Positions 1 to 64,000 of a stretch of 64,000 nucleotides of DNA are shown here, one piece after another; the stretch's first letter is position 1, and each line of letters opens with the position of its first letter. The notes beneath the pieces are model-generated. The model was not told where the DNA came from and did no database searches. It saw only the letters and a list, made by a program, of their open reading frames with translations. Where the stretch lies: NCBI RefSeq assembly GCF_016863295.1, contig NZ_BOOP01000004.1, positions 186,001-250,000 on the forward strand, given 5' to 3'. A program made the position numbers and the translations under genes. The DNA comes from Planotetraspora phitsanulokensis. Lineage in GTDB: Bacteria; Actinomycetota; Actinomycetes; Streptosporangiales; Streptosporangiaceae.

Positions 1-227
1 CCGGGCAACGGCAACGGTTGTCGCTGGCGATGGCGCTGCTCCGGCCGAGCCGGCTCCTCCTGCTCGACGAGCCCGAGCGCGGGCTCGACTCGGCGTTCAG
101 AACTCGGCTGGCGGCGATCCTCACCGAATACGCGGCCGCGGGCGGCACCGTGGTGATGGCGACCCACGACCTCGCGTTCGCCCGGGCGGCCGTCGCCCGC
201 CAGGTCACGCTGGAGGCCGCGGCGTGA
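1..227 (+). CDS. ABC transporter ATP-binding protein, C-terminal part
   Basis: The gene enters from outside the window. The first readable codons give GQRQRLSLA, the end of the ABC signature motif. LLLLDEPERGLD (Walker B and D-loop) and MATHDLAFA (switch histidine) follow, so this is the nucleotide-binding subunit of an ABC exporter. Its TGA overlaps the GTG of the next gene by four bases, so the two are translationally coupled. The pairing with a DUF6297-type membrane protein suggests an ABC-2-like exporter of unknown substrate. The family assignment is secure; the substrate is not visible. Confidence 0.9.
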   Translation, partial: GQRQRLSLAMALLRPSRLLLLDEPERGLDSAFRTRLAAILTEYAAAGGTVVMATHDLAFARAAVARQVTLEAAA

Positions 228-1768
228 ACGACGTGCGGGTCGTCCGCGCCTTCATCCGGGCGCGTGGCCGTGCCCCCGTGAGCTGGTCGGACCGGTATGT
301 CTCCGTGTTCACGCTGACGGTGGTGGCGCTCGTCCTGGCCGACCCCCTGACCAGCGCGTTGGCCGCTGTGACGGCCGGCGCGAGCCAGGTGGATCCGTCC
401 AGGCTGGGTGCGGGGATCGCCGTGGTCACGCTGGGATACGCGGGTTTCCTCTCTCTCGCCCGCATGTTCGGCCCGGTGGTGCTGCCCGCGGCCGACGCGG
501 CCTGGCTGCTGCTCTCCCCTCTCCCGCGCCGGAGTGTGCTGCGACGGACGTCGGCGATCCTGCTCGCTGTCTCCTTGGCGGCCGGGGCCGCGCTGAGCCT
601 TGCGCTGTTCGCCGTGCTCGCCGGATCCGCGGGCCACGGCACACTGGTCGTGGTCACAGCGGTGGTCGTCGGACTCTCCGCGGCCGTGGGCGGAATGGGC
701 GCGGCCGTAATCGCCCAGTCGTCGCCCGCATGGGATTCGTGGCTGCGCGGAGCGGTCGGCTGCCTCGTCGTCGCGGCCGTGCTGGCCGCGGTGGCAGGGA
801 GCGGCCCCGGACGGCACGCACTCGCCGCCGTCGCCGACGCACCGCGATCGCTGGGCGCCGCTGTCGTGTCGTCGTCGGCTGCCACGGCCCTCGTGCTGGT
901 ACGGCAGGCCTGGCGAGCCCTCGGCCGCATCCGTGCGAGCTCGCTCCTGGCCACGTCCACCCGCGCGGGCCACATCGCCGCCGCGGCCGTCGTCATGGAT
1001 CCGGGCGCCCTGACCTGGGCGGCGGAGGAGAACCACTGGCGGGCCAGGACCCTCCGTTCCCGGCCATGGCCCGCGCTGCTGTCCCGGGGCGCGCCACGAC
1101 CGCTTCGGGCCGTGTCCGCACCTCTGGCGACGGCCTGGCATGACTGGCGACGGCTGGTCCGCCGGCCCAGGAGGTCGGCGGCCCTGCTCGGGACCGCCGC
1201 ACTGCCCGCCCTGGCCGCGCAGGCCCTGGGCGGGACGTCTCCCGTCGCGGTGGCCGTGCTGGCCACGGGTGCCCTGGCCGCGGCCGTCGTCTGCACCGCC
1301 GGCGCCCGCCGCGACGCCGAGAATCCCGGCCTCGCGCGGCTGCTCGGCGTGAACGCCCGTGCCGTACTCGCCGCACGGGCCCTGCTGCCTGCGCTGATGA
1401 GCGCCGCCTGGCTCTCGCTCGCCCTCGTGGGACTGGTCGTCACCGGCGCGCTTACGGGCTCGTGGTGGTTGCTCGGCCCACTGGCCGCTCCCGCTCTGGC
1501 CGCGGGGGCACTGCGGATGGCGCGGCGGCGGCCGATCGACCATTCCCTGCCGGTGATCGACACCCCGGCCGGCCCCGTCCCCACAGGCTGGATCGTCTGG
1601 GCGATGACGGGTGTGGACCTCACCGTGCTCGGCTGCGCGCCTCTGCTCGTCGCCCTGATGGTGCGGCCGCCTGTCACCGGTGCGCTCCTCGTGGCGCAGT
1701 CCGTTTTCGGCGTCGCGATTCTGGCCGCCTTCCTGCTCGGCGCGCGGACGGGCGTCCGAAGGGGGTGA
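224..1768 (+). CDS. DUF6297-like multi-spanning membrane protein, ABC permease partner
   Basis: A 514-residue, Ala/Leu/Val-rich protein with about ten or more hydrophobic segments and short Arg-rich cytoplasmic loops. It starts at a GTG that overlaps the stop of the ATPase gene, the usual arrangement of an ABC ATPase with its permease. The sequence resembles the actinobacterial DUF6297 family, recognised from overall character rather than a motif. It probably forms the membrane channel of the exporter. The reverse strand carries a long open frame that is only a GC-skew shadow. Confidence 0.75.
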   Translation: MNDVRVVRAFIRARGRAPVSWSDRYVSVFTLTVVALVLADPLTSALAAVTAGASQVDPSRLGAGIAVVTLGYAGFLSLARMFGPVVLPAADAAWLLLSPLPRRSVLRRTSAILLAVSLAAGAALSLALFAVLAGSAGHGTLVVVTAVVVGLSAAVGGMGAAVIAQSSPAWDSWLRGAVGCLVVAAVLAAVAGSGPGRHALAAVADAPRSLGAAVVSSSAATALVLVRQAWRALGRIRASSLLATSTRAGHIAAAAVVMDPGALTWAAEENHWRARTLRSRPWPALLSRGAPRPLRAVSAPLATAWHDWRRLVRRPRRSAALLGTAALPALAAQALGGTSPVAVAVLATGALAAAVVCTAGARRDAENPGLARLLGVNARAVLAARALLPALMSAAWLSLALVGLVVTGALTGSWWLLGPLAAPALAAGALRMARRRPIDHSLPVIDTPAGPVPTGWIVWAMTGVDLTVLGCAPLLVALMVRPPVTGALLVAQSVFGVAILAAFLLGARTGVRRG

Positions 1769-1776
1769 ACCCGTCC

Positions 1777-1803
1777 CCCCGCGGCGCGAGGCGTGCCGCG
1801 GGG
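1777..1803. terminator. Hairpin just after the DUF6297 gene
   Basis: CCCCGCGGC (1777-1785) and GCCGCGGGG (1795-1803) form a perfect 9-bp stem around a 9-base loop, nine bases after the stop codon. It is GC-only with no T-run, as is common in actinobacteria. It may work together with the larger hairpin downstream. Confidence 0.5.
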
Positions 1804-1824
1804 TGTGCGCCACGGCCGGGTCGC

Positions 1825-1873
1825 GTCGGGCAGATCCCGCCCCCGCCGCACGCGGGGGCGGCATCTGCCCGAC
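1825..1873. terminator. Strong bidirectional terminator between convergent genes
   Basis: A long stem pairs GTCGGGCAGAT (1825-1835) with ATCTGCCCGAC (1863-1873). It continues through CCGCCCCCGC and GCGGGGGCGG with only a single mismatch or bulge and a 5-base loop. It lies between the 3' ends of the exporter permease and the PepSY gene, so it probably terminates both transcripts. Confidence 0.75.
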
Positions 1874-1899
1874 ACTCCCCAGGTGTTCAGTCCGGACGG

Positions 1900-2520
1900 C
1901 TAGTCGCCGTGCCTGTCCTTCCCGTGGTCGTCACCGCCGCGGTCATCCGCGCCCCCGCGGCCGCCGTGCCGGTCACCACCGTGGTCGTCGCGGCCCTGGT
2001 CGTCGACGCCCCCGCGTGCCCCGAGCCGGTCGCCGCCGTGGTCGTCGGCGCCGTTGTCGTCGCGGATGCGGTCATCGCGGCCGCCGTTGTCGTCGTGACG
2101 GAACCGGACGACGGTCCCGGACTCCGCGGAGACCTGGATCTGGTACTCGATGCCGCCCTTGACCAGTTTCACCTCCCACACCCACCGGCCGTGCTCCAGT
2201 TCGCGTTCCACCTCAGTGACGCGCGCCCCGGGAACGCGCTTCGCGGCGATCTCGATCGCCTGCCGGGACGTGACCGCGTCCGCCGGCCTCGTGGGCGCGG
2301 TGGTCGGAGATGCGGTCGTGGGCGCGACGGCGGCGTCCGTGGGCGAGGGGCTCGAGCCGGTGCCGTCGACCGGTGAGGGGGTGGCCGCCGAGGGCGTGGC
2401 GGGAGCGGAGGGACCGGCCGCCGCGAAGGTGCTCGTGGCCACCAGGCCGAGGAGGGCGACCGATCCGGTCGCCGCGAGAGCCAGCTTCGCCGCCTTGCTG
2501 ATGCGTGGTGTGTTCGTCAT
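1900..2520 (-). CDS. Secreted PepSY-domain protein with His/Asp/Gly-rich tail
   Basis: 206 residues. An N-terminal signal sequence or membrane anchor (about 12-35) is followed by a Pro/Ser/Thr/Ala linker (35-85). A single PepSY unit (about 86-145, from SRQAIEIAAKRVPGARVTEVE to VSAESGTVVRF) follows. The last 55 residues consist of repeated D-D-H-G-G-D-type units. PepSY domains occur in peptidase propeptides and in periplasmic partners of two-component systems. The acidic His-rich tail looks suited to binding metal cations. The gene lies just downstream of the sensor kinase on the same strand, about 46 bases away, so it may be an accessory or target of that system. Confidence 0.8.
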   Translation of the reverse strand: MTNTPRISKAAKLALAATGSVALLGLVATSTFAAAGPSAPATPSAATPSPVDGTGSSPSPTDAAVAPTTASPTTAPTRPADAVTSRQAIEIAAKRVPGARVTEVERELEHGRWVWEVKLVKGGIEYQIQVSAESGTVVRFRHDDNGGRDDRIRDDNGADDHGGDRLGARGGVDDQGRDDHGGDRHGGRGGADDRGGDDHGKDRHGD

Positions 2521-2566
2521 GTCGCCAGAATCGGCGCGAGCACGCTAAGCCCGCGCTCGCGCATCG

Positions 2567-3844
2567 TTAAGGGGTTCCTAATTCGAGGATCACCATGGCG
2601 CCGCCTCCGGGAGTCGTGTCGAGCAGGAGCGACCCGCCTGACGTCTCCGCGGTCCGCCGGGCGATGTCCAGGCCGAGCCCGGTCGAGCCCGCGCCGCTCC
2701 TGCCCCTCTCGAGGAGGTCTCCGGAGCCGGACGCAGGCCGGAGGCCGGGACCCGAGTCGGCCACCACCAGCCGCGCGCCGCCGGGCGAGGGCGTCAGCCG
2801 TACGCCGAAGGGGGTCCCCTCCGGCGTGTGCGCGAAGACGTTGCCGAGCAGTGCGTCCACGCAGGCGGACAGGTCGGCGGCGCCGACGGCCACCGTCAGC
2901 GCTCCAGGCGGCAGCTCGAGCTCCATCGGCCGGTCCTGGTCCTCGGCCAGGACGGCCCAGAACGTCACCCGTTCGCGCACCACCTCAGCCGCGTCGCAAC
3001 TGGCGCTCTCCCGTGACCTGCGCCGTACATCGGTGATGACCGAGGTCACGGCCCGCTCCAGCTCGTCGACCCGGGCCTGCAGCCGCGCGGCCGACTCCGG
3101 GTCGGACAGCGACTCGACCTCCAGCCGCAACCCGGTGAGCGGGGTCCTGAGCCGGTGGGAGACGTCGGCGGCGGTCTCACGCTCCTCGGCCAGCAGGTCG
3201 CTGATGCGCCCGGCGAGATGGTTGAGCGCCAGTCCCACGTCGCGCACCTCGGGAGGCCCGCTCACGGCGGTTCGCGCGGCCAGGTCGCCTCCCGCGAGCC
3301 GGTGGGACACCCGGGCGAGGCCGGTCATTGGCCGGGTCAGCGCGAGCGCGAGGCGATCCGCCACGAAGATCCCCACCCCGATCAGGGCGAGCCCGAGGAC
3401 GAGCATGCCGAGCCAGACCTCCCGGACCCCACGGGTGAGGTCCTGCCGGGTGAGCCCCGTCCGGACGACGGCCGTGCCGCCGGGAACGCCCTGAACGGCG
3501 ACCAGGACCTCCGCCCCGGTGGGGGTCTCGGCCACAAGACTCCGTCCGCGTGCGGCGAGCTCCACCGCCGGAGACCGCCTCACGGGCGAGCCGACGACGT
3601 CGCCGCCGGGCAGGAAGACCGTGATCGCATGGCCGCTCGAGGCCGCCGTGCGCTCGGCCGTCAGCGCGAGACCGCCGGCGTCCGCCGTTCCCACGACCGC
3701 GGCGACGGACTGCGCCTCAGCGGTCGCCTGGCTGACGGCTCCGCTCTCGACGAGCTGGCGGACGAGCAGTCCCAGCGGGACGAGCAGGGCGATGAGCACG
3801 AGCGAGGTCGTGGCGGCCACCAGCAGGGCCAGCCAGCGCCTCAT
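2567..3844 (-). CDS. Sensor histidine kinase (HAMP, HisKA, HATPase)
   Basis: 425 residues. Two membrane segments (about 7-29 and 143-165) flank an extracytoplasmic sensor of about 110 residues. A HAMP linker (170-220), the H-box DVSHRLRTPLTGL with phospho-acceptor His230, an N-box (LLGNVFAHTPEG) and the glycine-rich ATP lid GSTGLGLDIARR follow. The ATG overlaps the response-regulator stop as ATGA, which decides this start over an upstream in-frame Met. The signal is unknown. The kinase phosphorylates the adjacent OmpR-type regulator. Confidence 0.93.
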   Translation of the reverse strand: MRRWLALLVAATTSLVLIALLVPLGLLVRQLVESGAVSQATAEAQSVAAVVGTADAGGLALTAERTAASSGHAITVFLPGGDVVGSPVRRSPAVELAARGRSLVAETPTGAEVLVAVQGVPGGTAVVRTGLTRQDLTRGVREVWLGMLVLGLALIGVGIFVADRLALALTRPMTGLARVSHRLAGGDLAARTAVSGPPEVRDVGLALNHLAGRISDLLAEERETAADVSHRLRTPLTGLRLEVESLSDPESAARLQARVDELERAVTSVITDVRRRSRESASCDAAEVVRERVTFWAVLAEDQDRPMELELPPGALTVAVGAADLSACVDALLGNVFAHTPEGTPFGVRLTPSPGGARLVVADSGPGLRPASGSGDLLERGRSGAGSTGLGLDIARRTAETSGGSLLLDTTPGGGAMVILELGTP

Positions 3845-4521
3845 GACGGCTCGACCAGTTTGACTCCGACGCCGCGGACGGTCTGGATGTAGCGGGGATT
3901 CTGGGCGCTCTCCCCCAGTTTCCGCCTCAGCCAGGACAGGTGGACGTCGACGGTCTTGTCGGCCCCTCCGTACGGCACCAGCCACACCTCGGTGAGCAGC
4001 TCGCGTTTCGTGACGACCTCCCCCGGCCGGGAGGCCAGGTAGTACAGCAGGTCGAACTCGCGCGGCGTGAGGTCGAGGGCCGTCCCGCCGAGGGCCGCTT
4101 CGCGGCTGCGCAGATCCAGCCGCAGGTCGCCGATGACGACCGAGGAGTCGGCGCGCTCGTCGGACATCCGCCGCAACACGGCTCGGACGCGGGCGTCCAA
4201 CTGGGCCGCGCTGAAGGGCTTGACCACGTAGTCGTCGGCCCCCGCGTCCAGCAGGCGCACCACCTCCGCCTCGTCGTCCCGCGCAGTGGCCACGATCACC
4301 GGGACGCGGCTCACTGCACGGAGCATGCGTAACATCTCGGCGCCGTCCAGGTCGGGCAGGCCGAGGTCGAGCACGACCAGATCGGGACGCTCCGCGAGGG
4401 CCAGCCGCAACCCGTCGAGCGCGGTGTGCGAGGACGACACGGCGTGCCCCCGCTCGCGCAACCCACGCGTCAGGGCGGTACGGATGGTCGTGTCATCCTC
4501 GACAAGCAGGACATTTGCCAC
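3841..4521 (-). CDS. OmpR/PhoB-family response regulator
   Basis: The receiver domain begins VANVLLVEDD and has phospho-acceptor Asp52 (VVLDLGLPD) and conserved Lys101 (VVKPF). A C-terminal winged helix of the Trans_reg_C type follows (LTPREFDLLYYLASRPGEVV to YIQTVRGVGVKL). The start is set at the GTG that begins the receiver fold; an ATG twelve codons upstream, at 4557, is also possible. The gene is co-transcribed with the kinase and divergent from the small anchored protein at 4615, whose promoter region it may control. Confidence 0.92.
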   Translation of the reverse strand: MANVLLVEDDTTIRTALTRGLRERGHAVSSSHTALDGLRLALAERPDLVVLDLGLPDLDGAEMLRMLRAVSRVPVIVATARDDEAEVVRLLDAGADDYVVKPFSAAQLDARVRAVLRRMSDERADSSVVIGDLRLDLRSREAALGGTALDLTPREFDLLYYLASRPGEVVTKRELLTEVWLVPYGGADKTVDVHLSWLRRKLGESAQNPRYIQTVRGVGVKLVEPS

Positions 4522-4614
4522 GTGGAGCCACGCTAATGGGTTCCCGGCCGATGACATAGGGGCCTTATCACCCCCTTAACCCCGTCTTATCGCTCCGGCA
4601 GGAAGGATCGGCCC

Positions 4615-5103
4615 ATGAACCGGCGCCTGCTCCTCGTGGTCACCGGGTGGCTGACGGTCGGGCTCATCGCCACCGGCGCGGGCCTCACCCTGACGACCCT
4701 CCTCGGAGAGACGATCACCGAGCTCGGGAGCCGTCCGCTGTCGGCCGACGAGGTCCAGCGGGCGCTCGATGCCTCCGACGCCGCGGCCACGAGTCCGTCG
4801 ACCGTGCTGTCGCCCTCCCCGACCGCTCCCGCTCAGCCGCGGTCGTCCGAGCCTCCAAGGATGGCGGGAACGCCTCGCGTCATGACGCTGCCCGGAGGGG
4901 TCGTCGTCGCCCGGTGCTCCGGCGGCCTGGTCACACTGGAGTCGCTGACGCCGGCCCCCGGGTACGAGATCGACGACGCCGACCGAGGCCCGAGGGACCG
5001 GGCGCGGGTGAAGTTCGAAAGCGAGGAGGGGCACGGCCGCAAGTCCGAGATCGAGGTGCGGTGCTCCGGCGATCGCCCCGAGGGCACGATCAAGGACGAC
5101 TGA
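4615..5103 (+). CDS. Membrane-anchored hypothetical protein beside the two-component system
   Basis: 162 residues. One N-terminal hydrophobic segment (about 5-28), a Ser/Pro/Thr-rich linker (58-82) and a compact C-terminal domain follow. That domain has two cysteines (VARCSGG and EVRCSGD) that could form a disulfide outside the cell. The 93-base gap to the divergent response-regulator gene is the likely shared regulatory region. Similar small proteins often sit beside actinobacterial OmpR-type systems. No specific function is recognised. Confidence 0.75.
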   Translation: MNRRLLLVVTGWLTVGLIATGAGLTLTTLLGETITELGSRPLSADEVQRALDASDAAATSPSTVLSPSPTAPAQPRSSEPPRMAGTPRVMTLPGGVVVARCSGGLVTLESLTPAPGYEIDDADRGPRDRARVKFESEEGHGRKSEIEVRCSGDRPEGTIKDD

Positions 5104-5124
5104 CCTCGGCCTCCGCATCCGGAT

Positions 5125-5152
5125 GAACCGTCTGCACCGGATCGCGCGATAG
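5125..5152 (+). promoter_or_regulatory. Possible ECF-type promoter of the sigma-factor operon
   Basis: GAACC is followed after 17 bases by CGATAG, shortly upstream of the GTG start of the sigma gene. This resembles the GAAC/CGTC layout of ECF promoters and would fit autoregulation. The -10 match is poor, so this is tentative. Confidence 0.3.
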
Positions 5153-5160
5153 ACGTAGAT

Positions 5161-5781
5161 GTGCATCTGTTTCACGCGGGACGCCGGGAACCACCCCCCA
5201 TCGGCGCGCACAGCGACGACGCCGACCTCCTGACGGCCGTCGCCGCCAGGCGGGTCGAGGCCCTGAGACTCCTGCACCAGCGGCACGCTCCCTGGCTGCG
5301 CGCACGGCTGTCCCGCCGATGCGCCGACGCGGACCTGGTCGACGACGCCATCCAGGACACGTTCGTCGCCATCTGGCGGGACGCGCACCGGTACCGCGCC
5401 GCGCGCGGTGAGGCCGCGGCGTGGATCTGGACGATCGCCGTCCGCAGGCTGATCTCGGCGCTGCGCGGTCGCGGGAGTCCTCCGCCGACGGCCGCTCTCG
5501 ACGACGTGCTTCCCGACGGGCCCCATGCGACCGGTCCCGCCGGGAGCAGTGCGCGCCTGATCACCGAGTCGGCCGAGGACGCGGTCCTGGTCGGCGTCGA
5601 GCACGGGGACCTGGGCGCCGCCCTCGCCGCGCTCTCGCCGGATCTGCGCGCCGCCATCGAGGCCACCGTGCTCGACGGCCTCACGACACGTGAGGCCGCC
5701 CACCTCCTCGGTATTCCCGAGGGCACCGTCAAGACCCGAGTCATGCGGGCCAAGGCCCGGCTCAGGGGGCATCTCACATGA
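5161..5781 (+). CDS. ECF RNA polymerase sigma factor
   Basis: 206 residues with the two-domain ECF layout. Region 2 (about 22-95) contains LVDDAIQDTFVAIWRDAHRY. A linker follows, then region 4 (about 145-205) with the helix-turn-helix LTTREAAHLLGIPEGTVKTRV. The start is a GTG with no good Shine-Dalgarno site, so the mRNA may be leaderless. The stop overlaps the next ATG as ATGA, coupling it to the zinc-finger anti-sigma gene. It probably controls its own operon, including the downstream ABC system. Confidence 0.93.
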   Translation: MHLFHAGRREPPPIGAHSDDADLLTAVAARRVEALRLLHQRHAPWLRARLSRRCADADLVDDAIQDTFVAIWRDAHRYRAARGEAAAWIWTIAVRRLISALRGRGSPPPTAALDDVLPDGPHATGPAGSSARLITESAEDAVLVGVEHGDLGAALAALSPDLRAAIEATVLDGLTTREAAHLLGIPEGTVKTRVMRAKARLRGHLT

Positions 5782-6626
5782 AGTCGCAGTGGCATCTGCC
5801 CGGTGAGCTGATCCAGCGCTACGCGACGGGCCGCCTGGAACCGGTCCAGGTCATGTCCGTCGAGACCCATCTCTCCCGATGCGCGGCCTGCCGGGAGGCC
5901 GTGCCGTACGACGAGGAGTGGCTGGCGACCAGCTGGGAGCGGATCGAGGATCTCGTCGACCGCCCCTCGCCCCGTCCCGCCGCGCGACTCCTCCACCGGG
6001 CCGGCGTGCCCGACCACCTCGCGACGTTCCTCGCGGCGACTCCCACACCGGCCCGGGGATGGCTGGCGGCCGTGGGAGCGGTCCTGACCTTCGCCGTGAC
6101 GGCGGCGCACCTCGCCGGGCAGGACCCGTTCTGGGCCGTGCACGCTGTGGTTCCCTTCCTCACGATCGCGCCCGTGCTCCCCCTCGCCGGCATCGCGCTG
6201 GCGTACGGCCCGCACGTCGACCCCGTGCACGAACTGCAGGCGGCCACCCCGATGGCGGGCCCGCGGCTGTTGCTTCTGCGCGCGCTCGCCGTGCTGGTGC
6301 CCGCCGTCGTCCTGACCTCCATCGCCGCGCCGTTCCTCCCCGGCCCGGGCCGGCTCGCGGCGGCGTGGCTGCTGCCCGCACTCGCGCTGACCGCGGGCAC
6401 CCTCGCGCTGTCGACCCGCGTCTCGCCGCGGCTCGCGGCCGGCGGGCTCGTCACCGCCTGGCTGGCCGCCCTGGCCCTCGAAGGCGGCCTCGCCGGGCAC
6501 GTGTTCGTCTTCTTCTCCCCTGCCGCCCAGGCCCTGTACGGCACGGCGGCGCCGATCCTGGCCGTGTTCGCCTATCGGCGGCGGGCCCACCTCGACCCTG
6601 GAGAGTCCCGATGGAACCGACTGTGA
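5778..6626 (+). CDS. Anti-sigma factor with zinc-finger domain and multi-spanning membrane region
   Basis: 282 residues. The N-terminal 45 residues hold a ZAS zinc-binding motif, His31-x3-Cys35-x2-Cys38 (VETHLSRCAACRE), the hallmark of anti-sigma factors that hold ECF sigma factors. The rest (about 95-275) has roughly six hydrophobic segments. Most ZAS anti-sigmas have a single membrane helix, so a polytopic body is less usual. It may sense the state of the membrane or of the neighbouring ABC complex. The 3' end overlaps the next gene by 16 bases. Confidence 0.88.
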   Translation: MKSQWHLPGELIQRYATGRLEPVQVMSVETHLSRCAACREAVPYDEEWLATSWERIEDLVDRPSPRPAARLLHRAGVPDHLATFLAATPTPARGWLAAVGAVLTFAVTAAHLAGQDPFWAVHAVVPFLTIAPVLPLAGIALAYGPHVDPVHELQAATPMAGPRLLLLRALAVLVPAVVLTSIAAPFLPGPGRLAAAWLLPALALTAGTLALSTRVSPRLAAGGLVTAWLAALALEGGLAGHVFVFFSPAAQALYGTAAPILAVFAYRRRAHLDPGESRWNRL

Positions 6627-7468
6627 CCGTTCGCGGCCTGACCAAGAGGTTCGGCCGCAAGACCGTCCTCGACGGCCTGGCCCTGGAACTCGGCCGCGGG
6701 GTCACCGGCCTGCTGGGCCCGAACGGCGCGGGCAAGACCACCCTTCTGCGGACCCTCGCGACCACTCTGGCTCCGGACGCCGGTGAGGTCCGAGCACTCG
6801 GGCTCGATCCGTCCGACCGCGTCCAGCGCACCGAGATCCGGCGCCGGCTCGGCTATCTCCCCCAGAGCCCCGGCCACTATCCGCACTTCACCGCCTTCGA
6901 ACTGGTGGAGTACGTCGCGATCCTGAAGGAGCACGCCGATCGGCGCAAGCGCCACCGCGAGGTCCGCAGGGTCCTCGCGGAGACCGGCCTCACCGAACAG
7001 TCCAGGACGAAGGTCCGCAAGTTGTCGGGCGGCATGCGGCAGCGGCTCGCGCTCGCCCAGGCGCTGCTCGGCGATCCCGACCTCCTCGTCCTCGACGAGC
7101 CGACGGTGGGCCTGGACCCCGAGCAGCGGATGCGGTTCCGGGCGCTGGTGTCCCGCCTCGGCGAGAGCCGTACGGTCCTGCTCTCCACCCACCAGACCGA
7201 GGACGTCGCCGCGCTGTGCGAGCGGGTGATCGTCATGAAGGACGGCAGGAACGTGTTCGACGGGACTCCGCGCGACCTGGCGGCGACCGCCGCCGGGCAG
7301 GTCTGGTTGTCGCATCGGCCGCCCGCGGACTCGCAGTTGTTCTGGCGTGCCGCCGACGGCCGGTACCGCACGCTGGGCGCCCGGCCCCAGGACGCCGTCC
7401 CGGCCGAGCCCGGGGTCGAGGACGGCTATCTCCTGCTGCTCGGCGAGGCGGCGGAGGTCGCGGCGTGA
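6611..7468 (+). CDS. ABC transporter ATP-binding protein
   Basis: 285 residues. Walker A is GPNGAGKTT, the signature is LSGGMRQRLALAQA, Walker B is LLVLDEPTVGLDP, and the switch His is in STHQTED. The start ATG at 6611 has GGAGAG five bases upstream and overlaps the end of the anti-sigma gene. The extra 40-50 C-terminal residues are typical of ABC-2 exporters. It energises the membrane proteins encoded next. The system is probably the output of the sigma factor, for example antibiotic or stress export. Confidence 0.93.
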   Translation: MEPTVTVRGLTKRFGRKTVLDGLALELGRGVTGLLGPNGAGKTTLLRTLATTLAPDAGEVRALGLDPSDRVQRTEIRRRLGYLPQSPGHYPHFTAFELVEYVAILKEHADRRKRHREVRRVLAETGLTEQSRTKVRKLSGGMRQRLALAQALLGDPDLLVLDEPTVGLDPEQRMRFRALVSRLGESRTVLLSTHQTEDVAALCERVIVMKDGRNVFDGTPRDLAATAAGQVWLSHRPPADSQLFWRAADGRYRTLGARPQDAVPAEPGVEDGYLLLLGEAAEVAA

Positions 7469-8913
7469 ACCTGTCGCTGGTGCGCTTCGAGGCACGGCGG
7501 CTGCTGCGCCATCCGATCCTCTGGGGCGCGACGCTGGCGGCCCTGGCGCTGTCCTTCGCCTGGGACGGACCGTGGCTGCCCGACATGACCATGGTGACGA
7601 TCGACACGGTCACCGCGTCGACGCTCATCGGCGCCGCCGTCCTGGTCATCGCGAACCTGGCGACCGGCAGGGACCGGCGGCACGACCTTCCCGAGACGCT
7701 CGCCGCGCTGCCCACCCGGGCGGCGCCGCGCACGCGGGCGATCGTGCTGGCGGCCCCCTTCGCCGGCGGACTGGCGGCAGCGGTGATGATCTCCGCTCAT
7801 CTGCTGGTCGTCTCGTCGTCGGACACCGCCGCCGGACGGTTCGACCCGTATGAGGCACTCGGCGGCGTCGGCCTGGTGGCACTCGCAGCCTCCGCCGGAG
7901 CGGCGCTCGCGCGCTGGACGCCGTCGTTGATCCTGCCGCCCGTCCTGATCGTCGCCGTGGCGTTCGACATGGTCGGCAACCCGTGGGCGGAGTACGGCGG
8001 GTGGCTCCTGCCGGTGATCCCCGGTCACAGCCCCGACTGGGGGCCCAGGCCCTCCGCTCCGCACCTGCTCTACCTCGTCGCGGCGGCCGTCCTGCTCGGT
8101 GCAGCCGCGCTCCTCAGGCACGGGCCGCGTTTCACCCGCGTCGCCGTCGCCGTCGTCGCCACGGCCGTCACCGCGGCCGCCGGGTCCGTCACGACCGCGG
8201 GCGCGCCGGTCATCCCGTGGCGCGGCACGGCCTCCCCGCCGCACCCGCCACGGCAGGTGTGCGAGGACTCCGCAGGGGTCACCTTCTGCGCCTATCCGGA
8301 CTACACACCGTGGATCCCCGTATGGTCGGAGGCGATCAGACCGCTGGTCACCGCCGTACCTGCACGAGCCCTCGACCGGCTCCCGCCCATCCGGCAGCGG
8401 TCGTTCAACTCCTATCTCCCCTCGGGCGCGGGCGACGGGAAACCGGCCACCTGGACGACCTGGTCGACGGATCCCGCTCAGCATCGCGCGCTCCTCGTCG
8501 GGCAGGTGGCGGCCCGGCTCGCCGGGCTCGGCGAAGGATGCGACGGCCGGGGCCTCGCCCGCACCGTCGTCGCGCTCTGGCTCACCGGCCGGGCGGGTCC
8601 GCTGCTCGACGCCCCCGATCCCGCGTTGTGGCAGAGGGGCCCGGGAAACGGGCTCACCAATGGGCTGATCGAGGTCCCGATGGGCGACAACGCCGGCGGC
8701 CTGTCCGTACCCGGCCAGCTCGGCGGGTTGCGGTACGGCTCGGCAGAGGTCGGCTACGCGCGGCGTCTCCTCGAGCGAGACGACGCCGCCGGCCTCATCA
8801 CGGAGAACTGGGATGTGCTCACCGCACCCGGGACGACCGTCGAGCAGGCCCTGCCGTTGCTCGGCCTCGGACAGCAGATCTCCGGACCGCGAAGAGAGGC
8901 CGAGTGCGCGTGA
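7465..8913 (+). CDS. ABC-2-like membrane protein with soluble C-terminal domain
   Basis: 482 residues, starting at a GTG whose overlap with the ATPase stop (GTGA) couples translation. The first 250 residues hold about six or seven hydrophobic segments in a permease-like arrangement (LVRFEARRLLRHPILWG opens the family). The C-terminal 230 residues are soluble and probably extracytoplasmic, with three cysteines, and are unlike ordinary ABC-2 permeases. It is probably the transmembrane partner of the preceding ATPase. The role of the soluble domain is unknown. Confidence 0.75.
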   Translation: MNLSLVRFEARRLLRHPILWGATLAALALSFAWDGPWLPDMTMVTIDTVTASTLIGAAVLVIANLATGRDRRHDLPETLAALPTRAAPRTRAIVLAAPFAGGLAAAVMISAHLLVVSSSDTAAGRFDPYEALGGVGLVALAASAGAALARWTPSLILPPVLIVAVAFDMVGNPWAEYGGWLLPVIPGHSPDWGPRPSAPHLLYLVAAAVLLGAAALLRHGPRFTRVAVAVVATAVTAAAGSVTTAGAPVIPWRGTASPPHPPRQVCEDSAGVTFCAYPDYTPWIPVWSEAIRPLVTAVPARALDRLPPIRQRSFNSYLPSGAGDGKPATWTTWSTDPAQHRALLVGQVAARLAGLGEGCDGRGLARTVVALWLTGRAGPLLDAPDPALWQRGPGNGLTNGLIEVPMGDNAGGLSVPGQLGGLRYGSAEVGYARRLLERDDAAGLITENWDVLTAPGTTVEQALPLLGLGQQISGPRREAECA

Positions 8914-9593
8914 CCTCGTCGAACGGCCTGCGGCACGAGCATGCGGCGTTCCGGGATCCGGCGGCCGGTCGAGTACACCTCCGCGTGGCGTGGGCACTGA
9001 TGCGGCCGCTGGCGCGGGCGGTCGACTGGTCTCCTCTGGCGATCGCGGCTTCGCTCATCGTGTCCGTCGCGGCGCTGGTGCCGCCCGGTGAGCCGCTGGG
9101 CCCCGTGCCGGCGCTCGCCCTGCTGAGGACGGCGGCGCTGCTGCTCGGTGCCGCCGCCGGGTTCGCGCTGGTCGACGCCATGTCCGCGAGCACCGGTGCG
9201 GTCCCCGTGCCGCGCTGGGTCCGCCAGTGGGCCAGGACCGTGATCGCGCTGTCGGCCGCGGGACTGGTCTGGGCCGCGACATACGCCATCGTGGCGGCGA
9301 GGATCGTTCCCGGCGTGGCCGTCACACTGCCTGGGCTCGCCGTCGAAGCGGCCGTCTGCATGCTGGTCGGTTCGGCGGGGGCGGCGACGGCCGTGCGCCG
9401 GCATCCAGGCAGGCAGGCCGCCCTCGGCGGCGCCGTGGCACAACTCGCCGCCTACGCGGCGACTCTGATCACCGGCGCCGGCGTCTGGCCCGCCCTCGGT
9501 GACAAGCACTGGGACGTGACCCACGCCTGGTGGCTCGCCGCTCTTCCCCTCCCCCTCCTGGTCCTCGTCGCCGTCCATCGTGACGTGCGTTGA
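8904..9593 (+). CDS. Polytopic membrane protein, last gene of the sigma/ABC operon
   Basis: About 229 residues with six hydrophobic segments and Ala/Val/Leu bias. Two GTG starts fit: 8904, and 8910, which overlaps the upstream stop as GTGA. GAGAGG lies four or ten bases upstream respectively. It is probably a second permease subunit or an accessory membrane protein of the ABC system. No motif allows a finer call. Confidence 0.7.
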   Translation: MRVTSSNGLRHEHAAFRDPAAGRVHLRVAWALMRPLARAVDWSPLAIAASLIVSVAALVPPGEPLGPVPALALLRTAALLLGAAAGFALVDAMSASTGAVPVPRWVRQWARTVIALSAAGLVWAATYAIVAARIVPGVAVTLPGLAVEAAVCMLVGSAGAATAVRRHPGRQAALGGAVAQLAAYAATLITGAGVWPALGDKHWDVTHAWWLAALPLPLLVLVAVHRDVR

Positions 9594-9662
9594 TTGCGGC
9601 CTTTACAACGTAGATTCATATGGCCGTCTGCGACATCCCGACAGTGCATGCCGCCGCGGTCG

Positions 9663-10679
9663 TCAGCCGATGAAGGCGGGGTTGAGCGCGGCGAGGGCCA
9701 CCCGCCGGGCCGCGCCGGGCCCGTCGGCGGGGACGGACCACAGGTCGTCGCCGTAGTCGCCGGCCAGGCCGTACATCACGGTGTGCTCGTCCGACCAGAC
9801 GACCTGGTCGTCGACGCTGCGCGACTCGGCCAGCGGCGTCTCCTCCATCGTCTTCAGGTCCAGCGCGTACAGCCGCCACGGCTCGTCCGGGTCGGCGCCG
9901 GGGACGCGTTTCTTGAAGACCAGGCGGGTGCCGTCCGGCGACAACGACGGGCACTCGACGTTGGTGCGCATCGTGGTCACCGTCCGTGCGGCGATGTCGC
10001 CGCGGACCAGGTACGTCTGGCCCTTCGTGGCGAGCGTCGCGTAGAAATGCCCGTCGTCGGAGAAGGTGACACCCCAGAAGTTCACGTCGGCGGCGTGATA
10101 CGGCCTGCCGTCCTTGATGATCGTGTAGGCCTCCAGGCTCGACGTCAGCTCCCACGTCCGGGTGTCGACGATCGAGGTGCGGGTGGAGAAGTTGCTTCCC
10201 GCGTAGGAGTCGCCGCCCACGAACACCGTCCACGCGGCCATGTGCCCGGACGGCGAGACCCGCGTCCTGGTCGGGATGCCCCCGACGGGGAACTCGCGCA
10301 GCGTCCGCAACCCGGAGTCGAGGATCGACGCGAAATAGGTCTCCTGGAGCGCGCCGTCCTCCTTGCGCAGGCACACCCCGGTCCCGGCCGCGGCGTAGAA
10401 GCGCAGGCAGCGGACCGGCGCGGCGACGCGCGCCCCGCCCGGGTCGCCCACCGGCACGGAGACCAGGTCGTCCCGGTACGGCCCCCAGGCCATGTTGCGG
10501 AAGACCATCCGTCCCGAGCCCGCGAGGCTCACGGAGCCTGCCGACACGGGCGGGCCGCCCGGCTGCGCCGTGTCACGCTCCCCCGCCCGCTGCGACGCGC
10601 GCATCACCGACGCGAACGCCACCGTCCCCAGCAGGGCCACCGCGACCACCAGGATGATCAGACGCGCCCGGGCCGTCAT
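9663..10679 (-). CDS. Membrane-anchored TolB/PD40-like beta-propeller protein
   Basis: 338 residues. A signal anchor (about 6-24) precedes a beta-rich body with PD40-style repeats such as CPSLSPDGTRLVFKKR and VTFSDDGHFYATL, the pattern of TolB/WD40-like propellers outside the membrane. The ATG overlaps the stop of the MFS gene as ATGA, which places the start at 10679. It is the last gene of the phosphatase/MFS/propeller transcription unit. The biochemical role is unknown. Confidence 0.75.
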   Translation of the reverse strand: MTARARLIILVVAVALLGTVAFASVMRASQRAGERDTAQPGGPPVSAGSVSLAGSGRMVFRNMAWGPYRDDLVSVPVGDPGGARVAAPVRCLRFYAAAGTGVCLRKEDGALQETYFASILDSGLRTLREFPVGGIPTRTRVSPSGHMAAWTVFVGGDSYAGSNFSTRTSIVDTRTWELTSSLEAYTIIKDGRPYHAADVNFWGVTFSDDGHFYATLATKGQTYLVRGDIAARTVTTMRTNVECPSLSPDGTRLVFKKRVPGADPDEPWRLYALDLKTMEETPLAESRSVDDQVVWSDEHTVMYGLAGDYGDDLWSVPADGPGAARRVALAALNPAFIG

Positions 10680-12061
10680 GCCGTCTCCGGTCCGCGCAGC
10701 GCGTACGCCGCCCACCCGGCGCACAGGGCGAGACCGGCCATGGCGATGCCGAGCACGGCCTGGTCGCCGATGACGGTCCACATCGCCCCGAAGGCGATCG
10801 AGCAGCAGAACCGGGCCAGCGCCTGTCCCGTCCCGATCAGCGCGAGCCCGCTCGCCCGCAACTCGGCCGGTACGGCACCCGCGGCCGCCGCGGGGAGCAC
10901 GCCGTCGGTGGCGGCGTAGAAGGTCCCGTGCAGGGCGAGCACGACGAACGGCAGGACGTCGCCGTGCAGGGGCATCAGCAGCAGTCCGTACGCGAGGAGC
11001 AACGCGACATGACCTCCGAGGAACACGCGCCTGCGGCCGACCCGGTCGGCGAGCACGCCCAGCGGCATGGCGAGCACGAGGAAGAAGAAGGCGGTGCCGA
11101 GCGGCAGCAACGGGAACAGGCGCTCGGAGATCCCGAGCCGGTGCTGCAGCATCAGGTAGACGAACGCGTCGCTCACCGTGGTGAGGCCGAGCAGCGTCGC
11201 GGTGACGGTCAGGCGGCGCACGTCGGGGATGCGCAGCAACGCCACCGCCGAACGCAACGTGACCGCCGGCGAACCGGCCGCGGCGCCGCCTGATACCTCG
11301 TCGCCGCCCGGCGCACTCGTGCCGGCCGCGGCGCCGTCGCTTCCCCGGGCGCCCCCGGCGTCCGCCACGCTGGCGGTGCCCATGGAGCCGGCCGCGGGGG
11401 CACGGCCTCCGGGGACGAAGAGCACGAGGACCAGGACGCCCAGCGCCGCGATGCAGAAGCTCACCGTGAAGACCGCGTCGTATCCGTCCGTGGCGGCGCC
11501 CAGGACGAGGAACGCGACGATCGGTCCGAGAAGGGCCCCGCCCGTGTCCATGGCGCGGTGGACGCCGAAGGCGCGTCCCCTGTTCTCCGGCGTCGAGGCC
11601 AGCGAGATCATCGCGTCGCGCGGAGCGGTGCGTATCCCCTTGCCGGTCCGGTCGAGGGCCAGCACCCCGCTGATCAACGGCAGGGTGTGCACGATCAGGA
11701 GGAGCGGCTTGCAGAGGGCGGACAGGCCGTAGCCGATGACGGCGACCGCCTTGTGGCGGCGCCCCCGATCGGCGAGGTGACCGCCGAACAGGCGGACCAG
11801 TCCGCTGACACCGTTGTACACGCCGTCGAGCACGCCGAACCCGAGAGGGCTGAGGCCGAGACCGGCCACCACGTAGAGCGGCAGCACGGCGGTGACCATC
11901 TCCGAGGAGACGTCCGTGATGAGACTGACCGTTCCCAGCGCGAGAACCGTGGCCGGGATCGCCCGCAGGGCCCGGCCCGGCTGAGCGGCCCGATCAGTCC
12001 GACCTTGGTCCGCGTCTGCGGGCGCGGTGGCGGCGGTCGGGCCGCGATCAGCCAGGTACAA
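10676..12061 (-). CDS. Major facilitator superfamily transporter
   Basis: 461 residues with twelve predicted membrane segments and the MFS loop 2-3 motif (GGHLADRGRRHKAV). The repeated loop motif LGVLADRVGRRRVF is in the second half. A Gly/Ala-rich central loop of about 60 residues separates the halves. The only workable start is TTG at 12061, with GGAG seven bases upstream, two bases after the phosphatase stop. It is probably a proton-driven drug or metabolite exporter of unknown substrate. Confidence 0.9.
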   Translation of the reverse strand: MYLADRGPTAATAPADADQGRTDRAAQPGRALRAIPATVLALGTVSLITDVSSEMVTAVLPLYVVAGLGLSPLGFGVLDGVYNGVSGLVRLFGGHLADRGRRHKAVAVIGYGLSALCKPLLLIVHTLPLISGVLALDRTGKGIRTAPRDAMISLASTPENRGRAFGVHRAMDTGGALLGPIVAFLVLGAATDGYDAVFTVSFCIAALGVLVLVLFVPGGRAPAAGSMGTASVADAGGARGSDGAAAGTSAPGGDEVSGGAAAGSPAVTLRSAVALLRIPDVRRLTVTATLLGLTTVSDAFVYLMLQHRLGISERLFPLLPLGTAFFFLVLAMPLGVLADRVGRRRVFLGGHVALLLAYGLLLMPLHGDVLPFVVLALHGTFYAATDGVLPAAAAGAVPAELRASGLALIGTGQALARFCCSIAFGAMWTVIGDQAVLGIAMAGLALCAGWAAYALRGPETA

Positions 12062-12063
12062 GC

Positions 12064-12951
12064 TCAGCTCCAGATTCCGGTGATGTCCGAGGCGGACGCG
12101 GCGTTGCCCGCGTGCGTGCTCGTGCCGACCATGTCCTCAAGGGTGCGGAGCAGGTTGTAGTGGTTGTACTTCGTGGCGGAGGTGCTGCCCGCCGTGACCG
12201 GCTGGCCGTACACGACCGTCGCGATCTTGTTGCCGCTCAGGCTGTTGTCCTCGTCGAAGGTGACGACGAGCAGGCTGTTGTTCGACTTCGCCCAGGTCGC
12301 GTACGCGCCGAGCTTGTTCTTCACCCACGTGTCGCCGGTCGAGACCGAGCAGTCGTGCATGTCGCTGCACAGGTTCGGCGTCACGTACGAGATCTTCGGC
12401 AGCTTCGTGAAGTCCGTCGGGAACTGCGCGAAGGTGTACGCCGAGGAGGTCGGGACGTTCTTGAAGCCGAACCACGGGTTGTGCTTCTGCGCGTACTTGC
12501 CGGAGCTGTTGGTGCAGACGGTGGAGCCCTGGCTGGGCAGGCCCTCGTTGTAGCTGGCCCAGGTCTTGCCCGCCGCGATCGTCTCCGAGGCCAGGTTGGC
12601 GGCGGAGCTGAAGCCGATCGTGACACAGCCGTCGCCGGTGATGCCCTGCGTCGAGCCGGAGAACATGGCGTAGTAGTTGGGCTGGCTCGGGTGCGTCTCG
12701 GCGTACATGTTGGTGAGGTTCGCACCGCCCTTCGCCAGCGAGTTGATGTAGGGGGCGCTGGAGCTGCCGATGACCTGCGAGTAGGCGTGGTTCTCCATGA
12801 CGACCACGACGATGTGGCTGGGCGACGGCACTGTGGCGGCGGAGCTCGCCTGGGTGCCGGTCCACAGTCCGATCGCGGCGACGATCCCGACGGCTGAGGC
12901 GACCGAGACGAGCGCCTTGCGGGCACGCGTCTTTCTGGCGGATACGACCAT
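12064..12951 (-). CDS. Secreted phosphoesterase (acid phosphatase, alkaline phosphatase superfamily)
   Basis: About 295 residues. A twin-Arg/Lys-rich signal peptide precedes a metal-dependent phosphoesterase domain of the PAP/AcpA type. It includes IVVVVMENHAYSQVIG (metal and nucleophile region), ETHPSQPNYYAMFSG and VVTFDEDNS. Proteins of this family act outside the cell on phosphate esters or phosphatidylinositol phosphates. The ATG at 12951 is preferred because AAGGA lies five bases upstream; a longer frame begins at 13014. Expression may respond to phosphate, but no Pho box was identified. Confidence 0.88.
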   Translation of the reverse strand: MVVSARKTRARKALVSVASAVGIVAAIGLWTGTQASSAATVPSPSHIVVVVMENHAYSQVIGSSSAPYINSLAKGGANLTNMYAETHPSQPNYYAMFSGSTQGITGDGCVTIGFSSAANLASETIAAGKTWASYNEGLPSQGSTVCTNSSGKYAQKHNPWFGFKNVPTSSAYTFAQFPTDFTKLPKISYVTPNLCSDMHDCSVSTGDTWVKNKLGAYATWAKSNNSLLVVTFDEDNSLSGNKIATVVYGQPVTAGSTSATKYNHYNLLRTLEDMVGTSTHAGNAASASDITGIWS

Positions 12952-13077
12952 GACTGTCCTTCGTACTGGGGGCTGCGAGGCGATGTCAGGGTAGATCCAC
13001 TCCGAAAGATTCACTCAGTGAAACGAGGTGAATAGCGGCCAAACATTGGGTTCCAGATTTCGCCGAGTCAGGCCGGG

Positions 13078-13198
13078 TGTCGGGGCAGGCGGCAGCGGCG
13101 GCCAGGCCGGGGTCGGGGGTCGTGAGCCGGGCCGGGTCGGGGGTCGGGAATCGGGCAGGGGTCGGGGTTGGGAATCGGGCCGCAGCCGGAGGTCGGCG
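13078..13198 (+). repeat. G-rich low-complexity repeats (GGTCGGG type)
   Basis: Degenerate tandem units built on GGTCGGG and GGGAATCGGGC recur about ten times. They include many runs of three to five G on the + strand. The spacing would allow G-quadruplexes. No ORF with credible composition uses this stretch. Confidence 0.7.
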
Positions 13199-13222
13199 CC
13201 GACGACCGGTGCAGGCCTCCTC

Positions 13223-13267
13223 CTCCGTTTCTCACGGAAGTTGTACGGGATTCCATGAGAAACGGAG
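13223..13267. repeat. 17-bp inverted repeat upstream of the Nudix gene
   Basis: CTCCGTTTCTCACGGAA (13223-13239) and TTCCATGAGAAACGGAG (13251-13267) pair at 16 of 17 positions around an 11-base spacer. It could be an operator or an RNA hairpin in the leader of the Nudix transcript. Confidence 0.8.
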
Positions 13268-13375
13268 AGGGAGACGTCGCGCTCGGGAGCCGAGCCGGGC
13301 GCAGGAGTCACCTTCGCCGATGAGAGACTCCTCAGGCGTCCAGCCGCGACCCGCCCCCGCACCAGGAGTACGACA

Positions 13376-13777
13376 ATGAGCACGACCATCGACAAGATCG
13401 CATGGATCCATCTGGAGGATGGCAGGGTCCTCAGCACCCGGTCGCGGGGCAAGGACGTCTTCTACTTCCCCGGCGGGAAGCGCGAGCCCGGCGAGAGCGA
13501 CCTCGACACTCTCGCCCGTGAGATCGACGAGGAGCTGGCGGTCACCGTCGTCCCCTCGACCGCCGCGCTCCTCGGCACCTTCGAGGCCCAGGCGCACGGC
13601 CACGGGGGCGGCGTCACCGTACGGATGACCTGCTACACCGCCGACCACCTGGGCACGCCGACGCCCAGCAGCGAGATCGAAGAGGTCGTCTGGCTGACCT
13701 ACGCCGACCGCGACCGCGTGTCACCCGTCGACCAGATCATCTTCGACCGTCTCCACGCGGAGGGTCGCCTTCGCTGA
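13376..13777 (+). CDS. Nudix hydrolase
   Basis: 133 residues. The Nudix box runs from GGKREPGESDLDTLAREI into the following DEELAV and supplies the Mg-binding glutamates. The protein probably hydrolyses a nucleoside diphosphate linked to another moiety; the substrate cannot be read. The start ATG has AGGAG at 13362-13366. The 3' end overlaps the convergent CtaG gene by 41 bases. Confidence 0.92.
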   Translation: MSTTIDKIAWIHLEDGRVLSTRSRGKDVFYFPGGKREPGESDLDTLAREIDEELAVTVVPSTAALLGTFEAQAHGHGGGVTVRMTCYTADHLGTPTPSSEIEEVVWLTYADRDRVSPVDQIIFDRLHAEGRLR

Positions 13778-14705
13778 CCAGTCCGCCGCTCGGACCCTGA
13801 TCCGCGAACATCGCCGGCTTGCATGGGAACACGGCCCCGGCGCCCGCCACAGGCTGAGGACCTCCGTCCGGCATCGCCCATCCGGTACGAGCCGCACCCG
13901 CCGGCCCGGCTCCGAGACCTCGGCGGCGAGCCCGTTCCAGCGCCCGGCCACCGGCGAGGTACCACTGCACCGCGACGACGACGGCGAGCCCGACCTCGAC
14001 GAGGTCCCCGCCGTAGTACATCAGCTCGGCGCCCGTCCGGACGTCGGCCGCCGGGAAGGCGGTGCCCGGCGGAGGCGCGGCGTACAGGGATTTGGCGAGG
14101 ACCGCGTGCGCGGCGGAGGCGGCGACCAGGGTCGCCGCGCGCAGCCCCAGGCCGTGGTGATGACGCAACGGCTCCACCTGGCAGATCGCCGCGCTGAACA
14201 ACAGGCCCGCGGTGACCACGTGCACGTGCACCGCGACGTGCAGCCACGTGTGGTGGTACGTGGCCGCGAACAGAGGAGTGCGATAGAGCAGCCACAGGCC
14301 TCCCACGTCCAGCACCGCGGCCAGAGGCGGAAAGATCAGCCACGTCGCGGGGCGGGAACGGACGACCGCGAGGAGGCCCCGACGTGCGCCGGGCCTCAGG
14401 ACGCGCAGGGCTAGGGTGACGGGCCGGCCGAGGACCAGCAGCAACGGGGCGGCCATTCCGGCGAGCAGGTGCCTGGCCATGTGCTCCGTGAACTCCCCGC
14501 CCGGCATCGGCGACAGGGCCGCCGCCACCAGACAGACGCCGCCGAGGGCGAAACACCGGTCCCGTACGGCCGGCCAGGCGTGCCCGCGTCCCCGCAGCCC
14601 GGTCGCGGCGCGGATGTACAGGGCGACCGCACACAAGGCGGCGGTGGCGGCGAGCCACGCCGGCATGGCCGCGACCACGCCGTCAGGCGCGTGGTGCCCG
14701 TGCAT
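13737..14705 (-). CDS. CtaG/caa3-type cytochrome c oxidase assembly-like membrane protein
   Basis: 322 residues with about seven to nine membrane helices and conserved histidines (EHMARHLLAGM, YHHTWLHVAVHVHV) typical of the Caa3_CtaG family. Members are linked to assembly or copper loading of cytochrome oxidase. The gene lies just downstream of the DUF2243 membrane gene, a common actinobacterial pairing. The hydrophilic C-terminal tail of about 65 residues is probably cytoplasmic. Confidence 0.85.
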   Translation of the reverse strand: MHGHHAPDGVVAAMPAWLAATAALCAVALYIRAATGLRGRGHAWPAVRDRCFALGGVCLVAAALSPMPGGEFTEHMARHLLAGMAAPLLLVLGRPVTLALRVLRPGARRGLLAVVRSRPATWLIFPPLAAVLDVGGLWLLYRTPLFAATYHHTWLHVAVHVHVVTAGLLFSAAICQVEPLRHHHGLGLRAATLVAASAAHAVLAKSLYAAPPPGTAFPAADVRTGAELMYYGGDLVEVGLAVVVAVQWYLAGGRALERARRRGLGAGPAGAARTGWAMPDGGPQPVAGAGAVFPCKPAMFADQGPSGGLVSEGDPPRGDGRR

Positions 14706-14711
14706 CGCCGA

Positions 14712-15227
14712 TCATCCTCCGCCGCCGTGGGCGGCGGCCCGCAACAACAGCACGCCGGCGACCAGGAGGATCACCGCGATCACGTTCCAGGTCCAGTCGT
14801 AGGGAACGAGGTTCACGTGGTACCGGATCTGGTGCAGGCCCAGAAGCTTGTGCTGGACGGTGCCGTCGTACAGCTGGAAGGCGCCCGCGCCGACGAGAGC
14901 GCCGCCCGCGAAGGACCGGCCTGAAAGGGCATCCCGGCGTCGCAGATCCGCGAACATGATCAGACCCATGACGACCGCGAACCATCCGAAGGCGTGGAAC
15001 AACCCGTCGGAGACCAGTCCGGCGGCGAGGGTCGATCTGTCGTAGAAGTGATGCCAGTGCAGCAGTTGGTGGAACACGGTCTCGTCCACGAACGCCGCGA
15101 CGCCGACCCCCACGAGGACGCCGGACCAGATCGACCGCGAAGGCGGCGCCTTCTCACGTTTCCGAGGGCCCGCGGCGCCGTCCGGCGCGCCTGAAGGGCC
15201 TGAAGGGCCCGAAGGAAAGGTACGCAC
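14712..15227 (-). CDS. DUF2243 membrane protein
   Basis: 171 residues. A Pro/Ser-rich N-terminus is followed by four membrane helices containing FHQLLHWHHFY, DGTVQHKLLGLHQIRY and NLVPYDWTWN, hallmarks of the DUF2243 family. The start GTG has AGGTG just upstream. It is probably co-transcribed with the CtaG-like gene six bases downstream. The His-rich helices suggest metal or haem association, but the function is unknown. Confidence 0.88.
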   Translation of the reverse strand: MRTFPSGPSGPSGAPDGAAGPRKREKAPPSRSIWSGVLVGVGVAAFVDETVFHQLLHWHHFYDRSTLAAGLVSDGLFHAFGWFAVVMGLIMFADLRRRDALSGRSFAGGALVGAGAFQLYDGTVQHKLLGLHQIRYHVNLVPYDWTWNVIAVILLVAGVLLLRAAAHGGGG

Positions 15228-15268
15228 ACGATCACCTGCCTAGGGGCGGCGTCGCCCGGCGCCGCCTG

Positions 15269-15589
15269 TCAGCGGAGCGCCTTCTCCAGCTGCGCCTTGC
15301 TCATGGCCGAGCGCCCCTTGATGTTGCGGCGCCTGGCCTCCGCGTAGAGCTGCTCCTTGGTACGGCCGCCGGCCCCGGAGTGCGAGCGCAGCCCTCCGCG
15401 GCGGGAGGAGGAGATGTCGTCGACGGAGGTGCGGCTCGCGGTGCGGGACTCGCCCGCGCGGGCCCGTTCCTTGTTCACGGTCCGGGCGGCGATCTCCTCG
15501 GCCACCTTCTCGCTCTTGCCGCGCTTCTTGACGCTGTCCTTGATGTGCTCGTACTGCCGTTCCCGCTTGGGGCTGGAACCACGTGGCAT
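15269..15589 (-). CDS. Small basic protein with Rho_N/SAP-like C-terminus (annotated elsewhere as plasmid stabilisation protein)
   Basis: 106 residues and very Lys/Arg-rich. The N-terminal half begins MPRGSSPKRERQYEHIKDS, a recurrent actinobacterial family. The C-terminus (TKEQLYAEARRRNIKGRS and following) is a helix-extension-helix Rho_N/SAP-like unit that often binds nucleic acid. The ATG at 15589 has GAGGAA six bases upstream; a GTG three codons earlier is less likely. The plasmid-stabilisation name is not supported by any partner here. Confidence 0.75.
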   Translation of the reverse strand: MPRGSSPKRERQYEHIKDSVKKRGKSEKVAEEIAARTVNKERARAGESRTASRTSVDDISSSRRGGLRSHSGAGGRTKEQLYAEARRRNIKGRSAMSKAQLEKALR

Positions 15590-15665
15590 GTTCCTCACCT
15601 CGCTGAATTGGCTGTCTCAGTCCGGGCTACCCCTGACGCCCGGACCGACACCCCCGGGCGCGAAG

Positions 15666-16481
15666 TCACCTGCCGACGGCGTGGGTCACGCTCAGCCTCT
15701 GCAGGGCGTCTTCGGACCGGCTGCCCGGATCGGCCTGGGCGACGAAGATCCGCTGGCCGGGAGAGCCGTCGATGGAGAACGTCGCGTGCCAGAGGTTCAG
15801 CTCACCGACCTCCCGGTGGACGAGCCGCCGGAACTCCTGGGTTCTGGCGCGGACGTCATGACGGGCCCAGATCCGGCGGAAGTCCTCGCTCTCCCGTGAC
15901 AGTTCCTCCACCAGCGTGAGCAGGCTGGGATCGGGCCTCGGTCCGGCCATCGCCCGCAGGTTGGCCACCTTGGAGGAGGCCTCCCGTTCCCAGTCCGGGT
16001 AGAACCTGCGCGAATCCGGGTTGAGGAACGTCAGCCGCAACAGGTTGTCGGCGTGGTCCAGCCCTTCGTAGAGGGCGCCGCCCAGCGCGTTGCGCGCGAG
16101 CACGTCGAGGCGGTCGTTCGTCACGAGCGCGGGCGCGCGGTGCCAGCCGTCGATGAGCCGCACCACGTTGGGATCGACCTGACGCGACGACCCCGGCCTG
16201 CGCGCGGACGGCCTGGGGTTCGCCAGAGCGTGGAGATGCTCGGCGGCCTCGACATTGAGCCGGAGCGCCCGGGCGAGGGCTGCGAGCACCTGATCGGACG
16301 GGTGGAGTTCCCTGCCCTGCTCCAGCCTCACGTAGTAGTCGGCGCTGACCCCGGCGAGTTGTGCCACCTCGTCACGCCGCAACCCGGGCGTCCTCCGCCG
16401 TCCGCTGTCCGGCAGGCCGACGTCGTCGACGGTGACGGCTTGCCGGCGGGCGCGGAGAAACTCCCCCAAGGGGCTTCTCAT
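15666..16481 (-). CDS. XRE-type regulator with MmyB-like ligand-binding domain
   Basis: 271 residues. An N-terminal helix-turn-helix (RRDEVAQLAGVSADYYVRLEQG region, about 35-60) is followed by a MmyB-like PAS-type domain (about 100-265, with LIDGWHRAPALVTNDRLDVLA). This family usually represses a neighbouring oxidoreductase and responds to fatty-acyl or other small ligands. The next gene downstream on the same strand is the small basic protein. The aldo/keto reductase lies upstream on the same strand and is a plausible target. Confidence 0.9.
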   Translation of the reverse strand: MRSPLGEFLRARRQAVTVDDVGLPDSGRRRTPGLRRDEVAQLAGVSADYYVRLEQGRELHPSDQVLAALARALRLNVEAAEHLHALANPRPSARRPGSSRQVDPNVVRLIDGWHRAPALVTNDRLDVLARNALGGALYEGLDHADNLLRLTFLNPDSRRFYPDWEREASSKVANLRAMAGPRPDPSLLTLVEELSRESEDFRRIWARHDVRARTQEFRRLVHREVGELNLWHATFSIDGSPGQRIFVAQADPGSRSEDALQRLSVTHAVGR

Positions 16482-16691
16482 GCCAGAAGACTAGAAAAAC
16501 CCAGGTCAAAACGATTCAAAGAGGGCGTGTTAAACCCACCCCGGCGGGCAGGTTTTGCGGGCACTTTGCCGGGTCCGCTCCCCTCCCCCGGCACCGGGGA
16601 CGCCCTGGACCCCCGTCCCGGGCGAGGCGCCGTTCCGGCGACCACCTCCGCGAAGTGATCGCCGGCGCCTGGCGCCCCGCCCCGGGCGTGG

Positions 16692-17720
16692 TCACCGCCT
16701 GCGCAGCGCCTTGTCCGCGAGCGCCGGAGGCACGTAGTAGTTGTCCGCCGGGTTCAGATCCGTGCCGGGCGGCACGATCTCGTCGATGCGGTCGAGGACG
16801 TCCTCGCTCAGCACCGTGCCCGCCCCGGTCAGCAGGCCGTCCAGGTGCTCCATGGTGCGCGGCCCGAGGATCACCGACGTGACGGCCGGATGGGCCAGGA
16901 CGAATCCGAGGGCGAGGTGGGGCAACGGCAGGCCCGCCTCCTCCGCGAGCTTCGCCAGATCACCGACGGCCTGCAGTTTGCGCGCGTTCTCCGGCAGCGA
17001 CGGGTCGAACTTGTGCCGCTCCACGCCCGCGCGTCCCGTGCTCGTCAGGTCGATGTCCGCCGCCTGCGTGTACCTCCCCGACAACCAGCCGGCCGACAGA
17101 GGGCCCCAGGTCAGCACGCCCATGCCGTACCTCTGGGCCGCGGGCAGCACCGCCGCCTCCACGCCGCGCGCCAGGATCGAGTACGGCGGCTGCTCGGTGC
17201 GGAACCGCACGTGGCCGCGCCGCTCGGACATCCACTGCGCCTCGACGATCTCTTGGGCGGGGAAGGTGGAGCTGCCCACGGCCAGGACCTTGCCCGCCCG
17301 GACCAGGTCGGTCAGGGCGGAGAGGGTCTCGTCGACGTCCGTGCGCGGGTCGGGCCGGTGGATCTGGTAGAGATCGATGTGGTCGGTGCCCAGGCGCCGC
17401 AGGCTGTTGTCCACCTGGCGGACGAGCCACCGCCTGGAGCCGCCCCCGTGGTTGGCCTCCTCGCCGAACGGGAGACCCGCCTTGGTCGCGAGGACGACCT
17501 CGTCACGACGGCCCTTGAGCGCCTTGCCGACGATCTCCTCCGACTCCCCCGCCGAGTAGACGTCCGCGGTGTCGACGAAGTTGATCCCGGCGTCGAGAGC
17601 ACGATGGATGATCCGCACGCTCTCTTCGTGGTCCTTGTTGCCCAGGCGGCCGAACATCATCGTGCCGAGCGCGAACTCGCTCACCGAGATGCCGGTTCCC
17701 CCGAGAATCCTGCGCTTCAT
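16692..17720 (-). CDS. Aldo/keto reductase
   Basis: 342 residues. The AKR catalytic tetrad is visible: Asp50 and Tyr55 (FVDTADVYSAGESE), Lys80 (VLATKAG) and His121 (YQIHRPDPRTD). The protein is a cytosolic NAD(P)H-dependent carbonyl reductase of the short AKR type (the VoltageK/YghZ-like group). The substrate is unknown. Upstream lies a divergent quinone oxidoreductase, so both may belong to one stress response. Confidence 0.93.
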   Translation of the reverse strand: MKRRILGGTGISVSEFALGTMMFGRLGNKDHEESVRIIHRALDAGINFVDTADVYSAGESEEIVGKALKGRRDEVVLATKAGLPFGEEANHGGGSRRWLVRQVDNSLRRLGTDHIDLYQIHRPDPRTDVDETLSALTDLVRAGKVLAVGSSTFPAQEIVEAQWMSERRGHVRFRTEQPPYSILARGVEAAVLPAAQRYGMGVLTWGPLSAGWLSGRYTQAADIDLTSTGRAGVERHKFDPSLPENARKLQAVGDLAKLAEEAGLPLPHLALGFVLAHPAVTSVILGPRTMEHLDGLLTGAGTVLSEDVLDRIDEIVPPGTDLNPADNYYVPPALADKALRRR

Positions 17721-17918
17721 GGGTTCTGCCTCCAGCAGATGGTTTCAGGGATTCGGGACTCACCCTTCGCCACGGGCCGATCGCGCACCAGGCCCGGCCC
17801 AACCTGGGTCTGCCAGAACTACTCAGCGCCCGACACGCACCCGATGAAGATCGATTGCGAGAAGACAGGCGGGGTACGTTCGTCCTGCTCGATATCTCCG
17901 CAGTTGGCGAGGCCTGTC

Positions 17919-18830
17919 ATGCGAGCCGTCACCGTCCGAGACCGCGCGGCCGGTGTTGCCGGGATCTCCCTGACGGAAGAGCCCTACCCCCACGCCGCCG
18001 AGAACGACGTCATCGTGCGGGTGCATGCCGCGGCGTTCACCCGCGGCGAGCTCGACTGGCCGGGCACCTGGTGCGATCGCGCGGGTCGCGATCGGACGCC
18101 GAGCGTGCTCGGGCATGAGCTGTCGGGTGTCGTCGCCGAACTGGGGTACGGGACCACCGGCCTGACCGTCGGCCAGCGGGTGTTCGGGCTGGCCGACTGG
18201 GCCCGCAACGGCTCGCTCGCCGAGTATGCGGCGGTGGAGGCCCGCAACCTGGCGCCGCTGCCGGCCGGTGTGGACCACATCGCGGCCGCCGCCCTGCCGA
18301 TCCCGGGGCTGACCGCGTGGCAGGGCCTGTTCGACCACGGCCGTCTCGCTGCCGGCCAGACCGTCCTGGTCCATGGCGCCGCGGGCAGTGTGGGCGCCAT
18401 CGCGGTTCAGCTCGCGCGCGAGGCAGGAGCCCGGGTGATCGGCTCCGGTCGGGCCGCCGCCAGGGACGCGGCACTCGGGCTCGGCGTGGACGCGTTCCTG
18501 GACCTGCAGGCCGATTCCCTGGAAGACGCCGGCCAGGTCGATGTGGTGTTCGACGTGATCGGCGGCGACATCCTGGACCGCTCGGCCGCACTGGTGCGCC
18601 CCGGCGGCACGCTCGTCACGATCGTCTCGCCGCCGACGGTCCGGCCCCGAGACGGGCAGGCGATCTTCTTCGTCGTCGAACCCGATCGCTCCCGGCTCGC
18701 GGATCTGGCTTGGCGGCTCCGGGACGGACGGCTCCGCCCGATCGTCGGGGCCGTACGGCCGCTTGCCGAGGCGCCCGCCGCGTTCACCCGGCCAGGCAAG
18801 ACGATCATCCGGGTCGCGGACGACGAATAG
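17919..18830 (+). CDS. Zinc-independent quinone oxidoreductase/alcohol dehydrogenase (MDR family)
   Basis: 303 residues. A GroES-like N-terminal domain (PSVLGHELSGVVAEL) is followed by a Rossmann domain with VLVHGAAGSVGAIAVQLA. The cysteines that bind structural zinc are absent, as in QOR-type enzymes. The start ATG has GGCGAGG about eight bases upstream. The protein probably reduces quinones or enones with NADPH. It lies divergent from the aldo/keto reductase. Confidence 0.92.
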   Translation: MRAVTVRDRAAGVAGISLTEEPYPHAAENDVIVRVHAAAFTRGELDWPGTWCDRAGRDRTPSVLGHELSGVVAELGYGTTGLTVGQRVFGLADWARNGSLAEYAAVEARNLAPLPAGVDHIAAAALPIPGLTAWQGLFDHGRLAAGQTVLVHGAAGSVGAIAVQLAREAGARVIGSGRAAARDAALGLGVDAFLDLQADSLEDAGQVDVVFDVIGGDILDRSAALVRPGGTLVTIVSPPTVRPRDGQAIFFVVEPDRSRLADLAWRLRDGRLRPIVGAVRPLAEAPAAFTRPGKTIIRVADDE

Positions 18831-18920
18831 CCGGTTTCGTACGGCCGACGGCGTGGGTTGCCGCCCCCTCCCGCGCGGGAGAGCCGGAACCGACCCGATC
18901 CTGCGGATCCCTGCGCCGGC

Positions 18921-19109
18921 TCAGCTGCCGGAGACGGGGTATCGGCTCGTGATCGCCACGCGGTTGAAGGCGTTCATGACCGTCGAAAGCCAGGCGACCG
19001 CCGAGACCTGATCCTCGGAGAGCACCGCGGCGGCCGCCGCGTAGTCCGCATCGCTCACATGACCATCCGACACCCGCGTGACCGCCTCAGCCAGGCGCAG
19101 GGCCGCGCG
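18921..19109 (-). pseudogene. Truncated carboxymuconolactone decarboxylase/AhpD-like C-terminus
   Basis: Read on the - strand this gives about 63 codons (ALRLAEAVTRVSDGHVSD, then AVAWLSTVMNAFNRVAITSR), matching the C-terminal third of the CMD/AhpD-like family. An in-frame TAG at 19110-19112 closes it upstream and no start or catalytic CxxC half is present. It is a decayed remnant of a peroxidase-like gene, left between the oxidoreductase and the cupin gene. Confidence 0.75.
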
Positions 19110-19389
19110 CTAAGGCGGCCGCGCCGCGGTTCGGTCCTCGGGCGGGTCGACCTGCGTGTGAGCACACCATCACCAAGGCTTGGACTCGCTCCTGGCACGT
19201 ATTCGAAATGTCTGGGCATGGTACTCGGACAACTCCACCCAGCCTCGACTCGAGACGCACGCCGAGGTGAGCCGCGTCCGGCCGTGTCCGGTGGGGCGGC
19301 GAGCAGGAACTGCACGGCTTGGGCGGGAATTCAGGACGCATCGCAACACCCGTCCGCCCCGGAAGTCCAAGCAGGATGGGAGAGTCGTC

Positions 19390-19872
19390 ATGATCCGAAT
19401 ACGGTTGGTCAGCGGTCTTCTGGCTGCCGGCATGGTGACCGCGGTCCCGGCATGCGGTGTCACGGACGACCATGCGACCGGAAAGGTGCCGGTCGCCGGC
19501 AAGGAGCCGGTCGCCGCCGTGGTCACCCAGCCTCCGTCCGAGACGCTCACGACCCAGTTGGAGCAGGCGCTTCCGAACGTCAAGGGCAAGACGTTCACCT
19601 CGGCGATCGTGGACTTTCCGCCCGCCGCACGCGCCGTCCCGCATCGGCACGGCAATGCTTTCGTCTACGCCTACGTGCTTGAGGGCACTGTGCGCAGTCA
19701 GCTCAAGGGCGAGCCGGTGCGCACGTATCACCAAGGCGAGAACTGGGTCGAGCAGCCGGGCGCCCACCATGTGCTCACAGAGAACATCAGCCGGACAAGA
19801 CCGGCGAAACTGCTGGTCATCTTCATCTCCGACACGGGGGCCAAGCTCAAAATCGCTGATTCGCCGAGTTAG
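19390..19872 (+). CDS. Cupin-domain lipoprotein
   Basis: 160 residues. The signal peptide ends in a lipobox-like VPAC (Cys22), so it is probably lipid-anchored. A cupin fold follows with RAVPHRHGNAFVYAYVLEG (motif 1, metal-binding His/His/Glu pattern) and GENWVEQPGAHHVLTEN (motif 2). The ATG at 19390 has GGGAGAG about six bases upstream. It may be an extracellular metal-dependent dioxygenase or isomerase; the substrate is unknown. The 278 bases upstream show no gene. Confidence 0.85.
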   Translation: MIRIRLVSGLLAAGMVTAVPACGVTDDHATGKVPVAGKEPVAAVVTQPPSETLTTQLEQALPNVKGKTFTSAIVDFPPAARAVPHRHGNAFVYAYVLEGTVRSQLKGEPVRTYHQGENWVEQPGAHHVLTENISRTRPAKLLVIFISDTGAKLKIADSPS

Positions 19873-19953
19873 GGCACGGGTTCGCACAACGCGCGGCACG
19901 ACCTGGCCGGTGCCTCGCGGGAGCCACGGGATCGCAGGTCAGCGGCATGGTGA

Positions 19954-20841
19954 ATGCGATGTGCTTGTATGGCAGGCATGGGGCATGCCGCTGACGAGAT
20001 CACTCCCTTTCTGAAGGCACGCAGGGCGGCGCTCGCCGCCGCCGACATGGGGCTCCCCGACGGGATCACCCGCCGGCGGGTCCGTGGACTGCGCCGCGAG
20101 GAGGTCGCCCAGCTGGCCGGGATCAGCGTCGACTACTACACGCGCATCGAGCAGGGACGGGCGCCCGCCGTCTCCGACTCGGTGCTCGACGCCGTCGCGC
20201 GGGCGTTGCGCCTCAGCCCGGCCGAGCACACGTACCTGCGCAACATCACGGCGCCGCGGCGAGCCGACGCGGGCGTGTGCGACGCGGGCACGGGTCCCCG
20301 GCCGGAGGTGCGGCCGCAGATCCGGGAATTGATGGACGCGATGGACGACGCCGTCCCCGCGATCGTGCACGGCCCGGGCATGGACATCCTGGCCTGGAAC
20401 CGGCTGGCCGGCCGGCTGTCGTTCGACCTGGACGCGCTTGCCGAGGCCGAGCGCAACACCGCCCGGCTGATCTTCCTCCACCCCGAGGCCAGGACGTTGT
20501 ATCCGGAGTGGCGGAACACGGCGGCGGTGATCGTGGCGACGCTCCGCTCGGACGCCGGGCAGCACACCGGTCAGGTCCGCGTGCAGCGGATCATCTGCGA
20601 CCTGCGGGAGGCCAGCGAGGAGTTCCGGCGTCTCTGGGACGAGCAGACCGTGCTGGATCCGAACGTCGGCACGAAGACCATCCGCAACCCCGAAGTGGGC
20701 GACCTCCTGTTGACCTTCGAGTCGTTCCCGCTTTCCACCGACCCCGGCCAGCGACTGTGCACGTACACCGCTCCGAGGGGATCGGTGACGGAGGAGCGGC
20801 TGCGGACGCTGGCGGGCCGGGTCGGCGCGGATGTCGCCTGA
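19954..20841 (+). CDS. XRE-type regulator with MmyB-like ligand-binding domain
   Basis: Up to 295 residues. The helix-turn-helix is around 45-70 (GLRREEVAQLAGISVDYYTR) and a MmyB-like domain fills about 110-290 (MDAMDDAVPAIVHGPGMDIL). Starts at 19969 and 19978 are alternatives because no clear ribosome-binding site selects one. It resembles the regulator at 15666-16481 but is clearly diverged. It may regulate the cupin lipoprotein or the downstream amidohydrolase. Confidence 0.9.
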   Translation: MRCACMAGMGHAADEITPFLKARRAALAAADMGLPDGITRRRVRGLRREEVAQLAGISVDYYTRIEQGRAPAVSDSVLDAVARALRLSPAEHTYLRNITAPRRADAGVCDAGTGPRPEVRPQIRELMDAMDDAVPAIVHGPGMDILAWNRLAGRLSFDLDALAEAERNTARLIFLHPEARTLYPEWRNTAAVIVATLRSDAGQHTGQVRVQRIICDLREASEEFRRLWDEQTVLDPNVGTKTIRNPEVGDLLLTFESFPLSTDPGQRLCTYTAPRGSVTEERLRTLAGRVGADVA

Positions 20842-20907
20842 CACCTCCTGGCCGTTCCGTCCGGGGTCACGGCCACCCTGCCGCGGGAGGGCTCGGCCAC
20901 AGAACGG

Positions 20908-22179
20908 CTAGACCGCGGCGAGGCGGGCGGCGGACTCGGCGAGGGGAGCCAGCACGTCCTCGACGACATGGTCGAGCAACCGGCCGTCCCGCTTGACGAT
21001 CCGGCCGCCGACGACGACGGTGTCGACCGACCGGGTGTCCGCGGAGAGCACCACCGCGCCCACCGCGTCGTGAGCCGGAGCGACTCCGAGCAGGTCGGTC
21101 CTGAGCAGCACCAGGTCGGCCTGCTTGCCCACGCCGAGGGATCCGACGACGTCACCGAGCCCGGCGGTTCGCGCCCCGTCGAGGGTGGCCGCCCGCAGGG
21201 CGTCACGGGTGGTGAAACCGGTGTTCGGCCGCGCCCTCTCCAGGGAGTACGCCGCCCGCATCAGGCTGAACATGTCGCCGGGCCCGCTGACCACGGTGTC
21301 CGCCCCGAGCCCCACGGGAGCGCCCGCCGCCGTCGCACGCCCGGTGATCGGATAGCCGAGCCCCAGTTCCACCTCGACGACGGGTGAGACGGAGACGGCG
21401 CCGCCACTGGCGGCGATCCGCTTGAGCGCCTCGTCGGAGTAGTGGTTGCCGTGGACGTAGCTCGTCCTCGAGATGAGCAGGCCGTTGCGCTCGAGGAACT
21501 CGAGCCCGCGGTCGGCCTTCTCGGTGTCGTAGCCCATGTGGACGGTCACCGGCAGGTCGAGGTCGCGGGCCAGGCGCCACTCGTGCAGCGCCTCCTCCTC
21601 GCTGACGATCTCCGGGCCGAGTGGGGCGATCGCCATCGTCACCGTGCCGCCTGCCGTGCCGAAGTGCTCGTCGTGCACGCGGCGTCCCTGCGCGGCCAGT
21701 GATTCGGGATCGCCGCCCTGGGGGTGGCAGTACCCGAAGACGGCCCTGACCCCCGAACGCCGCAGCGCCTCGACGGCAGCCGTCGTGTGATCGGGCGTGA
21801 ACTGGATGTGCGACCAGTCGACGAGCGTCGTGATGCCCGCGTCGAGGCACTCCAGCGCTCCCGCCAGGTTGCCGGCGTAGACGTCCTCCGGCCGGTAGGC
21901 GGGGGCCAGTCGCCCGAGCACGCGCTCGAGATAACCGGGGAAGCCGATGTCGGGACCGATCGCCCGGATGGCCGCCTGCCAGGTGTGCCGATGGGTGTCG
22001 ACGAAGCCCGGCAGCACGAGCATGCCGCGTGCGTCGATCACCTCGGTTCCCTCGGGTGCGGTCAGGCCCGGCCGTACGGCCGCGATCCGGTCGTCCTCGA
22101 CCAGCACGTCGGCGGGGGCAGCGGTGACGGGATCGGTGTCGACGGCGACGCCGCCCTGGATGAGCAGTCTCTTAGGCAC
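20908..22179 (-). CDS. Amidohydrolase-superfamily deaminase/hydrolase (TrzN/SsnA/guanine-deaminase group)
   Basis: 423 residues. Metal ligands include His63 and His65 (DTHRHTW), His214 (VTVHMGYD), His243 (YVHGNHYSDE) and Asp294 (GLGADTVVSG). These define a single-metal amidohydrolase of the chlorohydrolase/cytosine-deaminase type. The substrate is probably a heterocyclic amine. The gene is divergent from a MarR regulator, and a palindrome in the 61-base gap suggests direct repression. Confidence 0.9.
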   Translation of the reverse strand: MPKRLLIQGGVAVDTDPVTAAPADVLVEDDRIAAVRPGLTAPEGTEVIDARGMLVLPGFVDTHRHTWQAAIRAIGPDIGFPGYLERVLGRLAPAYRPEDVYAGNLAGALECLDAGITTLVDWSHIQFTPDHTTAAVEALRRSGVRAVFGYCHPQGGDPESLAAQGRRVHDEHFGTAGGTVTMAIAPLGPEIVSEEEALHEWRLARDLDLPVTVHMGYDTEKADRGLEFLERNGLLISRTSYVHGNHYSDEALKRIAASGGAVSVSPVVEVELGLGYPITGRATAAGAPVGLGADTVVSGPGDMFSLMRAAYSLERARPNTGFTTRDALRAATLDGARTAGLGDVVGSLGVGKQADLVLLRTDLLGVAPAHDAVGAVVLSADTRSVDTVVVGGRIVKRDGRLLDHVVEDVLAPLAESAARLAAV

Positions 22180-22188
22180 GCCAAAAGC

Positions 22189-22208
22189 TTAAAGAAAAGC
22201 TTTCTTAA
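22189..22208. promoter_or_regulatory. Imperfect palindrome, likely MarR operator
   Basis: TTAAAGAAAAGCTTTCTTAA is an AT-rich inverted repeat with one inserted base in the left arm. It is centred on AAAGCTTT and lies in the gap between the divergent amidohydrolase and MarR genes. It stands out from the GC-rich surroundings. Size and position suit a MarR dimer. Confidence 0.65.
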
Positions 22209-22240
22209 AAGCAATGTGATGAGAGAGGTACCCTCGACCC

Positions 22241-22753
22241 GTGCACGAAGGGGTACATGACGAGGTCGACGCGCTTGTTCCGGCGTGGGAGACGAGCATG
22301 GAGCCGCACGTCGTGGCCTGGCTCGAGCTCAGCAAGCGGGTCTCGCGCGTCGGGGGGTTGCTGGAGCAGGCGACCAGGACCTCGATCGCCGAGCTCGGCC
22401 TGACCTACGCCGAGTTCGACGTGCTTGCCGCGTTGCGCCGCGCGGGCGAGCCGTACCGGCTCAAGCCCAGTGAGCTGACCAGGTCGCTCTTCCTCACCTC
22501 AGGGGGAACGAGCAACGTCCTGCAGCGATTGGCGGCGGCGGGGCACATCGAGCGCGAGGCGGACGCGGAGGACGCGCGCAGCCGCTGGGTCCGGCTGACC
22601 GAGGAGGGCCTGCGGGTCACGGAGGCCGCGTTGGACGCCTCGGTCCGGGCGCACGCCGAGGTCCTGCGCGACGTCCCGGAAGACGCCGTACGGCAGGCCG
22701 CCGACGCCCTCCGGGAGGTCCTCCTGGTGATCGGCGGGCGACGTTTCCGCTGA
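22241..22753 (+). CDS. MarR-family transcriptional regulator
   Basis: 170 residues. The winged helix (about 50-125) contains LTYAEFDVLAALRRAGEPYR, SELTRSLFLTSGGTSNVLQR and DARSRWVRLTEEG, the MarR DNA-recognition helix and wing. The start is a GTG; ATG codons further in (for example MEPHVV) are possible. It probably represses the divergent amidohydrolase gene and itself through the palindrome upstream. Confidence 0.92.
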   Translation: MHEGVHDEVDALVPAWETSMEPHVVAWLELSKRVSRVGGLLEQATRTSIAELGLTYAEFDVLAALRRAGEPYRLKPSELTRSLFLTSGGTSNVLQRLAAAGHIEREADAEDARSRWVRLTEEGLRVTEAALDASVRAHAEVLRDVPEDAVRQAADALREVLLVIGGRRFR

Positions 22754-22797
22754 CCGGAGGCCGCAGACCCGGAACCGGACCGGCGGCGCGGGCCTGC

Positions 22798-23565
22798 TCA
22801 GGGCAGGGTGAGGACCCAGGGGCCCTCCGCGGTGACGGCGACGGTGTGCTCGATGTGCGCGGCCCGACTGCCGTCGGCGGTGTGCAGGCTCCACCCGTCC
22901 GGAGCGGTGCGGTAGTCGTCCCGACCGCCCGCCATGAACATCGGCTCGATGGCGAGCGTCAGGCCGGGACGCAGGGGAAAGCCGCGGCCCGGCCGCCCCC
23001 TGTTGGACACGTGGGGATCCTCGTGCATGCGGCGGCCGATGCCGTGGCCGCCGAAGTCCCTCGGCATGCCGCAACCGGCCTCCCGCGCCGCGGCCCCGAT
23101 TGCGTGGCCGATGTCGCCGATGCGGTTGCCCGGCGTCGCCGCGGCGATCCCGGCGTCGAGAGCCGCCCGGGTGGCGTCGATCAGGGCCTGGTCGCCCGGC
23201 CGGGGAGTACCGACGATGAAGCTGTCGGCGGCGTCGCCGGTCCAGCCGTCGAGTTCCGCGCCGCAGTCGATGCTGACCAGGTCGCCGTCACGGAGGCGGT
23301 ATCCGGTGGGGATGCCGTGCACGATCGCGTCGTTGACCGACGTGCAGATCACCGCGGGGAAGGGAGTGAAGGCGAAGGCGGGCCGGTAGCCCAGGAAGGG
23401 CGAGCCGGCCCCGGCCTTACTGAGCACGGCACGGGCCGCTTCGTCCAACTCCGTCAGGGAGACTCCCACGTCCGCCGCTTCACGGACGGCGGCGAGCGCG
23501 TTCGCGACGACTCTCCCGGCCTCCCGCATCGCCTCCAGCGCCTCCGCGGACTTGATCTCGACCAT
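22798..23565 (-). CDS. map: Type I methionine aminopeptidase
   Basis: 255 residues, the usual size for type I enzymes. Metal ligands and active-site residues are present: Asp100, Asp111, His174, Glu207 and Glu239, with His83 at the substrate site. The enzyme removes N-terminal Met from new proteins. The housekeeping copy in actinobacteria normally sits in the secY-adk operon, so this is probably a second copy. Its head-to-head arrangement with a small XRE gene sharing repeated operator-like sites suggests controlled expression. Confidence 0.93.
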   Translation of the reverse strand: MVEIKSAEALEAMREAGRVVANALAAVREAADVGVSLTELDEAARAVLSKAGAGSPFLGYRPAFAFTPFPAVICTSVNDAIVHGIPTGYRLRDGDLVSIDCGAELDGWTGDAADSFIVGTPRPGDQALIDATRAALDAGIAAATPGNRIGDIGHAIGAAAREAGCGMPRDFGGHGIGRRMHEDPHVSNRGRPGRGFPLRPGLTLAIEPMFMAGGRDDYRTAPDGWSLHTADGSRAAHIEHTVAVTAEGPWVLTLP

Positions 23566-23598
23566 CTCGTACTGCTCCCATCCCGGTGACCAATTCTT

Positions 23599-23645
23599 AT
23601 ACCGGTATTAGTATCACGGTTCTGATGCCGGTATTAGTATCACGG
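23599..23645. promoter_or_regulatory. Two direct repeats, likely XRE operator
   Basis: The 18-base CCGGTATTAGTATCACGG occurs exactly twice (23602-23619 and 23628-23645), 26 bases apart. The first copy extends the palindrome ATACCGGTAT (23599-23608). Both lie in the 82-base gap between the divergent map and XRE genes. The downstream copy ends two bases before the XRE ATG, so bound protein would cover its promoter. Confidence 0.8.
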
Positions 23646-23647
23646 GC

Positions 23648-23923
23648 ATGGTGAGAACTCCTTTGACCCCCTGGGAGCGGCAGCGCGGAGAGCGGTTCGG
23701 CGCGCTGCTGCGCCAGGCGCGGGGCGAGCGCAGCATGGTGGAGGTCGCGGCGGCGGCCGGAATCTCCGCGGAGACGCTGCGCAAGATCGAGACGGGGCGT
23801 GCGCCGACGCCGGCGTTCTTCACCGTCGCGGCCCTGGCCGCCGCGCTGGAAATGTCCCTGGACGAGCTGGCCGGCGCCTGCGCGGTGGGCTCCGACGCCA
23901 GGGCGCTCCCCCTGCCGGCCTGA
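23648..23923 (+). CDS. Small XRE-family transcriptional regulator
   Basis: 91 residues, essentially one helix-turn-helix domain (EVAAAAGISAETLRKIETGR) plus short ends. No Shine-Dalgarno site precedes the ATG. TAGTAT lies six bases upstream and could be a -10 box of a leaderless transcript. It probably binds the twin repeats and controls itself and the divergent methionine aminopeptidase gene. Confidence 0.88.
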   Translation: MVRTPLTPWERQRGERFGALLRQARGERSMVEVAAAAGISAETLRKIETGRAPTPAFFTVAALAAALEMSLDELAGACAVGSDARALPLPA

Positions 23924-23979
23924 CCGGGCACCGGCGGCCGGGGCACGGGCGCTGCCGGGCCCGAGCCGGCGCCGGCCGA

Positions 23980-24975
23980 TCAGCGGGACGAGCGCAGGAC
24001 CCAGGCCGGCGAGACGCCGTACTCCGCTTGGTGCAGGGCGGCGAACCGGCCCAGGTGGGCGAACCCCCAGGAACGGGCGATCGACGCCACCGTCTGCACG
24101 GACGGGTCCGCGGCGCACAGGTCGTCGTGCGCACGGCGGAGCCGGACGTTGCGGAGGTAGGTCATGGGCGGCACCCCGACATGGCGCTGGAAGCCCTCCT
24201 GCAACGTCCGTGCGCTGACATGGCATCGCGCGGCGAGCATGGAGATCGTCAGCGGGGTCTGCGGCTCGGCCTCCATGATGTCGATCGCGGTCCGGATCAC
24301 GGCCGGGCGGCCCGCCTCGGCCGGGGCGTCGAGCCGTTCGCGGTACGGATGATCCGCGGCCAGCAGGAAGCCGCGGATGAAGCCGTCCACGAGCGGCGGC
24401 GCGACCAGCGGCTGCAGGACGACGCTGTCGGCGTCACCGAGCTGGTGGTTGAGCATCAGGAGCATGCGCGCCCAGCTGCGGGCACGGCCGGTCGTCATGT
24501 CCAGGCTCGGCGCGAAGGCGATCTGCGAGGTCGCCCGGTGCCCCAGCAGGGCCTCCAGTGAACGTTCCAGCGCGGCTCGCCCGAACCCCACGCAGACCAG
24601 CCGGCAGTCGCCGGCCCACCGCGTCAGGGTGGTCTCCCCCTCGGGCCGGTAAACCACCGCCGTGTCCCGCGTCGCCACCACGTCCACGCCGCGGTGCCGG
24701 GACTCGACGTGGCCGGCGATCGGGAGGAGCACATGGTAGCCCGCGCGAAGCTCGCTGCCCTCCACCCGCAGATCCACCCCGTGGACGGCGTCACCGAAGG
24801 TGAGCGGCCCGATCCCCCCGTAGCGCTGCACCGGCGCGACGGTGGTCGGCCTGCTCAGCACGGTGACCCGTAGCCGCTGGAACGCGGTGCGGCAGTCGTC
24901 GCCGGGCGCTTCGGCCAGGATCCCGCTCGCCGGCGAATCCGGCCGGGCCGGCGGCTCTGAGGTGGTGTCTCGCAT
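23980..24975 (-). CDS. AraC-family transcriptional regulator
   Basis: 331 residues. A cupin-like AraC-binding domain (about 45-200) is followed by the paired helix-turn-helix region (about 225-325; TISMLAARCHVSARTLQEGF and VASIARSWGFAHLGRFAALH). The ATG at 24975 is preferred over an upstream frame start. It lies just downstream of the siderophore uptake operon on the same strand, and AraC regulators often activate such systems with a siderophore ligand. That link is inferred. Confidence 0.9.
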   Translation of the reverse strand: MRDTTSEPPARPDSPASGILAEAPGDDCRTAFQRLRVTVLSRPTTVAPVQRYGGIGPLTFGDAVHGVDLRVEGSELRAGYHVLLPIAGHVESRHRGVDVVATRDTAVVYRPEGETTLTRWAGDCRLVCVGFGRAALERSLEALLGHRATSQIAFAPSLDMTTGRARSWARMLLMLNHQLGDADSVVLQPLVAPPLVDGFIRGFLLAADHPYRERLDAPAEAGRPAVIRTAIDIMEAEPQTPLTISMLAARCHVSARTLQEGFQRHVGVPPMTYLRNVRLRRAHDDLCAADPSVQTVASIARSWGFAHLGRFAALHQAEYGVSPAWVLRSSR

Positions 24976-25080
24976 GTGACGGCTATCCGCTCTTCGTTCC
25001 TCGGCTCTCCCCCGCGCCACAACGTACGGGACGAAAATTGACAAAAGGGCTATTAATCGCAAAAAGGCGGTAATAACGAA

Positions 25081-25132
25081 CGACCCCGAGATGGGCGGCC
25101 GGGTTCACCGGCGGCCGGCCCATTCGGGGTCG
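25081..25132. terminator. Large hairpin after the siderophore-binding protein gene
   Basis: CGACCCCGA (25081-25089) pairs with TCGGGGTCG (25124-25132), then ATGGGC with GCCCAT and GGCC with GGCC, with small bulges. It sits 33 bases beyond the stop of the substrate-binding protein gene and probably ends the uptake operon. Confidence 0.75.
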
Positions 25133-25164
25133 TCCATGGATTCCGCGGGCGGCTGCCCGCGCGA

Positions 25165-26139
25165 TCACTTCTGGATCAGCGGCATCAGGTACTTCTTGAC
25201 GTCCTCGACGACCTTTCCCGCGGCGGTGACGCCGATTCCGGTCATCCAGATCTCGTCGTCCACGACCTGCACGTGCCCGGCCTTCACCGCGCCGAGCTTG
25301 TTCCACAACGGCCCGGCGGTCACCTCGGCCTGCTGCTTGGCGGCGTCCGGCCCGAACGCGCTCACGAAGATCATGTCGCCGTCGACCTGGTCGATCTGCT
25401 CCGGGCTGATCGGGGCGAACCGCCGGTCGGCCTTGCCCTCCAGGAGCTGCTGCTGCGGACGGCCGACGCCGATGTCGTTCAGCACGATCCCGGCGAACGA
25501 GTCGGGCCCGTACTCACGGATCTCGGCGGGCCTGAAGCGGATCAGGCTGATCTTCAGCTTGGCCGGGTCGCCGAGCTCCTGCCCCACCGCCTTGGCCTGC
25601 GCCTCGTACGCCTGAAGCTTCTGCTCTCCCTCGGCCTTCTTGCCGACCGCCTCCGCGTCCAGCAGGAAGTTCTCCTTCCACGTGATGCCGACCTTCTCGG
25701 TGAACACCGTGGGCGCGATCTTCGACAGCTCGTCGTAGAACTTCTCCTGCCGGAACTTCGACCCGAGGATCAGGTCGGGCTGCAGCGCGGCGATCGCCTC
25801 GAGGTCCGGCTCCTGGAGCGTTCCGACCGACTTGATCGTGGCAAAGGACGGACCCAGATATTTCGGGATACCGGACTGCTCGTCCGGCAGGGCTGCGCCG
25901 ACCGGAGTGATGCCCAGCGTGTACAGGGAGTCCAGCTTGTCGGTGTCGAGCACCACGATGCGCGAGGGGTGCTCGGGCACCTTCGTCTCGCCCATGGCGT
26001 GCTTCACGGTACGCGTCGCGCCGGCCGACGAGCCGGAGTCGCCGCTGCCGCTGCCGCCGCCGCACGCGGTGAGGGCCAGACCGGCCATCGCGACGACGGC
26101 CACCCCTCTGGCCAGCCGGCCGAATCCGTGGAACCTCAC
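25165..26139 (-). CDS. Siderophore-iron ABC transporter substrate-binding lipoprotein
   Basis: 324 residues. The signal peptide ends in the lipobox LTAC (Cys26), followed by a Gly/Ser linker. A FhuD/FepB-type periplasmic-binding fold contains RIVVLDTDKLDSLYTLGITP, LEAIAALQPDLILG and IGVGRPQQQLLEGK. It captures ferric siderophore outside the membrane for the adjacent permeases. The start is a GTG with AGGAG about nine bases upstream. It is the last gene of the importer operon, after the ATPase. Confidence 0.93.
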   Translation of the reverse strand: MRFHGFGRLARGVAVVAMAGLALTACGGGSGSGDSGSSAGATRTVKHAMGETKVPEHPSRIVVLDTDKLDSLYTLGITPVGAALPDEQSGIPKYLGPSFATIKSVGTLQEPDLEAIAALQPDLILGSKFRQEKFYDELSKIAPTVFTEKVGITWKENFLLDAEAVGKKAEGEQKLQAYEAQAKAVGQELGDPAKLKISLIRFRPAEIREYGPDSFAGIVLNDIGVGRPQQQLLEGKADRRFAPISPEQIDQVDGDMIFVSAFGPDAAKQQAEVTAGPLWNKLGAVKAGHVQVVDDEIWMTGIGVTAAGKVVEDVKKYLMPLIQK

Positions 26140-26165
26140 TGTGTCTTTCTCCTATCGCTTTCCTG

Positions 26166-26996
26166 TTAGGCCGGCGCGTCCGGCACGACCATCGGCGCCC
26201 CCGTCACCGGGCACGGCACCACCACGCCGCCGAGGCCGAACACGTCGGCCAGCGTCTCGGCGCTCATCACCTTGTCCGGCGCGCCCTGATCGACCACCCG
26301 GCCGTCCTTCATGACGACGAGGTGGTCGGCGTATCGGCACGCCTGGTTGAGGTCGTGCAGCACGGCGATCACGGTGCGCCCGCCGTCGCGGTTGAGCCGC
26401 CGCAGCAGGTCGAGGACTTCGACCTGGTGGGCGAGGTCCAGATACGTGGTGGGCTCGTCGAGCAGGAGCGCGTCGGTGTCCTGCGCGAGCGTCATGGCGA
26501 TCCACACCCGCTGCCGCTGGCCGCCGGACAGAGCCTCCACGCTCTGGTCGCGCACATCGGCCAGGCCGGTCAGGGCCAGCGCCCGCTCGACGGCGGCGGA
26601 GTCCTCCGAGCCCCACTGCCGGAACCACCGCTGGTACGGCTGGCGGCCCCGGGCCACCAGGTCGGCCACGGTCACCCCCTCGGGAGTGACCGGGCTCTGC
26701 GGCAGGACGCTGAGCCGGCGCGCGAGTTCGCGGGTGGGCTGCGCGTGCAGGTCCGTCCCGTCGATGAGCGCCGCGCCCCCACGAGGGGTGAGCAGCCGGG
26801 CCAGGGTCCGCAGCAGGGTGGACTTCCCGCAGGCGTTGGGGCCGATGACGACGGTGAAGGCGCCGGCAGGAAGTTCGAGGTCGAGCCCCTCGATGATCAG
26901 CCTGTTGCCGTATCCCACACTCAGGTCGCGGGCGGCCAGCCGTACGGGCGCGCGCGATTCCCCGCCGTCCGCAGGGGACGGGTGCTCGGTCGTCAT
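26166..26996 (-). CDS. Siderophore-iron ABC transporter ATP-binding protein
   Basis: 276 residues of the FepC/FecE type. Walker A is GPNACGKSTLLR, the signature is LSGGQRQRVWIAMTLA, Walker B is LLLDEPTTYLDL, and the switch His is in VLHDLNQAC. The Cys in the P-loop (GPNACGKS) is common in this subfamily. The ATG at 26996 shares its A with the TGA of the permease gene upstream (TGATG), fixing the start. Confidence 0.95.
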   Translation of the reverse strand: MTTEHPSPADGGESRAPVRLAARDLSVGYGNRLIIEGLDLELPAGAFTVVIGPNACGKSTLLRTLARLLTPRGGAALIDGTDLHAQPTRELARRLSVLPQSPVTPEGVTVADLVARGRQPYQRWFRQWGSEDSAAVERALALTGLADVRDQSVEALSGGQRQRVWIAMTLAQDTDALLLDEPTTYLDLAHQVEVLDLLRRLNRDGGRTVIAVLHDLNQACRYADHLVVMKDGRVVDQGAPDKVMSAETLADVFGLGGVVVPCPVTGAPMVVPDAPA

Positions 26997-28036
26997 CAGG
27001 GCGTCCTCCGTACGAGCAGCCACAGCAGATAGGGGCCCCCGAGGACGGCGGTGAGCACGCCGACGGGAAGCTGGACGGGCGCGAACGCCGTGCGGGCGAT
27101 CAGGTCGGCGACCACGGTCAGCAGCGCTCCGGCGACGGCGGAGCAGGCCAGCGGCGGGCGCCCGGCGCGCACGAGGCGGCGGGCGAGTTGCGCGGCGGCG
27201 AGCGCGACGAAGTCGACGGCCCCCGCCTGCGAGATGGCCAGCGCGGCGAGCACCACCGCCACCACGCCGAGCAGGAGGCGCCGTTGCGTCACCCGCACGC
27301 CCAGGCCGCGGGCGACCCCGTCGTCCAGGGCGGTGGTGTCCATCGCGCGGCCGGCCCACAGCAGCACCGGCAGGAGCACCAGCAGCGGGATCAGCAGGAT
27401 CCGCGCCTCGGGGTACCCCGTCCCCGCCACGCTGCCCGCGAGCCAGATCTGGGCGCGCTGCCCGTCGATCGCGTCGGCGCCCACGATGAAGATCTCGGTG
27501 AGCGCCTTCGTCGCCAGTGCGACCGCGATCCCGCACAACACGAAACGGCGGGCGGCAAGGCCGTAGCGCCAGGACAGCGTGAACACCAACGTGGCCGCGG
27601 CCAGGCCGCCCAGCAGCGCGAACGGCCCCAGCCAGGCGGCGCCCAGGTCGGTGCTCATCACGACGGTCGCGGCGAATCCCGCGCCCTGGCTGACGCCGAT
27701 GACATCAGGGCTGGCGAGCGGGTTTCTGCTGATCGCCTGGAGCAGCGCACCTGACAGCCCGAGCAGGGTGCCCACGGTGAGCGCCACGACGATCCGCGGA
27801 AGCCGCAGATCCTGGACGACGACGGTGAAGGGCCCGTCGCCCGCGAGCGCGCGCACGACGTCGGCGGGGGCCACGAACGTGCTGCCCACGCCGAGCGACA
27901 GCACCACGGCGACCGCGGTGAGGGCGAGGAGCAGCAGGAACACCGCCGCCGCACGACGGCGCAGCACGAACGTCAGGGGCCCGGCGCTCGCGACGACGCG
28001 GCCCGCCACCGGATAGGACGGCACGCCGGTCTTCAT
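26996..28036 (-). CDS. FecCD-family iron-siderophore permease
   Basis: 346 residues with about nine or ten membrane helices. FecCD hallmarks are LLGLSGALLQAISRNPLASPDVIGV and DGVARGLGVRV. It forms one half of the importer channel. The ATG overlaps the stop of the other permease gene as ATGA. One oddity: the usual segment after GAVDFVAL (normally a PHxxR motif) reads AAAQLARRLV, so the conserved Pro-His coupling-helix pair is replaced here. Confidence 0.92.
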   Translation of the reverse strand: MKTGVPSYPVAGRVVASAGPLTFVLRRRAAAVFLLLLALTAVAVVLSLGVGSTFVAPADVVRALAGDGPFTVVVQDLRLPRIVVALTVGTLLGLSGALLQAISRNPLASPDVIGVSQGAGFAATVVMSTDLGAAWLGPFALLGGLAAATLVFTLSWRYGLAARRFVLCGIAVALATKALTEIFIVGADAIDGQRAQIWLAGSVAGTGYPEARILLIPLLVLLPVLLWAGRAMDTTALDDGVARGLGVRVTQRRLLLGVVAVVLAALAISQAGAVDFVALAAAQLARRLVRAGRPPLACSAVAGALLTVVADLIARTAFAPVQLPVGVLTAVLGGPYLLWLLVRRTP

Positions 28037-29031
28037 GCGGTCACCGTCCGTCCGCGCCGGACGAGCAGGATGAGGAAGGGGGCGCCGACGAGCGCGGTGA
28101 TGATTCCGGCTCTGACCTCGGCGGGCGGGACGACCACCCTGCCGATCACGTCCGCCCCCAGCAGCAGTGTGGGCCCGAGCAGCAGCGATACGGCCATCAC
28201 CCACCGGTGGTGAGCGCCGACCAGCCCGCGCGCCAGGTGCGGAAGGGCGAGCCCGACGAACCCGATGGGCCCGGCCGCGGCCACCGCGGCGCCGGTAAGG
28301 ACGATCGCCGCGACGGCGGCGGTCAGCCGTACACGGCCGACGTTGCGGCCGAGGCCGCGGGCGACGTCGTCACCGAGGGCAATGGCGTCCAGGCCGCCGG
28401 CGACGCCGAATGCCAGCACGATTCCGGACACCATGAACGGCAGCACCCACAGGGCGACCTCGATCGGGCGGCCGGACAACGATCCGACGGCCCAGAAGCG
28501 GTACTGGTCGAACGTCTTCACGTTGACCGTGAGGACCCCGATCACCACGCCGGTGAGCGAGGCGTCCAGCGCGGTGCCCGCCAGCGCGAGGGTGACCGGC
28601 GAAGCGCCGTCGCGGGTGCGGGCCGCCAGGGCGTAGACGAAGGTCCCGGCCAGCGCGGCGCCGGCGACGCCGAACCAGATGTAGCCGGGCAGCGTGGTCA
28701 TCCCGAAGATGTTGATCGCGGCGACCACCCCCAGCGAGGCGCCGGAGGAGACGCCCATGATCCGCGGGTCGGCCAGCGGATTGCGGGTGAGCGCCTGCAT
28801 CAGGACTCCGGCCGTGGCCAGTCCCGCGCCGACGGCGATCCCGATGATCGTCCGAGGCACCCGGAGGGACCACAGGATCGCGCTCGCGTCGCTGTCGTCC
28901 GGCCGTAGCAACACCTGCAGCACGTGGCCGGGCGCGATCCCCCGGCTGCCCGCCGCCAGGCTGAGCAACACGGTGGCGGCCAGCAGCACCGCGGACCCCG
29001 CCAGTACGGCGAGGCGCCTGTTCGTCCTCAT
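28033..29031 (-). CDS. FecCD-family iron-siderophore permease
   Basis: About 332 residues, first gene of the importer operon. FecCD motifs are LATAGVLMQALTRNPLADPR and IGFVGLALPHLARGLVGAHH, the latter with the conserved PHLAR. The ATG at 29031 is the likely start; the frame extends 13 codons upstream to 29070. The iron box lies immediately upstream, so iron-loaded IdeR/DtxR probably represses the operon. Confidence 0.93.
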   Translation of the reverse strand: MRTNRRLAVLAGSAVLLAATVLLSLAAGSRGIAPGHVLQVLLRPDDSDASAILWSLRVPRTIIGIAVGAGLATAGVLMQALTRNPLADPRIMGVSSGASLGVVAAINIFGMTTLPGYIWFGVAGAALAGTFVYALAARTRDGASPVTLALAGTALDASLTGVVIGVLTVNVKTFDQYRFWAVGSLSGRPIEVALWVLPFMVSGIVLAFGVAGGLDAIALGDDVARGLGRNVGRVRLTAAVAAIVLTGAAVAAAGPIGFVGLALPHLARGLVGAHHRWVMAVSLLLGPTLLLGADVIGRVVVPPAEVRAGIITALVGAPFLILLVRRGRTVTA

Positions 29032-29071
29032 CGCCCGCCGTTCACCCCGTGCCCCGTTTCGCTTGATCAAA

Positions 29072-29090
29072 CTAGGTAAGGCTTACCTAA
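29072..29090. promoter_or_regulatory. Iron box (DtxR/IdeR/DmdR1-type operator)
   Basis: CTAGGTAAGGCTTACCTAA is a 19-base palindrome with a single mismatch between its arms. It closely matches the known actinobacterial iron box TTAGGTTAGGCTAACCTAA. It sits about 40-60 bases upstream of the first permease start, on the correct side of the importer operon. No dtxR-family gene lies in the window, so the regulator acts in trans. Confidence 0.9.
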
Positions 29091-29156
29091 CCGGGGGGAT
29101 CCTAGGGGATGACCATTACGAACGACAAATCAGGAAATATCCGGCGAGGCGTGTGA

Positions 29157-29185
29157 CGCCGGAGCGGGGGCGAGCCGCTCCGGCG
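29157..29185. terminator. Hairpin downstream of the hemerythrin gene
   Basis: CGCCGGAGCGG (29157-29167) and CCGCTCCGGCG (29175-29185) form a perfect 11-bp stem with a 7-base loop. The hemerythrin gene ends at 29271 on the - strand, so this is its probable terminator. It also shields the iron-uptake promoter. Confidence 0.7.
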
Positions 29186-29241
29186 ACACGACACTGCGAC
29201 CCAGGGCGGCATCGGTGCCGCTCCGGCGACACGACACTGCG
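29174..29241. repeat. Exact 25-base direct repeat
   Basis: A 25-base unit beginning GCCGCTCCGGCGACACGACA occurs at 29174-29198 and again at 29217-29241, 43 bases apart and without mismatch. Only the first copy has the inverted partner that makes the adjacent hairpin. It looks like a local duplication of the terminator arm. Confidence 0.85.
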
Positions 29242-29270
29242 GCCGGGGCGGCGGCGGTGCCGCGCCGGGG

Positions 29271-30035
29271 TCACACCTCGGTGCTGCGCGGCGGGGTCGG
29301 CGTCCCGTGGACGCGCTCGGCGTAGGCCGCGAAGGCCTCCGTGGCCACCTGCCTGATGAGCGGGCGAGCCTCGGGCGGCATGTTGGCGATGGCGATGTCG
29401 ACGACCTCGGGATCGCCTTCGTACATCAGCATGCCGAACCCGAGCGGAAGGCCCTCCGGGTCGGCCTGGGCCGCTCCCGCCTGGACCATCTGGTTCCACT
29501 CGGTCGCGGTGATGTGGCTCTCCATGAGCGGGACGACGTGCTCCTCCTCCGCCTCGAGATGCTCCCTCAGCAGGGGAAGCAACCGGTCCAGGGCCTCGGC
29601 GAGCACCTGGCGGGACTCGCCGGTGGCGAGGTCGCGCCAGGCCGCGATCGCCTCGTCCACCTCGGCCGCCACCTTCGCGACCTTCTCGTGCTGGTCTTCC
29701 ATCAGATGGACGAAGGGCTCCAGTTCCGCGGGAACGCGCTCGGCCAGCATCGGCCAGACGAACTCGTCCTCGCTGTGGTGGTGATGATGGAGGAGGGTGG
29801 ACACGCTCTCGACGTGACTCGCGATGATCTGCGCACGCTCGAGGTCGCCGGCCGTCACACCGCGGACCAGTCCCGGCATGAGACCGAACTCCCGCCGGAA
29901 CATGTCGTGCAGCATGTACATTTCGCGGCCGTCGAAGTACGGCCCAGAGGTGATCCCCACAGCACTCTCCAGATGCATCGTCGGTTCGGGACCGAAGCGG
30001 TCCCGGCGCAGGCCACGATGGGTGGCAAGGCTCAC
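29271..30035 (-). CDS. Hemerythrin-like domain protein
   Basis: Up to 254 residues; the ATG at 29978 (MHLESAVG) may be the true start. The four-helix fold has the metal-ligand pattern HDMFRREF, HHHHHSEDEFVWPML, HLMEDQHEKV and HLEAEEEHVVPLM. These supply the His/Glu residues of a di-iron site. Such proteins bind O2 or sense iron or oxygen. The neighbouring iron-uptake operon is on the same strand but separated by a terminator. Confidence 0.9.
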   Translation of the reverse strand: MSLATHRGLRRDRFGPEPTMHLESAVGITSGPYFDGREMYMLHDMFRREFGLMPGLVRGVTAGDLERAQIIASHVESVSTLLHHHHHSEDEFVWPMLAERVPAELEPFVHLMEDQHEKVAKVAAEVDEAIAAWRDLATGESRQVLAEALDRLLPLLREHLEAEEEHVVPLMESHITATEWNQMVQAGAAQADPEGLPLGFGMLMYEGDPEVVDIAIANMPPEARPLIRQVATEAFAAYAERVHGTPTPPRSTEV

Positions 30036-30192
30036 GTGATGCTAATTCCGAACGCGCCGCCGCTTTCGGGGCGACGCGGAATGTGGCCAGCGTTCCGCGC
30101 TAATCGGACAGGGCTCGCATTGACCGGCATACCTTCTGGTCGGAGCAGGCTCCAGGTGATCTTGCACCCACTGCGCGACGCAGCGGTCGGCC

Positions 30193-33100
30193 TCATTCGG
30201 AAACATGGGCGACCTGGATCAGTCGTTGTTGTTGCCGGGTCACCAGCACTCCACGTCCCGAAGGTTGCCGAGACGGACGCACGTTGCCGATGAGATGCCC
30301 TTCCGCCTTGTCCCCGGAGAGAAGGAGACCACCGGTTCCCAGGTCTCGCAACCTCTGGAGCACCGGCTCGAACAGGGCTCGGCCGGCTCCACCTGAGCGG
30401 CGGGCGACGACCAGATGCAGTCCGATGTCATGCGACATCGGAAGCAGCTCGGTCAGCGGAGCCAGCGGGTTGCTGCCCAAGGTGGCCACCAGGTCGTAAT
30501 CGTCCACCAGCAGGTAGAGCTCCGGCCCCGTCCACCACGAGCGGTTGCGGAGTTGCTCTGGTGTGACATCAGGGCCGGGCAACCGCTCTTCCAACGCGGA
30601 TTTGAGATCGGCGATCGTGGAGGCGAGGGCAGGCCCGGAAGCGGCGTACCCGATCAGGTGTTCCGTGTCCACTGCACCCAGCAGCGCCCGCCGGTAATCG
30701 GCGATGATTATCCTGGCCTGCGTGAAATCGCTGCCCGCGACAATACCTCTGGCTATCAGCCGCAGCGTGTTCGACTTCCCGGATTCGTTTTCGCCAAAGA
30801 TCATCATGTTTGGCTCGGCTTCGAAATCCCACACGACTGGAGCTAGATCCCCTTCGCCCACCCCCAAGGGGATCAGGTGACCGAGGGGGCGCTTCAACGC
30901 GGCGAAGTCAGCCAACGGCAACACTCGGGGAAGCAGCCGGACCTGCGGCGCAGCCGGACCCCGCCATGCTTCACGCACTGCGTCGACCAAGTCCCGTACA
31001 CCTGTGCCAAGGTCCTTCACTGAGGCGTGCCCATCGATCCTGGGCAGGGCTGTCAGGAAGTGGAACTGGTCTGGGCTGAGCCCGCGCCCCGGCGTGCCTT
31101 CAGGCACCGAAGCCGCGATCCGTCGGTCGACCTCCGACTCCCCGGGATCTCCGAGGCGCAGTTCCAGCCGAGTGCCGAAAGTGTCCCGCAGAGCCGGCCG
31201 AACCGCGGACCAGCGCTCCGCGCTGAGCACGAGGTGGATCCCGTAGGCCGCGCCACGATGGGCGATGGCCAGAACATGGGGCTCGAGTTCCTCGAAGTCC
31301 TGGCGGAGCACACTCCAGCCGTCGATCACCAGGAACACGTCACCGAACTGATCTTCCGGCACTTGTCCGGCAGCCAACTGTTCGCGGTACGTATGCGCCG
31401 AGTCGAAGCCTCTCTTCAAGAAGATCTCTTCGCGCTGCGCCCGGATGTTCGCGACCTCCAGGACGATCCGGCGGACGCGTTCGCCCTCCAGTCGACCACC
31501 GACTCCACTCATGTGCGGAAGTCCGGACAGGGCGGCCAGCCCGCCGCCGCCGAAATCCAAGCAGAAGAACTGCACCTCGGTCGGCGTGTGGGTGAGTGCG
31601 AGCGAGGAGATGAGGGTGCGAAGCAGCGTCGTCTTGCCCGACAGCGGACCGCCGACGACGACCGCTTGTCCCCCTGCACCGGACAGATCGGCGTAGAGGA
31701 CGTCACGCCGTTGCTGGAACGGCCTGTCCATGATGCCGAGCGGGACGCGCAGTGATGAGTTCCCGGCGGACGGATCCGGCATGAGTCCACGCTCAGGATC
31801 GATGGCGAGACCCGGCAGCAGCGCATCCAATGTGATCGGGGCGCCCAGTGGGGGAAGCCACACCTGGTGGGCCGGCGGCCCCTGGCCCGCCAATTGCCGC
31901 ACGATCACATCGATTGTCAGGTCGCCGGGGACCGGCCCCCCTTCACCGGAGTCCTCCGGGGGGACGTGAACGGGGCCATCGGTATCCGGTCGGCGGTACG
32001 GATCCGAAGCGTAAGCGCCCTTGAACCTCTCCCGCGAGCCTGTGCCGCTGAACTGCAGGTAGCCGGAGCCGGGCAAGGGCAGGAGCTGGTAGGCGTCCGG
32101 CACTCCGAGGACGGCGCGACTTTCCGTGGCGGAGGAGGTCCTCAGCCCGATCCGGTAGCTGAGGTAGGTGTCCAAGCCTCGTAGAGTGCCCTCTTCCAAA
32201 CGTTGCGAAGCCAGGAGCAGATGTACACCGAGGCTGCGACCCAGCCGGCCGATCTGTGTGAATGTGTCAATGAATTCCGGCTTCGCCTTCAGCAGTTCAG
32301 TGAATTCATCGATCACGATCAGCAGTGACGGCAGCGGGGCCAGTTCCGTCCCGGCGGCCCGAGCAGCCTCGTAATCCCATACGCTGGCGTAATTTCCGGT
32401 CGCCAGCAGCTCCTGCCTCCGGGCCAGTTCTCCAGCGATGGCGTCACGCATCCGGTCCACTAGGACCAGCTCGTCCGCGAGATTCGTGATCGATGCCGCC
32501 ACGTGCGGCAGGGCGGTCATCCCGTTGAAGGTCGTGCCGCCCTTGAAGTCCGCCAGGATGAAGTTGAGATTCTCCGAGGAATGAGTCACGGCCAATGCGA
32601 GAACCAGGCTGCGTAACAACTCGGACTTGCCGGAACCGGTGGCTCCGACGCACAGACCATGCGGGCCCATGCCACCGCGCGCGGCCTCCTTCAGATCGAG
32701 CATCACCGGCTCGCCCTCGTAGCCGATTCCGATGGGCACTCGGAGCTGTTCCTGCAGCGGACGGGGACGCCACATCCGCGCAAGGTCGATGTCGGCAGCG
32801 TCTGCGATGCCGAGCAGTTCAGTCAGGAGCACATTCGAGGCGAGCGGTTCGGGCTCGTCGGGCTCGGCGGCCTCCACGGATGACCAGGCGTCCTGCACCT
32901 GGATCGACAAGGACACAATGGCTTCGCGGTCCCCGATGTGGTCCGCGTCCGCGTCGATCCTCGGCAGGGCCACTCGAAAGGGCCTGCCCCCCACGAGTCC
33001 CCTACCCGTGGCCAACGTGCTGGACAGCACCGAGTCGTATCGGGAGTCGCCCGGATCTTCCAATGCCAGCTCGTACCGCGTGCCCAAGATACTCAGTAGT

Positions 33101-34533
33101 TCTGCGGGTATATTGCTCCACTGCCGCGACGACAAAACGACATGAACGCCGTAGTAGAGGCCGGCATTGGCGACGCGCTGGACTTCCTGCTCCAGCACCT
33201 CTCGGCCGAGTGAGAAGTCGAGCCAACCGTCTATGACCAGGAACACGTCGCCATGCATTCCTGGCGGAAGCTTGCGTGACACCCGCAGCGCGCGGAATTC
33301 ATCCACCGACTCGATGTCCAGTCTGCGGAATATGCTCTGCCGCGATTCGATGATGTCCTGGGCCTTCGTGAGAACAGCGGTGACCATGTCGGCTTCGTGA
33401 GGGGCGGCCACCATCTGCACATGCGGCAGCCGACGCAGCACACCGAGTCCGTTCACCCGTCCTTCCAACAGGAAGAAGACCGCTTCTTCGGGGCTGTGCG
33501 TCAGCGCCAGCGCCATCAGGAGCGTGCGCAACAGCGTTGTCTTACCGCTGCCGGACTTGCCCACCACCGCGACGTGCCCGCCACGACTGGCCAGATCCGC
33601 GACCACCGGTTCCTCTCCGGTCCGGCGGTCGATCCGGCCGATGGGCACTTCCAGGCGAGAGGACCCCGGCCACGCCTCGCATCTCAGGCCCTGATCCATC
33701 GTGCTGACCAGTGGCGGCAGCAGTGACCCCAGAGCCAGGCCGTCCGCGATCCGGGTCGCGTTCCAGCTTCCGGACCGCTCGTGAATCGACGGCGCGTAGG
33801 CGAGATCGACGCGCCCCACACAGGAGCCTTTCTTGGTCGGCTTCTGCTCCTCGCCCAACTGCGAGACCACGGCGCGGAAAACGTAGTCGTACAACTCGTC
33901 GGGGGTGACGATGCCATCCCGGTTGGCGTCGGCTGCGCCCGACCGCAGGCCTTCGATCACTGCACTGGTGAATACCGAGGCCGGTTCACCGTTGTCGGTG
34001 AATTGGGTCCCCTCATAGGCGTAGGCAAGGCTGGTGGTCGAAGTCAGTACGACGGTGCCCTTCCCCACCACCTCGCGTTCCACGTCGACTCGCCGTTCGG
34101 ACCGCGTGGACAAGCCCCGGTTGAAGAGCCCGCCGTAACAACAGTCCAATAGGACGATCTTGGCCGCCGCCTCGCACTCATCGAGAAGATCGTGAACGAA
34201 GGAAGCCCGGATCGCCGTGGTGTTCCGGCGGACCAGTTGCGTGTCAACGGTCGCGAAGAACAGCCGGTCCATGTCGTTCGCCAGCCCATGACAGGCCATG
34301 TAGAGCAGTACCAGGTCATCGGGCATACGGTTCGTGAGCAGCTCTTCGATGGCCGCCTCGATCTCCGCCTTCGGACGGTTCAGCAGAACGCGCACATGGT
34401 CGAACCGGCCAATCGACTGATCTTCGAGCAGTACCGCCAGCTGGCCGGCGTCTCTGCCCGGGGCACGGAGCTGGTTCAGTCCCGGGTCCCCGTAACCATC
34501 AGTTGCGATCAGTAGCGCGATCCTCCGGCCCAC
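30193..34533 (-). CDS. Caspase-like protease fused to four FtsK/EccC-type ATPase modules
   Basis: 1446 residues. Residues 1-250 are a caspase-like (peptidase C14) domain with the catalytic pair His82 (MACHG) and Cys132 (LLDCCYGG). An EF-hand-like loop lies at 202-213 (DANRDGIVTPDE). Four P-loops follow: GKSGSGKT (325-332), GATGSGKS (630-637), GGPLSGKT (961-968) and GENESGKS (1247-1254). Only module 2 has the full EccC D1 set, with ADFKGGTTF and Walker B Asp742-Glu743. Modules 1 and 3 have IDGW instead. Modules 2-4 match D1-D3 of type VII secretion EccC; module 1 looks like an extra copy of D2. The two N-terminal membrane helices of EccC are absent, so it is probably cytosolic. The GTG start overlaps the EACC1-like gene by 35 bases. 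The substrate and trigger are unknown. Confidence 0.9.
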   Translation of the reverse strand: MGRRIALLIATDGYGDPGLNQLRAPGRDAGQLAVLLEDQSIGRFDHVRVLLNRPKAEIEAAIEELLTNRMPDDLVLLYMACHGLANDMDRLFFATVDTQLVRRNTTAIRASFVHDLLDECEAAAKIVLLDCCYGGLFNRGLSTRSERRVDVEREVVGKGTVVLTSTTSLAYAYEGTQFTDNGEPASVFTSAVIEGLRSGAADANRDGIVTPDELYDYVFRAVVSQLGEEQKPTKKGSCVGRVDLAYAPSIHERSGSWNATRIADGLALGSLLPPLVSTMDQGLRCEAWPGSSRLEVPIGRIDRRTGEEPVVADLASRGGHVAVVGKSGSGKTTLLRTLLMALALTHSPEEAVFFLLEGRVNGLGVLRRLPHVQMVAAPHEADMVTAVLTKAQDIIESRQSIFRRLDIESVDEFRALRVSRKLPPGMHGDVFLVIDGWLDFSLGREVLEQEVQRVANAGLYYGVHVVLSSRQWSNIPAELLSILGTRYELALEDPGDSRYDSVLSSTLATGRGLVGGRPFRVALPRIDADADHIGDREAIVSLSIQVQDAWSSVEAAEPDEPEPLASNVLLTELLGIADAADIDLARMWRPRPLQEQLRVPIGIGYEGEPVMLDLKEAARGGMGPHGLCVGATGSGKSELLRSLVLALAVTHSSENLNFILADFKGGTTFNGMTALPHVAASITNLADELVLVDRMRDAIAGELARRQELLATGNYASVWDYEAARAAGTELAPLPSLLIVIDEFTELLKAKPEFIDTFTQIGRLGRSLGVHLLLASQRLEEGTLRGLDTYLSYRIGLRTSSATESRAVLGVPDAYQLLPLPGSGYLQFSGTGSRERFKGAYASDPYRRPDTDGPVHVPPEDSGEGGPVPGDLTIDVIVRQLAGQGPPAHQVWLPPLGAPITLDALLPGLAIDPERGLMPDPSAGNSSLRVPLGIMDRPFQQRRDVLYADLSGAGGQAVVVGGPLSGKTTLLRTLISSLALTHTPTEVQFFCLDFGGGGLAALSGLPHMSGVGGRLEGERVRRIVLEVANIRAQREEIFLKRGFDSAHTYREQLAAGQVPEDQFGDVFLVIDGWSVLRQDFEELEPHVLAIAHRGAAYGIHLVLSAERWSAVRPALRDTFGTRLELRLGDPGESEVDRRIAASVPEGTPGRGLSPDQFHFLTALPRIDGHASVKDLGTGVRDLVDAVREAWRGPAAPQVRLLPRVLPLADFAALKRPLGHLIPLGVGEGDLAPVVWDFEAEPNMMIFGENESGKSNTLRLIARGIVAGSDFTQARIIIADYRRALLGAVDTEHLIGYAASGPALASTIADLKSALEERLPGPDVTPEQLRNRSWWTGPELYLLVDDYDLVATLGSNPLAPLTELLPMSHDIGLHLVVARRSGGAGRALFEPVLQRLRDLGTGGLLLSGDKAEGHLIGNVRPSRQPSGRGVLVTRQQQRLIQVAHVSE

Positions 34534-34960
34534 GGAGCGTTTCCCCTTCCTTCGCCACCGCCTCGGCGTTCCCGACTTCAGCGGGACGACCCCACACAGC
34601 TGCCAGCTCGATCAGCTGCTCCGCCGGAACGCCCGTCCCAGAAGCCGTGACGGTGCCCTGAACACCATTGACCTCCCAAGTGACGGTGGCCTCAACCACA
34701 GCTGACCGGTCAAGCCGTCGCATCACCACTTCCAGCACCGCCTTGACCACAGCGCTGGAGAACGCACCGCTGACTATCAGCACACCGAGCTGAGTCGCCA
34801 ATCCAGGCCTCGCACCAGTCGGCACGTGGGACTGAGGCTTGCGGGTCACCTGGACGGTACCCAAGCTCCGCAGATCATCGTGGAGCTGCCGGGTCAGCCG
34901 GTCGAGACGCTCACTCTCGACACCGGGGGCCGCCTCGATCGTCAGTTCCACGTCCTGCAT
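34499..34960 (-). CDS. EACC1-like small protein (effector-associated constant component)
   Basis: 153 residues. The opening ELTIEAAPGVESERLDRLTR and LHDDLRSLGTVQV fits the EACC1 family, described in actinobacterial NTP-dependent conflict systems as a small constant partner of caspases and other effectors. A hydrophobic stretch (about 53-75, ATQLGVLIVSGAFSSAVVKA) is followed by a beta-rich segment (VVEATVTWEVNGVQGTVTAS). The ATG has GGAGGA seven bases upstream. It is the first gene of the unit and overlaps the caspase-ATPase gene. The family call is from recognition, without a search; it probably links signal to effector. Confidence 0.8.
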   Translation of the reverse strand: MQDVELTIEAAPGVESERLDRLTRQLHDDLRSLGTVQVTRKPQSHVPTGARPGLATQLGVLIVSGAFSSAVVKAVLEVVMRRLDRSAVVEATVTWEVNGVQGTVTASGTGVPAEQLIELAAVWGRPAEVGNAEAVAKEGETLRGPEDRATDRN

Positions 34961-34992
34961 CGCCCGTCCTCCGTGGTGCGCATGGTCATTTC

Positions 34993-35006
34993 TGACATTC
35001 TGTCAA
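34993..35006 (-). promoter_or_regulatory. -35-like TTGACA overlapping a TGACA-N3-TGTCA palindrome
   Basis: Upstream of the EACC1-like gene, the + strand reads TGACATTCTGTCA (34993-35005), a perfect 5-bp inverted repeat with a 3-base spacer. On the - strand it overlaps TTGACA (35006-35001), 40 bases before the start codon. No good -10 box is visible. A repressor bound here would block the promoter. Confidence 0.5.
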
Positions 35007-35108
35007 GCGAAGCTCTGGAGCGAGTGGATTATGAGGGGATCAAACCTTCGGAGCCTCGGCTGTAGCTCCAGGCCGTCGATCCGGGACGCTTGAAACAGTG
35101 AGCCCTTT

Positions 35109-35350
35109 TCATCGTGAGTAGCGGTCCGCTTCGACGCCTTCGAGGACGAGGATGGCCTGCGCGATTGCTGTGGTGCGGCGGGGGTAACAGCGCAGCTTCG
35201 TGAGGACTTTCCAGGCTTTCAGGATCGCGATGGCACGTTCGCCGAGGGCTCGGACGCGGGCGTGGGAGCGGTTGACCTCCTTCTGTGCGCGGGACAGCCG
35301 CGGCCTGTGCCGGTGGCGTTTGAACGGGGTGCGGATCGTCCCGCCTGTCC
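35109..35350 (-). pseudogene. Transposase C-terminal remnant (IS5-type, DDE_Tnp_4)
   Basis: On the - strand this reads about 75 codons (RTPFKRHRHRPRLSRAQKEV, then VNRSHARVRALGERAIAILKA, KLRCYPRRTTAIAQ and a TGA at 35109). This is the tail of a DDE_Tnp_4 transposase. There is no start and no DDE core. It abuts a different transposase tail on the other strand at about 35351. A closely similar copy lies at 38609-38742 in opposite orientation. Confidence 0.8.
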
Positions 35351-35355
35351 CTTAG

Positions 35356-35580
35356 TACCGCCGGATGGTCTGGGCCGCAGGGGTCAAATCGGTCTTCGCC
35401 CGCCGTGGCACCCCGCACGGCTCCGGCCTGGGTAGGCATCGCTGAGTGATCGAGCAGACGATCGCCCTGCTGCACTGGTTCCGCCGCCTGCACATCTGCT
35501 GGGAGATTCGCGACGACATCCACGAAGCCTTCATGACCCTCGCCGCCGCCATCATCTGCTGGCGACGCCTCATCCACTGA
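35356..35580 (+). pseudogene. IS5-family transposase C-terminal remnant with in-frame stop
   Basis: The + strand reads AGVKSVFARRGTPHGSGLGR, then a TGA at 35443-35445 where the family has Trp, then VIEQTIALLHWFRRLHICWE and RDDIHEAFMTLAAAIICWRR to a final TGA. This is the last third of an IS5-type transposase, clearly inactive. It is head-to-tail broken against the neighbouring remnant, so two insertion sequences have been cut and joined here. Confidence 0.85.
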
Positions 35581-35622
35581 TCATCCGATAGGACTTCTCA
35601 TGGCAGTCGGGCCCGCGCAGCC

Positions 35623-36369
35623 TCACAGCCGGGATCTCAGCACGTCGACCTCACAGCCCGGCGCGAACGGGTCGAAGCCGTGCTCGACCAGCCAGCGAAC
35701 CACTAGCAGGCTTCGCAACGACCACCACGCGCGGATCACGTCGAGGTCGACGTCGGCGCCATAGCCGGCGACGACGTCGCCGAGGCGCTCCTCGCGTCCG
35801 AGCGTCAAGGTGGCGAGGTCGAACAGGGCATCACCTTGGCCCGCCTCGGACCAGTCGATGATGCCCGTGATCCCGTCGCCGTCGACGAACACGTGAGCGA
35901 TCTGCAGGTCGCCGTGCGTGAACACCGGAGCCCACGGCCGGAGCGCGGCCTCGGCGACCTGGCGGTTGCGGGTGACCAGGTCGGCGGGCAGGACGCCGTT
36001 CGTCACGAGCCACTCGCACTCGCCGTCGAGATCCGCCGCCAACTCGTCGAGGCCCCGGCCGGCCCGGCCGGGCCGGGGCGGCAACGGCGCGTCGTGCAAC
36101 CTCCGGATGGCGGCGCCCGCCGCGGCCCACGCCGCCGGGGACGCGGTCGACGGCTCGCCGAGGCGGCCGAGCGCCGTCCCCGGGACTGCGGCGATGGCGA
36201 GCACCGGCGGCTTGTGCCACAGGACCTTCGGGGTCGGGACCGGTGCCAGGGCCATCGCCTCGACCTCGACGTCGATGCGCGCCTGATCGGCGTCCACCTT
36301 CAGGAACACGTCGCCGACGCGCAGCGTCGCGCGCTCGGAATGGGCGACGACCATTTGGACTTCATCCAT
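35623..36369 (-). CDS. Aminoglycoside phosphotransferase-family kinase
   Basis: 248 residues. The APH/choline-kinase active site is present: the Brenner-type motif THGDLQIAHV (catalytic Asp, with Gln at the usual His/Asn-proximal position) and the metal-binding IIDWSEAGQGD. The N-lobe is short (FLKVDADQARIDVEVEA) and carries the ATP-binding Lys. It may phosphorylate an aminoglycoside, a macrolide or a cell metabolite. Lying between insertion-sequence remnants, it is probably acquired cargo. Resistance is not established by sequence. Confidence 0.87.
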   Translation of the reverse strand: MDEVQMVVAHSERATLRVGDVFLKVDADQARIDVEVEAMALAPVPTPKVLWHKPPVLAIAAVPGTALGRLGEPSTASPAAWAAAGAAIRRLHDAPLPPRPGRAGRGLDELAADLDGECEWLVTNGVLPADLVTRNRQVAEAALRPWAPVFTHGDLQIAHVFVDGDGITGIIDWSEAGQGDALFDLATLTLGREERLGDVVAGYGADVDLDVIRAWWSLRSLLVVRWLVEHGFDPFAPGCEVDVLRSRL

Positions 36370-36543
36370 GGGCGACCAGTATCCCGGGGATGATCGTCGA
36401 CGTCGCCGGGTCTATCGCGTGCGATGGCGCGGCTGACCGCGTCCCGCTACCGAGCGGCCTCGTGCGACACCGACCGCTGACCAGGTCAAGTCTGCCACTT
36501 TGTCAGGAGCCCTAAGTGCGTCGATCAGGCCGACGGTCCGGGC

Positions 36544-36696
36544 GGCGGTCAGGTCGTGCGCGCCACGCAGTTCCACGACCTGGTCCGGACGCTGCTCGCG
36601 ACGCTCGTGCGGATTCCGGTGATGCTGGTGCCGGACCTGAGCCTCCAGCCGGTGGACGTGTCCGAAGTAGCCGACCGGTTCGCAAAATCGGGCTGA
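36544..36696 (+). pseudogene. NAD(P)-binding SDR/NmrA-type oxidoreductase fragment
   Basis: Read + this gives VVRATQFHDLVRTLLATLVR, then IPVMLVPDLSLQPVDVSEVA and a TGA at 36694-36696. The segment matches the substrate-domain region of atypical SDR (NmrA-like) proteins. Neither the N-terminal Rossmann half nor the normal C-terminus is present. A hairpin begins three bases after the stop. Confidence 0.65.
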
Positions 36697-37109
36697 TCGT
36701 CGGGGGCCCGGGAACGCGACGGGCCCCCGACGGGGATCGCCCGGGGCCTGTCGGGGGTTGCTGGTCAGTGGTGGATGATCTTGCCGCAGTCCGGTGCAGC
36801 ATCCAGCCCACGACCATGATCGGTCTCACCGATAACCGCCGTACCGATGTTCCCCAATGCTGGTCACCCCCCAGGTCGTGTTTGTTCGCCTCGCGAGCGT
36901 GATCGGTTAGGCGGCTCCAAAAACTCCGGCTGGCGACGGTGCTGAGACGGCCCGGATGCGGCAAAAGCACGCTTAGCCCACATCCGGGGCGGCGACGCTC
37001 GTCATACGACGGGTGTGCTTCCACACCTGCAGTGGTTCGGCATTCGAGATGCCCCCAAGGAGCGCGGACGTCTGCGCCGCGAAACCCACCGGATCCATAG
37101 GGGGAAGAA
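36697..37109. other. Gene-free stretch after the SDR fragment
   Basis: About 410 bases. It holds the hairpin at 36699-36731 and a probable promoter region for the lipoprotein gene. GGGGG-AAG lies upstream of the lipoprotein ATG as a weak ribosome-binding site. No further gene or repeat is seen. Confidence 0.6.
36699..36731. terminator. Perfect GC hairpin behind the SDR fragment
   Basis: GTCGGGGGCCC (36699-36709) pairs perfectly with GGGCCCCCGAC (36721-36731) around an 11-base loop. Its position right after the fragment stop suggests it is the original terminator of the lost gene. Confidence 0.75.
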
Positions 37110-37706
37110 ATGGCTGTTCGGAGTATGCGAGCCGTCGCCGCGCACGCGGTGGCGGTGCTGCTGGCACTGACGTTGCTCGGCGGCTGCGGAAGCGACAGGA
37201 CCGCCGCCGTGGCGCCCGAAGCGCCGGTCGCCCACAACCCGGCCGTGGTCGCCACGCCGACGGCGGACACCGAGAGCGAGTACACCTCCCCGTGTCCGAC
37301 GGCGGCCAACGCCAGGCCGTTCGCCAAGACCCGCTTCGCGCTGCACGCGGGTCTCGCGCTGGGCGCCTTCCATCGCTACATCTACAAGCCTCTGGGCAGC
37401 GGCGGCTTCAAGGCCGGCGCGGAGAAGCGGAAGCGCACATTCCTCAAGGCGGCGGTAGCGGGAGCCTTCACCCTGCACCAGTTGAAGGTCGCCAAGAACT
37501 TCGCTGTGGCCAATCCGACGCTGTGCAGGGCGATGGAGGGCGTCAGCGGCAAAGTCAGCGCGCTGACCGACAAGCTGAAGAGCGGTACCGCCACCGAGGC
37601 CGACCTCGACGCCCTCAAGGGCTCCATGGACGGCCTGCAGCAGCACGCAACGGAGACGGGCTACCCGTTCCAGGAGCGGAACGTCACCGTCCCCGGCGCC
37701 GCCTGA
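37110..37706 (+). CDS. Hypothetical lipoprotein
   Basis: 198 residues. The signal peptide ends in the lipobox LGGC (Cys26, LTLLGGCGSD), followed by a Pro/Ala-rich linker to about 55. The helical body (about 65-195) contains two cysteines and LHAGLALGAFHRYIYKPL and AVAGAFTLHQLKVAKNFAVA. It is probably anchored outside the membrane. No family function is recognised. It lies between transposon remnants and may be cargo. Confidence 0.75.
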   Translation: MAVRSMRAVAAHAVAVLLALTLLGGCGSDRTAAVAPEAPVAHNPAVVATPTADTESEYTSPCPTAANARPFAKTRFALHAGLALGAFHRYIYKPLGSGGFKAGAEKRKRTFLKAAVAGAFTLHQLKVAKNFAVANPTLCRAMEGVSGKVSALTDKLKSGTATEADLDALKGSMDGLQQHATETGYPFQERNVTVPGAA

Positions 37707-37893
37707 CCCGGCCAGGTCTCGTCTCTACCACGGAACCTCTCCGACTCCGGAAGGCCAAGCCTCGGATGGGCGCGGGGCCGCACCTAAGATCCGCAGCAGC
37801 TGCTGGCCTCGGCACTGTCGTTGAAGTCCTGGGATCGAACGATGATCCGTTGCTATGCGGTCGGCCTGTCGACGAGACTTGGCGCAAACGACA

Positions 37894-37919
37894 AGGGGGC
37901 GGCACGTGGCTCGCCCCCT
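37894..37919. terminator. Possible shared terminator of convergent genes
   Basis: AGGGGGCG (37894-37901) and CGCCCCCT (37912-37919) form an 8-bp stem, with further GC pairs inside after one bulge. It lies between the lipoprotein gene (ending 188 bases upstream) and the cysteine-rich peptide gene (ending at 37954 on the other strand). Confidence 0.5.
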
Positions 37920-37953
37920 GGTCCTCACATCCGGCGCCTTTTTTGGGCAGCTC

Positions 37954-38217
37954 CTAACATTTGCCGACTTGCGGGCACTTGACGTGACCCTTGCGATCCC
38001 TGCAGCACTTGAGCTTGTGGTGGGAACTGCATCTGTACCAGCACTTCGCGCCGGGCTTCGGCGCGGTGCTCACAGCCGCCGATTCCTGGCACGACTGGAG
38101 CGTCATCGTCCTGAAGTGATCCGCGCCAGCCGGCGCGGTCTGAGAGACTCCGATCGGCATGATGGCGAGAGTGAGCAGCGCCGAGCCGAAGGCTAACGAT
38201 CTGGGCTTCCCCCACAT
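37954..38217 (-). CDS. Small secreted cysteine-rich protein
   Basis: 87 residues. A signal peptide (MWGKPRSLAFGSALLTLAIM region, about 1-35) leads to a mature part of about 50 residues with seven cysteines: SCQES, KCWYRCSSHH, LKCCRDRKG, VKCPQVGKC. The ATG at 38217 has a strong GGAGGAGG eight bases upstream, which supports it as a real gene. The mature part is basic and disulfide-rich, like small secreted toxins, antimicrobial peptides or metal-binding proteins. The function is not known. Confidence 0.75.
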   Translation of the reverse strand: MWGKPRSLAFGSALLTLAIMPIGVSQTAPAGADHFRTMTLQSCQESAAVSTAPKPGAKCWYRCSSHHKLKCCRDRKGHVKCPQVGKC

Positions 38218-38608
38218 GAGTGCCTCCTCCCAGGTCGGGCCGATAGTCGGCGACCGGGTCCGCACCACCATTGTTCGTCGGCGAGCCCGACGGCATCCAG
38301 ACGACTTGGCCTTTCTCTAAAGGACTCGTTCGGAGCCTTATTCGGGGCATTCGCCGCACTTGACGTAAACCATCGCGGACAAAATCTATCCGGCGCCGTC
38401 TACGACTGAACTTTTGTCGCTGCGCCGCCCTCCCCGCGCCGGGCCGCCGGCAAACGTCCCGCCCACGCAGGCATCGACTGTTTCATCCGGTGCGGCGCTG
38501 TTCCGCGCCGCTGTGCGAGCGCCGGGTCTCAGTGGCGGGACGGAGGCCCTCCGCCGCCGAACACAAGGTATGGCGCGCCCATGTAGCCCGCCCACATCGG
38601 CTCCCTTG
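38218..38608. other. Gene-free stretch upstream of the cysteine-rich peptide gene
   Basis: About 390 bases. It includes the promoter side of the peptide gene. At 38338-38373 (- strand) a short frame reads VYVKCGECPE then stop, echoing the end of the cysteine-rich peptide (HVKCPQVGKC). It may be the end of a lost paralogue. Nothing else is recognised. Confidence 0.45.
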
Positions 38609-38742
38609 GTGAACGCGCCGTCACGATCCTGAAAGCCTGGAAAGTCCTCGCGAAGCTGCGCTGTCGCCCTCGCCGCGCCACGGCAATCGTGCAGGCCATC
38701 CTTGTCCTCGAAGGCATCGAAGCGGACCGCTACTCAGGATGA
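38609..38742 (+). pseudogene. Second IS5-type transposase tail, inverted copy of the 35 kb remnant
   Basis: The + strand reads GERAVTILKAWKVLAKLRCR, then PRRATAIVQAILVLEGIEAD and RYSG to a TGA. It aligns along its full length with the - strand remnant at 35109, differing at scattered positions, so the two are relatives rather than a recent duplicate. Together they form an inverted pair around the 3.2-kb cargo. Confidence 0.8.
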
Positions 38743-38942
38743 AAGGGCTCAGTGGAACGCACGCCCCACGGGTTCCCCTTGCACGCGCTGACGGAGACGG
38801 TGACCGCAACGCAGTCCCCCGGCGGGGGCCTGGGACAGTGCGAGCGCTCGCGTCCGGGAGGCGTCGGCATTGCTGGGCGTCGAGGTCGTCCTCAGCGAGT
38901 TGTTCGTAGCGGCGGCCGAGGCTCGGCGCCGGACGTCGATCG

Positions 38943-39317
38943 TCAGCCTGCGACCAGGTCCATACGAAGGAACTCGGTGATGCGGAGCAGCCTCGGTGGG
39001 CGTGCCACGTCATCGGGGAGAGCCTGGAATGCCTCGGCTTGCCCGACGAGGCGTGGGGCGGCGAGTTCCACCTCCCTCCCGTCGACCCGGAGCCGCGCAC
39101 CGTCGGCTGCCAGGACGTTCTGCACCCAGTCCGAGCGCGATCCATACACCAGGACGAACAGGTAGCCGCCGTCGACAGGATGCGCGTCGAGCGGCGTGTA
39201 GTACGTCGAGCCCGAAATGCGGCCGACGTGGATCAGCACCGGCCACGTCCCGCCCGCGATCGCGCGAGGGTTGAACACCCGCTTGTTCACGTGCCCCCAC
39301 CACCTCGGCATCGGCAT
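38943..39317 (-). CDS. Ddn-like nitroreductase-family protein (F420-dependent type)
   Basis: 124 residues. The split-barrel motif of the deazaflavin-dependent nitroreductase family is visible: KRVFNPR, TWPVLIHVGRISGSTYYTPL, LFVLVYGSRSDWVQNV and ADGARLRVDGREVEL. Members use F420H2 to reduce quinones or nitro compounds at the membrane. The ATG at 39317 has AGGAG six bases upstream. It is divergent from a TetR gene, with three operator-like palindromes between, so it is the probable regulated target. Confidence 0.87.
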   Translation of the reverse strand: MPMPRWWGHVNKRVFNPRAIAGGTWPVLIHVGRISGSTYYTPLDAHPVDGGYLFVLVYGSRSDWVQNVLAADGARLRVDGREVELAAPRLVGQAEAFQALPDDVARPPRLLRITEFLRMDLVAG

Positions 39318-39397
39318 CGGAATCTCCTGCTCTCGCCCCGGCGGGGCGCGTGGTGGGTCGGACATTCGCCGAGCCCTCCGCTGATGCCAACGGAGGA

Positions 39398-39448
39398 CTT
39401 ACGCTTGTAAGGCGCCTTACGTACGTAAGGCTGACTTACGGTTGTAAG
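39398..39448. promoter_or_regulatory. Three tandem palindromic operators between ddn-like and TetR genes
   Basis: Three 14-base sites of the form CTTACGNNNGTAAG-like lie in a row: CTTACGCTTGTAAG (39398-39411), CTTACGTACGTAAG (39416-39429, a perfect palindrome) and CTTACGGTTGTAAG (39435-39448). The centres are 18 and 19 bases apart. Each is the right size for a TetR dimer and they cover the divergent promoters. Confidence 0.85.
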
Positions 39449-39480
39449 GCTGTCAACCCGCTCATTACCCTGGAGCCGTC

Positions 39481-40137
39481 GTGTCACCACCACAACCACT
39501 CAGCAGAGGTCGCGTGCTGGAAGCCGCGATCCGGGTCGCGGATCGCGGCGGTGTGGAGGCGATCACGATGCGACGGGTGGCGCAGGAACTGGGCGTGGAG
39601 GCGATGTCGCTCTACCACCACGTGCCGAACAAGGACGCGATCCTCGACGGCGTGGTCGACATGGTGTTCGCGGCGATCAAGCTGCCCCGTGTCGAGTGCG
39701 ACGATTGGCGCGACGCGATCCGTGCGCGCGCCTCCTCCGCACGTATGGTCCTGTCGCAGCACAGCTGGGCTCTGGGCCTCATGGACTCCCGCCGCAATCC
39801 AGGACCGGCGACGCTACGCCACCACGACGCCGTCCTCGGCGTCCTCCGGGAGGCGGGGTTCACGCTGCCGATGGCCGCCCACGCCGTCTCTCTCATCGAC
39901 AGCTACATCGGCGGGTTCGTCCTCCAGGAGGCGAACCTGCCGGTGACGACGCCGGGCGACGTCGAGGAAGTGGCCGGCGGCATCCTCGAGCACCTGCCGG
40001 CGGACGAGTTGCCGTATCTCACAGAGATGATCGTCGACCACGCCCTGCGGCCGGGCTACGACCACACCGGCGAGTTCGGCTACGGCCTGGACCTGATTCT
40101 GGATGCGCTCGAAGCTCGCCGGAGGCAGAGCGCCTGA
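39481..40137 (+). CDS. TetR-family transcriptional regulator
   Basis: 218 residues, GTG start. The N-terminal helix-turn-helix contains VLEAAIRVADRGGVEAITMR and ELGVEAMSLYHHVPNKDAIL. A helical TetR_C ligand-binding domain fills about 80-215. It probably represses the divergent Ddn-like gene and itself through the triple palindrome. The inducer is unknown. Confidence 0.92.
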   Translation: MSPPQPLSRGRVLEAAIRVADRGGVEAITMRRVAQELGVEAMSLYHHVPNKDAILDGVVDMVFAAIKLPRVECDDWRDAIRARASSARMVLSQHSWALGLMDSRRNPGPATLRHHDAVLGVLREAGFTLPMAAHAVSLIDSYIGGFVLQEANLPVTTPGDVEEVAGGILEHLPADELPYLTEMIVDHALRPGYDHTGEFGYGLDLILDALEARRRQSA

Positions 40138-40459
40138 CGACAGCCCGTCCAGATGCGGCTGTGGCGCCCCAAAGGCAACAACCCGATTCCTGGACAATCG
40201 AGAACTGGCTGGACCCCGGCTCTTCTCTTGCGTGCACGCCATTCGAGACGAAACATTCGGCCGAGTATCCCATTCTAATTCTCGCCCGGTAGACGACTCC
40301 CCTTTTCGCTGGTTGCCGGAAAACCATTTCTCGATCCGAGAACGACGACTCCACACCACAAAACATTTCGGGAGGGCATTGGCCAGCCGGCGACCGGGAC
40401 CGGTCCCGAACTGGAAGCGGTAGCGTGCGATCGTCCCGCAGGACAGGAGGGAGCGCGAG
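40138..40459. other. Gene-free stretch before the FHA/kinase cluster
   Basis: About 320 bases, noticeably less GC-rich than the flanks. It probably carries the promoter of the FHA/kinase cluster. GGAGGGAGCG about 14 bases before the GTG start serves as ribosome-binding site. Two similar short sequences, AAACATTCGG and AAACATTTCGG, occur about 110 bases apart. No clear promoter is called. Confidence 0.5.
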
Positions 40460-41269
40460 GTGACGATCAGAGAATTCGTGCCGCAGGTATTGCCGAGTTC
40501 CATGCGCAGCCTGGCGGGTGGGGTGCCGCCGGCACCGCCGGGCACGATTTTCGCACTGGCCGCCTCCAACGGGTTCGCGGTGCCGCCCCGGAAGTTCACC
40601 CTTCATTTCGGTCGCGGCGAGGACGACGTCCACGTGCCGGTCGGCGTCGGCGATCCGTATGTCAGCCGGCTACAGGGTGTGCTGGTGTGTGACGGCCGGG
40701 AATGGTGGGTCCGCAACAAAGGCAAGCTGCCGATTCAACTGCCGGGCGGAGCGCTGTTGTTGTCCGGCCACGAACTGCTGATCGAACCCGGTTACACCCC
40801 GTTGCTCATCGGTTCCGCCAAGCGCCGGTCGCATCTGCTGGAGATCCACGTCGTCGGTTCACCGGCCACCGATGCCGACGGCGATCAGCACAACCGGACC
40901 AAGGCACCGGATGTCTACGAGCTGAGCCTGGTGGAGCGGCTGGTGCTGACCGCGCTCGCCCAGCGATACCTGCGCCAGGAACGCTATCCGCAACCCGTGT
41001 CGTGGAACCAGGTGGCCGACGACCTCAACCGGCTGCCGGACGGCAGACAGTGGACGCCGAAGACCGCGGCGCACATCGTCGGCGCGGTGCGCGAGCGGCT
41101 GGCGGAGGGCTCCGATCCGATACCGGGCATCCGGCGCGAGGACGGGGTCGGCGAACCGGTGGGCAACACGCTGAACCACAACCTGATTCAGGCGCTGCTG
41201 CGCAGCGCCACGCTGATGCCGGCGGATCTGCACCTGCTCGGCGAGGACCCCGATGAGAACCATGAGTGA
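40460..41269 (+). CDS. FHA-like domain protein with C-terminal winged-helix-like region
   Basis: 269 residues, GTG start. An FHA-like beta sandwich spans about 25-130: FTLHFGRGEDDVHVPVGVGD carries the Gly-Arg of the phosphothreonine site, then YVSRLQGVL replaces the usual SRxH. The C-terminal half (about 150-255) is helical (LSLVERLVLTALAQRYLRQE, NQVADDLNRL, TAAHIVGAVRERL) and resembles winged-helix domains attached to FHA units in actinobacterial kinase clusters. It probably docks on phosphorylated targets of the next kinase. Its 3' end overlaps that gene by 17 bases. Confidence 0.8.
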   Translation: MTIREFVPQVLPSSMRSLAGGVPPAPPGTIFALAASNGFAVPPRKFTLHFGRGEDDVHVPVGVGDPYVSRLQGVLVCDGREWWVRNKGKLPIQLPGGALLLSGHELLIEPGYTPLLIGSAKRRSHLLEIHVVGSPATDADGDQHNRTKAPDVYELSLVERLVLTALAQRYLRQERYPQPVSWNQVADDLNRLPDGRQWTPKTAAHIVGAVRERLAEGSDPIPGIRREDGVGEPVGNTLNHNLIQALLRSATLMPADLHLLGEDPDENHE

Positions 41270-44200
41270 GATCACGTTGACGTGGCGGGTCGGCGAGGTG
41301 GTCGACGGCCGGTACGAGGTGACCCGGGTGCACGAGCACGGCGGGATGGGCGTGGTGTACCGGGTCCGGCACCTGGGGTGGGACATCGACCTCGCGGTGA
41401 AAAGCCCGCGGCCGGACCTGTTCCGCACCGCGGAGGATCAGCGACGGTTCGTCGACGAGGCGGAGACGTGGGTCTCGCTCGGGCTGCATCCGCACGTGTG
41501 CAACTGCTACTACGTCCGCGTGCTCGACGGCGTGCCCCGGGTGTTCGCCGAGTACGTCCCGGGCGGCAGCCTGCATGAGTGGATCGACGACCGGCGGCTG
41601 TATGACGGCGACCCACCCCAGGCACTGGCCCGGATCCTGGACATCGCGATCCAGACCGCGTGGGGACTCGACCACGCCCACGGCCGCGGCTTGGTGCACC
41701 GGGATGTCAAGCCCGCCAACGTGCTGCTCGACGCCGAGGACGGCGCGGTCGTCGCGAAGATCACCGACTTCGGCCTGGCTCGGGCGCGGGACCTGGCCGC
41801 CACGGTCAGCCCCGACGCGCCGCCCGGCGCCAGCATTCTGGTACCCGGCGGCGATGGCATGACTCCGCGGTACGCCTCTCCCGAGCAGGCGGCCGGCGAA
41901 TCGATGGGGCGGCGCACCGATGTCTACAGCTTCGCGGTGTCGGTGCTGGAGATGTGCATCGGCGAGGCGACGTGGATGGCCGGGCCCGCCGCGGGTGCCG
42001 CGCTGACCGGCTATCGCGCCGGCGACGTGGCCGGTGCCGTCGTCATCCCGCCGGTGCTCGGCGACCTGCTCGAGCGCTGCCTGAGCCACGACCCCGCCGA
42101 CCGGCCGAACTCCATGGCCGACGTCGCCTCCGAGCTGATCGACATCTACCGGGAAGTCACCGGCGACGCGTATCCGCGCCCGGCTCCCGTGACGGCCGAC
42201 CTGCTCACCGGCGAGCTCAACAACCGGGCGGTGTCGCTGCTCGACCTCGAGCGGCGATCCGAGGCCGATCAGGCCTTCGAGCGGGCGTTGGCAGCCGATC
42301 CGCAGAACGTGCGCGCCATGTACAACTCCGGGCAGGCCCTGTGGCGTCGCGGCGCCGTCACCGACGACGCCCTCGTCGCCGAGATCGAGGCGGCCCGCGC
42401 GGACACCGGCGACCCCTGGGAGGTGCGGTATGCGCTCGCCCAACTCCACCTGGAACGCGGTGACCTCAGCACGGCTCGCAGGTTTCTCGACGAACTGGCC
42501 CAGGAGCGGCCGGACGAGCCGGAGGTGCTCGCCGCCCTGCGCGTGATCCGGTCCGGTGAGATCATCGACGCCCGCCGCACCCGCGAATGGCCGGTTCCCT
42601 GGCCGCTGCGCCCGCGCGATCTCTGGGACGTCGGCAGGCACGCTGAACGGACCGCGCTCGCCCTCACTCCCGATGGCCGGTTCATGGCGGCCGGCGGCTG
42701 GGACGGGGTGGTCCGCATCTGGGACGTCCACAGTGGGCAGCTCGTGTGGACGCTCAAGGGACACCGCACGACCGTGCACGCGGTGGACCTCACCCCGGAC
42801 GGGCGCTTCGCCGTCTCCGTCTCTGAAGACGAAACCGTGATGTTCTGGAAGCTGGCCAGGGGCCGGTTCGGGGGCTCTCCCAAGGGCCGCCGCCTGTACG
42901 CCAGCCCCAACCCTCCGTCATGGGCCGGCGACGGCGGCTCGCGCCTCGGCGTCACCGCGGTCCGGCTCACCCTCGATGGGCGTTTCGCCCTCTACTCGGG
43001 CCTGGACGGCGGGTTCCGGGTCTGGGATGTCCACAGTGGACAGCTGCGGACGCTCGACGAGGCCGCGACCGACCGGTTGGTGGAGGTGAGTGCCGACGGA
43101 CGCCTGGCGCTCTCCGTCAGCGGGGAGAAGCCCGGACGCTCCCGGAAACGGGTTGTGCGGCTGTGGGATCTGGCCGACGGCCGGTGCCTGCTGGAGCTGC
43201 CCGGACACGAGTCGGCGGTGACCGCCCTGTCTCTCAGCGCCGACGGCCGTTTCGCGGCCACCGATTGCCGCCAGGGGGCGATCCGCGTCTGGGATCTCCG
43301 CGATGGCCGCTGCGTGCACGTCCTGACGGGCGGTATCACGGCCGACGCCCTGTCCTTCAGCGCCGACGCGCGGTTCCTGCTGTCCGGCACCGAGTACTCC
43401 GATGCCATCCGATTATGGGAACTGGACCGCGGCCGATGCCTGCGGACCTTCCGCGCACATCAGGGTGGTACCACCGTGGTCCGGCTGGACGCGGACGCCC
43501 GGTTCGGACTCTCGGTCGGCCAGGACAGGACGGTTCGGCGATGGGAACTGCCCGGCGCGTACCGCGGCGCCCCGCTGCTGAGCCGGCCGCGCCCGCACGT
43601 CGAGCTGAGCCGGCTGGGCGGCCGGGTGGACGAGCTGGTCGCCGAGGCGGAGCGGGCGACGGCGGACGGCCGTTTCCCCGCGGCGCTCGAACGACTTCGG
43701 CAGGCACGCGCGGTCACCGGGTACGAGCGGGAGCCGCGCGTCATGTCCGCCTGGTGGACATTGGGCCGCCACTCCGTCCGGACGGGACTGCGGGCGGCCT
43801 GGTCGTCGCGGGCCTTGCAGACCGATGAGCTGACCGCGGTCGACCTGACCCCCAACGGCCGCATCGCCGTGTCCGGCGGCCGCGACGGGACGGTTCAGCT
43901 GTGGGACCTGATCACAAACAGCCGCCTGAGGGTTCTCGAGGGACACGAGGAGATGGTGGAGTCGGTCCGTCTGAGCGCCGACGGACGATTGGTCCTGTCG
44001 TCGAGCCGGGACCGCACGGTGCGGCTGTGGGATGTCGGCACAGGCGCGTGTCTGCACGTGCTGAACCGCGCGAAGGGGGCGATGTACCACTCGGCGCCGG
44101 TGCGGTTCAGCGCGGACGGCAGGCAGGCCGTGGTCGGCGGCCAGGACGGCCTGATCCGGTACTGGGACCTGGAAACCGGCGCCCTGACCCGGGAACTGGG

Positions 44201-44906
44201 GAAGGGTGCCTGGGGAGTCGACGACATGTGCGTCGGCGACGACGGACGTCTCGTCGTGATGGCCAAGGGCGGCAACGCGGAAGTGTGGAACCTGACGGAC
44301 GCCCAGCCCCTGCACCGTCTCCGTGGGGTCGAGCGTGGCCTGCTCGCGCGCAATATACGCTCGATCTCGCTCAGCGCCGACGGGCGTTTCGCACTGGCCG
44401 GCGACGACAACGGCATCCAGTTGTGGAACATCACGACCGGGGATGTCGTGCGCACGCTCGACCTGCCGGAGTCGAACGGGTTCCACACCGTCAGGATGAC
44501 CGCTGACGGAAGGTTCGCGGTGTCCGGCCACTACTGGTCGCACACAACGGTCTGGGACCTCCGCAGTGGACAACGCGTACGGGCCCTCGACGGCCACGAG
44601 CAGGGGATGAGCTGTCTCGCGCTGACGCCCGACGGCCGCTTCGTGCTGACCTCGACGGGCGGCAGCCTGCGCCTGTGGGAGCTCGACTGGGAGCTCGCCG
44701 CCCGGGACGCGGCCGACTGGGACGACGGCGCGGCGCCGTACCTCGAGGGGTTCCTGCGACGGCACGGTCCACAGTGGACGGACGAGGATCTCGACGCCCT
44801 GACGGGCCGGCTCGAGGACGCCGGCTATGGCTGGCTGCGCGCCGACGGGGTGCGAACCCGACTCGACAGCATGACCGCCGACCGGGGCGGCTCCGCGACC
44901 CGATGA
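41253..44906 (+). CDS. Serine/threonine kinase with TPR-like region and two WD40 propellers
   Basis: 1217 residues. The kinase domain (1-295) has a glycine loop (HEHGGMGVVY), Lys50, HRDVKPAN (149-156) and DFGLA (172-176), so it looks active. A TPR-like helical part follows (about 320-425; LLDLERRSEADQAFERALAA). WD40 repeats then form two sets: seven units ending in W-D/E/K-type strands (about 455-790), a helical spacer with another TPR-like hairpin, and seven more (about 855-1150). This predicts two seven-bladed propellers. There is no membrane segment, so the protein is cytosolic. An alternative start is 41262. The stop overlaps the next gene as ATGA. Confidence 0.92.
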   Translation: MRTMSEITLTWRVGEVVDGRYEVTRVHEHGGMGVVYRVRHLGWDIDLAVKSPRPDLFRTAEDQRRFVDEAETWVSLGLHPHVCNCYYVRVLDGVPRVFAEYVPGGSLHEWIDDRRLYDGDPPQALARILDIAIQTAWGLDHAHGRGLVHRDVKPANVLLDAEDGAVVAKITDFGLARARDLAATVSPDAPPGASILVPGGDGMTPRYASPEQAAGESMGRRTDVYSFAVSVLEMCIGEATWMAGPAAGAALTGYRAGDVAGAVVIPPVLGDLLERCLSHDPADRPNSMADVASELIDIYREVTGDAYPRPAPVTADLLTGELNNRAVSLLDLERRSEADQAFERALAADPQNVRAMYNSGQALWRRGAVTDDALVAEIEAARADTGDPWEVRYALAQLHLERGDLSTARRFLDELAQERPDEPEVLAALRVIRSGEIIDARRTREWPVPWPLRPRDLWDVGRHAERTALALTPDGRFMAAGGWDGVVRIWDVHSGQLVWTLKGHRTTVHAVDLTPDGRFAVSVSEDETVMFWKLARGRFGGSPKGRRLYASPNPPSWAGDGGSRLGVTAVRLTLDGRFALYSGLDGGFRVWDVHSGQLRTLDEAATDRLVEVSADGRLALSVSGEKPGRSRKRVVRLWDLADGRCLLELPGHESAVTALSLSADGRFAATDCRQGAIRVWDLRDGRCVHVLTGGITADALSFSADARFLLSGTEYSDAIRLWELDRGRCLRTFRAHQGGTTVVRLDADARFGLSVGQDRTVRRWELPGAYRGAPLLSRPRPHVELSRLGGRVDELVAEAERATADGRFPAALERLRQARAVTGYEREPRVMSAWWTLGRHSVRTGLRAAWSSRALQTDELTAVDLTPNGRIAVSGGRDGTVQLWDLITNSRLRVLEGHEEMVESVRLSADGRLVLSSSRDRTVRLWDVGTGACLHVLNRAKGAMYHSAPVRFSADGRQAVVGGQDGLIRYWDLETGALTRELGKGAWGVDDMCVGDDGRLVVMAKGGNAEVWNLTDAQPLHRLRGVERGLLARNIRSISLSADGRFALAGDDNGIQLWNITTGDVVRTLDLPESNGFHTVRMTADGRFAVSGHYWSHTTVWDLRSGQRVRALDGHEQGMSCLALTPDGRFVLTSTGGSLRLWELDWELAARDAADWDDGAAPYLEGFLRRHGPQWTDEDLDALTGRLEDAGYGWLRADGVRTRLDSMTADRGGSATR

Positions 44907-45088
44907 CCGGATACACCGACAGCGCGGCGCTCGCTCTCGGCGTCGCCCGGATCGAGGCGCGGTCCGTCCGGGCGTCCGAAATCGGGCCGGGGCATCTGCT
45001 CGTGGCGCTGAGCTCGATCCGAGTCGAGGCCGCCGGCAGCGAACTGGTCTGCACCCCCACCCTTCAGCCAGGAGGTACGGCTCGATGA
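44903..45088 (+). CDS. Tiny ClpN-like protein between two kinase genes
   Basis: 61 residues, too short for most gene finders but tightly placed. Its ATG overlaps the WD40-kinase stop (ATGA), and its TGA overlaps the next ATG (ATGA). The sequence SAALALGVARIEARSVRASE followed by IGPGHLLVALSSI resembles the first helices of Clp N-terminal domains, which recruit substrates to Clp ATPases. Only about one of the two helical repeats is present. It may be a truncated adaptor, or a new small component of the cluster. ClpN similarity is by eye. Confidence 0.6.
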   Translation: MTGYTDSAALALGVARIEARSVRASEIGPGHLLVALSSIRVEAAGSELVCTPTLQPGGTAR

Positions 45089-46446
45089 CGGCCACCGTCA
45101 CGTTGCGGCTCGTCAAGGGGCGGCTCGACCGCACCGAGTACGTTTTCGACGAGCGGACCACCTGCATTCTCGGCCGTGCCGACGACTGCGCACCGCGACT
45201 GCCGGGCGACGAGTACCACCGCACCGTCTCCCGGCACCACTGTCTGCTCGACATCAACCCGCCCGACGTACGCATCCGCGACTTCGGCAGCCTCAACGGC
45301 ACGTTCGTCAACGGCGAGAAGATCGGCCAACGGGAGGCACACCAGACGCCGGCGGAGGGCGCGGCGATCTCCTTTCCGGAACACGACCTGACCGACGGAG
45401 ACGAGATCCGGCTCGGCGAGACGGTTTTCCGGGTGGCGATCCGGCTCCCGGCCGGACAACACACCCTGTCGCTGGCCCGGTGCGCGAAATGCGGCCAGGA
45501 GGTGGGCAGCGAACTCGGCGGCCGGTCCGGCGAATACGTCTGCGCCGCCTGCCAGGCCGAGCCGGGCGCCATGGCCGAACTCCTGGTGGGCCTCGCGCGC
45601 AGCGGGCACCGCGAACTCACCCCGATCGCCGGGTACACGCTGCTGAGGGAGCTCGGCCGCGGCGGGATGGGCGTGGTGCATCTCGCCCGCCACGAACACA
45701 CCGGCCAGGAGGTGGCGCTGAAGGTGATGCTGCCCAGGGTCGCGGCGAGCCCGACCGCCCGCGCGCGGTTCTTCCGCGAGGTGGAACTCACCAGGGCGCT
45801 GCGGCACCCCAACATCGCCGTGCTCTACGACACCGGTTTCGCCAACGGCACGTTCTACTTCACCACCGAATACTGCGCCGGAGGCAGCCTGGACCGGCTC
45901 CTAGCTCGTCGGGGTGGCCGGCTCGAAGCCGCCGACGCCGTACGACTCGCCTGCCAGGCCCTGGACGGCCTGGCACACGCACACAGCGAGAACGTCGTCC
46001 ACCGCGACCTGACCCCGCACAACATTCTGCTGGACGCGACCAACGGCTCGCTGGTGGCCAAGGTGGGCGACTTCGGCCTCGCCAAGGCCTTCGACCAGGC
46101 GGGCCTCAGCGGCCTCACCAGAACCGGCGCGACCGCCGGCAAGCCCCTGTACATGCCCCGCCGGCAAGTGATCAACTTTCGTGACGTCACACCGGCCGTG
46201 GACGTGTGGGCGCTCGCCGCGTGCCTCTACCACGCACTGACCGGCGCGTACCCCCGGGACTTCCCGCGCGGCAAGGACCCCTGGCAGGTCATCCTGCAGG
46301 CCGAGCCGGTGCCGATTCGACGACGCGAGCGGAACGTCCCGGCGCCCCTCGCCGAGGTCATCGACGAAACACTCCGCGAGAACCCGAAGGGCGCCTTCCA
46401 AACCGCGGTCGAGTTGCGCCGCGCACTGCTCGCATGTTCACGCTAG
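45085..46446 (+). CDS. FHA domain, zinc ribbon and serine/threonine kinase fusion
   Basis: 453 residues. An FHA domain (about 5-118) has Gly30-Arg31, Ser49-Arg50-His51 and Asn71-Gly72, the complete phosphothreonine-binding set. A zinc-ribbon follows (Cys133, Cys136, Cys153, Cys156). The kinase domain (183-450) has GRGGMGVVHLA, Lys213, DFGLA (329-333) and catalytic Asp308. The usual HRDxKPxN reads HRDLTPHN, with Thr310 in place of the ATP-contacting Lys, so activity may be altered. It is the last gene of the coupled cluster. The FHA domain could bind a site phosphorylated by the WD40 kinase. Confidence 0.92.
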   Translation: MTATVTLRLVKGRLDRTEYVFDERTTCILGRADDCAPRLPGDEYHRTVSRHHCLLDINPPDVRIRDFGSLNGTFVNGEKIGQREAHQTPAEGAAISFPEHDLTDGDEIRLGETVFRVAIRLPAGQHTLSLARCAKCGQEVGSELGGRSGEYVCAACQAEPGAMAELLVGLARSGHRELTPIAGYTLLRELGRGGMGVVHLARHEHTGQEVALKVMLPRVAASPTARARFFREVELTRALRHPNIAVLYDTGFANGTFYFTTEYCAGGSLDRLLARRGGRLEAADAVRLACQALDGLAHAHSENVVHRDLTPHNILLDATNGSLVAKVGDFGLAKAFDQAGLSGLTRTGATAGKPLYMPRRQVINFRDVTPAVDVWALAACLYHALTGAYPRDFPRGKDPWQVILQAEPVPIRRRERNVPAPLAEVIDETLRENPKGAFQTAVELRRALLACSR

Positions 46447-46578
46447 AACCTGGCAGGAAGTGTCACTCGCCGCTGAAGTACATCTCAGAAGCAGCACTGC
46501 GAATGAGCACGACAGGCCGGCCGTCTTCCGGGAACGACAGGGGTGCGGTACAGGAGAGAGCGAACCGGTCCAACGCGG

Positions 46579-47496
46579 TCAGACGGCTCCTGTGATCGAG
46601 ACTCGGGCGGGTGCGCGGAAGACCTGTCGGCTGTGCCACTCGATGTGTGTCGGCTCGACGCCGTCGAGCCCGGGCCGGGGCTCACGAACCCGGCGGCCTC
46701 CCAGGGACAACACCATGCTCCTCGCCGAGGCGGTTCTCCCGACGAACTTGGCGGACACTCTGATCGTCCGCTCAGAGGTAAGACCGAAGACACCCTTGTC
46801 GAACAGCTTGTGATGGAGAACGCACAGGCACAGCCCGTTGGCCACCTCGTCCGGTCCTTCGAAGGCCCACCAGCGGACATGTGCGGCGTCCAAGCCGACC
46901 ACGGTCCCGTCCAACCAGCCGTCGTACTCGCAGAACGCACAGCAGTAGTCGTAGGCCATGAGGATCTGCTCGCGGAATGCCGGATCACGGCGGGGTTGAT
47001 CATCGCCCGGGAGGGCTTCTTGACTTGGATGCCCAAGCTCGAGGCTTTCCAGTTCCAGGCCGGCCGAGATGCAGATGTCCGCATGTAAGGAAGGCTCGAA
47101 GTTCGCGTCGAGGAGAACCCTGGCAAGTCTCGCCACCAACCGAGAATCATCCGACAGTGCCTTCACCAGGTCCGGATGGAGGCGCCCCGACGCCTTGCTC
47201 TCCCTGAGACGACCAAGCTCCGAACCGGGGCTTCCCGGGCCGTTCTCGGTCTCAACCAGCCAAACGCCGTCGCTGGTCAGATGGTGAAACGGATACCCGG
47301 GGCTGGTCTCCCGTGGCGGGCCGAATTCCTTGAGCAGGCGTTTCAGATCCGCCTCAGCCGCACTGAACGGGATCGGCTCGCCACCTCGGCGCTGGAACCG
47401 GCCGAGGGCGTAGAGCAGCAACAACGGCTTGTGCGGGGCCCGCTCGCCATTACGCGTCCATCGCCTGAGATCGGTGATTCTCTCCGTCCAGTCCAT
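46579..47496 (-). CDS. SBD-HNH restriction endonuclease, phosphorothioate-DNA type
   Basis: 305 residues. The N-terminal half matches the sulfur-binding-domain type found in ScoMcrA-like enzymes (APHKPLLLLYALGRF and LKEFGPPRETSPGYPFHHLT and SDGVWLVE). The C-terminal HNH nuclease has CAFC, LDAAHVRWW (His206), Asn220 and LHHKLFD (His229). Such type IV enzymes cut DNA carrying phosphorothioate or modified cytosine. The ATG at 47496 begins the conserved domain. No dnd or pbe modification genes lie in the window, as expected for an enzyme that attacks foreign modified DNA. Confidence 0.87.
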   Translation of the reverse strand: MDWTERITDLRRWTRNGERAPHKPLLLLYALGRFQRRGGEPIPFSAAEADLKRLLKEFGPPRETSPGYPFHHLTSDGVWLVETENGPGSPGSELGRLRESKASGRLHPDLVKALSDDSRLVARLARVLLDANFEPSLHADICISAGLELESLELGHPSQEALPGDDQPRRDPAFREQILMAYDYCCAFCEYDGWLDGTVVGLDAAHVRWWAFEGPDEVANGLCLCVLHHKLFDKGVFGLTSERTIRVSAKFVGRTASARSMVLSLGGRRVREPRPGLDGVEPTHIEWHSRQVFRAPARVSITGAV

Positions 47497-48107
47497 AAGT
47501 CGCCAGTCTAGGGCGATCTTGCGTGACCGCAGAGACGACGTCCAGAGGGGACGCCACCGTCGAGGACGTCCTTCTTTGTTGTGGTACTGCGTCAAGCCAA
47601 CAACATTCCACTCCAAAGGCGATTCATTCTGGAGAAAGAGGCCAAGAGCGACATTCATCACCAAACCGGTTTATCTAGTGACCATCTCCACGGGAATCGC
47701 AGGAGGACATGCGGCGCCAATCCGGCGTAGGCCAGGAGACCGCGACCAGACCGTGGGTCTTGGTGCGAAGAGCTGCGCTTTTGGGCATCTGTGTGAGGTC
47801 GCCGCCGTTCGGCCAGTAAGCGAACGTCGGGGCCGGGACACCTCTGACGCGCCCTGCGCCGGGCAGCGCCGGGCAGCGGGCAAATCAGATATAAATGACA
47901 GTTCTGAGCAATATGCTCGCCATTTGGTCAACATCATCAATAAAACGACAACCGGCGCGCAAAAGCGCCCGAACGTCGTTTGACGCGCGGTCGCCACGGA
48001 AAGCAAGACGACAGATGGATGGCCCGAAAAGGGTCTCCACAAGCGCATATGCCTGATTACCTAGGAACTATCAAAGCAATTGGGTAAACGTTTTAGGAGG
48101 AAATTAA
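47497..48107. other. AT-richer 0.6-kb intergenic region with a hairpin
   Basis: Gene-free between the HNH gene and the secreted protein. The distal part, from about 47880, is clearly AT-richer than its surroundings. AAACGAC (47943-47949) pairs with GTCGTTT (47975-47981), and GGCGC with GCGCC inside, making a hairpin. A strong AGGAGG precedes the ATG at 48108. The long leader may be regulatory, but no known riboswitch was recognised. Confidence 0.5.
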
Positions 48108-48500
48108 ATGCCCAACTTCAGGAGCCTCGTCGGCGTTCTCGCCATCAGCACTTCGCTGACCGGTGGAGCCATCGCCCTCGACATCGCCATGACCGCTGGC
48201 GCCGCGAACGCCGGCACCGTCATGGGCGGCTGCGGCGGCTGTGGTAACGGGTGGGGCCGTGGACACCGCAATCACAACCGCAACTGGAACCGCAACCACG
48301 AGCGGCAGCACGAACGTCAGCGCCAGCACCAGCGCCAGACCCTGATGCGCGACTTCACCCTGCTCATAACGCCGTTCCAGAAGTCCGACAACAAGGCCAA
48401 TCCATTGCAGAAGCAGAACACGGAGGCCGAATCGAAGGCCGTCTACCCGCCCGCTCCGTCGAGGCATGCGCCGGTCATCACCCCCGGGATGTCGGGTTGA
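48108..48500 (+). CDS. Secreted protein with Gly/Cys start and Arg/His/Asn/Gln-rich middle
   Basis: 130 residues. A signal peptide (about 1-35, ending near GAANAGT) is followed by GGCGGCGNGWG and a highly basic, polar stretch of H, N, R and Q (51-78). A helical segment and a Pro-rich end complete it. It has a strong AGGAGG ribosome-binding site and its own terminator. It could bind nucleic acid or metal outside the cell. No family is recognised; it might be a cell-surface or antimicrobial protein. Confidence 0.75.
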   Translation: MPNFRSLVGVLAISTSLTGGAIALDIAMTAGAANAGTVMGGCGGCGNGWGRGHRNHNRNWNRNHERQHERQRQHQRQTLMRDFTLLITPFQKSDNKANPLQKQNTEAESKAVYPPAPSRHAPVITPGMSG

Positions 48501-48510
48501 CGTCGTGATC

Positions 48511-48542
48511 GAGGCCTCCCCGATGGCTGCCGGGGAGGCCTC
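48511..48542. terminator. Perfect 12-bp hairpin terminator
   Basis: GAGGCCTCCCCG (48511-48522) and CGGGGAGGCCTC (48531-48542) pair perfectly around an 8-base loop, ten bases after the stop of the secreted protein gene. Confidence 0.85.
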
Positions 48543-48716
48543 GTCATTCGTTCGAACGGCAGGAACGGCTAGCTGTACTCAGTCAGGGCATCGGTGACAG
48601 TCGGCTGACCGGCGGCCGGCAGCGTTCGGCCGGTGCTCCGAGCGTCGAGAGGGAGCGCTCGGTGCACACACCACGGACCACCCAGGACTGTCGGAACCCA
48701 GTGTCATGATGAACTC

Positions 48717-49019
48717 GTGGTGGTCATTTTCGACGCCGAGCTGTGGATATGGGATGCCCGGCGCGCCGACACGTGGACCTTCGTCAGCCTGCCTACCGAG
48801 GCATCCGAGGAGATCCGTGACCTGGCAGGCGGGCCGCGTCGCGGCTTCGGTTCGCTGCGAGTGCGGGTCACGGTCGGCGGTAGCACATGGAAGACCTCGA
48901 TCTTCCCGGACAGCGCGCATGGCAGCTACGTGCTGCCCATCAAACGTGCTGTCCGCACAGCCGAGGCCCTCGACGCGGGTGACATCGCGACCGTAACCCT
49001 CGAGCTCATCGACTTATGA
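48717..49019 (+). CDS. DUF1905-family protein
   Basis: About 100 residues from the GTG at 48717. The family pattern is clear: FDAELWIWDARRADTWTFVS, GPRRGFGSLRVRVTVGG, TWKTSIFPD, GSYVLPIKRAVRTAEALDAG and TVTLEL. DUF1905 proteins are small beta-barrels, sometimes fused to YdeI-like domains, of unknown role. A GTG three bases later is equally possible, and no Shine-Dalgarno site is seen. Confidence 0.87.
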   Translation: MVVIFDAELWIWDARRADTWTFVSLPTEASEEIRDLAGGPRRGFGSLRVRVTVGGSTWKTSIFPDSAHGSYVLPIKRAVRTAEALDAGDIATVTLELIDL

Positions 49020-49105
49020 CCACCGGGGCTTGGAGGAGCTCGAGGTGCCCAGGCGATCGGCACCCGTCGGGCACTCACCCAGCCTTCGCCGCATCGTTCC
49101 AGCGC

Positions 49106-50110
49106 CTATTCAGCGAAATACGACTTCACCGCCGACACGAACGTATCGATGTCCTCGCGCGTGAGGTCCATGTGCGTGACGAAGCGTGACGCGTACAGCA
49201 TCTGCGTGAGAATGCCCTGCTCCTTCAGCGATGCTTCGAGCGCCGCGCAGTGCTCCTGCGGAAACCGCGCGAACACCATGTTGGTCGCGTGCGACTGCAC
49301 CTCAACCTCATCGATGTCAGCGAGCCCACGCGCGAGATACTCGGCGTTCTCGTGGTCTTCCGCGAGGCGATCGACGTTGTGTTCCAGGGCGTACAGGCAC
49401 GCCGCCGCGAGCACTCCGGACTGCCGCATGCCGCCGCCCAGCATCTTGCGCCAGCGGCGCGCGCTCTCGATCAGGTCGGCGCTGCCGACCAGCACCGAAC
49501 CGACAGGCGCTCCCAGGCCCTTCGAGAAGCAGATCGAGACCGAATCGAATGGTGCGCAGAGCGCGGCGATCGACTGCCCCGACGCGACGGCCGCGTTGCA
49601 GACGCGCGCGCCATCGAGGTGCGTCACGAGACCGCGGCTGTTCGCCAGCGCGACCGCTTCGGCGACATACCCGGCCGGCAGCACCTTTCCGCCGATCGTG
49701 TTCTCGAGTGCGAGCAGGCGCGTGCGGGCGAAGTGATCGTCGATCGGCTTGATCGCGGCGGCGATCTCATCGAGCGGCAGGGAACCGTCCGTGGCGTTCG
49801 TAATCGGCTGCGGCTGAATGCTGCCGAGCACGGCCGCGCCGCCGCCTTCGTTCCTGTACGTGTGCGCCGACTGGCCCACGATGTATTCGTCGCCGCGTCC
49901 GCAATGCGCCATCAACGCGGCGAGGTTGCTCTGCGTGCCGCTCGGGAAGAACAGACCGGCTTCCTTGCCTGCGCGCTCCGCCACGGCCGCCTGCAGGCGC
50001 AGGACGGTGGGGTCGTCGCCCCAGACGTCGTCACCCACTTCGGCCGCCGCCATCGACGCCAGCATCGCCTGACTCGGACGGGTAACGGTGTCGCTGCGCA
50101 GATCAATCAT
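49106..50110 (-). CDS. ltaE: Low-specificity L-threonine aldolase
   Basis: 334 residues, the usual length. PLP-dependent fold type I: the Schiff-base Lys lies in SICFSKGLGAPVGSVLVG, with THLDGARVCNAA supplying the PLP-ring Asp. It splits L-threonine or allo-threonine to glycine and acetaldehyde. The ATG is fixed by GGGAGGA five bases upstream. Base use is less GC-extreme than the neighbours, and the protein looks more like proteobacterial LtaE, so it may be acquired. Confidence 0.93.
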   Translation of the reverse strand: MIDLRSDTVTRPSQAMLASMAAAEVGDDVWGDDPTVLRLQAAVAERAGKEAGLFFPSGTQSNLAALMAHCGRGDEYIVGQSAHTYRNEGGGAAVLGSIQPQPITNATDGSLPLDEIAAAIKPIDDHFARTRLLALENTIGGKVLPAGYVAEAVALANSRGLVTHLDGARVCNAAVASGQSIAALCAPFDSVSICFSKGLGAPVGSVLVGSADLIESARRWRKMLGGGMRQSGVLAAACLYALEHNVDRLAEDHENAEYLARGLADIDEVEVQSHATNMVFARFPQEHCAALEASLKEQGILTQMLYASRFVTHMDLTREDIDTFVSAVKSYFAE

Positions 50111-50655
50111 GTCAATCCTCCCGTGAACGGCGTCAGGCGCCCGCAGCAGCTGGGAGCGCTGATGCGGGCCGGATGACGGGATCACAGGAGTGTAGTGCGA
50201 TCCGGCAATAAGGCTCTAAGTGAGTCAAACCAGGTCAAGACCACCGAACTCGCGGCGTCTGTCCGCGCATCAGAGAGGCACGGCCGCTGTCGGCGGCTCG
50301 CGCAGCGATCTCGCACGCGTCGACTTCGCGGATGGGCTGCGTCTGAGGGGCTGACTGTCGGACGGGGGTCATCACTGAGCGTCCCCTGTTCGTCGTTCGG
50401 GCGGACGCCATCTCGAACTCGGGGATGAGCCGGTCGGATGACTAAAGCAAGCGACAACTGAATGCGTCGCATCGACATTCCGAATTGTTCCCATTTGAGG
50501 GGAATTTCCTAATAGCGCGAGACCTGCGCCGAGGAAAATGTGCCGAACCAGACGTGGCGACTCCGGCCTCCACTCCCGGCGATCTACGCATCCATCACCT
50601 CACTGATACTGTTCTGCCTCACATGTCGTGCTAAATCCGCTATCGGGGAGTCGGT
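50111..50655. other. Intergenic region between ltaE and the kinase gene
   Basis: About 545 bases forming a divergent promoter region. GGGGAG at 50645-50650 is the ribosome-binding site of the kinase gene. No operator, repeat or small gene could be supported. Confidence 0.5.
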
Positions 50656-52395
50656 GTGGCGCTGGCACTCACGGTCGATGACCCGCGCCGCCTGGGCGTC
50701 TACGAAATCGTGGCGCGCATCGGAGAAGGCGCACAGGGCGCGGTCTACCTCGGGCGATCGCCATCGGGCGATCAGGTCGCGGTCAAGCTGCTGCACGCCC
50801 GGCTCTCCGGCGATCCCGAGGCGCGCGCCAGGTTCCTGCGCGAGGTCTCGGTCGCCCAGCGGGTCGCCCGGTTCTGCACCGCGCCCGTCCTGCACGCCGA
50901 CCTCGAGGGCAACCAGCCCTACATCGTCAGCGAGTACGTTCCGGGGCCGTCGCTGCGCGAACTCGTGCAGCGTGAAGGGCCGCGGCGAGGAGCCTCGCTC
51001 GACCGCCTGGCGATCAGCACGGTGACCGCTCTGGCCGCGATCCACCGGGCGGGTGTCCTGCACCGCGACTTCAAGCCGGCCAACGTGCTGATGGGCCCGG
51101 AGGGCCCCGTCGTCATCGACTTCGGCATCGCCAAGGCGCTGGACACACCCGGCACGACGGCCACCGGAGACACCCTCGGCACGCCCTCCTACCTGGCCCC
51201 CGAGCAAGTCCACGGCGCGAACGTGACGCCCGCGGCGGACATGTTCGCCTGGGGCATCACCATGGTGTTCGCCGCCACCGGGACTCCCGCCTTCGGTTCG
51301 GACACCATCCCCGCGGTGATCCAGCGCATCCTCAACGAGCAGCCCGATCTCACCGCCCTGGACGCACCGCTGCGTGACGTGGTCGCCGCATGCCTGTCCA
51401 AGGATCCCGCCCGCCGCCCCTCGGCCGAGGACGTGCTGGCCTACCTGATGGGGCAGCAACCGGCCGGATCGAGCACAGGCGATCCGCGGAGCAGCGAGAG
51501 TCACTGGAACACCCTCACCCCACGCAGCGATCAAACAGTCGACCGCAGGAGCGGCAGCGGAAGTCCCGGGAACGGGAATGGCGTTCATATCGGGAACGAC
51601 GGACACGTCGCCGACCAGACGCACGCGGGCAAAGGCAAGCCGCGACGAGCTGTCACGCTGACGGTCTCGGCGGTGGTCGCCTGTGCCGCCCTGGTCGCCG
51701 GCACCCTGGCGCTCACGAGGTCGTCCGACGTGCCCGGCGGATCCACCGCCATCACGCCGCAGGCGCAAGCCGTGGCCGAGCCCGGCGGCGACCAGGCCCA
51801 GGACGACGGTCAGGCCGCGGACAGCCGGCCTTCAGGCGGGCAGGCCGGCGGACAGGCCAACGGACAGGCTGGCGGGAGCTCGCCGGACAAGACCTCCGCG
51901 ACCAAGGGCCCGAACGCGGCCGGCGCCTCCGCTCCCCCGCCCGCGACGTCGACTTCCCGGCCCACTCCCGCGAGCACCGCACCGCGACAGACGGACCCCG
52001 CATCGCCGCCTTCGTCACCCACCCCGTCGGCACCCGTGCCGAGTTCCGCCCCCGCCACGACACCGCCCAAGCCGAACCCGTACACGGCGACTCAGGTGTG
52101 CGGGTCCGGATACAAGGTCATCGACTCGCACGCCCTGAACGGCGCCACGATCTACCTGCTCTACAGCAGCGGGTCGGGGAAGAACTGTGTGGTGACGATG
52201 TCGAAGTACGTCATCACACAGAAGATCAAGATGAGTGCCGTTCTGCAGGTTCAGGGCGGTTCCACCGGCAGCGACTCGGGAAGCTACACCGCCTACGCGG
52301 GCCCGATTCGGTTGTCGGCCCCGGGCACGTGCGTGATCTGGGGCGGCGGGTACGGCTCGGCCAGCTGGAAGAGCAGCTGGTCCCACTGCGGTTAG
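50656..52395 (+). CDS. Transmembrane serine/threonine protein kinase
   Basis: 579 residues. The kinase domain (15-265) has IGEGAQGAVYLGR, Lys44, HRDFKPAN (136-143) and DFGIA (155-159) and looks active. A juxtamembrane segment (270-330) and one membrane helix (about 333-353) follow. Outside lies a long Pro/Ser/Thr/Gly/Gln-rich wall-spanning linker (360-475) and a C-terminal domain of about 100 residues with four cysteines (QVCGSGYKVI, NCVVTMSKY, GTCVIWGGG, WSHCG). It lacks PASTA repeats, so the sensor is of another type. The start is a GTG. Confidence 0.93.
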   Translation: MALALTVDDPRRLGVYEIVARIGEGAQGAVYLGRSPSGDQVAVKLLHARLSGDPEARARFLREVSVAQRVARFCTAPVLHADLEGNQPYIVSEYVPGPSLRELVQREGPRRGASLDRLAISTVTALAAIHRAGVLHRDFKPANVLMGPEGPVVIDFGIAKALDTPGTTATGDTLGTPSYLAPEQVHGANVTPAADMFAWGITMVFAATGTPAFGSDTIPAVIQRILNEQPDLTALDAPLRDVVAACLSKDPARRPSAEDVLAYLMGQQPAGSSTGDPRSSESHWNTLTPRSDQTVDRRSGSGSPGNGNGVHIGNDGHVADQTHAGKGKPRRAVTLTVSAVVACAALVAGTLALTRSSDVPGGSTAITPQAQAVAEPGGDQAQDDGQAADSRPSGGQAGGQANGQAGGSSPDKTSATKGPNAAGASAPPPATSTSRPTPASTAPRQTDPASPPSSPTPSAPVPSSAPATTPPKPNPYTATQVCGSGYKVIDSHALNGATIYLLYSSGSGKNCVVTMSKYVITQKIKMSAVLQVQGGSTGSDSGSYTAYAGPIRLSAPGTCVIWGGGYGSASWKSSWSHCG

Positions 52396-52564
52396 GTCGC
52401 GTCTCCCCGGGCGGTCGCGCATCCTGCTTGCCGCCTTGGCCGACGACCTGAGCGCCGCTGCCAGACGGGCGCATACCTACCGGTAGAGCGAGGTCGGCCC
52501 GGCGCCGAGTTCGCATCGCCGTTCGTCGTACTCACCAGGTGCCGTCGCCTTCCTCGGCATTATT

Positions 52565-52620
52565 GCGAACAGTGTGCGCATTAAGCTACCGTCCGACTGG
52601 AATCAGCGAACACCGTTCGC
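52565..52620. promoter_or_regulatory. Twin palindromic operators upstream of the hydrolase gene
   Basis: GCGAAC-AGT-GTGCGC (52565-52579) and GCGAAC-ACC-GTTCGC (52606-52620) are 15-base inverted repeats. The second is perfect and the first has one mismatch. Their centres are 41 bases apart, about four helical turns, so two repressors could contact each other. No adjacent regulator gene is present. Confidence 0.75.
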
Positions 52621-52642
52621 ATATTTCTGAGGGGGCACGGTC

Positions 52643-53485
52643 GTGAGCGGTTACAAGACAGGCTCGGTGACGTCCGCCGACGGGACGGTCATCGGTTACC
52701 GCCAGCTGGGCAGTGGTCCTGCGGTGATCCTCCTGCATGGCGGCATGCTGGCCGCGCAGCACCTGATGAGGCTCGCCGACGTCCTGTCGAGCCGGTACAC
52801 CGTCTATCTGCCCGACCGGCGCGGTCGCGGCGTGAGCGGTCCGCATGGCGCCGACTACCGCATCGCCCGCGAGGTCGAAGACGTGCAGGCACTGGCCGCG
52901 GCGAGCGACGCCTCGCGGATCTTCGGGCTCAGCTCGGGCGCGCTCGTCGCCCTGCGCACGGCCCTGGAAATCCCGTCGATCGCTCGGGTCGCGGTGTATG
53001 AGCCGCCCTTGGACGTCGACGGCTCGGTGCCGGTGAGCTGGGTGCCGCGCTTCGATCGCGAGATCGCCGCGGGCAAACCCGCGTCCGCTCTGGTCACCGC
53101 CTTGAAGGGCTTGGACGTCGAACCGGTCTTCGGCCGCATCCCGCGGTTCGTGCTCGTTCCGCTCATGACGACGGCCATGCGGCTTCAGCGCGGAGGCCCT
53201 GCCCACGAGGTGCCCGTCGCCGAACTGATCCCCACGATGCATCTCGACCTGAGGTTGATCGAGGAGATGACCGGAACGGCGAAGGACTACGCGGCGCTTG
53301 ACACGCCGGTGCTCCTCCTGGGCGGCGCGAACAGTCCGGCCTACTTCGCACGCATCCTGGACGAACTCCACCGCGTTCTGCCGCACGCCGAACGCGTCAC
53401 CTTCCCCAAGCTCGGGCACTCCGGTACGGAAAACGACGGAGACCCACAGGTGGTGGGTGAAACATTGCTCCGCTTCTTCGGCTAG
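52643..53485 (+). CDS. Alpha/beta hydrolase
   Basis: 280 residues, GTG start with GAGGGGG nine bases upstream. The alpha/beta-hydrolase fold shows an oxyanion-hole HGG (VILLHGGML), the nucleophile elbow GLSSGAL, and the catalytic His in LGHSGT. The family includes esterases, lactonases and dehalogenases; the substrate cannot be read. The twin operators upstream imply tight control. The GMC oxidoreductase gene follows on the same strand. Confidence 0.9.
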   Translation: MSGYKTGSVTSADGTVIGYRQLGSGPAVILLHGGMLAAQHLMRLADVLSSRYTVYLPDRRGRGVSGPHGADYRIAREVEDVQALAAASDASRIFGLSSGALVALRTALEIPSIARVAVYEPPLDVDGSVPVSWVPRFDREIAAGKPASALVTALKGLDVEPVFGRIPRFVLVPLMTTAMRLQRGGPAHEVPVAELIPTMHLDLRLIEEMTGTAKDYAALDTPVLLLGGANSPAYFARILDELHRVLPHAERVTFPKLGHSGTENDGDPQVVGETLLRFFG

Positions 53486-53558
53486 CGACTCGGAGGTCAT
53501 CGGCGAGGGAGCCGTCTGCAGGCATCGCGACCGGCGCGATCACGACGGACTAGACCCA

Positions 53559-53588
53559 TTGACTGATATATACGGACATCGATATATC
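53559..53588 (+). promoter_or_regulatory. Promoter with embedded GATATAT inverted repeat, probably leaderless
   Basis: TTGACT (53559-53564) is followed after 18 bases by TATATC (53583-53588), seven bases before the GTG of the GMC gene. GATATAT (53565-53571) and ATATATC (53582-53588) form an inverted repeat in the spacer. Transcription would begin near the start codon, giving a leaderless mRNA. Confidence 0.5.
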
Positions 53589-53595
53589 CATTCAG

Positions 53596-55194
53596 GTGAT
53601 CGATTACGTGATCGTCGGGGCGGGGTCGGCCGGATGCGTCCTGGCCAACCGGTTGTCGGAGGACCCGAAGGTCCAGGTGCTGCTGATCGAGGCGGGCGGG
53701 TCCGACCGCAACCCGCTCTACGGGATTCCGAAGGGGTTCGGAAAACTCTTCGACGACCCGGCCAAGGTCTGGCACTACCCGACGCGTCCGTTCGGCCCGA
53801 GCGCGCAATCCGAGATCTGGCCTCGCGGGAGGGTCCTCGGCGGGTCCAGCTCGATCAACGGAATGGTGTACAACCGGGGTCAGCGGGCCGATTACGACGA
53901 ACTCGTACGGCTGGGCAATCCGGGATGGGGCTGGGACACCATCCTGCCGATCTTTCGTGCCATCGAGGACAACGCGCTGGGCGCGACGGAGACCCGCGGC
54001 GCGGGCGGGCCGTTGCACGTGTCCCTCCCCCGCGATCCGGATCCGCTCTGCGACGAGATGATCGAAGCCGGCGCGGCACTCGGCCTGACCGCCATGGCGG
54101 ACGTCAACGAGTCCGACGGCGAGCGCATCGGTCACGCGATGGCGACCATCAAGGACGGACGGAGATTCAGCGCGGCCAGGGCGTTCCTGCACCCCGTCCG
54201 CGGCAGGAGCAATCTCACCGTCGTGACGGGCACCCTCGTGACGGAGCTGCTGTTCGAAGGCGACAAGGTCATCGGTGTCCGGGCTCGCGATTCCAGGGGC
54301 GGCATGGTGGACTACCTGGCCCGCAGAGAGGTCGTCCTGTCCCTCGGCAGCCTCGCCACGCCCAAACTGCTGCAGTCATCCGGAATCGGGCCGTCCGACG
54401 TGTTGCGCGCAGCCGGGGTCGAACTCCGCCTGGAACGGGCGGCAGTGGGCGCGCACATGCGTGAGCACCGATGCCTCGCGCTGAAGTTCCGTCTCAAGGA
54501 GAACCTCGGCTACAACCGGCTGCTCTCCACGCCGGCCAAGCAGGGCGTGACCGCGCTGAAGTACCTGTTGAACCGGAAGGGCCCGCTCGCCGCCCCCGCG
54601 TACGACGTGATCGCCTTCCTCAAGTCCCGCCCGGAACTCGACCGCCCGGATGCCCAGTTGCTCATGGGACCGTGGTCGGTCTCGACGTACAAGGCGGGTG
54701 AGACGGTCACCGTCGAGAAGGAGCCCGGAGTGTCGGTCGTCGCCGAAGTGCTCCGCCCGACCTCGGAGGGCAGCGTGACCATCACGTCGGCCGATCCGGA
54801 CGCTCCGCTGCGGGTCGATCCCGGCTACTTCGGTTCCGACCACGACCGTCGGGTGGGCGTCGACCTCTTCCACCGGATGCGCGAGTTCTTCGCCCAGGAA
54901 CCGATCGCCTCGAGGCTCATGCACGAGACGTTCCCGGGCCTGGAGGTCCAGTCGGACGAGGACGTCATCGACGCCGCGCTCGACGGAGGCTACTGCGGTT
55001 ACCACGCGATCGGGACGTGCGCCATGGGGCCGGACGACGACCACGTGGTCGACTCCCGGTTGCGGGTGAGAGGCGTCGACGCTCTCCGAGTGGTGGACTG
55101 CTCGGTGTTGCCGACGATGGTGTCAGGCAACCTGAACGGGCCCATCATGGCGATGGCCTGGCATGCCGCGGACCTCATCCTCGACCGGGCCTGA
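53596..55194 (+). CDS. GMC-family oxidoreductase (choline dehydrogenase-like)
   Basis: 532 residues. The FAD-binding Rossmann motif is IDYVIVGAGSAGCVLANRLS. The GMC signatures follow: PRGRVLGGSSSINGMVYNRG and the C-terminal HAIGTCAMGPDDD (catalytic His) with NLNGPIMAMAWHAADLI. It oxidises an alcohol using FAD; the substrate is unknown, and choline-type specificity is only a family average. The start is a GTG, placed by the N-terminal motif. Confidence 0.93.
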   Translation: MIDYVIVGAGSAGCVLANRLSEDPKVQVLLIEAGGSDRNPLYGIPKGFGKLFDDPAKVWHYPTRPFGPSAQSEIWPRGRVLGGSSSINGMVYNRGQRADYDELVRLGNPGWGWDTILPIFRAIEDNALGATETRGAGGPLHVSLPRDPDPLCDEMIEAGAALGLTAMADVNESDGERIGHAMATIKDGRRFSAARAFLHPVRGRSNLTVVTGTLVTELLFEGDKVIGVRARDSRGGMVDYLARREVVLSLGSLATPKLLQSSGIGPSDVLRAAGVELRLERAAVGAHMREHRCLALKFRLKENLGYNRLLSTPAKQGVTALKYLLNRKGPLAAPAYDVIAFLKSRPELDRPDAQLLMGPWSVSTYKAGETVTVEKEPGVSVVAEVLRPTSEGSVTITSADPDAPLRVDPGYFGSDHDRRVGVDLFHRMREFFAQEPIASRLMHETFPGLEVQSDEDVIDAALDGGYCGYHAIGTCAMGPDDDHVVDSRLRVRGVDALRVVDCSVLPTMVSGNLNGPIMAMAWHAADLILDRA

Positions 55195-55337
55195 CACGCA
55201 TCCATCCAGGGCACAGCGGCCGGCCCGGATGGTCGACAGGACGACGCGATCCCAGGTCGCCTGGATCCGGCACCGAGCCCGCTGTCCTAATGCGGACAAA
55301 TTCCTCCGTCCATCATCAACGCTGTCACCATGTGGGA

Positions 55338-57623
55338 ATGAGAGGCCTGCCCGGGTGGCGACGCGTCGCGATCCCGGTCGGGGCCGTGGCGGTCATCCTC
55401 GGGATCAGTTACGCCCTGGCCGAGCTGTCCGAGTCGGACAAGGCCGCCAACTGGGCACAACTCGCCAGCGTCGCCCTCGGCGTGCTGGCGCTCATCCCCC
55501 CGGTGGTCGGCACCTGGCGGGAGCGGCGGCCCGGCAGTACCAGCACCCCCGACCAGGTCGACCGGGCCGAGCAGGCGCTGCGGGTCCTCGTGCGCGCGCA
55601 GTGGCGCGAGGAGATCCTCATCCGGGAGCTCGACGAGCCGTCGCCGCTGCCGGTCCGCTGGCGCATCTCCGGTCTCGACGTCATGGACCAGGACGACCGG
55701 ATCGACCGGCCGAGGTTCCTCCGCTCGTGGTTCGGCCTCGGCCGCGTGCGGTTCGACGGGCGCACCGACCGGATGCCCGAGATGGCGGGACGCTTCCGCA
55801 AGCTCGCGCGGCGGCGCCTGGTGATCCTGGGCGAGCCGGGGATGGGCAAGACCACTTTGGCCGTGTTGCTGCTCAGGGAACTCCTGGAGGACCCCCAGCC
55901 CGGCGACCCCGTGCCCGTGCTGCTGTCGATGTCGGGCTGGGACCCGGAGGCCGAGTCCGTGCACAGGTGGCTCGTCCGTCGGCTGCGGGAGAACTACTCG
56001 GCGCTGCGGGCCCCCGACTTCGGGCCCGACGCCGCGCGCGGACTCGTCGCGCACCGCCGCATCCTGCCGGTCCTCGACGGTCTCGACGAACTGCCCGTCC
56101 GGATCCAGCCCCGGGTGATCGCCGCGCTGAACGCGGCCCCGACCACCGAGGCGGTGATCCTCACCTGCCGCACGTCGGAGTATCTGACCGCCGTCAGTCT
56201 TCCCGGCGGAGACGTGCTCGCCGGCGGGGCGGTCATCGAGCCGCGGCCCGTCAAGAACGCCGACGTGATCGCGTACGTCCGCAACCGCCTGGCGCCCCGT
56301 CAGGCGGCCGCGTGGACCGGCCTGCTGTCCACCATCAAGAGCGATCCGGACGGGCCGGTCGCCGGCGCTCTGTCCACGCCCCTGTCGTTGTGGTTGTTGT
56401 GCAAGGTCTACATCGAGACCCACACGGACCCCGCCCCGTTGTGCGACCCCGCGCGCTTTCCGACGGCGGCATCCGTCACCGACCACCTTCTCGACAACCT
56501 CGTTCAGGCCACCTTCGCGGCGACCCCGACGGAGCACGACCCCGCCGACCCCCACGACCACGACCATCCGTTCCGGCCGCACCGCGCGTGGAACCCCGAG
56601 GACGCCAGGCGCTGGCTGGCCTTCGTCGCCCACCACATGTCCGCGACCGGCACCCGGGACTTCCGCTGGTGGCACCTGCACCGCGCCGTGTCCCGCCGCT
56701 GGAGCACGCTGGTCGGCGGCGTGACCGTGGGACTCACGGTGGGCCTGACGGTCGGGCTGACCAGCGACGCCATCGTCGCCCTGAGGAGCCCGCACGAGGG
56801 CAGCCTGTGGAACGCGCTCCTGTTCGGCCTCGCGGGAGGCCCCGTCGGCGGGCTGGTCGGCGGCCTCACCGGCGGGTTCATCCTGGAGCGGCTGAAGGGC
56901 TCGACACTCGAGCCGGCCTACGCGAACCTGCGGCTGGGCGGGCACCTTCAGCGGCTCGCCGGGCAGCTCACGCTGGGGCTGGCCCTCGTGCTCCCCGTGG
57001 GCATGCTCGCCGCCTTCGCGTTGTGGCGCGTCGCCGGGATCAGCTCGGCGGCCGGCGACTTCGTCCTCTTCGGCCTGGTCGTCGGCACCGTGGGGGGTCT
57101 CACCCTGGGGCTCAACCGGTGGGTGACGACCCCGCTGACGAGCGACCGGCCGCAGGCGCCGCTGATCACGCTGCGGCGCGACCTCCAACTGGTGTACGGA
57201 CGGTCGCTGACCTTCGGGCTGGCGCTCGGACTCGCCTTCGGAATCGCCGGAACGCTGGTGAACGGGTTCTCCGGACTGCTGCGGGGGGTCGAGGCCGGGG
57301 TCGCCTTCGGCGTCGCGGGCGGAGTGGTCTTCACGCTCACCTTCGGGTTCACCGGCGCCAGCTCCATCTACATCGTCGCCGTGTCGATGCTGCGCCTGCG
57401 CGGCCGGACGCCGCGGCGGCTCATGAACTTCCTCGAGGACGCCCACCGAATGGGCCTGCTCCGCCAGGCGGGTCCGGTATACCAGTTCCGTCACGCCAAG
57501 CTCCAGGATCGCCTCGCCCAGCTCCACCAGCGGCACGCCCCGGCCGTCTCGCTCAGCACGGACACCGCGGCCCGCCGTACGACACCCGGGAGGTCGAAAG
57601 GTCATGAACGATTCGGTTTCTGA
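55338..57623 (+). CDS. NACHT-domain membrane NTPase
   Basis: 761 residues. Two membrane helices at the N-terminus (about 10-28 and 43-59) precede a NACHT NTPase. Walker A is GEPGMGKT (165-172) and Walker B is LPVLDGLDEL (243-252); the conserved acidic pair is present. After a helical winged-helix-like region, about 500-720 holds many Gly/Leu/Val-rich membrane segments with repeated GLTVGLTVGL-type units. It ends in a soluble tail. Proteins of this type are signalling NTPases in actinobacteria. The last 20 bases overlap the HIT gene. A GTG at 55332 is an alternative start. Confidence 0.9.
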   Translation: MRGLPGWRRVAIPVGAVAVILGISYALAELSESDKAANWAQLASVALGVLALIPPVVGTWRERRPGSTSTPDQVDRAEQALRVLVRAQWREEILIRELDEPSPLPVRWRISGLDVMDQDDRIDRPRFLRSWFGLGRVRFDGRTDRMPEMAGRFRKLARRRLVILGEPGMGKTTLAVLLLRELLEDPQPGDPVPVLLSMSGWDPEAESVHRWLVRRLRENYSALRAPDFGPDAARGLVAHRRILPVLDGLDELPVRIQPRVIAALNAAPTTEAVILTCRTSEYLTAVSLPGGDVLAGGAVIEPRPVKNADVIAYVRNRLAPRQAAAWTGLLSTIKSDPDGPVAGALSTPLSLWLLCKVYIETHTDPAPLCDPARFPTAASVTDHLLDNLVQATFAATPTEHDPADPHDHDHPFRPHRAWNPEDARRWLAFVAHHMSATGTRDFRWWHLHRAVSRRWSTLVGGVTVGLTVGLTVGLTSDAIVALRSPHEGSLWNALLFGLAGGPVGGLVGGLTGGFILERLKGSTLEPAYANLRLGGHLQRLAGQLTLGLALVLPVGMLAAFALWRVAGISSAAGDFVLFGLVVGTVGGLTLGLNRWVTTPLTSDRPQAPLITLRRDLQLVYGRSLTFGLALGLAFGIAGTLVNGFSGLLRGVEAGVAFGVAGGVVFTLTFGFTGASSIYIVAVSMLRLRGRTPRRLMNFLEDAHRMGLLRQAGPVYQFRHAKLQDRLAQLHQRHAPAVSLSTDTAARRTTPGRSKGHERFGF

Positions 57624-58107
57624 TCGGCGAGTGCCGTTCGACGTGACCGGCTACGAGTTGCGCGCCCGCCAGGGCCCGTGCTTCGTCTGCTCCCTCGTCG
57701 ACGGCGCCCCCGGCTACCGGCACGAGGTGGTCTTCGAAGACGACCGGCACATCGCCTTCCTCGACCGCCATCCCACGGTGGTGGGCAAAACCCTGGTCGC
57801 GCCCAAGGCGCACATCGAACACGCCGTCCGCGATCTCGACGAGGGCGACTACCTGGCGTTGATGGCGCTGGTCCGCCGCGTCGCCCTCGCGGTCGAGGCG
57901 AGCGTCCCCACCGAGCGCACCTACCTGCTGTCGCTCGGCAGCCGCCAGGGCAACGCCCACCTGCACTGGCACGTCGCGCCGCTGCCGCCGGACGTCCCGT
58001 ACGGTCGGCAGCAGTACTACGCGCTGATGACCGAGAACGGAGTCATCTCCCAGACGCCCGAGCAGATCGCCGAAGTGGCCGGCCGCATCCGCGCGCACCT
58101 GGAGTGA
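57604..58107 (+). CDS. HIT-family nucleotide hydrolase or transferase
   Basis: 167 residues. The histidine triad reads NAHLHWHVAPL (His-x-His-x-His). FLDRHPTVVGKTLVAPKAHI is also typical. Members cleave or transfer nucleotidyl groups (AMP-X, Ap4A). The start ATG lies inside the NACHT gene 3' end, with AAAGG four bases upstream, so translation is probably coupled. No terminator was identified between it and the convergent ligase gene. Confidence 0.92.
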   Translation: MNDSVSDRRVPFDVTGYELRARQGPCFVCSLVDGAPGYRHEVVFEDDRHIAFLDRHPTVVGKTLVAPKAHIEHAVRDLDEGDYLALMALVRRVALAVEASVPTERTYLLSLGSRQGNAHLHWHVAPLPPDVPYGRQQYYALMTENGVISQTPEQIAEVAGRIRAHLE

Positions 58108-58244
58108 ACGACGGACTGGCTGGTCAGCGCATCGCGCCGGGCCGCGCGACCGCTCTCTCGCCGCCATCGCCGGCATGGCCCGCCGCCGCACCCGAGGAAA
58201 ACCCGCCTAACGCCACGCACGCCGCATCTGCTTCAAACACTCAC

Positions 58245-60323
58245 TTACAGATAAGCGGCCACCTGGGCGGCGAAGTCGTCGGAGGTGACGATCGGCACGC
58301 CGAGCACCTCGGCCTTGGCCCGCTTGGAGCCCGCGTTCTCCCCCGCCACCAGCAGACTGGTCTTGGCCGAGACGCTGGAGGAGGCGCGGCCGCCGGCTCG
58401 TTCGATGAGCTCGTTCATCTCGTTACGCGACAACGCCGCCAGCTTCCCGGTCATCGCACCGGTGACCACGATGGACATGCCGGCGAGAGGCAGGTGAGTG
58501 CCGGTGTCCGCGACGGCGGCCTGGTCGTCCGGCGCGGGGGGCGCGACGCCCGGCTCCGTCATGTTCACCCTCGCCATGACCAGCTTGTCGATCAGCGGCG
58601 CGACCTCGATCAGCTCGGCCACCACGACCGGCGCCTTCTCCGGGCCGATGCCCTCCACCTGCTGGATCGCCTCGGCGTCGGCGGCGCGGATGGCATCCAT
58701 CGTGGCGAAGTGCCGGGCGATGCGGCGGCTCATGGAACGGCCGGTGCCACGCACGCCCAGCGCGCAGAACACCCTGCTCAGCGACTGGCCCTTGGCTCGC
58801 TCGAGGGCCGCCAGCAGGTTGTCTGTGCTGGTCTCCCCCATCCGCTCCAGCCCGAGCAGCTGCTCGCGGGTCAGGAAGAACAGGTCGGCGAAGTCAGCGA
58901 TCAGCCCCGCGTCCAGCAGTTGCTGGATGCGGTTCTCCGCCAGGCCCTCGATGTCGAGCTGGTCGCGGCTGACGGCGTACGTGATCGAGGCGATCGCCCG
59001 GCACCCACGGCCGCGCACGCACCGCCATCGCTCCTGGCTGGTATCGATGGCGTCGCCGCAGGACGGGCAGACCGCCGGGATCGGGATCGGCCGCTCGTCG
59101 CCGGTGCGCAGGTGCACGACGGGCGACTCCACCCGCGGGATCACGTCGCCCGCCTTGTAGACGGTCACCCTGTCGCCCAGCATCAGGCCGCGCCGGGAGA
59201 TGTCGGCGACGTTGTGCAAGGTGGCGTAGGTGACGATGCTGCCGTCCAGCTCGACCGGCTCCAGCACCGCGCGCGGGGCGATGACGCCGGTGCGGCCGGT
59301 GTTCCACTCCACGGCGAGCAAGCGAGTGATCTTCTCGACCGGCGGCAGCTTGAATGCCACGGCCCACCGGGGCGCACGAGAGCTGAACCCCGCCTGTGCC
59401 TGATCAGCGGCCAGATCGCACTTGATCACGATGCCGTCGATGCCGAACGGCAGCTCGGCACGGATCGCGGCGATTTCTCTGACGCGCTCCTGCACCCGCT
59501 CCAGCGTCTCGGCCACGATGCCGGCAACAGGCGTTGCGGCCGTGGTCTGCACGCCCTGCGCGGCCACCCAGTCCATGACCTGGCTGTGCGGCAGCTCGCG
59601 CAGGCGCACGGCGAGGTCGGAGTCGTCGTCGGGCGGCGGCAGGACGCCGTACCCGAAGAAGGTCAGCTCGCACACGTACGGACGGTCCTGAGCCCGCAAC
59701 GTGCCCGCGGCCGCACTGCGCGGGTTGGCGAACGTGGTGCCGTCGTGTGCCTGCCGCTTGGCACACGCCTGCTCGAACTGGGAGGCCGTCATCATCACCT
59801 CACCGCGCAGCTCCACCGTGACCGGCTCGGCCAGCCGGTCGGGCAGGCCGACGATGGTGCCCATCGCGTGGGAGACGTCCTCGCCCGCCGTGCCGTCGCC
59901 CCGTGTGACCAACTGCGTCAGGCGGCCGTGCCGGTAGCGGGCGGAGATCGCCAGCCCGTCGAGCTTGGGCTCTACGCTCCACACCGTGACGGGCCTGCCG
60001 AGCCTGCGCTCCAGCCCGGCCGCCCAGTCGGTGAGCTGCTCGGCGCCGAACACGTTGTCCAGGCTGAGCATGGGCACGGTGTGCGGCACGTCGCCCACCA
60101 CGGCCCCGCCGGCCACCTTGCCGGTCGGTGACGAGGGCAGCACCGACTCGGGGTGCGCCTCTTCGTAGGCCTGGATGCCGCGGACCAGCCGGTCGTAGGC
60201 GTCGTCGTCGAGCGTGGAGGTGCCGTCGGCGTAATAGGCCACGGACGAGTCGACGGCGAGCTGGACGGCTTCGGCGTAGGCCGTGGCGTCGGCCAGGGCG
60301 GTGATCGGGGGCGCGTCGGTCAT
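58245..60323 (-). CDS. ligA: NAD-dependent DNA ligase (LigA type)
   Basis: 692 residues. All parts of a LigA enzyme are visible: adenylation domain with Lys120 in [12 protein letters not shown] fold, a four-Cys zinc finger ([23 protein letters not shown]), helix-hairpin-helix repeats and a C-terminal BRCT domain ([12 protein letters not shown] to [20 protein letters not shown]). It seals nicks using NAD. The ATG at 60323 begins the conserved Ia domain. Its position beside accessory genes, and the actinobacterial habit of carrying a second LigA, suggest it may not be the only copy. Confidence 0.93.
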
Positions 60324-60842
60324 GGACTCATCATGCCTGTCGCCACTGACATTTCTACGCCTCAGATGGCCGCCTGAGCTGGGACGGCAGGTGTTCGGCA
60401 GCGACCGCATCCTGCTTCCGGCACTTGATCGCAGAGGCACCCGAAGGGGCTTGGCGCGAAATGTCGCTTTCATATTCCCTGGGGACACTTACACCGATTT
60501 CCTGAAGATCAATTCACTCCGAAACGTAGCCGTCTCCCCAGCTCAAGGGGAGATCATCGACTCCTGGTCAACATGGGTCCGATTGCCGTGACTGCCGCCA
60601 CAAAAGCGAATCAATAACACTTATCCGCGTAAATCAGAAATGAGTTGCGCTGAAGTAACGATGGAACGATTCATCGGCGAGTCCGTCGTTCATCCCATTA
60701 AATTCACGCTGACCGATGTGGCGGCCCGATCACGGTGAACGCCGCGCGTGATGCGGCGTCGGCGCGAACTCCCGTTCTCGGCACCTCCGACACCTCGTGC
60801 GCATCGCCGGTGCGACACCACGAACGAGAACGGACGACCGTC
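60324..60842. other. Intergenic region between ligA and the anchored protein gene
   Basis: About 520 bases forming a divergent promoter region. TCTCCCC (60533-60539) and GGGGAGA (60547-60553) make a 7-bp hairpin with a 7-base loop. No further gene or operator is seen. Confidence 0.5.
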
Positions 60843-61583
60843 ATGGCAGCGAACACCTCGAAGGACAAGGTCGGCCATGGGTCCGATGTCCAGGTCGCCC
60901 GGATCACCACGCGCGGCGCGATCATCACCGCCCTGATCTCGATGGCGGGAACCGTCGTGGTGGCGGTCGTCGGGGTGCGTTTCGCACCGAGCGAGGTCTC
61001 CCAGGCGATCGTCCCCAACGCCTCGGTCACGCACACGGCGACCGTGACGGTCACCGCGACGCCGACGGCCACCGTGACGCTCACGCCGTCGTCGGGTCAG
61101 TCCGAGCCATCCGGCGCGGGTGCGACCACGGGCGCCGGCACGGCCCTGGCGTACGGGGACGCCGTGTCGCACAAGGACTGTTCGGTCCCCAATCGCGGGC
61201 AGAACCCGTGGTTCGACCAGTCGGTCTCGCTCGACCGCACGGGCACGCAACTGCCGGCGATCACGTGCAGGATCAACTGGACGGGGGCCACGACGGGCAA
61301 TCTGGACTACCTCGTCCCCACCGGGGCGCACGAACTGTCCGCGCAGGTCGGCATCGACCGGCAGTCGCCGAACACCACGGCACTGGTGCGCTTCGATGTC
61401 CTTTCCGTCGACGGCACGAAACTGACGTCGGCGACCGCGACCTACCAGAACCCGCAGCAGATCAAGGTGCCGGTCGCCGGAGGAAGCCGCGTCCGGCTCC
61501 AGGTGACCATGGTCCGCAGCACCGAGGAGATCACCTACAACGGCTTCGTACGCGTCGCGTGGGCGTCTCCGGCGTTCGCGTGA
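60843..61583 (+). CDS. Membrane-anchored protein with NPCBM-like C-terminal domain
   Basis: About 246 residues from the ATG at 60843; a GTG at 60735 gives a longer version. A short cytoplasmic start leads to one membrane helix (about 22-45). A Thr/Ala/Val-rich linker (57-95) and a beta-sandwich domain with HELSAQVGIDRQSPNTTALV and VRFDVLSVDGTKL follow. It resembles NPCBM carbohydrate-binding domains. It may bind glycans in or outside the cell wall. Two cysteines (KDCSVP, ITCRINW) may pair. Confidence 0.75.
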   Translation: MAANTSKDKVGHGSDVQVARITTRGAIITALISMAGTVVVAVVGVRFAPSEVSQAIVPNASVTHTATVTVTATPTATVTLTPSSGQSEPSGAGATTGAGTALAYGDAVSHKDCSVPNRGQNPWFDQSVSLDRTGTQLPAITCRINWTGATTGNLDYLVPTGAHELSAQVGIDRQSPNTTALVRFDVLSVDGTKLTSATATYQNPQQIKVPVAGGSRVRLQVTMVRSTEEITYNGFVRVAWASPAFA

Positions 61584-61619
61584 CAAGACGCCCGCACGCA
61601 TGCCGCACAGGGCTGACGG

Positions 61620-62489
61620 TCAGCGCGTCGCGCCGGCGAGTTCGACGAACTCGCCGATCAGCGGATCGTGACGGGCCGACACCCAGGCCAGTGCCACCTC
61701 ACTCGGCGGTATGTCGAGGATGGGCACGCAGGCCACATCGGGCCGCTGGTAATAGGTGGCGGTCGACTCGGGCAGGATGCTGATCCCCCGGCCTGCCGCG
61801 ACGTGCTCGAGCTTCTCCTCCACGCTGTGCGCCTCCGGGACGGGCGTCTCCCGGCGCTCCCGCAGCTCCCTGGCCACCCGGCCCCACTCCGGCACCGAGT
61901 CGGGATGTTGCAGCAGGTGTTCGTCAGCGAGATCGCCGATGTTCACCGACGTCTCGCCGGCGAGCCGGTGATCGCTGTGGAGGACGGCCATCCGCCGTTC
62001 GCCGAAGAGCGGGCGCACCTCGAGCCCGGTGGGGTCGATCGGCAGCCGCACGTAGCCGACGTCCACCCGGCCGTCGTGCAACACGCTCACCTGGTCGTTC
62101 CAGCTGGTGCGCAACACCTCGACCGTGAGCCCGGGATGCGCCTCGCCCAGTGCCCGGACCGGACCGGTGACGGTGAGGCCGGGCATGAAGCCGACGGTGA
62201 ACGTGTCGACGGCCCGGGCGGCCTGGGCGACCCGGCGGCGCAGCGCCTCCGCTCCAGCCAGTACCAACTCGGCGTCGGCGACCAGCTGCTCCCCCGCCGG
62301 CGTCAGTCTCGTGCGACGCTTGTCGCGGACGAACAACTGCGCGTCCAGCTCCTTCTCGAGGGCCTGGATCTGCCGTGACAGGACGGGCTGGGCGATGTGC
62401 AGCCGTTGCGCGGCCCTGCTGAAGTTCAGCTCCTCCGCAACCGCCACGAAGTAACGCAACTTCCGAAGGTCGACGTCCGCATGCCCCAT
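61620..62489 (-). CDS. LysR-family transcriptional regulator
   Basis: 289 residues. The N-terminal helix-turn-helix (LRKLRYFVAVAEELNFSRAA, then QRLHIAQPVLSRQIQALEKE) and a two-lobed effector domain (about 90-285) define the family. It is divergent from the epimerase gene, the usual layout for a LysR regulator and target. The operator overlaps its own start codon. The ligand is unknown. Confidence 0.93.
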   Translation of the reverse strand: MGHADVDLRKLRYFVAVAEELNFSRAAQRLHIAQPVLSRQIQALEKELDAQLFVRDKRRTRLTPAGEQLVADAELVLAGAEALRRRVAQAARAVDTFTVGFMPGLTVTGPVRALGEAHPGLTVEVLRTSWNDQVSVLHDGRVDVGYVRLPIDPTGLEVRPLFGERRMAVLHSDHRLAGETSVNIGDLADEHLLQHPDSVPEWGRVARELRERRETPVPEAHSVEEKLEHVAAGRGISILPESTATYYQRPDVACVPILDIPPSEVALAWVSARHDPLIGEFVELAGATR

Positions 62490-62502
62490 ACCTTCAGGGT
62501 AT
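62488..62502. promoter_or_regulatory. LysR-type T-N11-A operator
   Basis: ATACC-TTCAG-GGTAT is a perfect 5-bp inverted repeat in a 15-base site, matching the T-N11-A LysR box. It overlaps the LysR start codon (62489-62487), which suits autorepression and activation of the divergent gene. Confidence 0.7.
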
Positions 62503-62645
62503 TACGTGATGGAAAAGAGGTCTTGGACGGCCCTCGCCCTCCGGGACCAGAGTTGACCTCGTGGAACGCGTCGTCGTACGCGTCCGCGGCGGGGGTCCGG
62601 CCGGCCCGCCGATCATCTTCTGGGCATCATCTGAAGGAGCAGGAC

Positions 62646-63509
62646 ATGAGGGTCTTCGTCACCGGGGCCTCCGGCTACATCGGCCAGGCCACCATCCGCG
62701 CCCTGACCGCACACGGGCACACCGTCGCGGCGCTGGCCCGCAGCGACGACGCGGCGCGCACCGTGGCCGCGCTCGGCGCGGAGGTGGTCCGCGGCGGCCT
62801 GACCGATCTGGACGTGCTGCGCGACGCGGCGGCCGGCGCCGGCGGCGTCATCCACCTCGCCCAGCACCAGGGCGGCGACGTCGCCGGGGTCGATCTGGCC
62901 GCGGCCACGGCGATGCAGGTCGGCGCAGGCGACCGGCCGTACGTGCACACCGGAGGAGTCTGGGTCTACGGAGACACCCGCGGGGCCGTCGAAGAGGATG
63001 CCCCGCTGTCGCCGCCCTCGATCGTCGCCTGGCGGTTGGACAACGAGAAGCGGGTCCTCGCCCGGGCGGACCGCGGCGGCCGGCCGGTGCTCGTGATGCC
63101 GGGCATCGTGTACGGCGGCGGGCGCGGGCTGATCGAGGACTTCTTCGTCAAGCCCGCCAGGGACAAGGGCGAGGTCCGTTACATCGGGGACGGCTCCAAG
63201 CGATGGGCTCTCGTGCACGTCGACGACATCGCCGACCTGTACGTGCGCGCGCTCGGCGCCGAGTCCGGCACGAGATACGCGGGCGTCGGCGGGGAGGCCC
63301 CCAGCGTGCTGGAGGTGGCCCAGGCCGTCAGCGAGGCGATCGGGCATCCCGGAAAGATCGCCTCGATCACCCTCGCACAGGCTCGGGACGAGATGGGCCC
63401 CATCGCCGACGCCTTCGCCCTGGACCAGCGGTTCACCTCCGCGCGGGCGCGCGCCGAGCTCGGCTGGCGCCCGGCTCCGCGCGACGTGCTGAAGGCGCTG
63501 GCCGGCTGA
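62646..63509 (+). CDS. NAD-dependent epimerase/dehydratase family protein
   Basis: 287 residues. The Rossmann motif is VFVTGASGYIGQATIRALTA and the later YGGGRGLIEDFF and WALVHVDDIADLYVRALG segments are typical of the atypical-SDR/epimerase group. The conventional YxxxK is not obvious (the usual Tyr site reads WRLDNEKRV), so it may be an atypical member. The ATG has AAGGAG ten bases upstream. It is probably controlled by the divergent LysR protein. Confidence 0.9.
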   Translation: MRVFVTGASGYIGQATIRALTAHGHTVAALARSDDAARTVAALGAEVVRGGLTDLDVLRDAAAGAGGVIHLAQHQGGDVAGVDLAAATAMQVGAGDRPYVHTGGVWVYGDTRGAVEEDAPLSPPSIVAWRLDNEKRVLARADRGGRPVLVMPGIVYGGGRGLIEDFFVKPARDKGEVRYIGDGSKRWALVHVDDIADLYVRALGAESGTRYAGVGGEAPSVLEVAQAVSEAIGHPGKIASITLAQARDEMGPIADAFALDQRFTSARARAELGWRPAPRDVLKALAG

Positions 63510-63554
63510 TCTCCTTGTCATCCCGTGCCCGCCCGGGGCGCACGCGGAGCGAAC

Positions 63555-64000
63555 TCACTCCGGCAGGCGCGCGAAGGCGCGGACGGGAATCGTGCCGAAC
63601 CCCTCGACGCGCAGCGGCACGGCGGTGAACTTGGCGCCCGTCGGCGGGAGCCGATCGAGACCGGTCAGGTGCTCGACGACGGGAATGCCTGCCGCGAGCA
63701 GCAACGTGTGGGCCGGCCGTTCGAGGTCGGCGGTGTCGTCGATGTTGAGCGCGTCGATCCCGACCAGTGCGGCACCCTGCTCGACGAGGTGGGCGGCGCC
63801 CTCCCGAGTGAGGAAGTGCCGATCCTCCGCGTAGCCCGCCGTACCGAACCGGGCGTCGTCGCCGGTATGCAGAAGCACGGCCGCGCCGCGGACGTCCAAG
63901 CCTGCCAGCGCCCCCACGCCGATGCCCGCCCGCCGGTCCCCCGTCACCCTGGCGACCACCGCGGGGAGGTCCGCGGTCGCCTCCAGCGGGATCGACGCGA
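63555..64000 (-). CDS. Cyclase-family hydrolase, N-terminus outside window
   Basis: The frame remains open to the window edge. The visible 148 residues contain GDDARFGTAGYAEDRHFLTR, EQGAALVGIDALNIDD and LLAAGIPVVEHLTGL, hallmarks of the putative cyclase (KynB/Cyclase) family, metal-dependent hydrolases. The HxGTHxDxP metal motif would lie upstream, off the window. The function is therefore only a family call. Confidence 0.85.
   Translation of the reverse strand, partial: ASIPLEATADLPAVVARVTGDRRAGIGVGALAGLDVRGAAVLLHTGDDARFGTAGYAEDRHFLTREGAAHLVEQGAALVGIDALNIDDTADLERPAHTLLLAAGIPVVEHLTGLDRLPPTGAKFTAVPLRVEGFGTIPVRAFARLPE

Follow-up and report, generated by a model that had tools for sequence, protein, structure and literature searches.

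A probable mobile kinase–FHA signalling cassette in Planotetraspora phitsanulokensis that has lost its Clp unfoldase by in-frame deletion

Introduction

Can a handful of overlapping genes in an actinobacterium join Ser/Thr phosphorylation to Clp-type proteolysis? Ser/Thr kinases and FHA readers are widespread in bacteria, but few links between them and regulated proteolysis are known. The question is raised by a stretch of 64,000 nucleotides of Planotetraspora phitsanulokensis (contig NZ_BOOP01000004.1, positions 186,001 to 250,000; hereafter the window), in which a first-pass annotation had proposed a phosphorylation relay made of two kinases, two FHA proteins and a tiny ClpN-like protein. 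Phospho-directed degradation in actinobacteria could be tested directly on an operon that couples a pair of kinases and a pair of FHA readers to a Clp unfoldase of its own. A search of the open-licence literature in PubMed Central retrieved no report of this gene cluster. The answer that we favour, and consider reasonably probable, is that the genes form a horizontally moving actinobacterial kinase–FHA signalling cassette whose optional output is Clp-dependent proteolysis, this output having been lost in the window strain by deletion.

Locus layout and reading frames

The four-gene cluster is present as ORFs on the forward strand (Table 1), and three of them, FHA1, KWD and FZK, are intact. Related loci are given by code where they need to be told apart: L034 is from Planotetraspora kaengkrachanensis (genome G002; identical over the 5 kb compared), L038 from Rugosimonospora, L040 from Dactylosporangium and L043 from Actinorhabdospora. 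Overlaps of 17, 4 and 4 bases had been taken to imply fixed stoichiometry. Both 4-base overlaps (ATGA, between KWD and the clp remnant and between the remnant and FZK) stand, but that of 17 bases between FHA1 and KWD is obtained only from the upstream ATG. It measures 8 bases in L034, L038, L040 and L042, so the conserved start of KWD is probably at 41262. Overlaps of 4 and 8 bases suggest translational coupling only, and the claim of fixed stoichiometry is therefore withdrawn. Averaged over their history, all three intact genes have evolved under constraint (in comparison with the nearest relative, dN/dS is 0.196 for FHA1, 0.352 for KWD and 0.291 for FZK), which is compatible with a very recent loss of function.

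Table 1. Positions of the cassette features and of other window genes mentioned in the text (window coordinates)
Feature	Position	Strand	Description
Putative mobile cassette	40388–46446		Stretch that aligns with G002, a relative in the genus (L067, L068)
FHA1	40460–41269	+	269 aa; N-terminal FHA domain (about residues 27–133) and helical C-terminal domain of about 110 aa
FHA1 C-terminal domain	40913–41245	+
KWD	41253–44906	+	Kinase-TPR-WD40 protein; 1217 aa counted from the first ATG
clp remnant	44903–45088	+	61 codons, from a 770-codon Clp AAA+ unfoldase gene
clp remnant, 5' end	44903–45017	+
clp remnant, 3' end	45013–45088	+
TCGAT, deletion junction	45013–45017	+	Single copy here; at both deletion ends in L034 (12833, 14960)
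AGGAGG, likely FZK ribosome-binding site	45070–45075	+	Within the retained clp 3' end; same in L034
FZK	45085–46446	+	453 aa; FHA-Zn-ribbon-kinase
Caspase-NACHT-FtsK/SpoIIIE fusion	30196–34533	−	1446 aa
APH-type kinase	35626–36369	−
HNH restriction endonuclease	46579–47664	−	Directly downstream of the cassette
Ser/Thr kinase	50656–52392	+	579 aa

The small ORF is a deletion scar

The tiny ClpN-like protein turned out to be something else. It had no Pfam match at E≤1, Clp_N included, and a search of 60 genomes (its own among them) retrieved its residues 1–39 and 37–61 about 2.1 kb apart in a single 862-codon frame of G002, where an intact 770-codon two-ring Clp AAA+ gene lies between KWD and FZK. 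The window ORF consists of the first 38 and the last 23 residues of this L034-type Clp. Relative to L034, exactly 2,127 bp are missing, in frame (remainder 0 modulo 3) and with 5 bp of TCGAT microhomology at the junction; 709 codons of the unfoldase have thus been removed in the window strain by a microhomology deletion. Since L040 and L043, from two other genera, hold the intact gene, the deletion and not an insertion is the derived state. The first-pass advice to look for a partner of ClpA/ClpC type was essentially sound. That partner is the deleted gene itself, which three relatives keep intact. Among the matches in the strain's own genome there was no second intact copy of the cassette clp, only four other Clp proteins, 39–49% identical over the stretches that matched, and the two remnant ends.

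The start and stop of clp survive in the scar, along with the two 4-base overlaps and the AGGAGG that precedes FZK, and its 61 codons may still couple FZK translation. A stand-alone ClpN adaptor was rejected as the identity of the small protein, since the ORF is the two joined ends of an unfoldase gene. It is likewise very improbable that the joined product now functions as an adaptor or inhibitor of ClpN type, through which the kinases would be connected with the housekeeping Clp protease. Its first 38 residues do align with the start of Clp N-domains (weak fold support) and its 5' part shows no elevated dN/dS (0.276). However, constraint cannot be demonstrated over as few as 36 codons, and relaxed selection on the remnant was not detectable either. 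Most of the N-region is missing, the other end is the C-terminal tail of the unfoldase, and the ORF is one deletion product in one genome: at E≤1e-8 the Clp N-region profile matched 1 of 394 genomes of the class, namely the remnant itself. No more intact clp genes were retrieved from the 394 class genomes, nor from 35 genomes of one family (f19) in a search without positive control. Very small 'domain' genes within operons can be deletion scars and call for caution.

Intact cassette Clp proteins

The intact proteins of L034, L040 and L043 share 59–66% identity (L040 66% and L043 63% to L034), and the Walker A and B motifs of both rings are intact in all three. The D2 loop reads LGF in L034 and L043 and AGF in L040; at this position the strain's ClpC-like protein has VGF and its three ClpB-like proteins a gap, these labels being assigned here from the loop and the length of the M-region. 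An LGF loop is described as a marker for ClpP1P2 docking in the excerpted text of PMC10149685. By its LGF-like tripeptide, the cassette Clp falls into the ClpP-docking class of unfoldases, and docking is predicted; the loop is deleted in the window. The span from LPDKAID to GQ, which corresponds to the M-domain region, measures 73–75 aa in the cassette proteins, against 127 in the ClpC-like and 190–191 in the ClpB-like proteins, so that the cassette Clp has no M-domain.

Against PDB chains, E. coli ClpA aligned in one stretch and full-length ClpB and ClpC in two. The NCBIfam scores of the L034 protein are all under the cut-offs (ClpA 599 of 993, ClpB 668 of 1232 and ClpV 577 of 885 bits). With the strain's own proteins as proxies rather than the M. 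smegmatis references, it scored 467 bits against the ClpC-like protein and 281+224, 269+231 and 286+224 bits against the ClpB-like ones; these four other Clp proteins are 39–52% identical to the cassette Clp in the main matched stretches. Among the best 25 Pfam families for each protein, Clp_N appeared only in L040, as a partial match of 21.9 bits (cut-off 20.7). The AlphaFold model of the N-region is poor (mean pLDDT 67 in 3 rows), with the N-domains of ClpC and ClpA ranking first against it at E 0.07–0.19.

FHA1 and the two kinases

The identification of two FHA readers holds, by different routes. FZK is recognised by Pfam, with an FHA domain at residues 28–87 (57 bits). FHA1 alone had no Pfam FHA match at E≤1, and the family was matched in 22 of the 31 FHA1 family members. 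The AlphaFold model of FHA1 (mean pLDDT 83.8) resembles solved FHA domains with Z 9–12 in structure comparison: Rv1747 FHA-1 (Z 11.7, rmsd 2.4, 96 residues), GarA (6i2p chain E, Z 10.8) and the FHA domain of EmbR (2fez, Z 10.3). In the VIA-align list, which barely probed the C-terminal part, residues 6–138 were covered only by FHA-type chains. Across the 31 aligned rows, G51, R52, S69 and G88 are invariant and R70 and N86 are conserved in at least 90%; R52, S69 and N86 we take to be the phospho-Thr contacts of known FHA domains. By its modelled fold and these residues FHA1 qualifies as an FHA phospho-Thr reader, for which binding is predicted.

The C-terminal domain of FHA1 is more conserved than the protein as a whole (69% mean column identity in 30 rows against 55% in 31 rows) and carries an LNHNLI-type motif. 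It matched no known family with confidence, neither a DNA-binding domain nor any other. HTH_31 was matched in one of the 30 domains (E 0.0048), the profile of the domain retrieved nothing better than E 1 from the PDB, and comparison with one sigma factor gave a probability of 0.2%; a helix–turn–helix identity is unproven. No match to FHA1 was found on plasmids or phages.

Both kinases and the WD40 repeats noted on first pass were confirmed with Pfam. KWD has a Ser/Thr kinase domain at residues 29–288 (Pkinase, 102 bits), a weak TPR-like stretch (about 325–441) and nine WD40 matches in two blocks (about 465–770 and 856–1150). Relative to the window, the KWD kinase domain of the related locus L067 holds an in-frame insertion of about 50 residues (13618–13769; same in L034). 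The FZK kinase domain spans residues 184–434 (Pkinase, 146 bits) and is preceded by a zinc-ribbon-like CxxC...CxxC stretch (about 131–157), present in 11 of 13 relatives.

In the FHA domain of FZK, the GR and SRxH motifs are conserved in 13 of 13 proteins and the Asn of NG in all except that of L103, so that what are presumably the phospho-Thr-binding residues of known FHA domains are kept in 12 of 13. The activation loop reads TRT in 12 of 13 (TRS in L044), and paired Thr were not seen in the aligned segment of KWD. Most kinases of M. tuberculosis are controlled by two activation-loop Thr, and there is a model of an FHA protein on the activation loop of a kinase (both from the excerpted text of PMC4238996). 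The Lys of HRDLK in the catalytic loop of FZK is replaced by Ser or Thr (HRDL[TS]P) in 12 of 13 proteins, and kinase activity is for this reason only assumed.

Distribution of the gene set

A scan of 84,980 genomes with exact peptide patterns, which is not exhaustive, retrieved 33 FHA1 loci, of which 14 (L034–L047) are close, with at least 52% identity. Within the DNA fetched around these 14, FZK was found in nine, KWD in eight (split in L035), both in six and Clp in three. The gene order is conserved outside the strain: FHA1, KWD and FZK are collinear in three of the 14, with Clp in between in L034 and L040 and without it in L038. The Dactylosporangium locus has the same order of FHA, kinase/WD40, Clp and FHA/kinase genes, the Actinorhabdospora locus is rearranged and that of Rugosimonospora lacks Clp. 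Considering that only three of 14 close loci carry clp and that the order is broken in L043, Clp is optional. As for the remaining loci, the L039 contig ends after KWD, L042 has FHA1 and KWD only, and neither KWD nor FZK was seen in L041, L045 and L046. L036 (10268–16091) and L037 (10156–16057) have FHA1 and FZK but neither KWD nor Clp; the two genes that come next encode a CHAP-domain protein and a kinase-nSTAND1-WD40 protein. Three further loci, L101–L103, contain KWD-FZK pairs without FHA1 in the fetched DNA; a 47% identical FHA1 is encoded elsewhere in the genome of L101. Upstream of the pair in L103 lies a 1378-aa CHAT-domain (caspase-like) protein (2–4135, forward strand).

In the 19 distant loci (L048–L066), neither KWD nor Clp was detected and the only matches to FZK, at 30–33%, were in the kinase domain, but some kinase gene adjoins or is near FHA1 in 12 of them; several of the other seven are short contigs. 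The combination of two kinases and one FHA reader recurs as a gene set. Distant FHA1 homologues in L048, L056, L062, L070, L073 and L104 lie beside two tandem kinases of another type. For many kinases beside distant FHA1 homologues, the best-matching query was a further window kinase (Table 1). The cassette is rare, and its occurrence patchy, among the genomes of the class that were sampled: FHA1 was detected in five of 296 (E≤1e-30, with up to 8 candidates scored per genome) and the FZK N-region in four of 394, the strain's own genome counted in both. Among 60 relatives, again with its own genome, FHA1 was present in eight (E≤1e-3; one only at 5.9e-4).

With clp in a minority of loci (3 of 14), the gene might be a chance passenger, functionally unconnected to the kinases, but we give this little credence. 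It lies directly beside FZK in three genera and two families, and in L034 and L040 it starts after KWD with a 4-base GTGA. Moreover, the Clp of L034 is 66% identical to that of L040 and 63% to that of L043, values close to those for FZK of the window and these two loci (67 and 69%), and identity of the cassette Clp to the strain's other four Clp proteins is only 39–52% in the main matched stretches. In the KWD tree, the window pairs with L034 (100/100), and the three Clp-bearing loci do not form one group, L038, L039 (the truncated contig) and L042 lying between them. In the FZK tree, the row closest to the window is L034, although the fork with L040 is unresolved; these three form one group (89/92, not starred), from which L043 is separate. 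Repeated loss of Clp would be a simpler reading of these trees than repeated gain.

Apparently broken members of the family occur, with a split KWD in L035, a truncated FHA1 in L046 and an FHA1 in two ORFs in L065. Together with the loss of one gene in the window, this decay of parts is what would be expected if the window copy were a dying operon, made useless already by the loss of its unfoldase. We regard this as improbable, since the three remaining genes are open and constrained on historical average (with which a very recent loss of function is compatible), and a Clp-less FHA1-KWD-FZK set exists in L038.

Cassette borders and neighbourhood

The DNA shared between the window and G002 begins 72 bp before FHA1 and ends with the stop codon of FZK. 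The alignment is broken at the clp deletion and at a 150-bp insertion, and the flanks compared do not align, the sole exception being a 38-bp match between window position 60180 and a stretch inside the G002 clp gene. G001, another genome of the genus, keeps the TetR gene and the DNA from 48681 onward at 92–94%, but the 4.7 kb between them, which encode sigma-factor-like and hydrolase-like ORFs (from their translations), share no DNA with the window at the same sensitivity. As the shared DNA stops at the borders of the gene set in G002 and none was detected at this place in G001, the set behaves as a cassette.

One neighbour in the window is a fusion of caspase (Peptidase_C14), NACHT and FtsK/SpoIIIE domains, with partial matches of only 31–37% in the four other genomes of the genus. 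Another is a phosphorothioate-DNA-binding HNH restriction endonuclease (NF045808, 335.8 bits, over the cut-off). The APH-type kinase has a weak, sub-threshold match to TCAD9 (ternary complex associated domain).

A link to defence or development had been raised on first pass. Among the flanking genes of other loci that were scanned with Pfam, no conserved defence or effector neighbours were found; only two kinds of flanking gene recurred between loci, namely TPR proteins (L043, L102) and the CHAP and kinase-nSTAND1-WD40 pair (L036, L037). When the genes of 33 loci and the window, called with a crude gene caller, were clustered, the only clusters spanning more than three loci were those of FHA1, KWD, FZK and further kinases. 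PADLOC matched two of 10 flanking genes of other loci, both partially, and among its best 25 matches to the cassette most were to generic kinase domains. The MADS6 scores (KWD 101.6 and FZK 129.5 of 460 bits) are below the cut-off, and matches to PD-T4-6 and mad6, from a library without cut-offs, are confined to the kinase domain.

Alternatively, the genes might be a conflict module resembling KKP, in which the two kinases would be a toxic effector held off until infection, with FHA1 and Clp as modulators. In the excerpted text of PMC11341870, KKP is a phage-blocking, co-dependent kinase pair, one member of which carries an FHA domain. The rarity and patchiness of the cassette and the conflict-type genes nearby (the caspase-NACHT-FtsK fusion and the phosphorothioate-DNA restriction enzyme) are in keeping with such a role. 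On the other hand, no PP2C phosphatase was found among the window genes scanned (nine flanking, the four of the cassette and TetR, not every small ORF), no cold-shock domain was seen on either kinase (for KWD, among the best 25 of 69 families), and the PADLOC matches are those described above. We consider this alternative unlikely, and any defence role would be conjectural.

Proposed mechanism

Returning to the signalling cassette with an optional Clp output, a phospho-relay among its proteins is plausible from their sequences. The core would be KWD, which may act as sensor or scaffold through its TPR stretch and its two blocks of WD40 repeats, and FZK, with its own FHA domain and zinc ribbon, often joined by FHA1. 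KWD or some trigger may activate FZK, which would autophosphorylate the paired Thr of its own activation loop. The resulting phospho-Thr could then be read by FHA1 and by the FHA domain of FZK, bringing in targets. In the intact form, the dedicated Clp, M-domain-less and with an LGF-type ClpP-docking loop, would degrade or remodel the recruited proteins. A relay of this kind is proposed because the phospho-Thr-binding residues of the FHA domains and the paired Thr of FZK are conserved.

A more specific version, which we offer tentatively as a possibility well short of an even chance, is phospho-gated proteolysis: the FHA readers would hand proteins carrying kinase-made phospho-Thr to the dedicated Clp, and lineages would disarm the system by deleting only the unfoldase. 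If true, bacteria would have in this cassette a counterpart, based on Ser/Thr phosphorylation, of phosphodegron systems. The Clp-plus, Clp-deleted and Clp-less forms that exist in nature lend themselves to a direct comparison.

Comparison with known systems

The cassette resembles KKP in its two adjacent kinases, one of them FHA-fused (FZK here), carried on mobile DNA; the two KKP kinases work only together (excerpted text of PMC11341870). It differs in that no phosphatase or cold-shock domain was seen and in the presence of a stand-alone FHA protein and a Clp. Moreover, KKP is reported only from Gram-negative species, whereas the cassette is actinobacterial.

ClpI of Actinomycetota is an accessory two-ring class, the third after ClpB and ClpC, and resembles these two to about the same degree; ClpIa carries an LGF loop, the M-domain of ClpI is of ClpC-like length, and the excerpted text of PMC10149685 reports no conserved neighbours. 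In its roughly equal distance from ClpB and ClpC, the cassette Clp is like ClpI. Unlike ClpI, it lacks the M-domain, as judged from the span given above, and it sits in a kinase–FHA operon.

The pairs PknH-EmbR and PknB-GarA share with the cassette an FHA protein beside a kinase with a two-Thr activation loop. In FHA1, as opposed to EmbR and GarA, the FHA domain is N-terminal, and the C-terminal domain matched no DNA-binding or other family.

Compared with the type VI secretion system (T6SS), the cassette has two kinases and no secretion genes among the window genes scanned. The cassette Clp also scores nearer to ClpB and ClpA than to ClpV (668, 599 and 577 bits, all below cut-offs) and has the ClpP-type LGF loop. 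Nevertheless, PpkA, Fha1 and ClpV of the T6SS are the same trio of Ser/Thr kinase, FHA protein and two-ring Clp ATPase. There, in what may serve as a precedent for the relay proposed here, kinase and FHA protein place the Clp-type ATPase, phosphorylation of Fha1 itself being unneeded for the recruitment of ClpV1 (excerpted text of PMC3953482).
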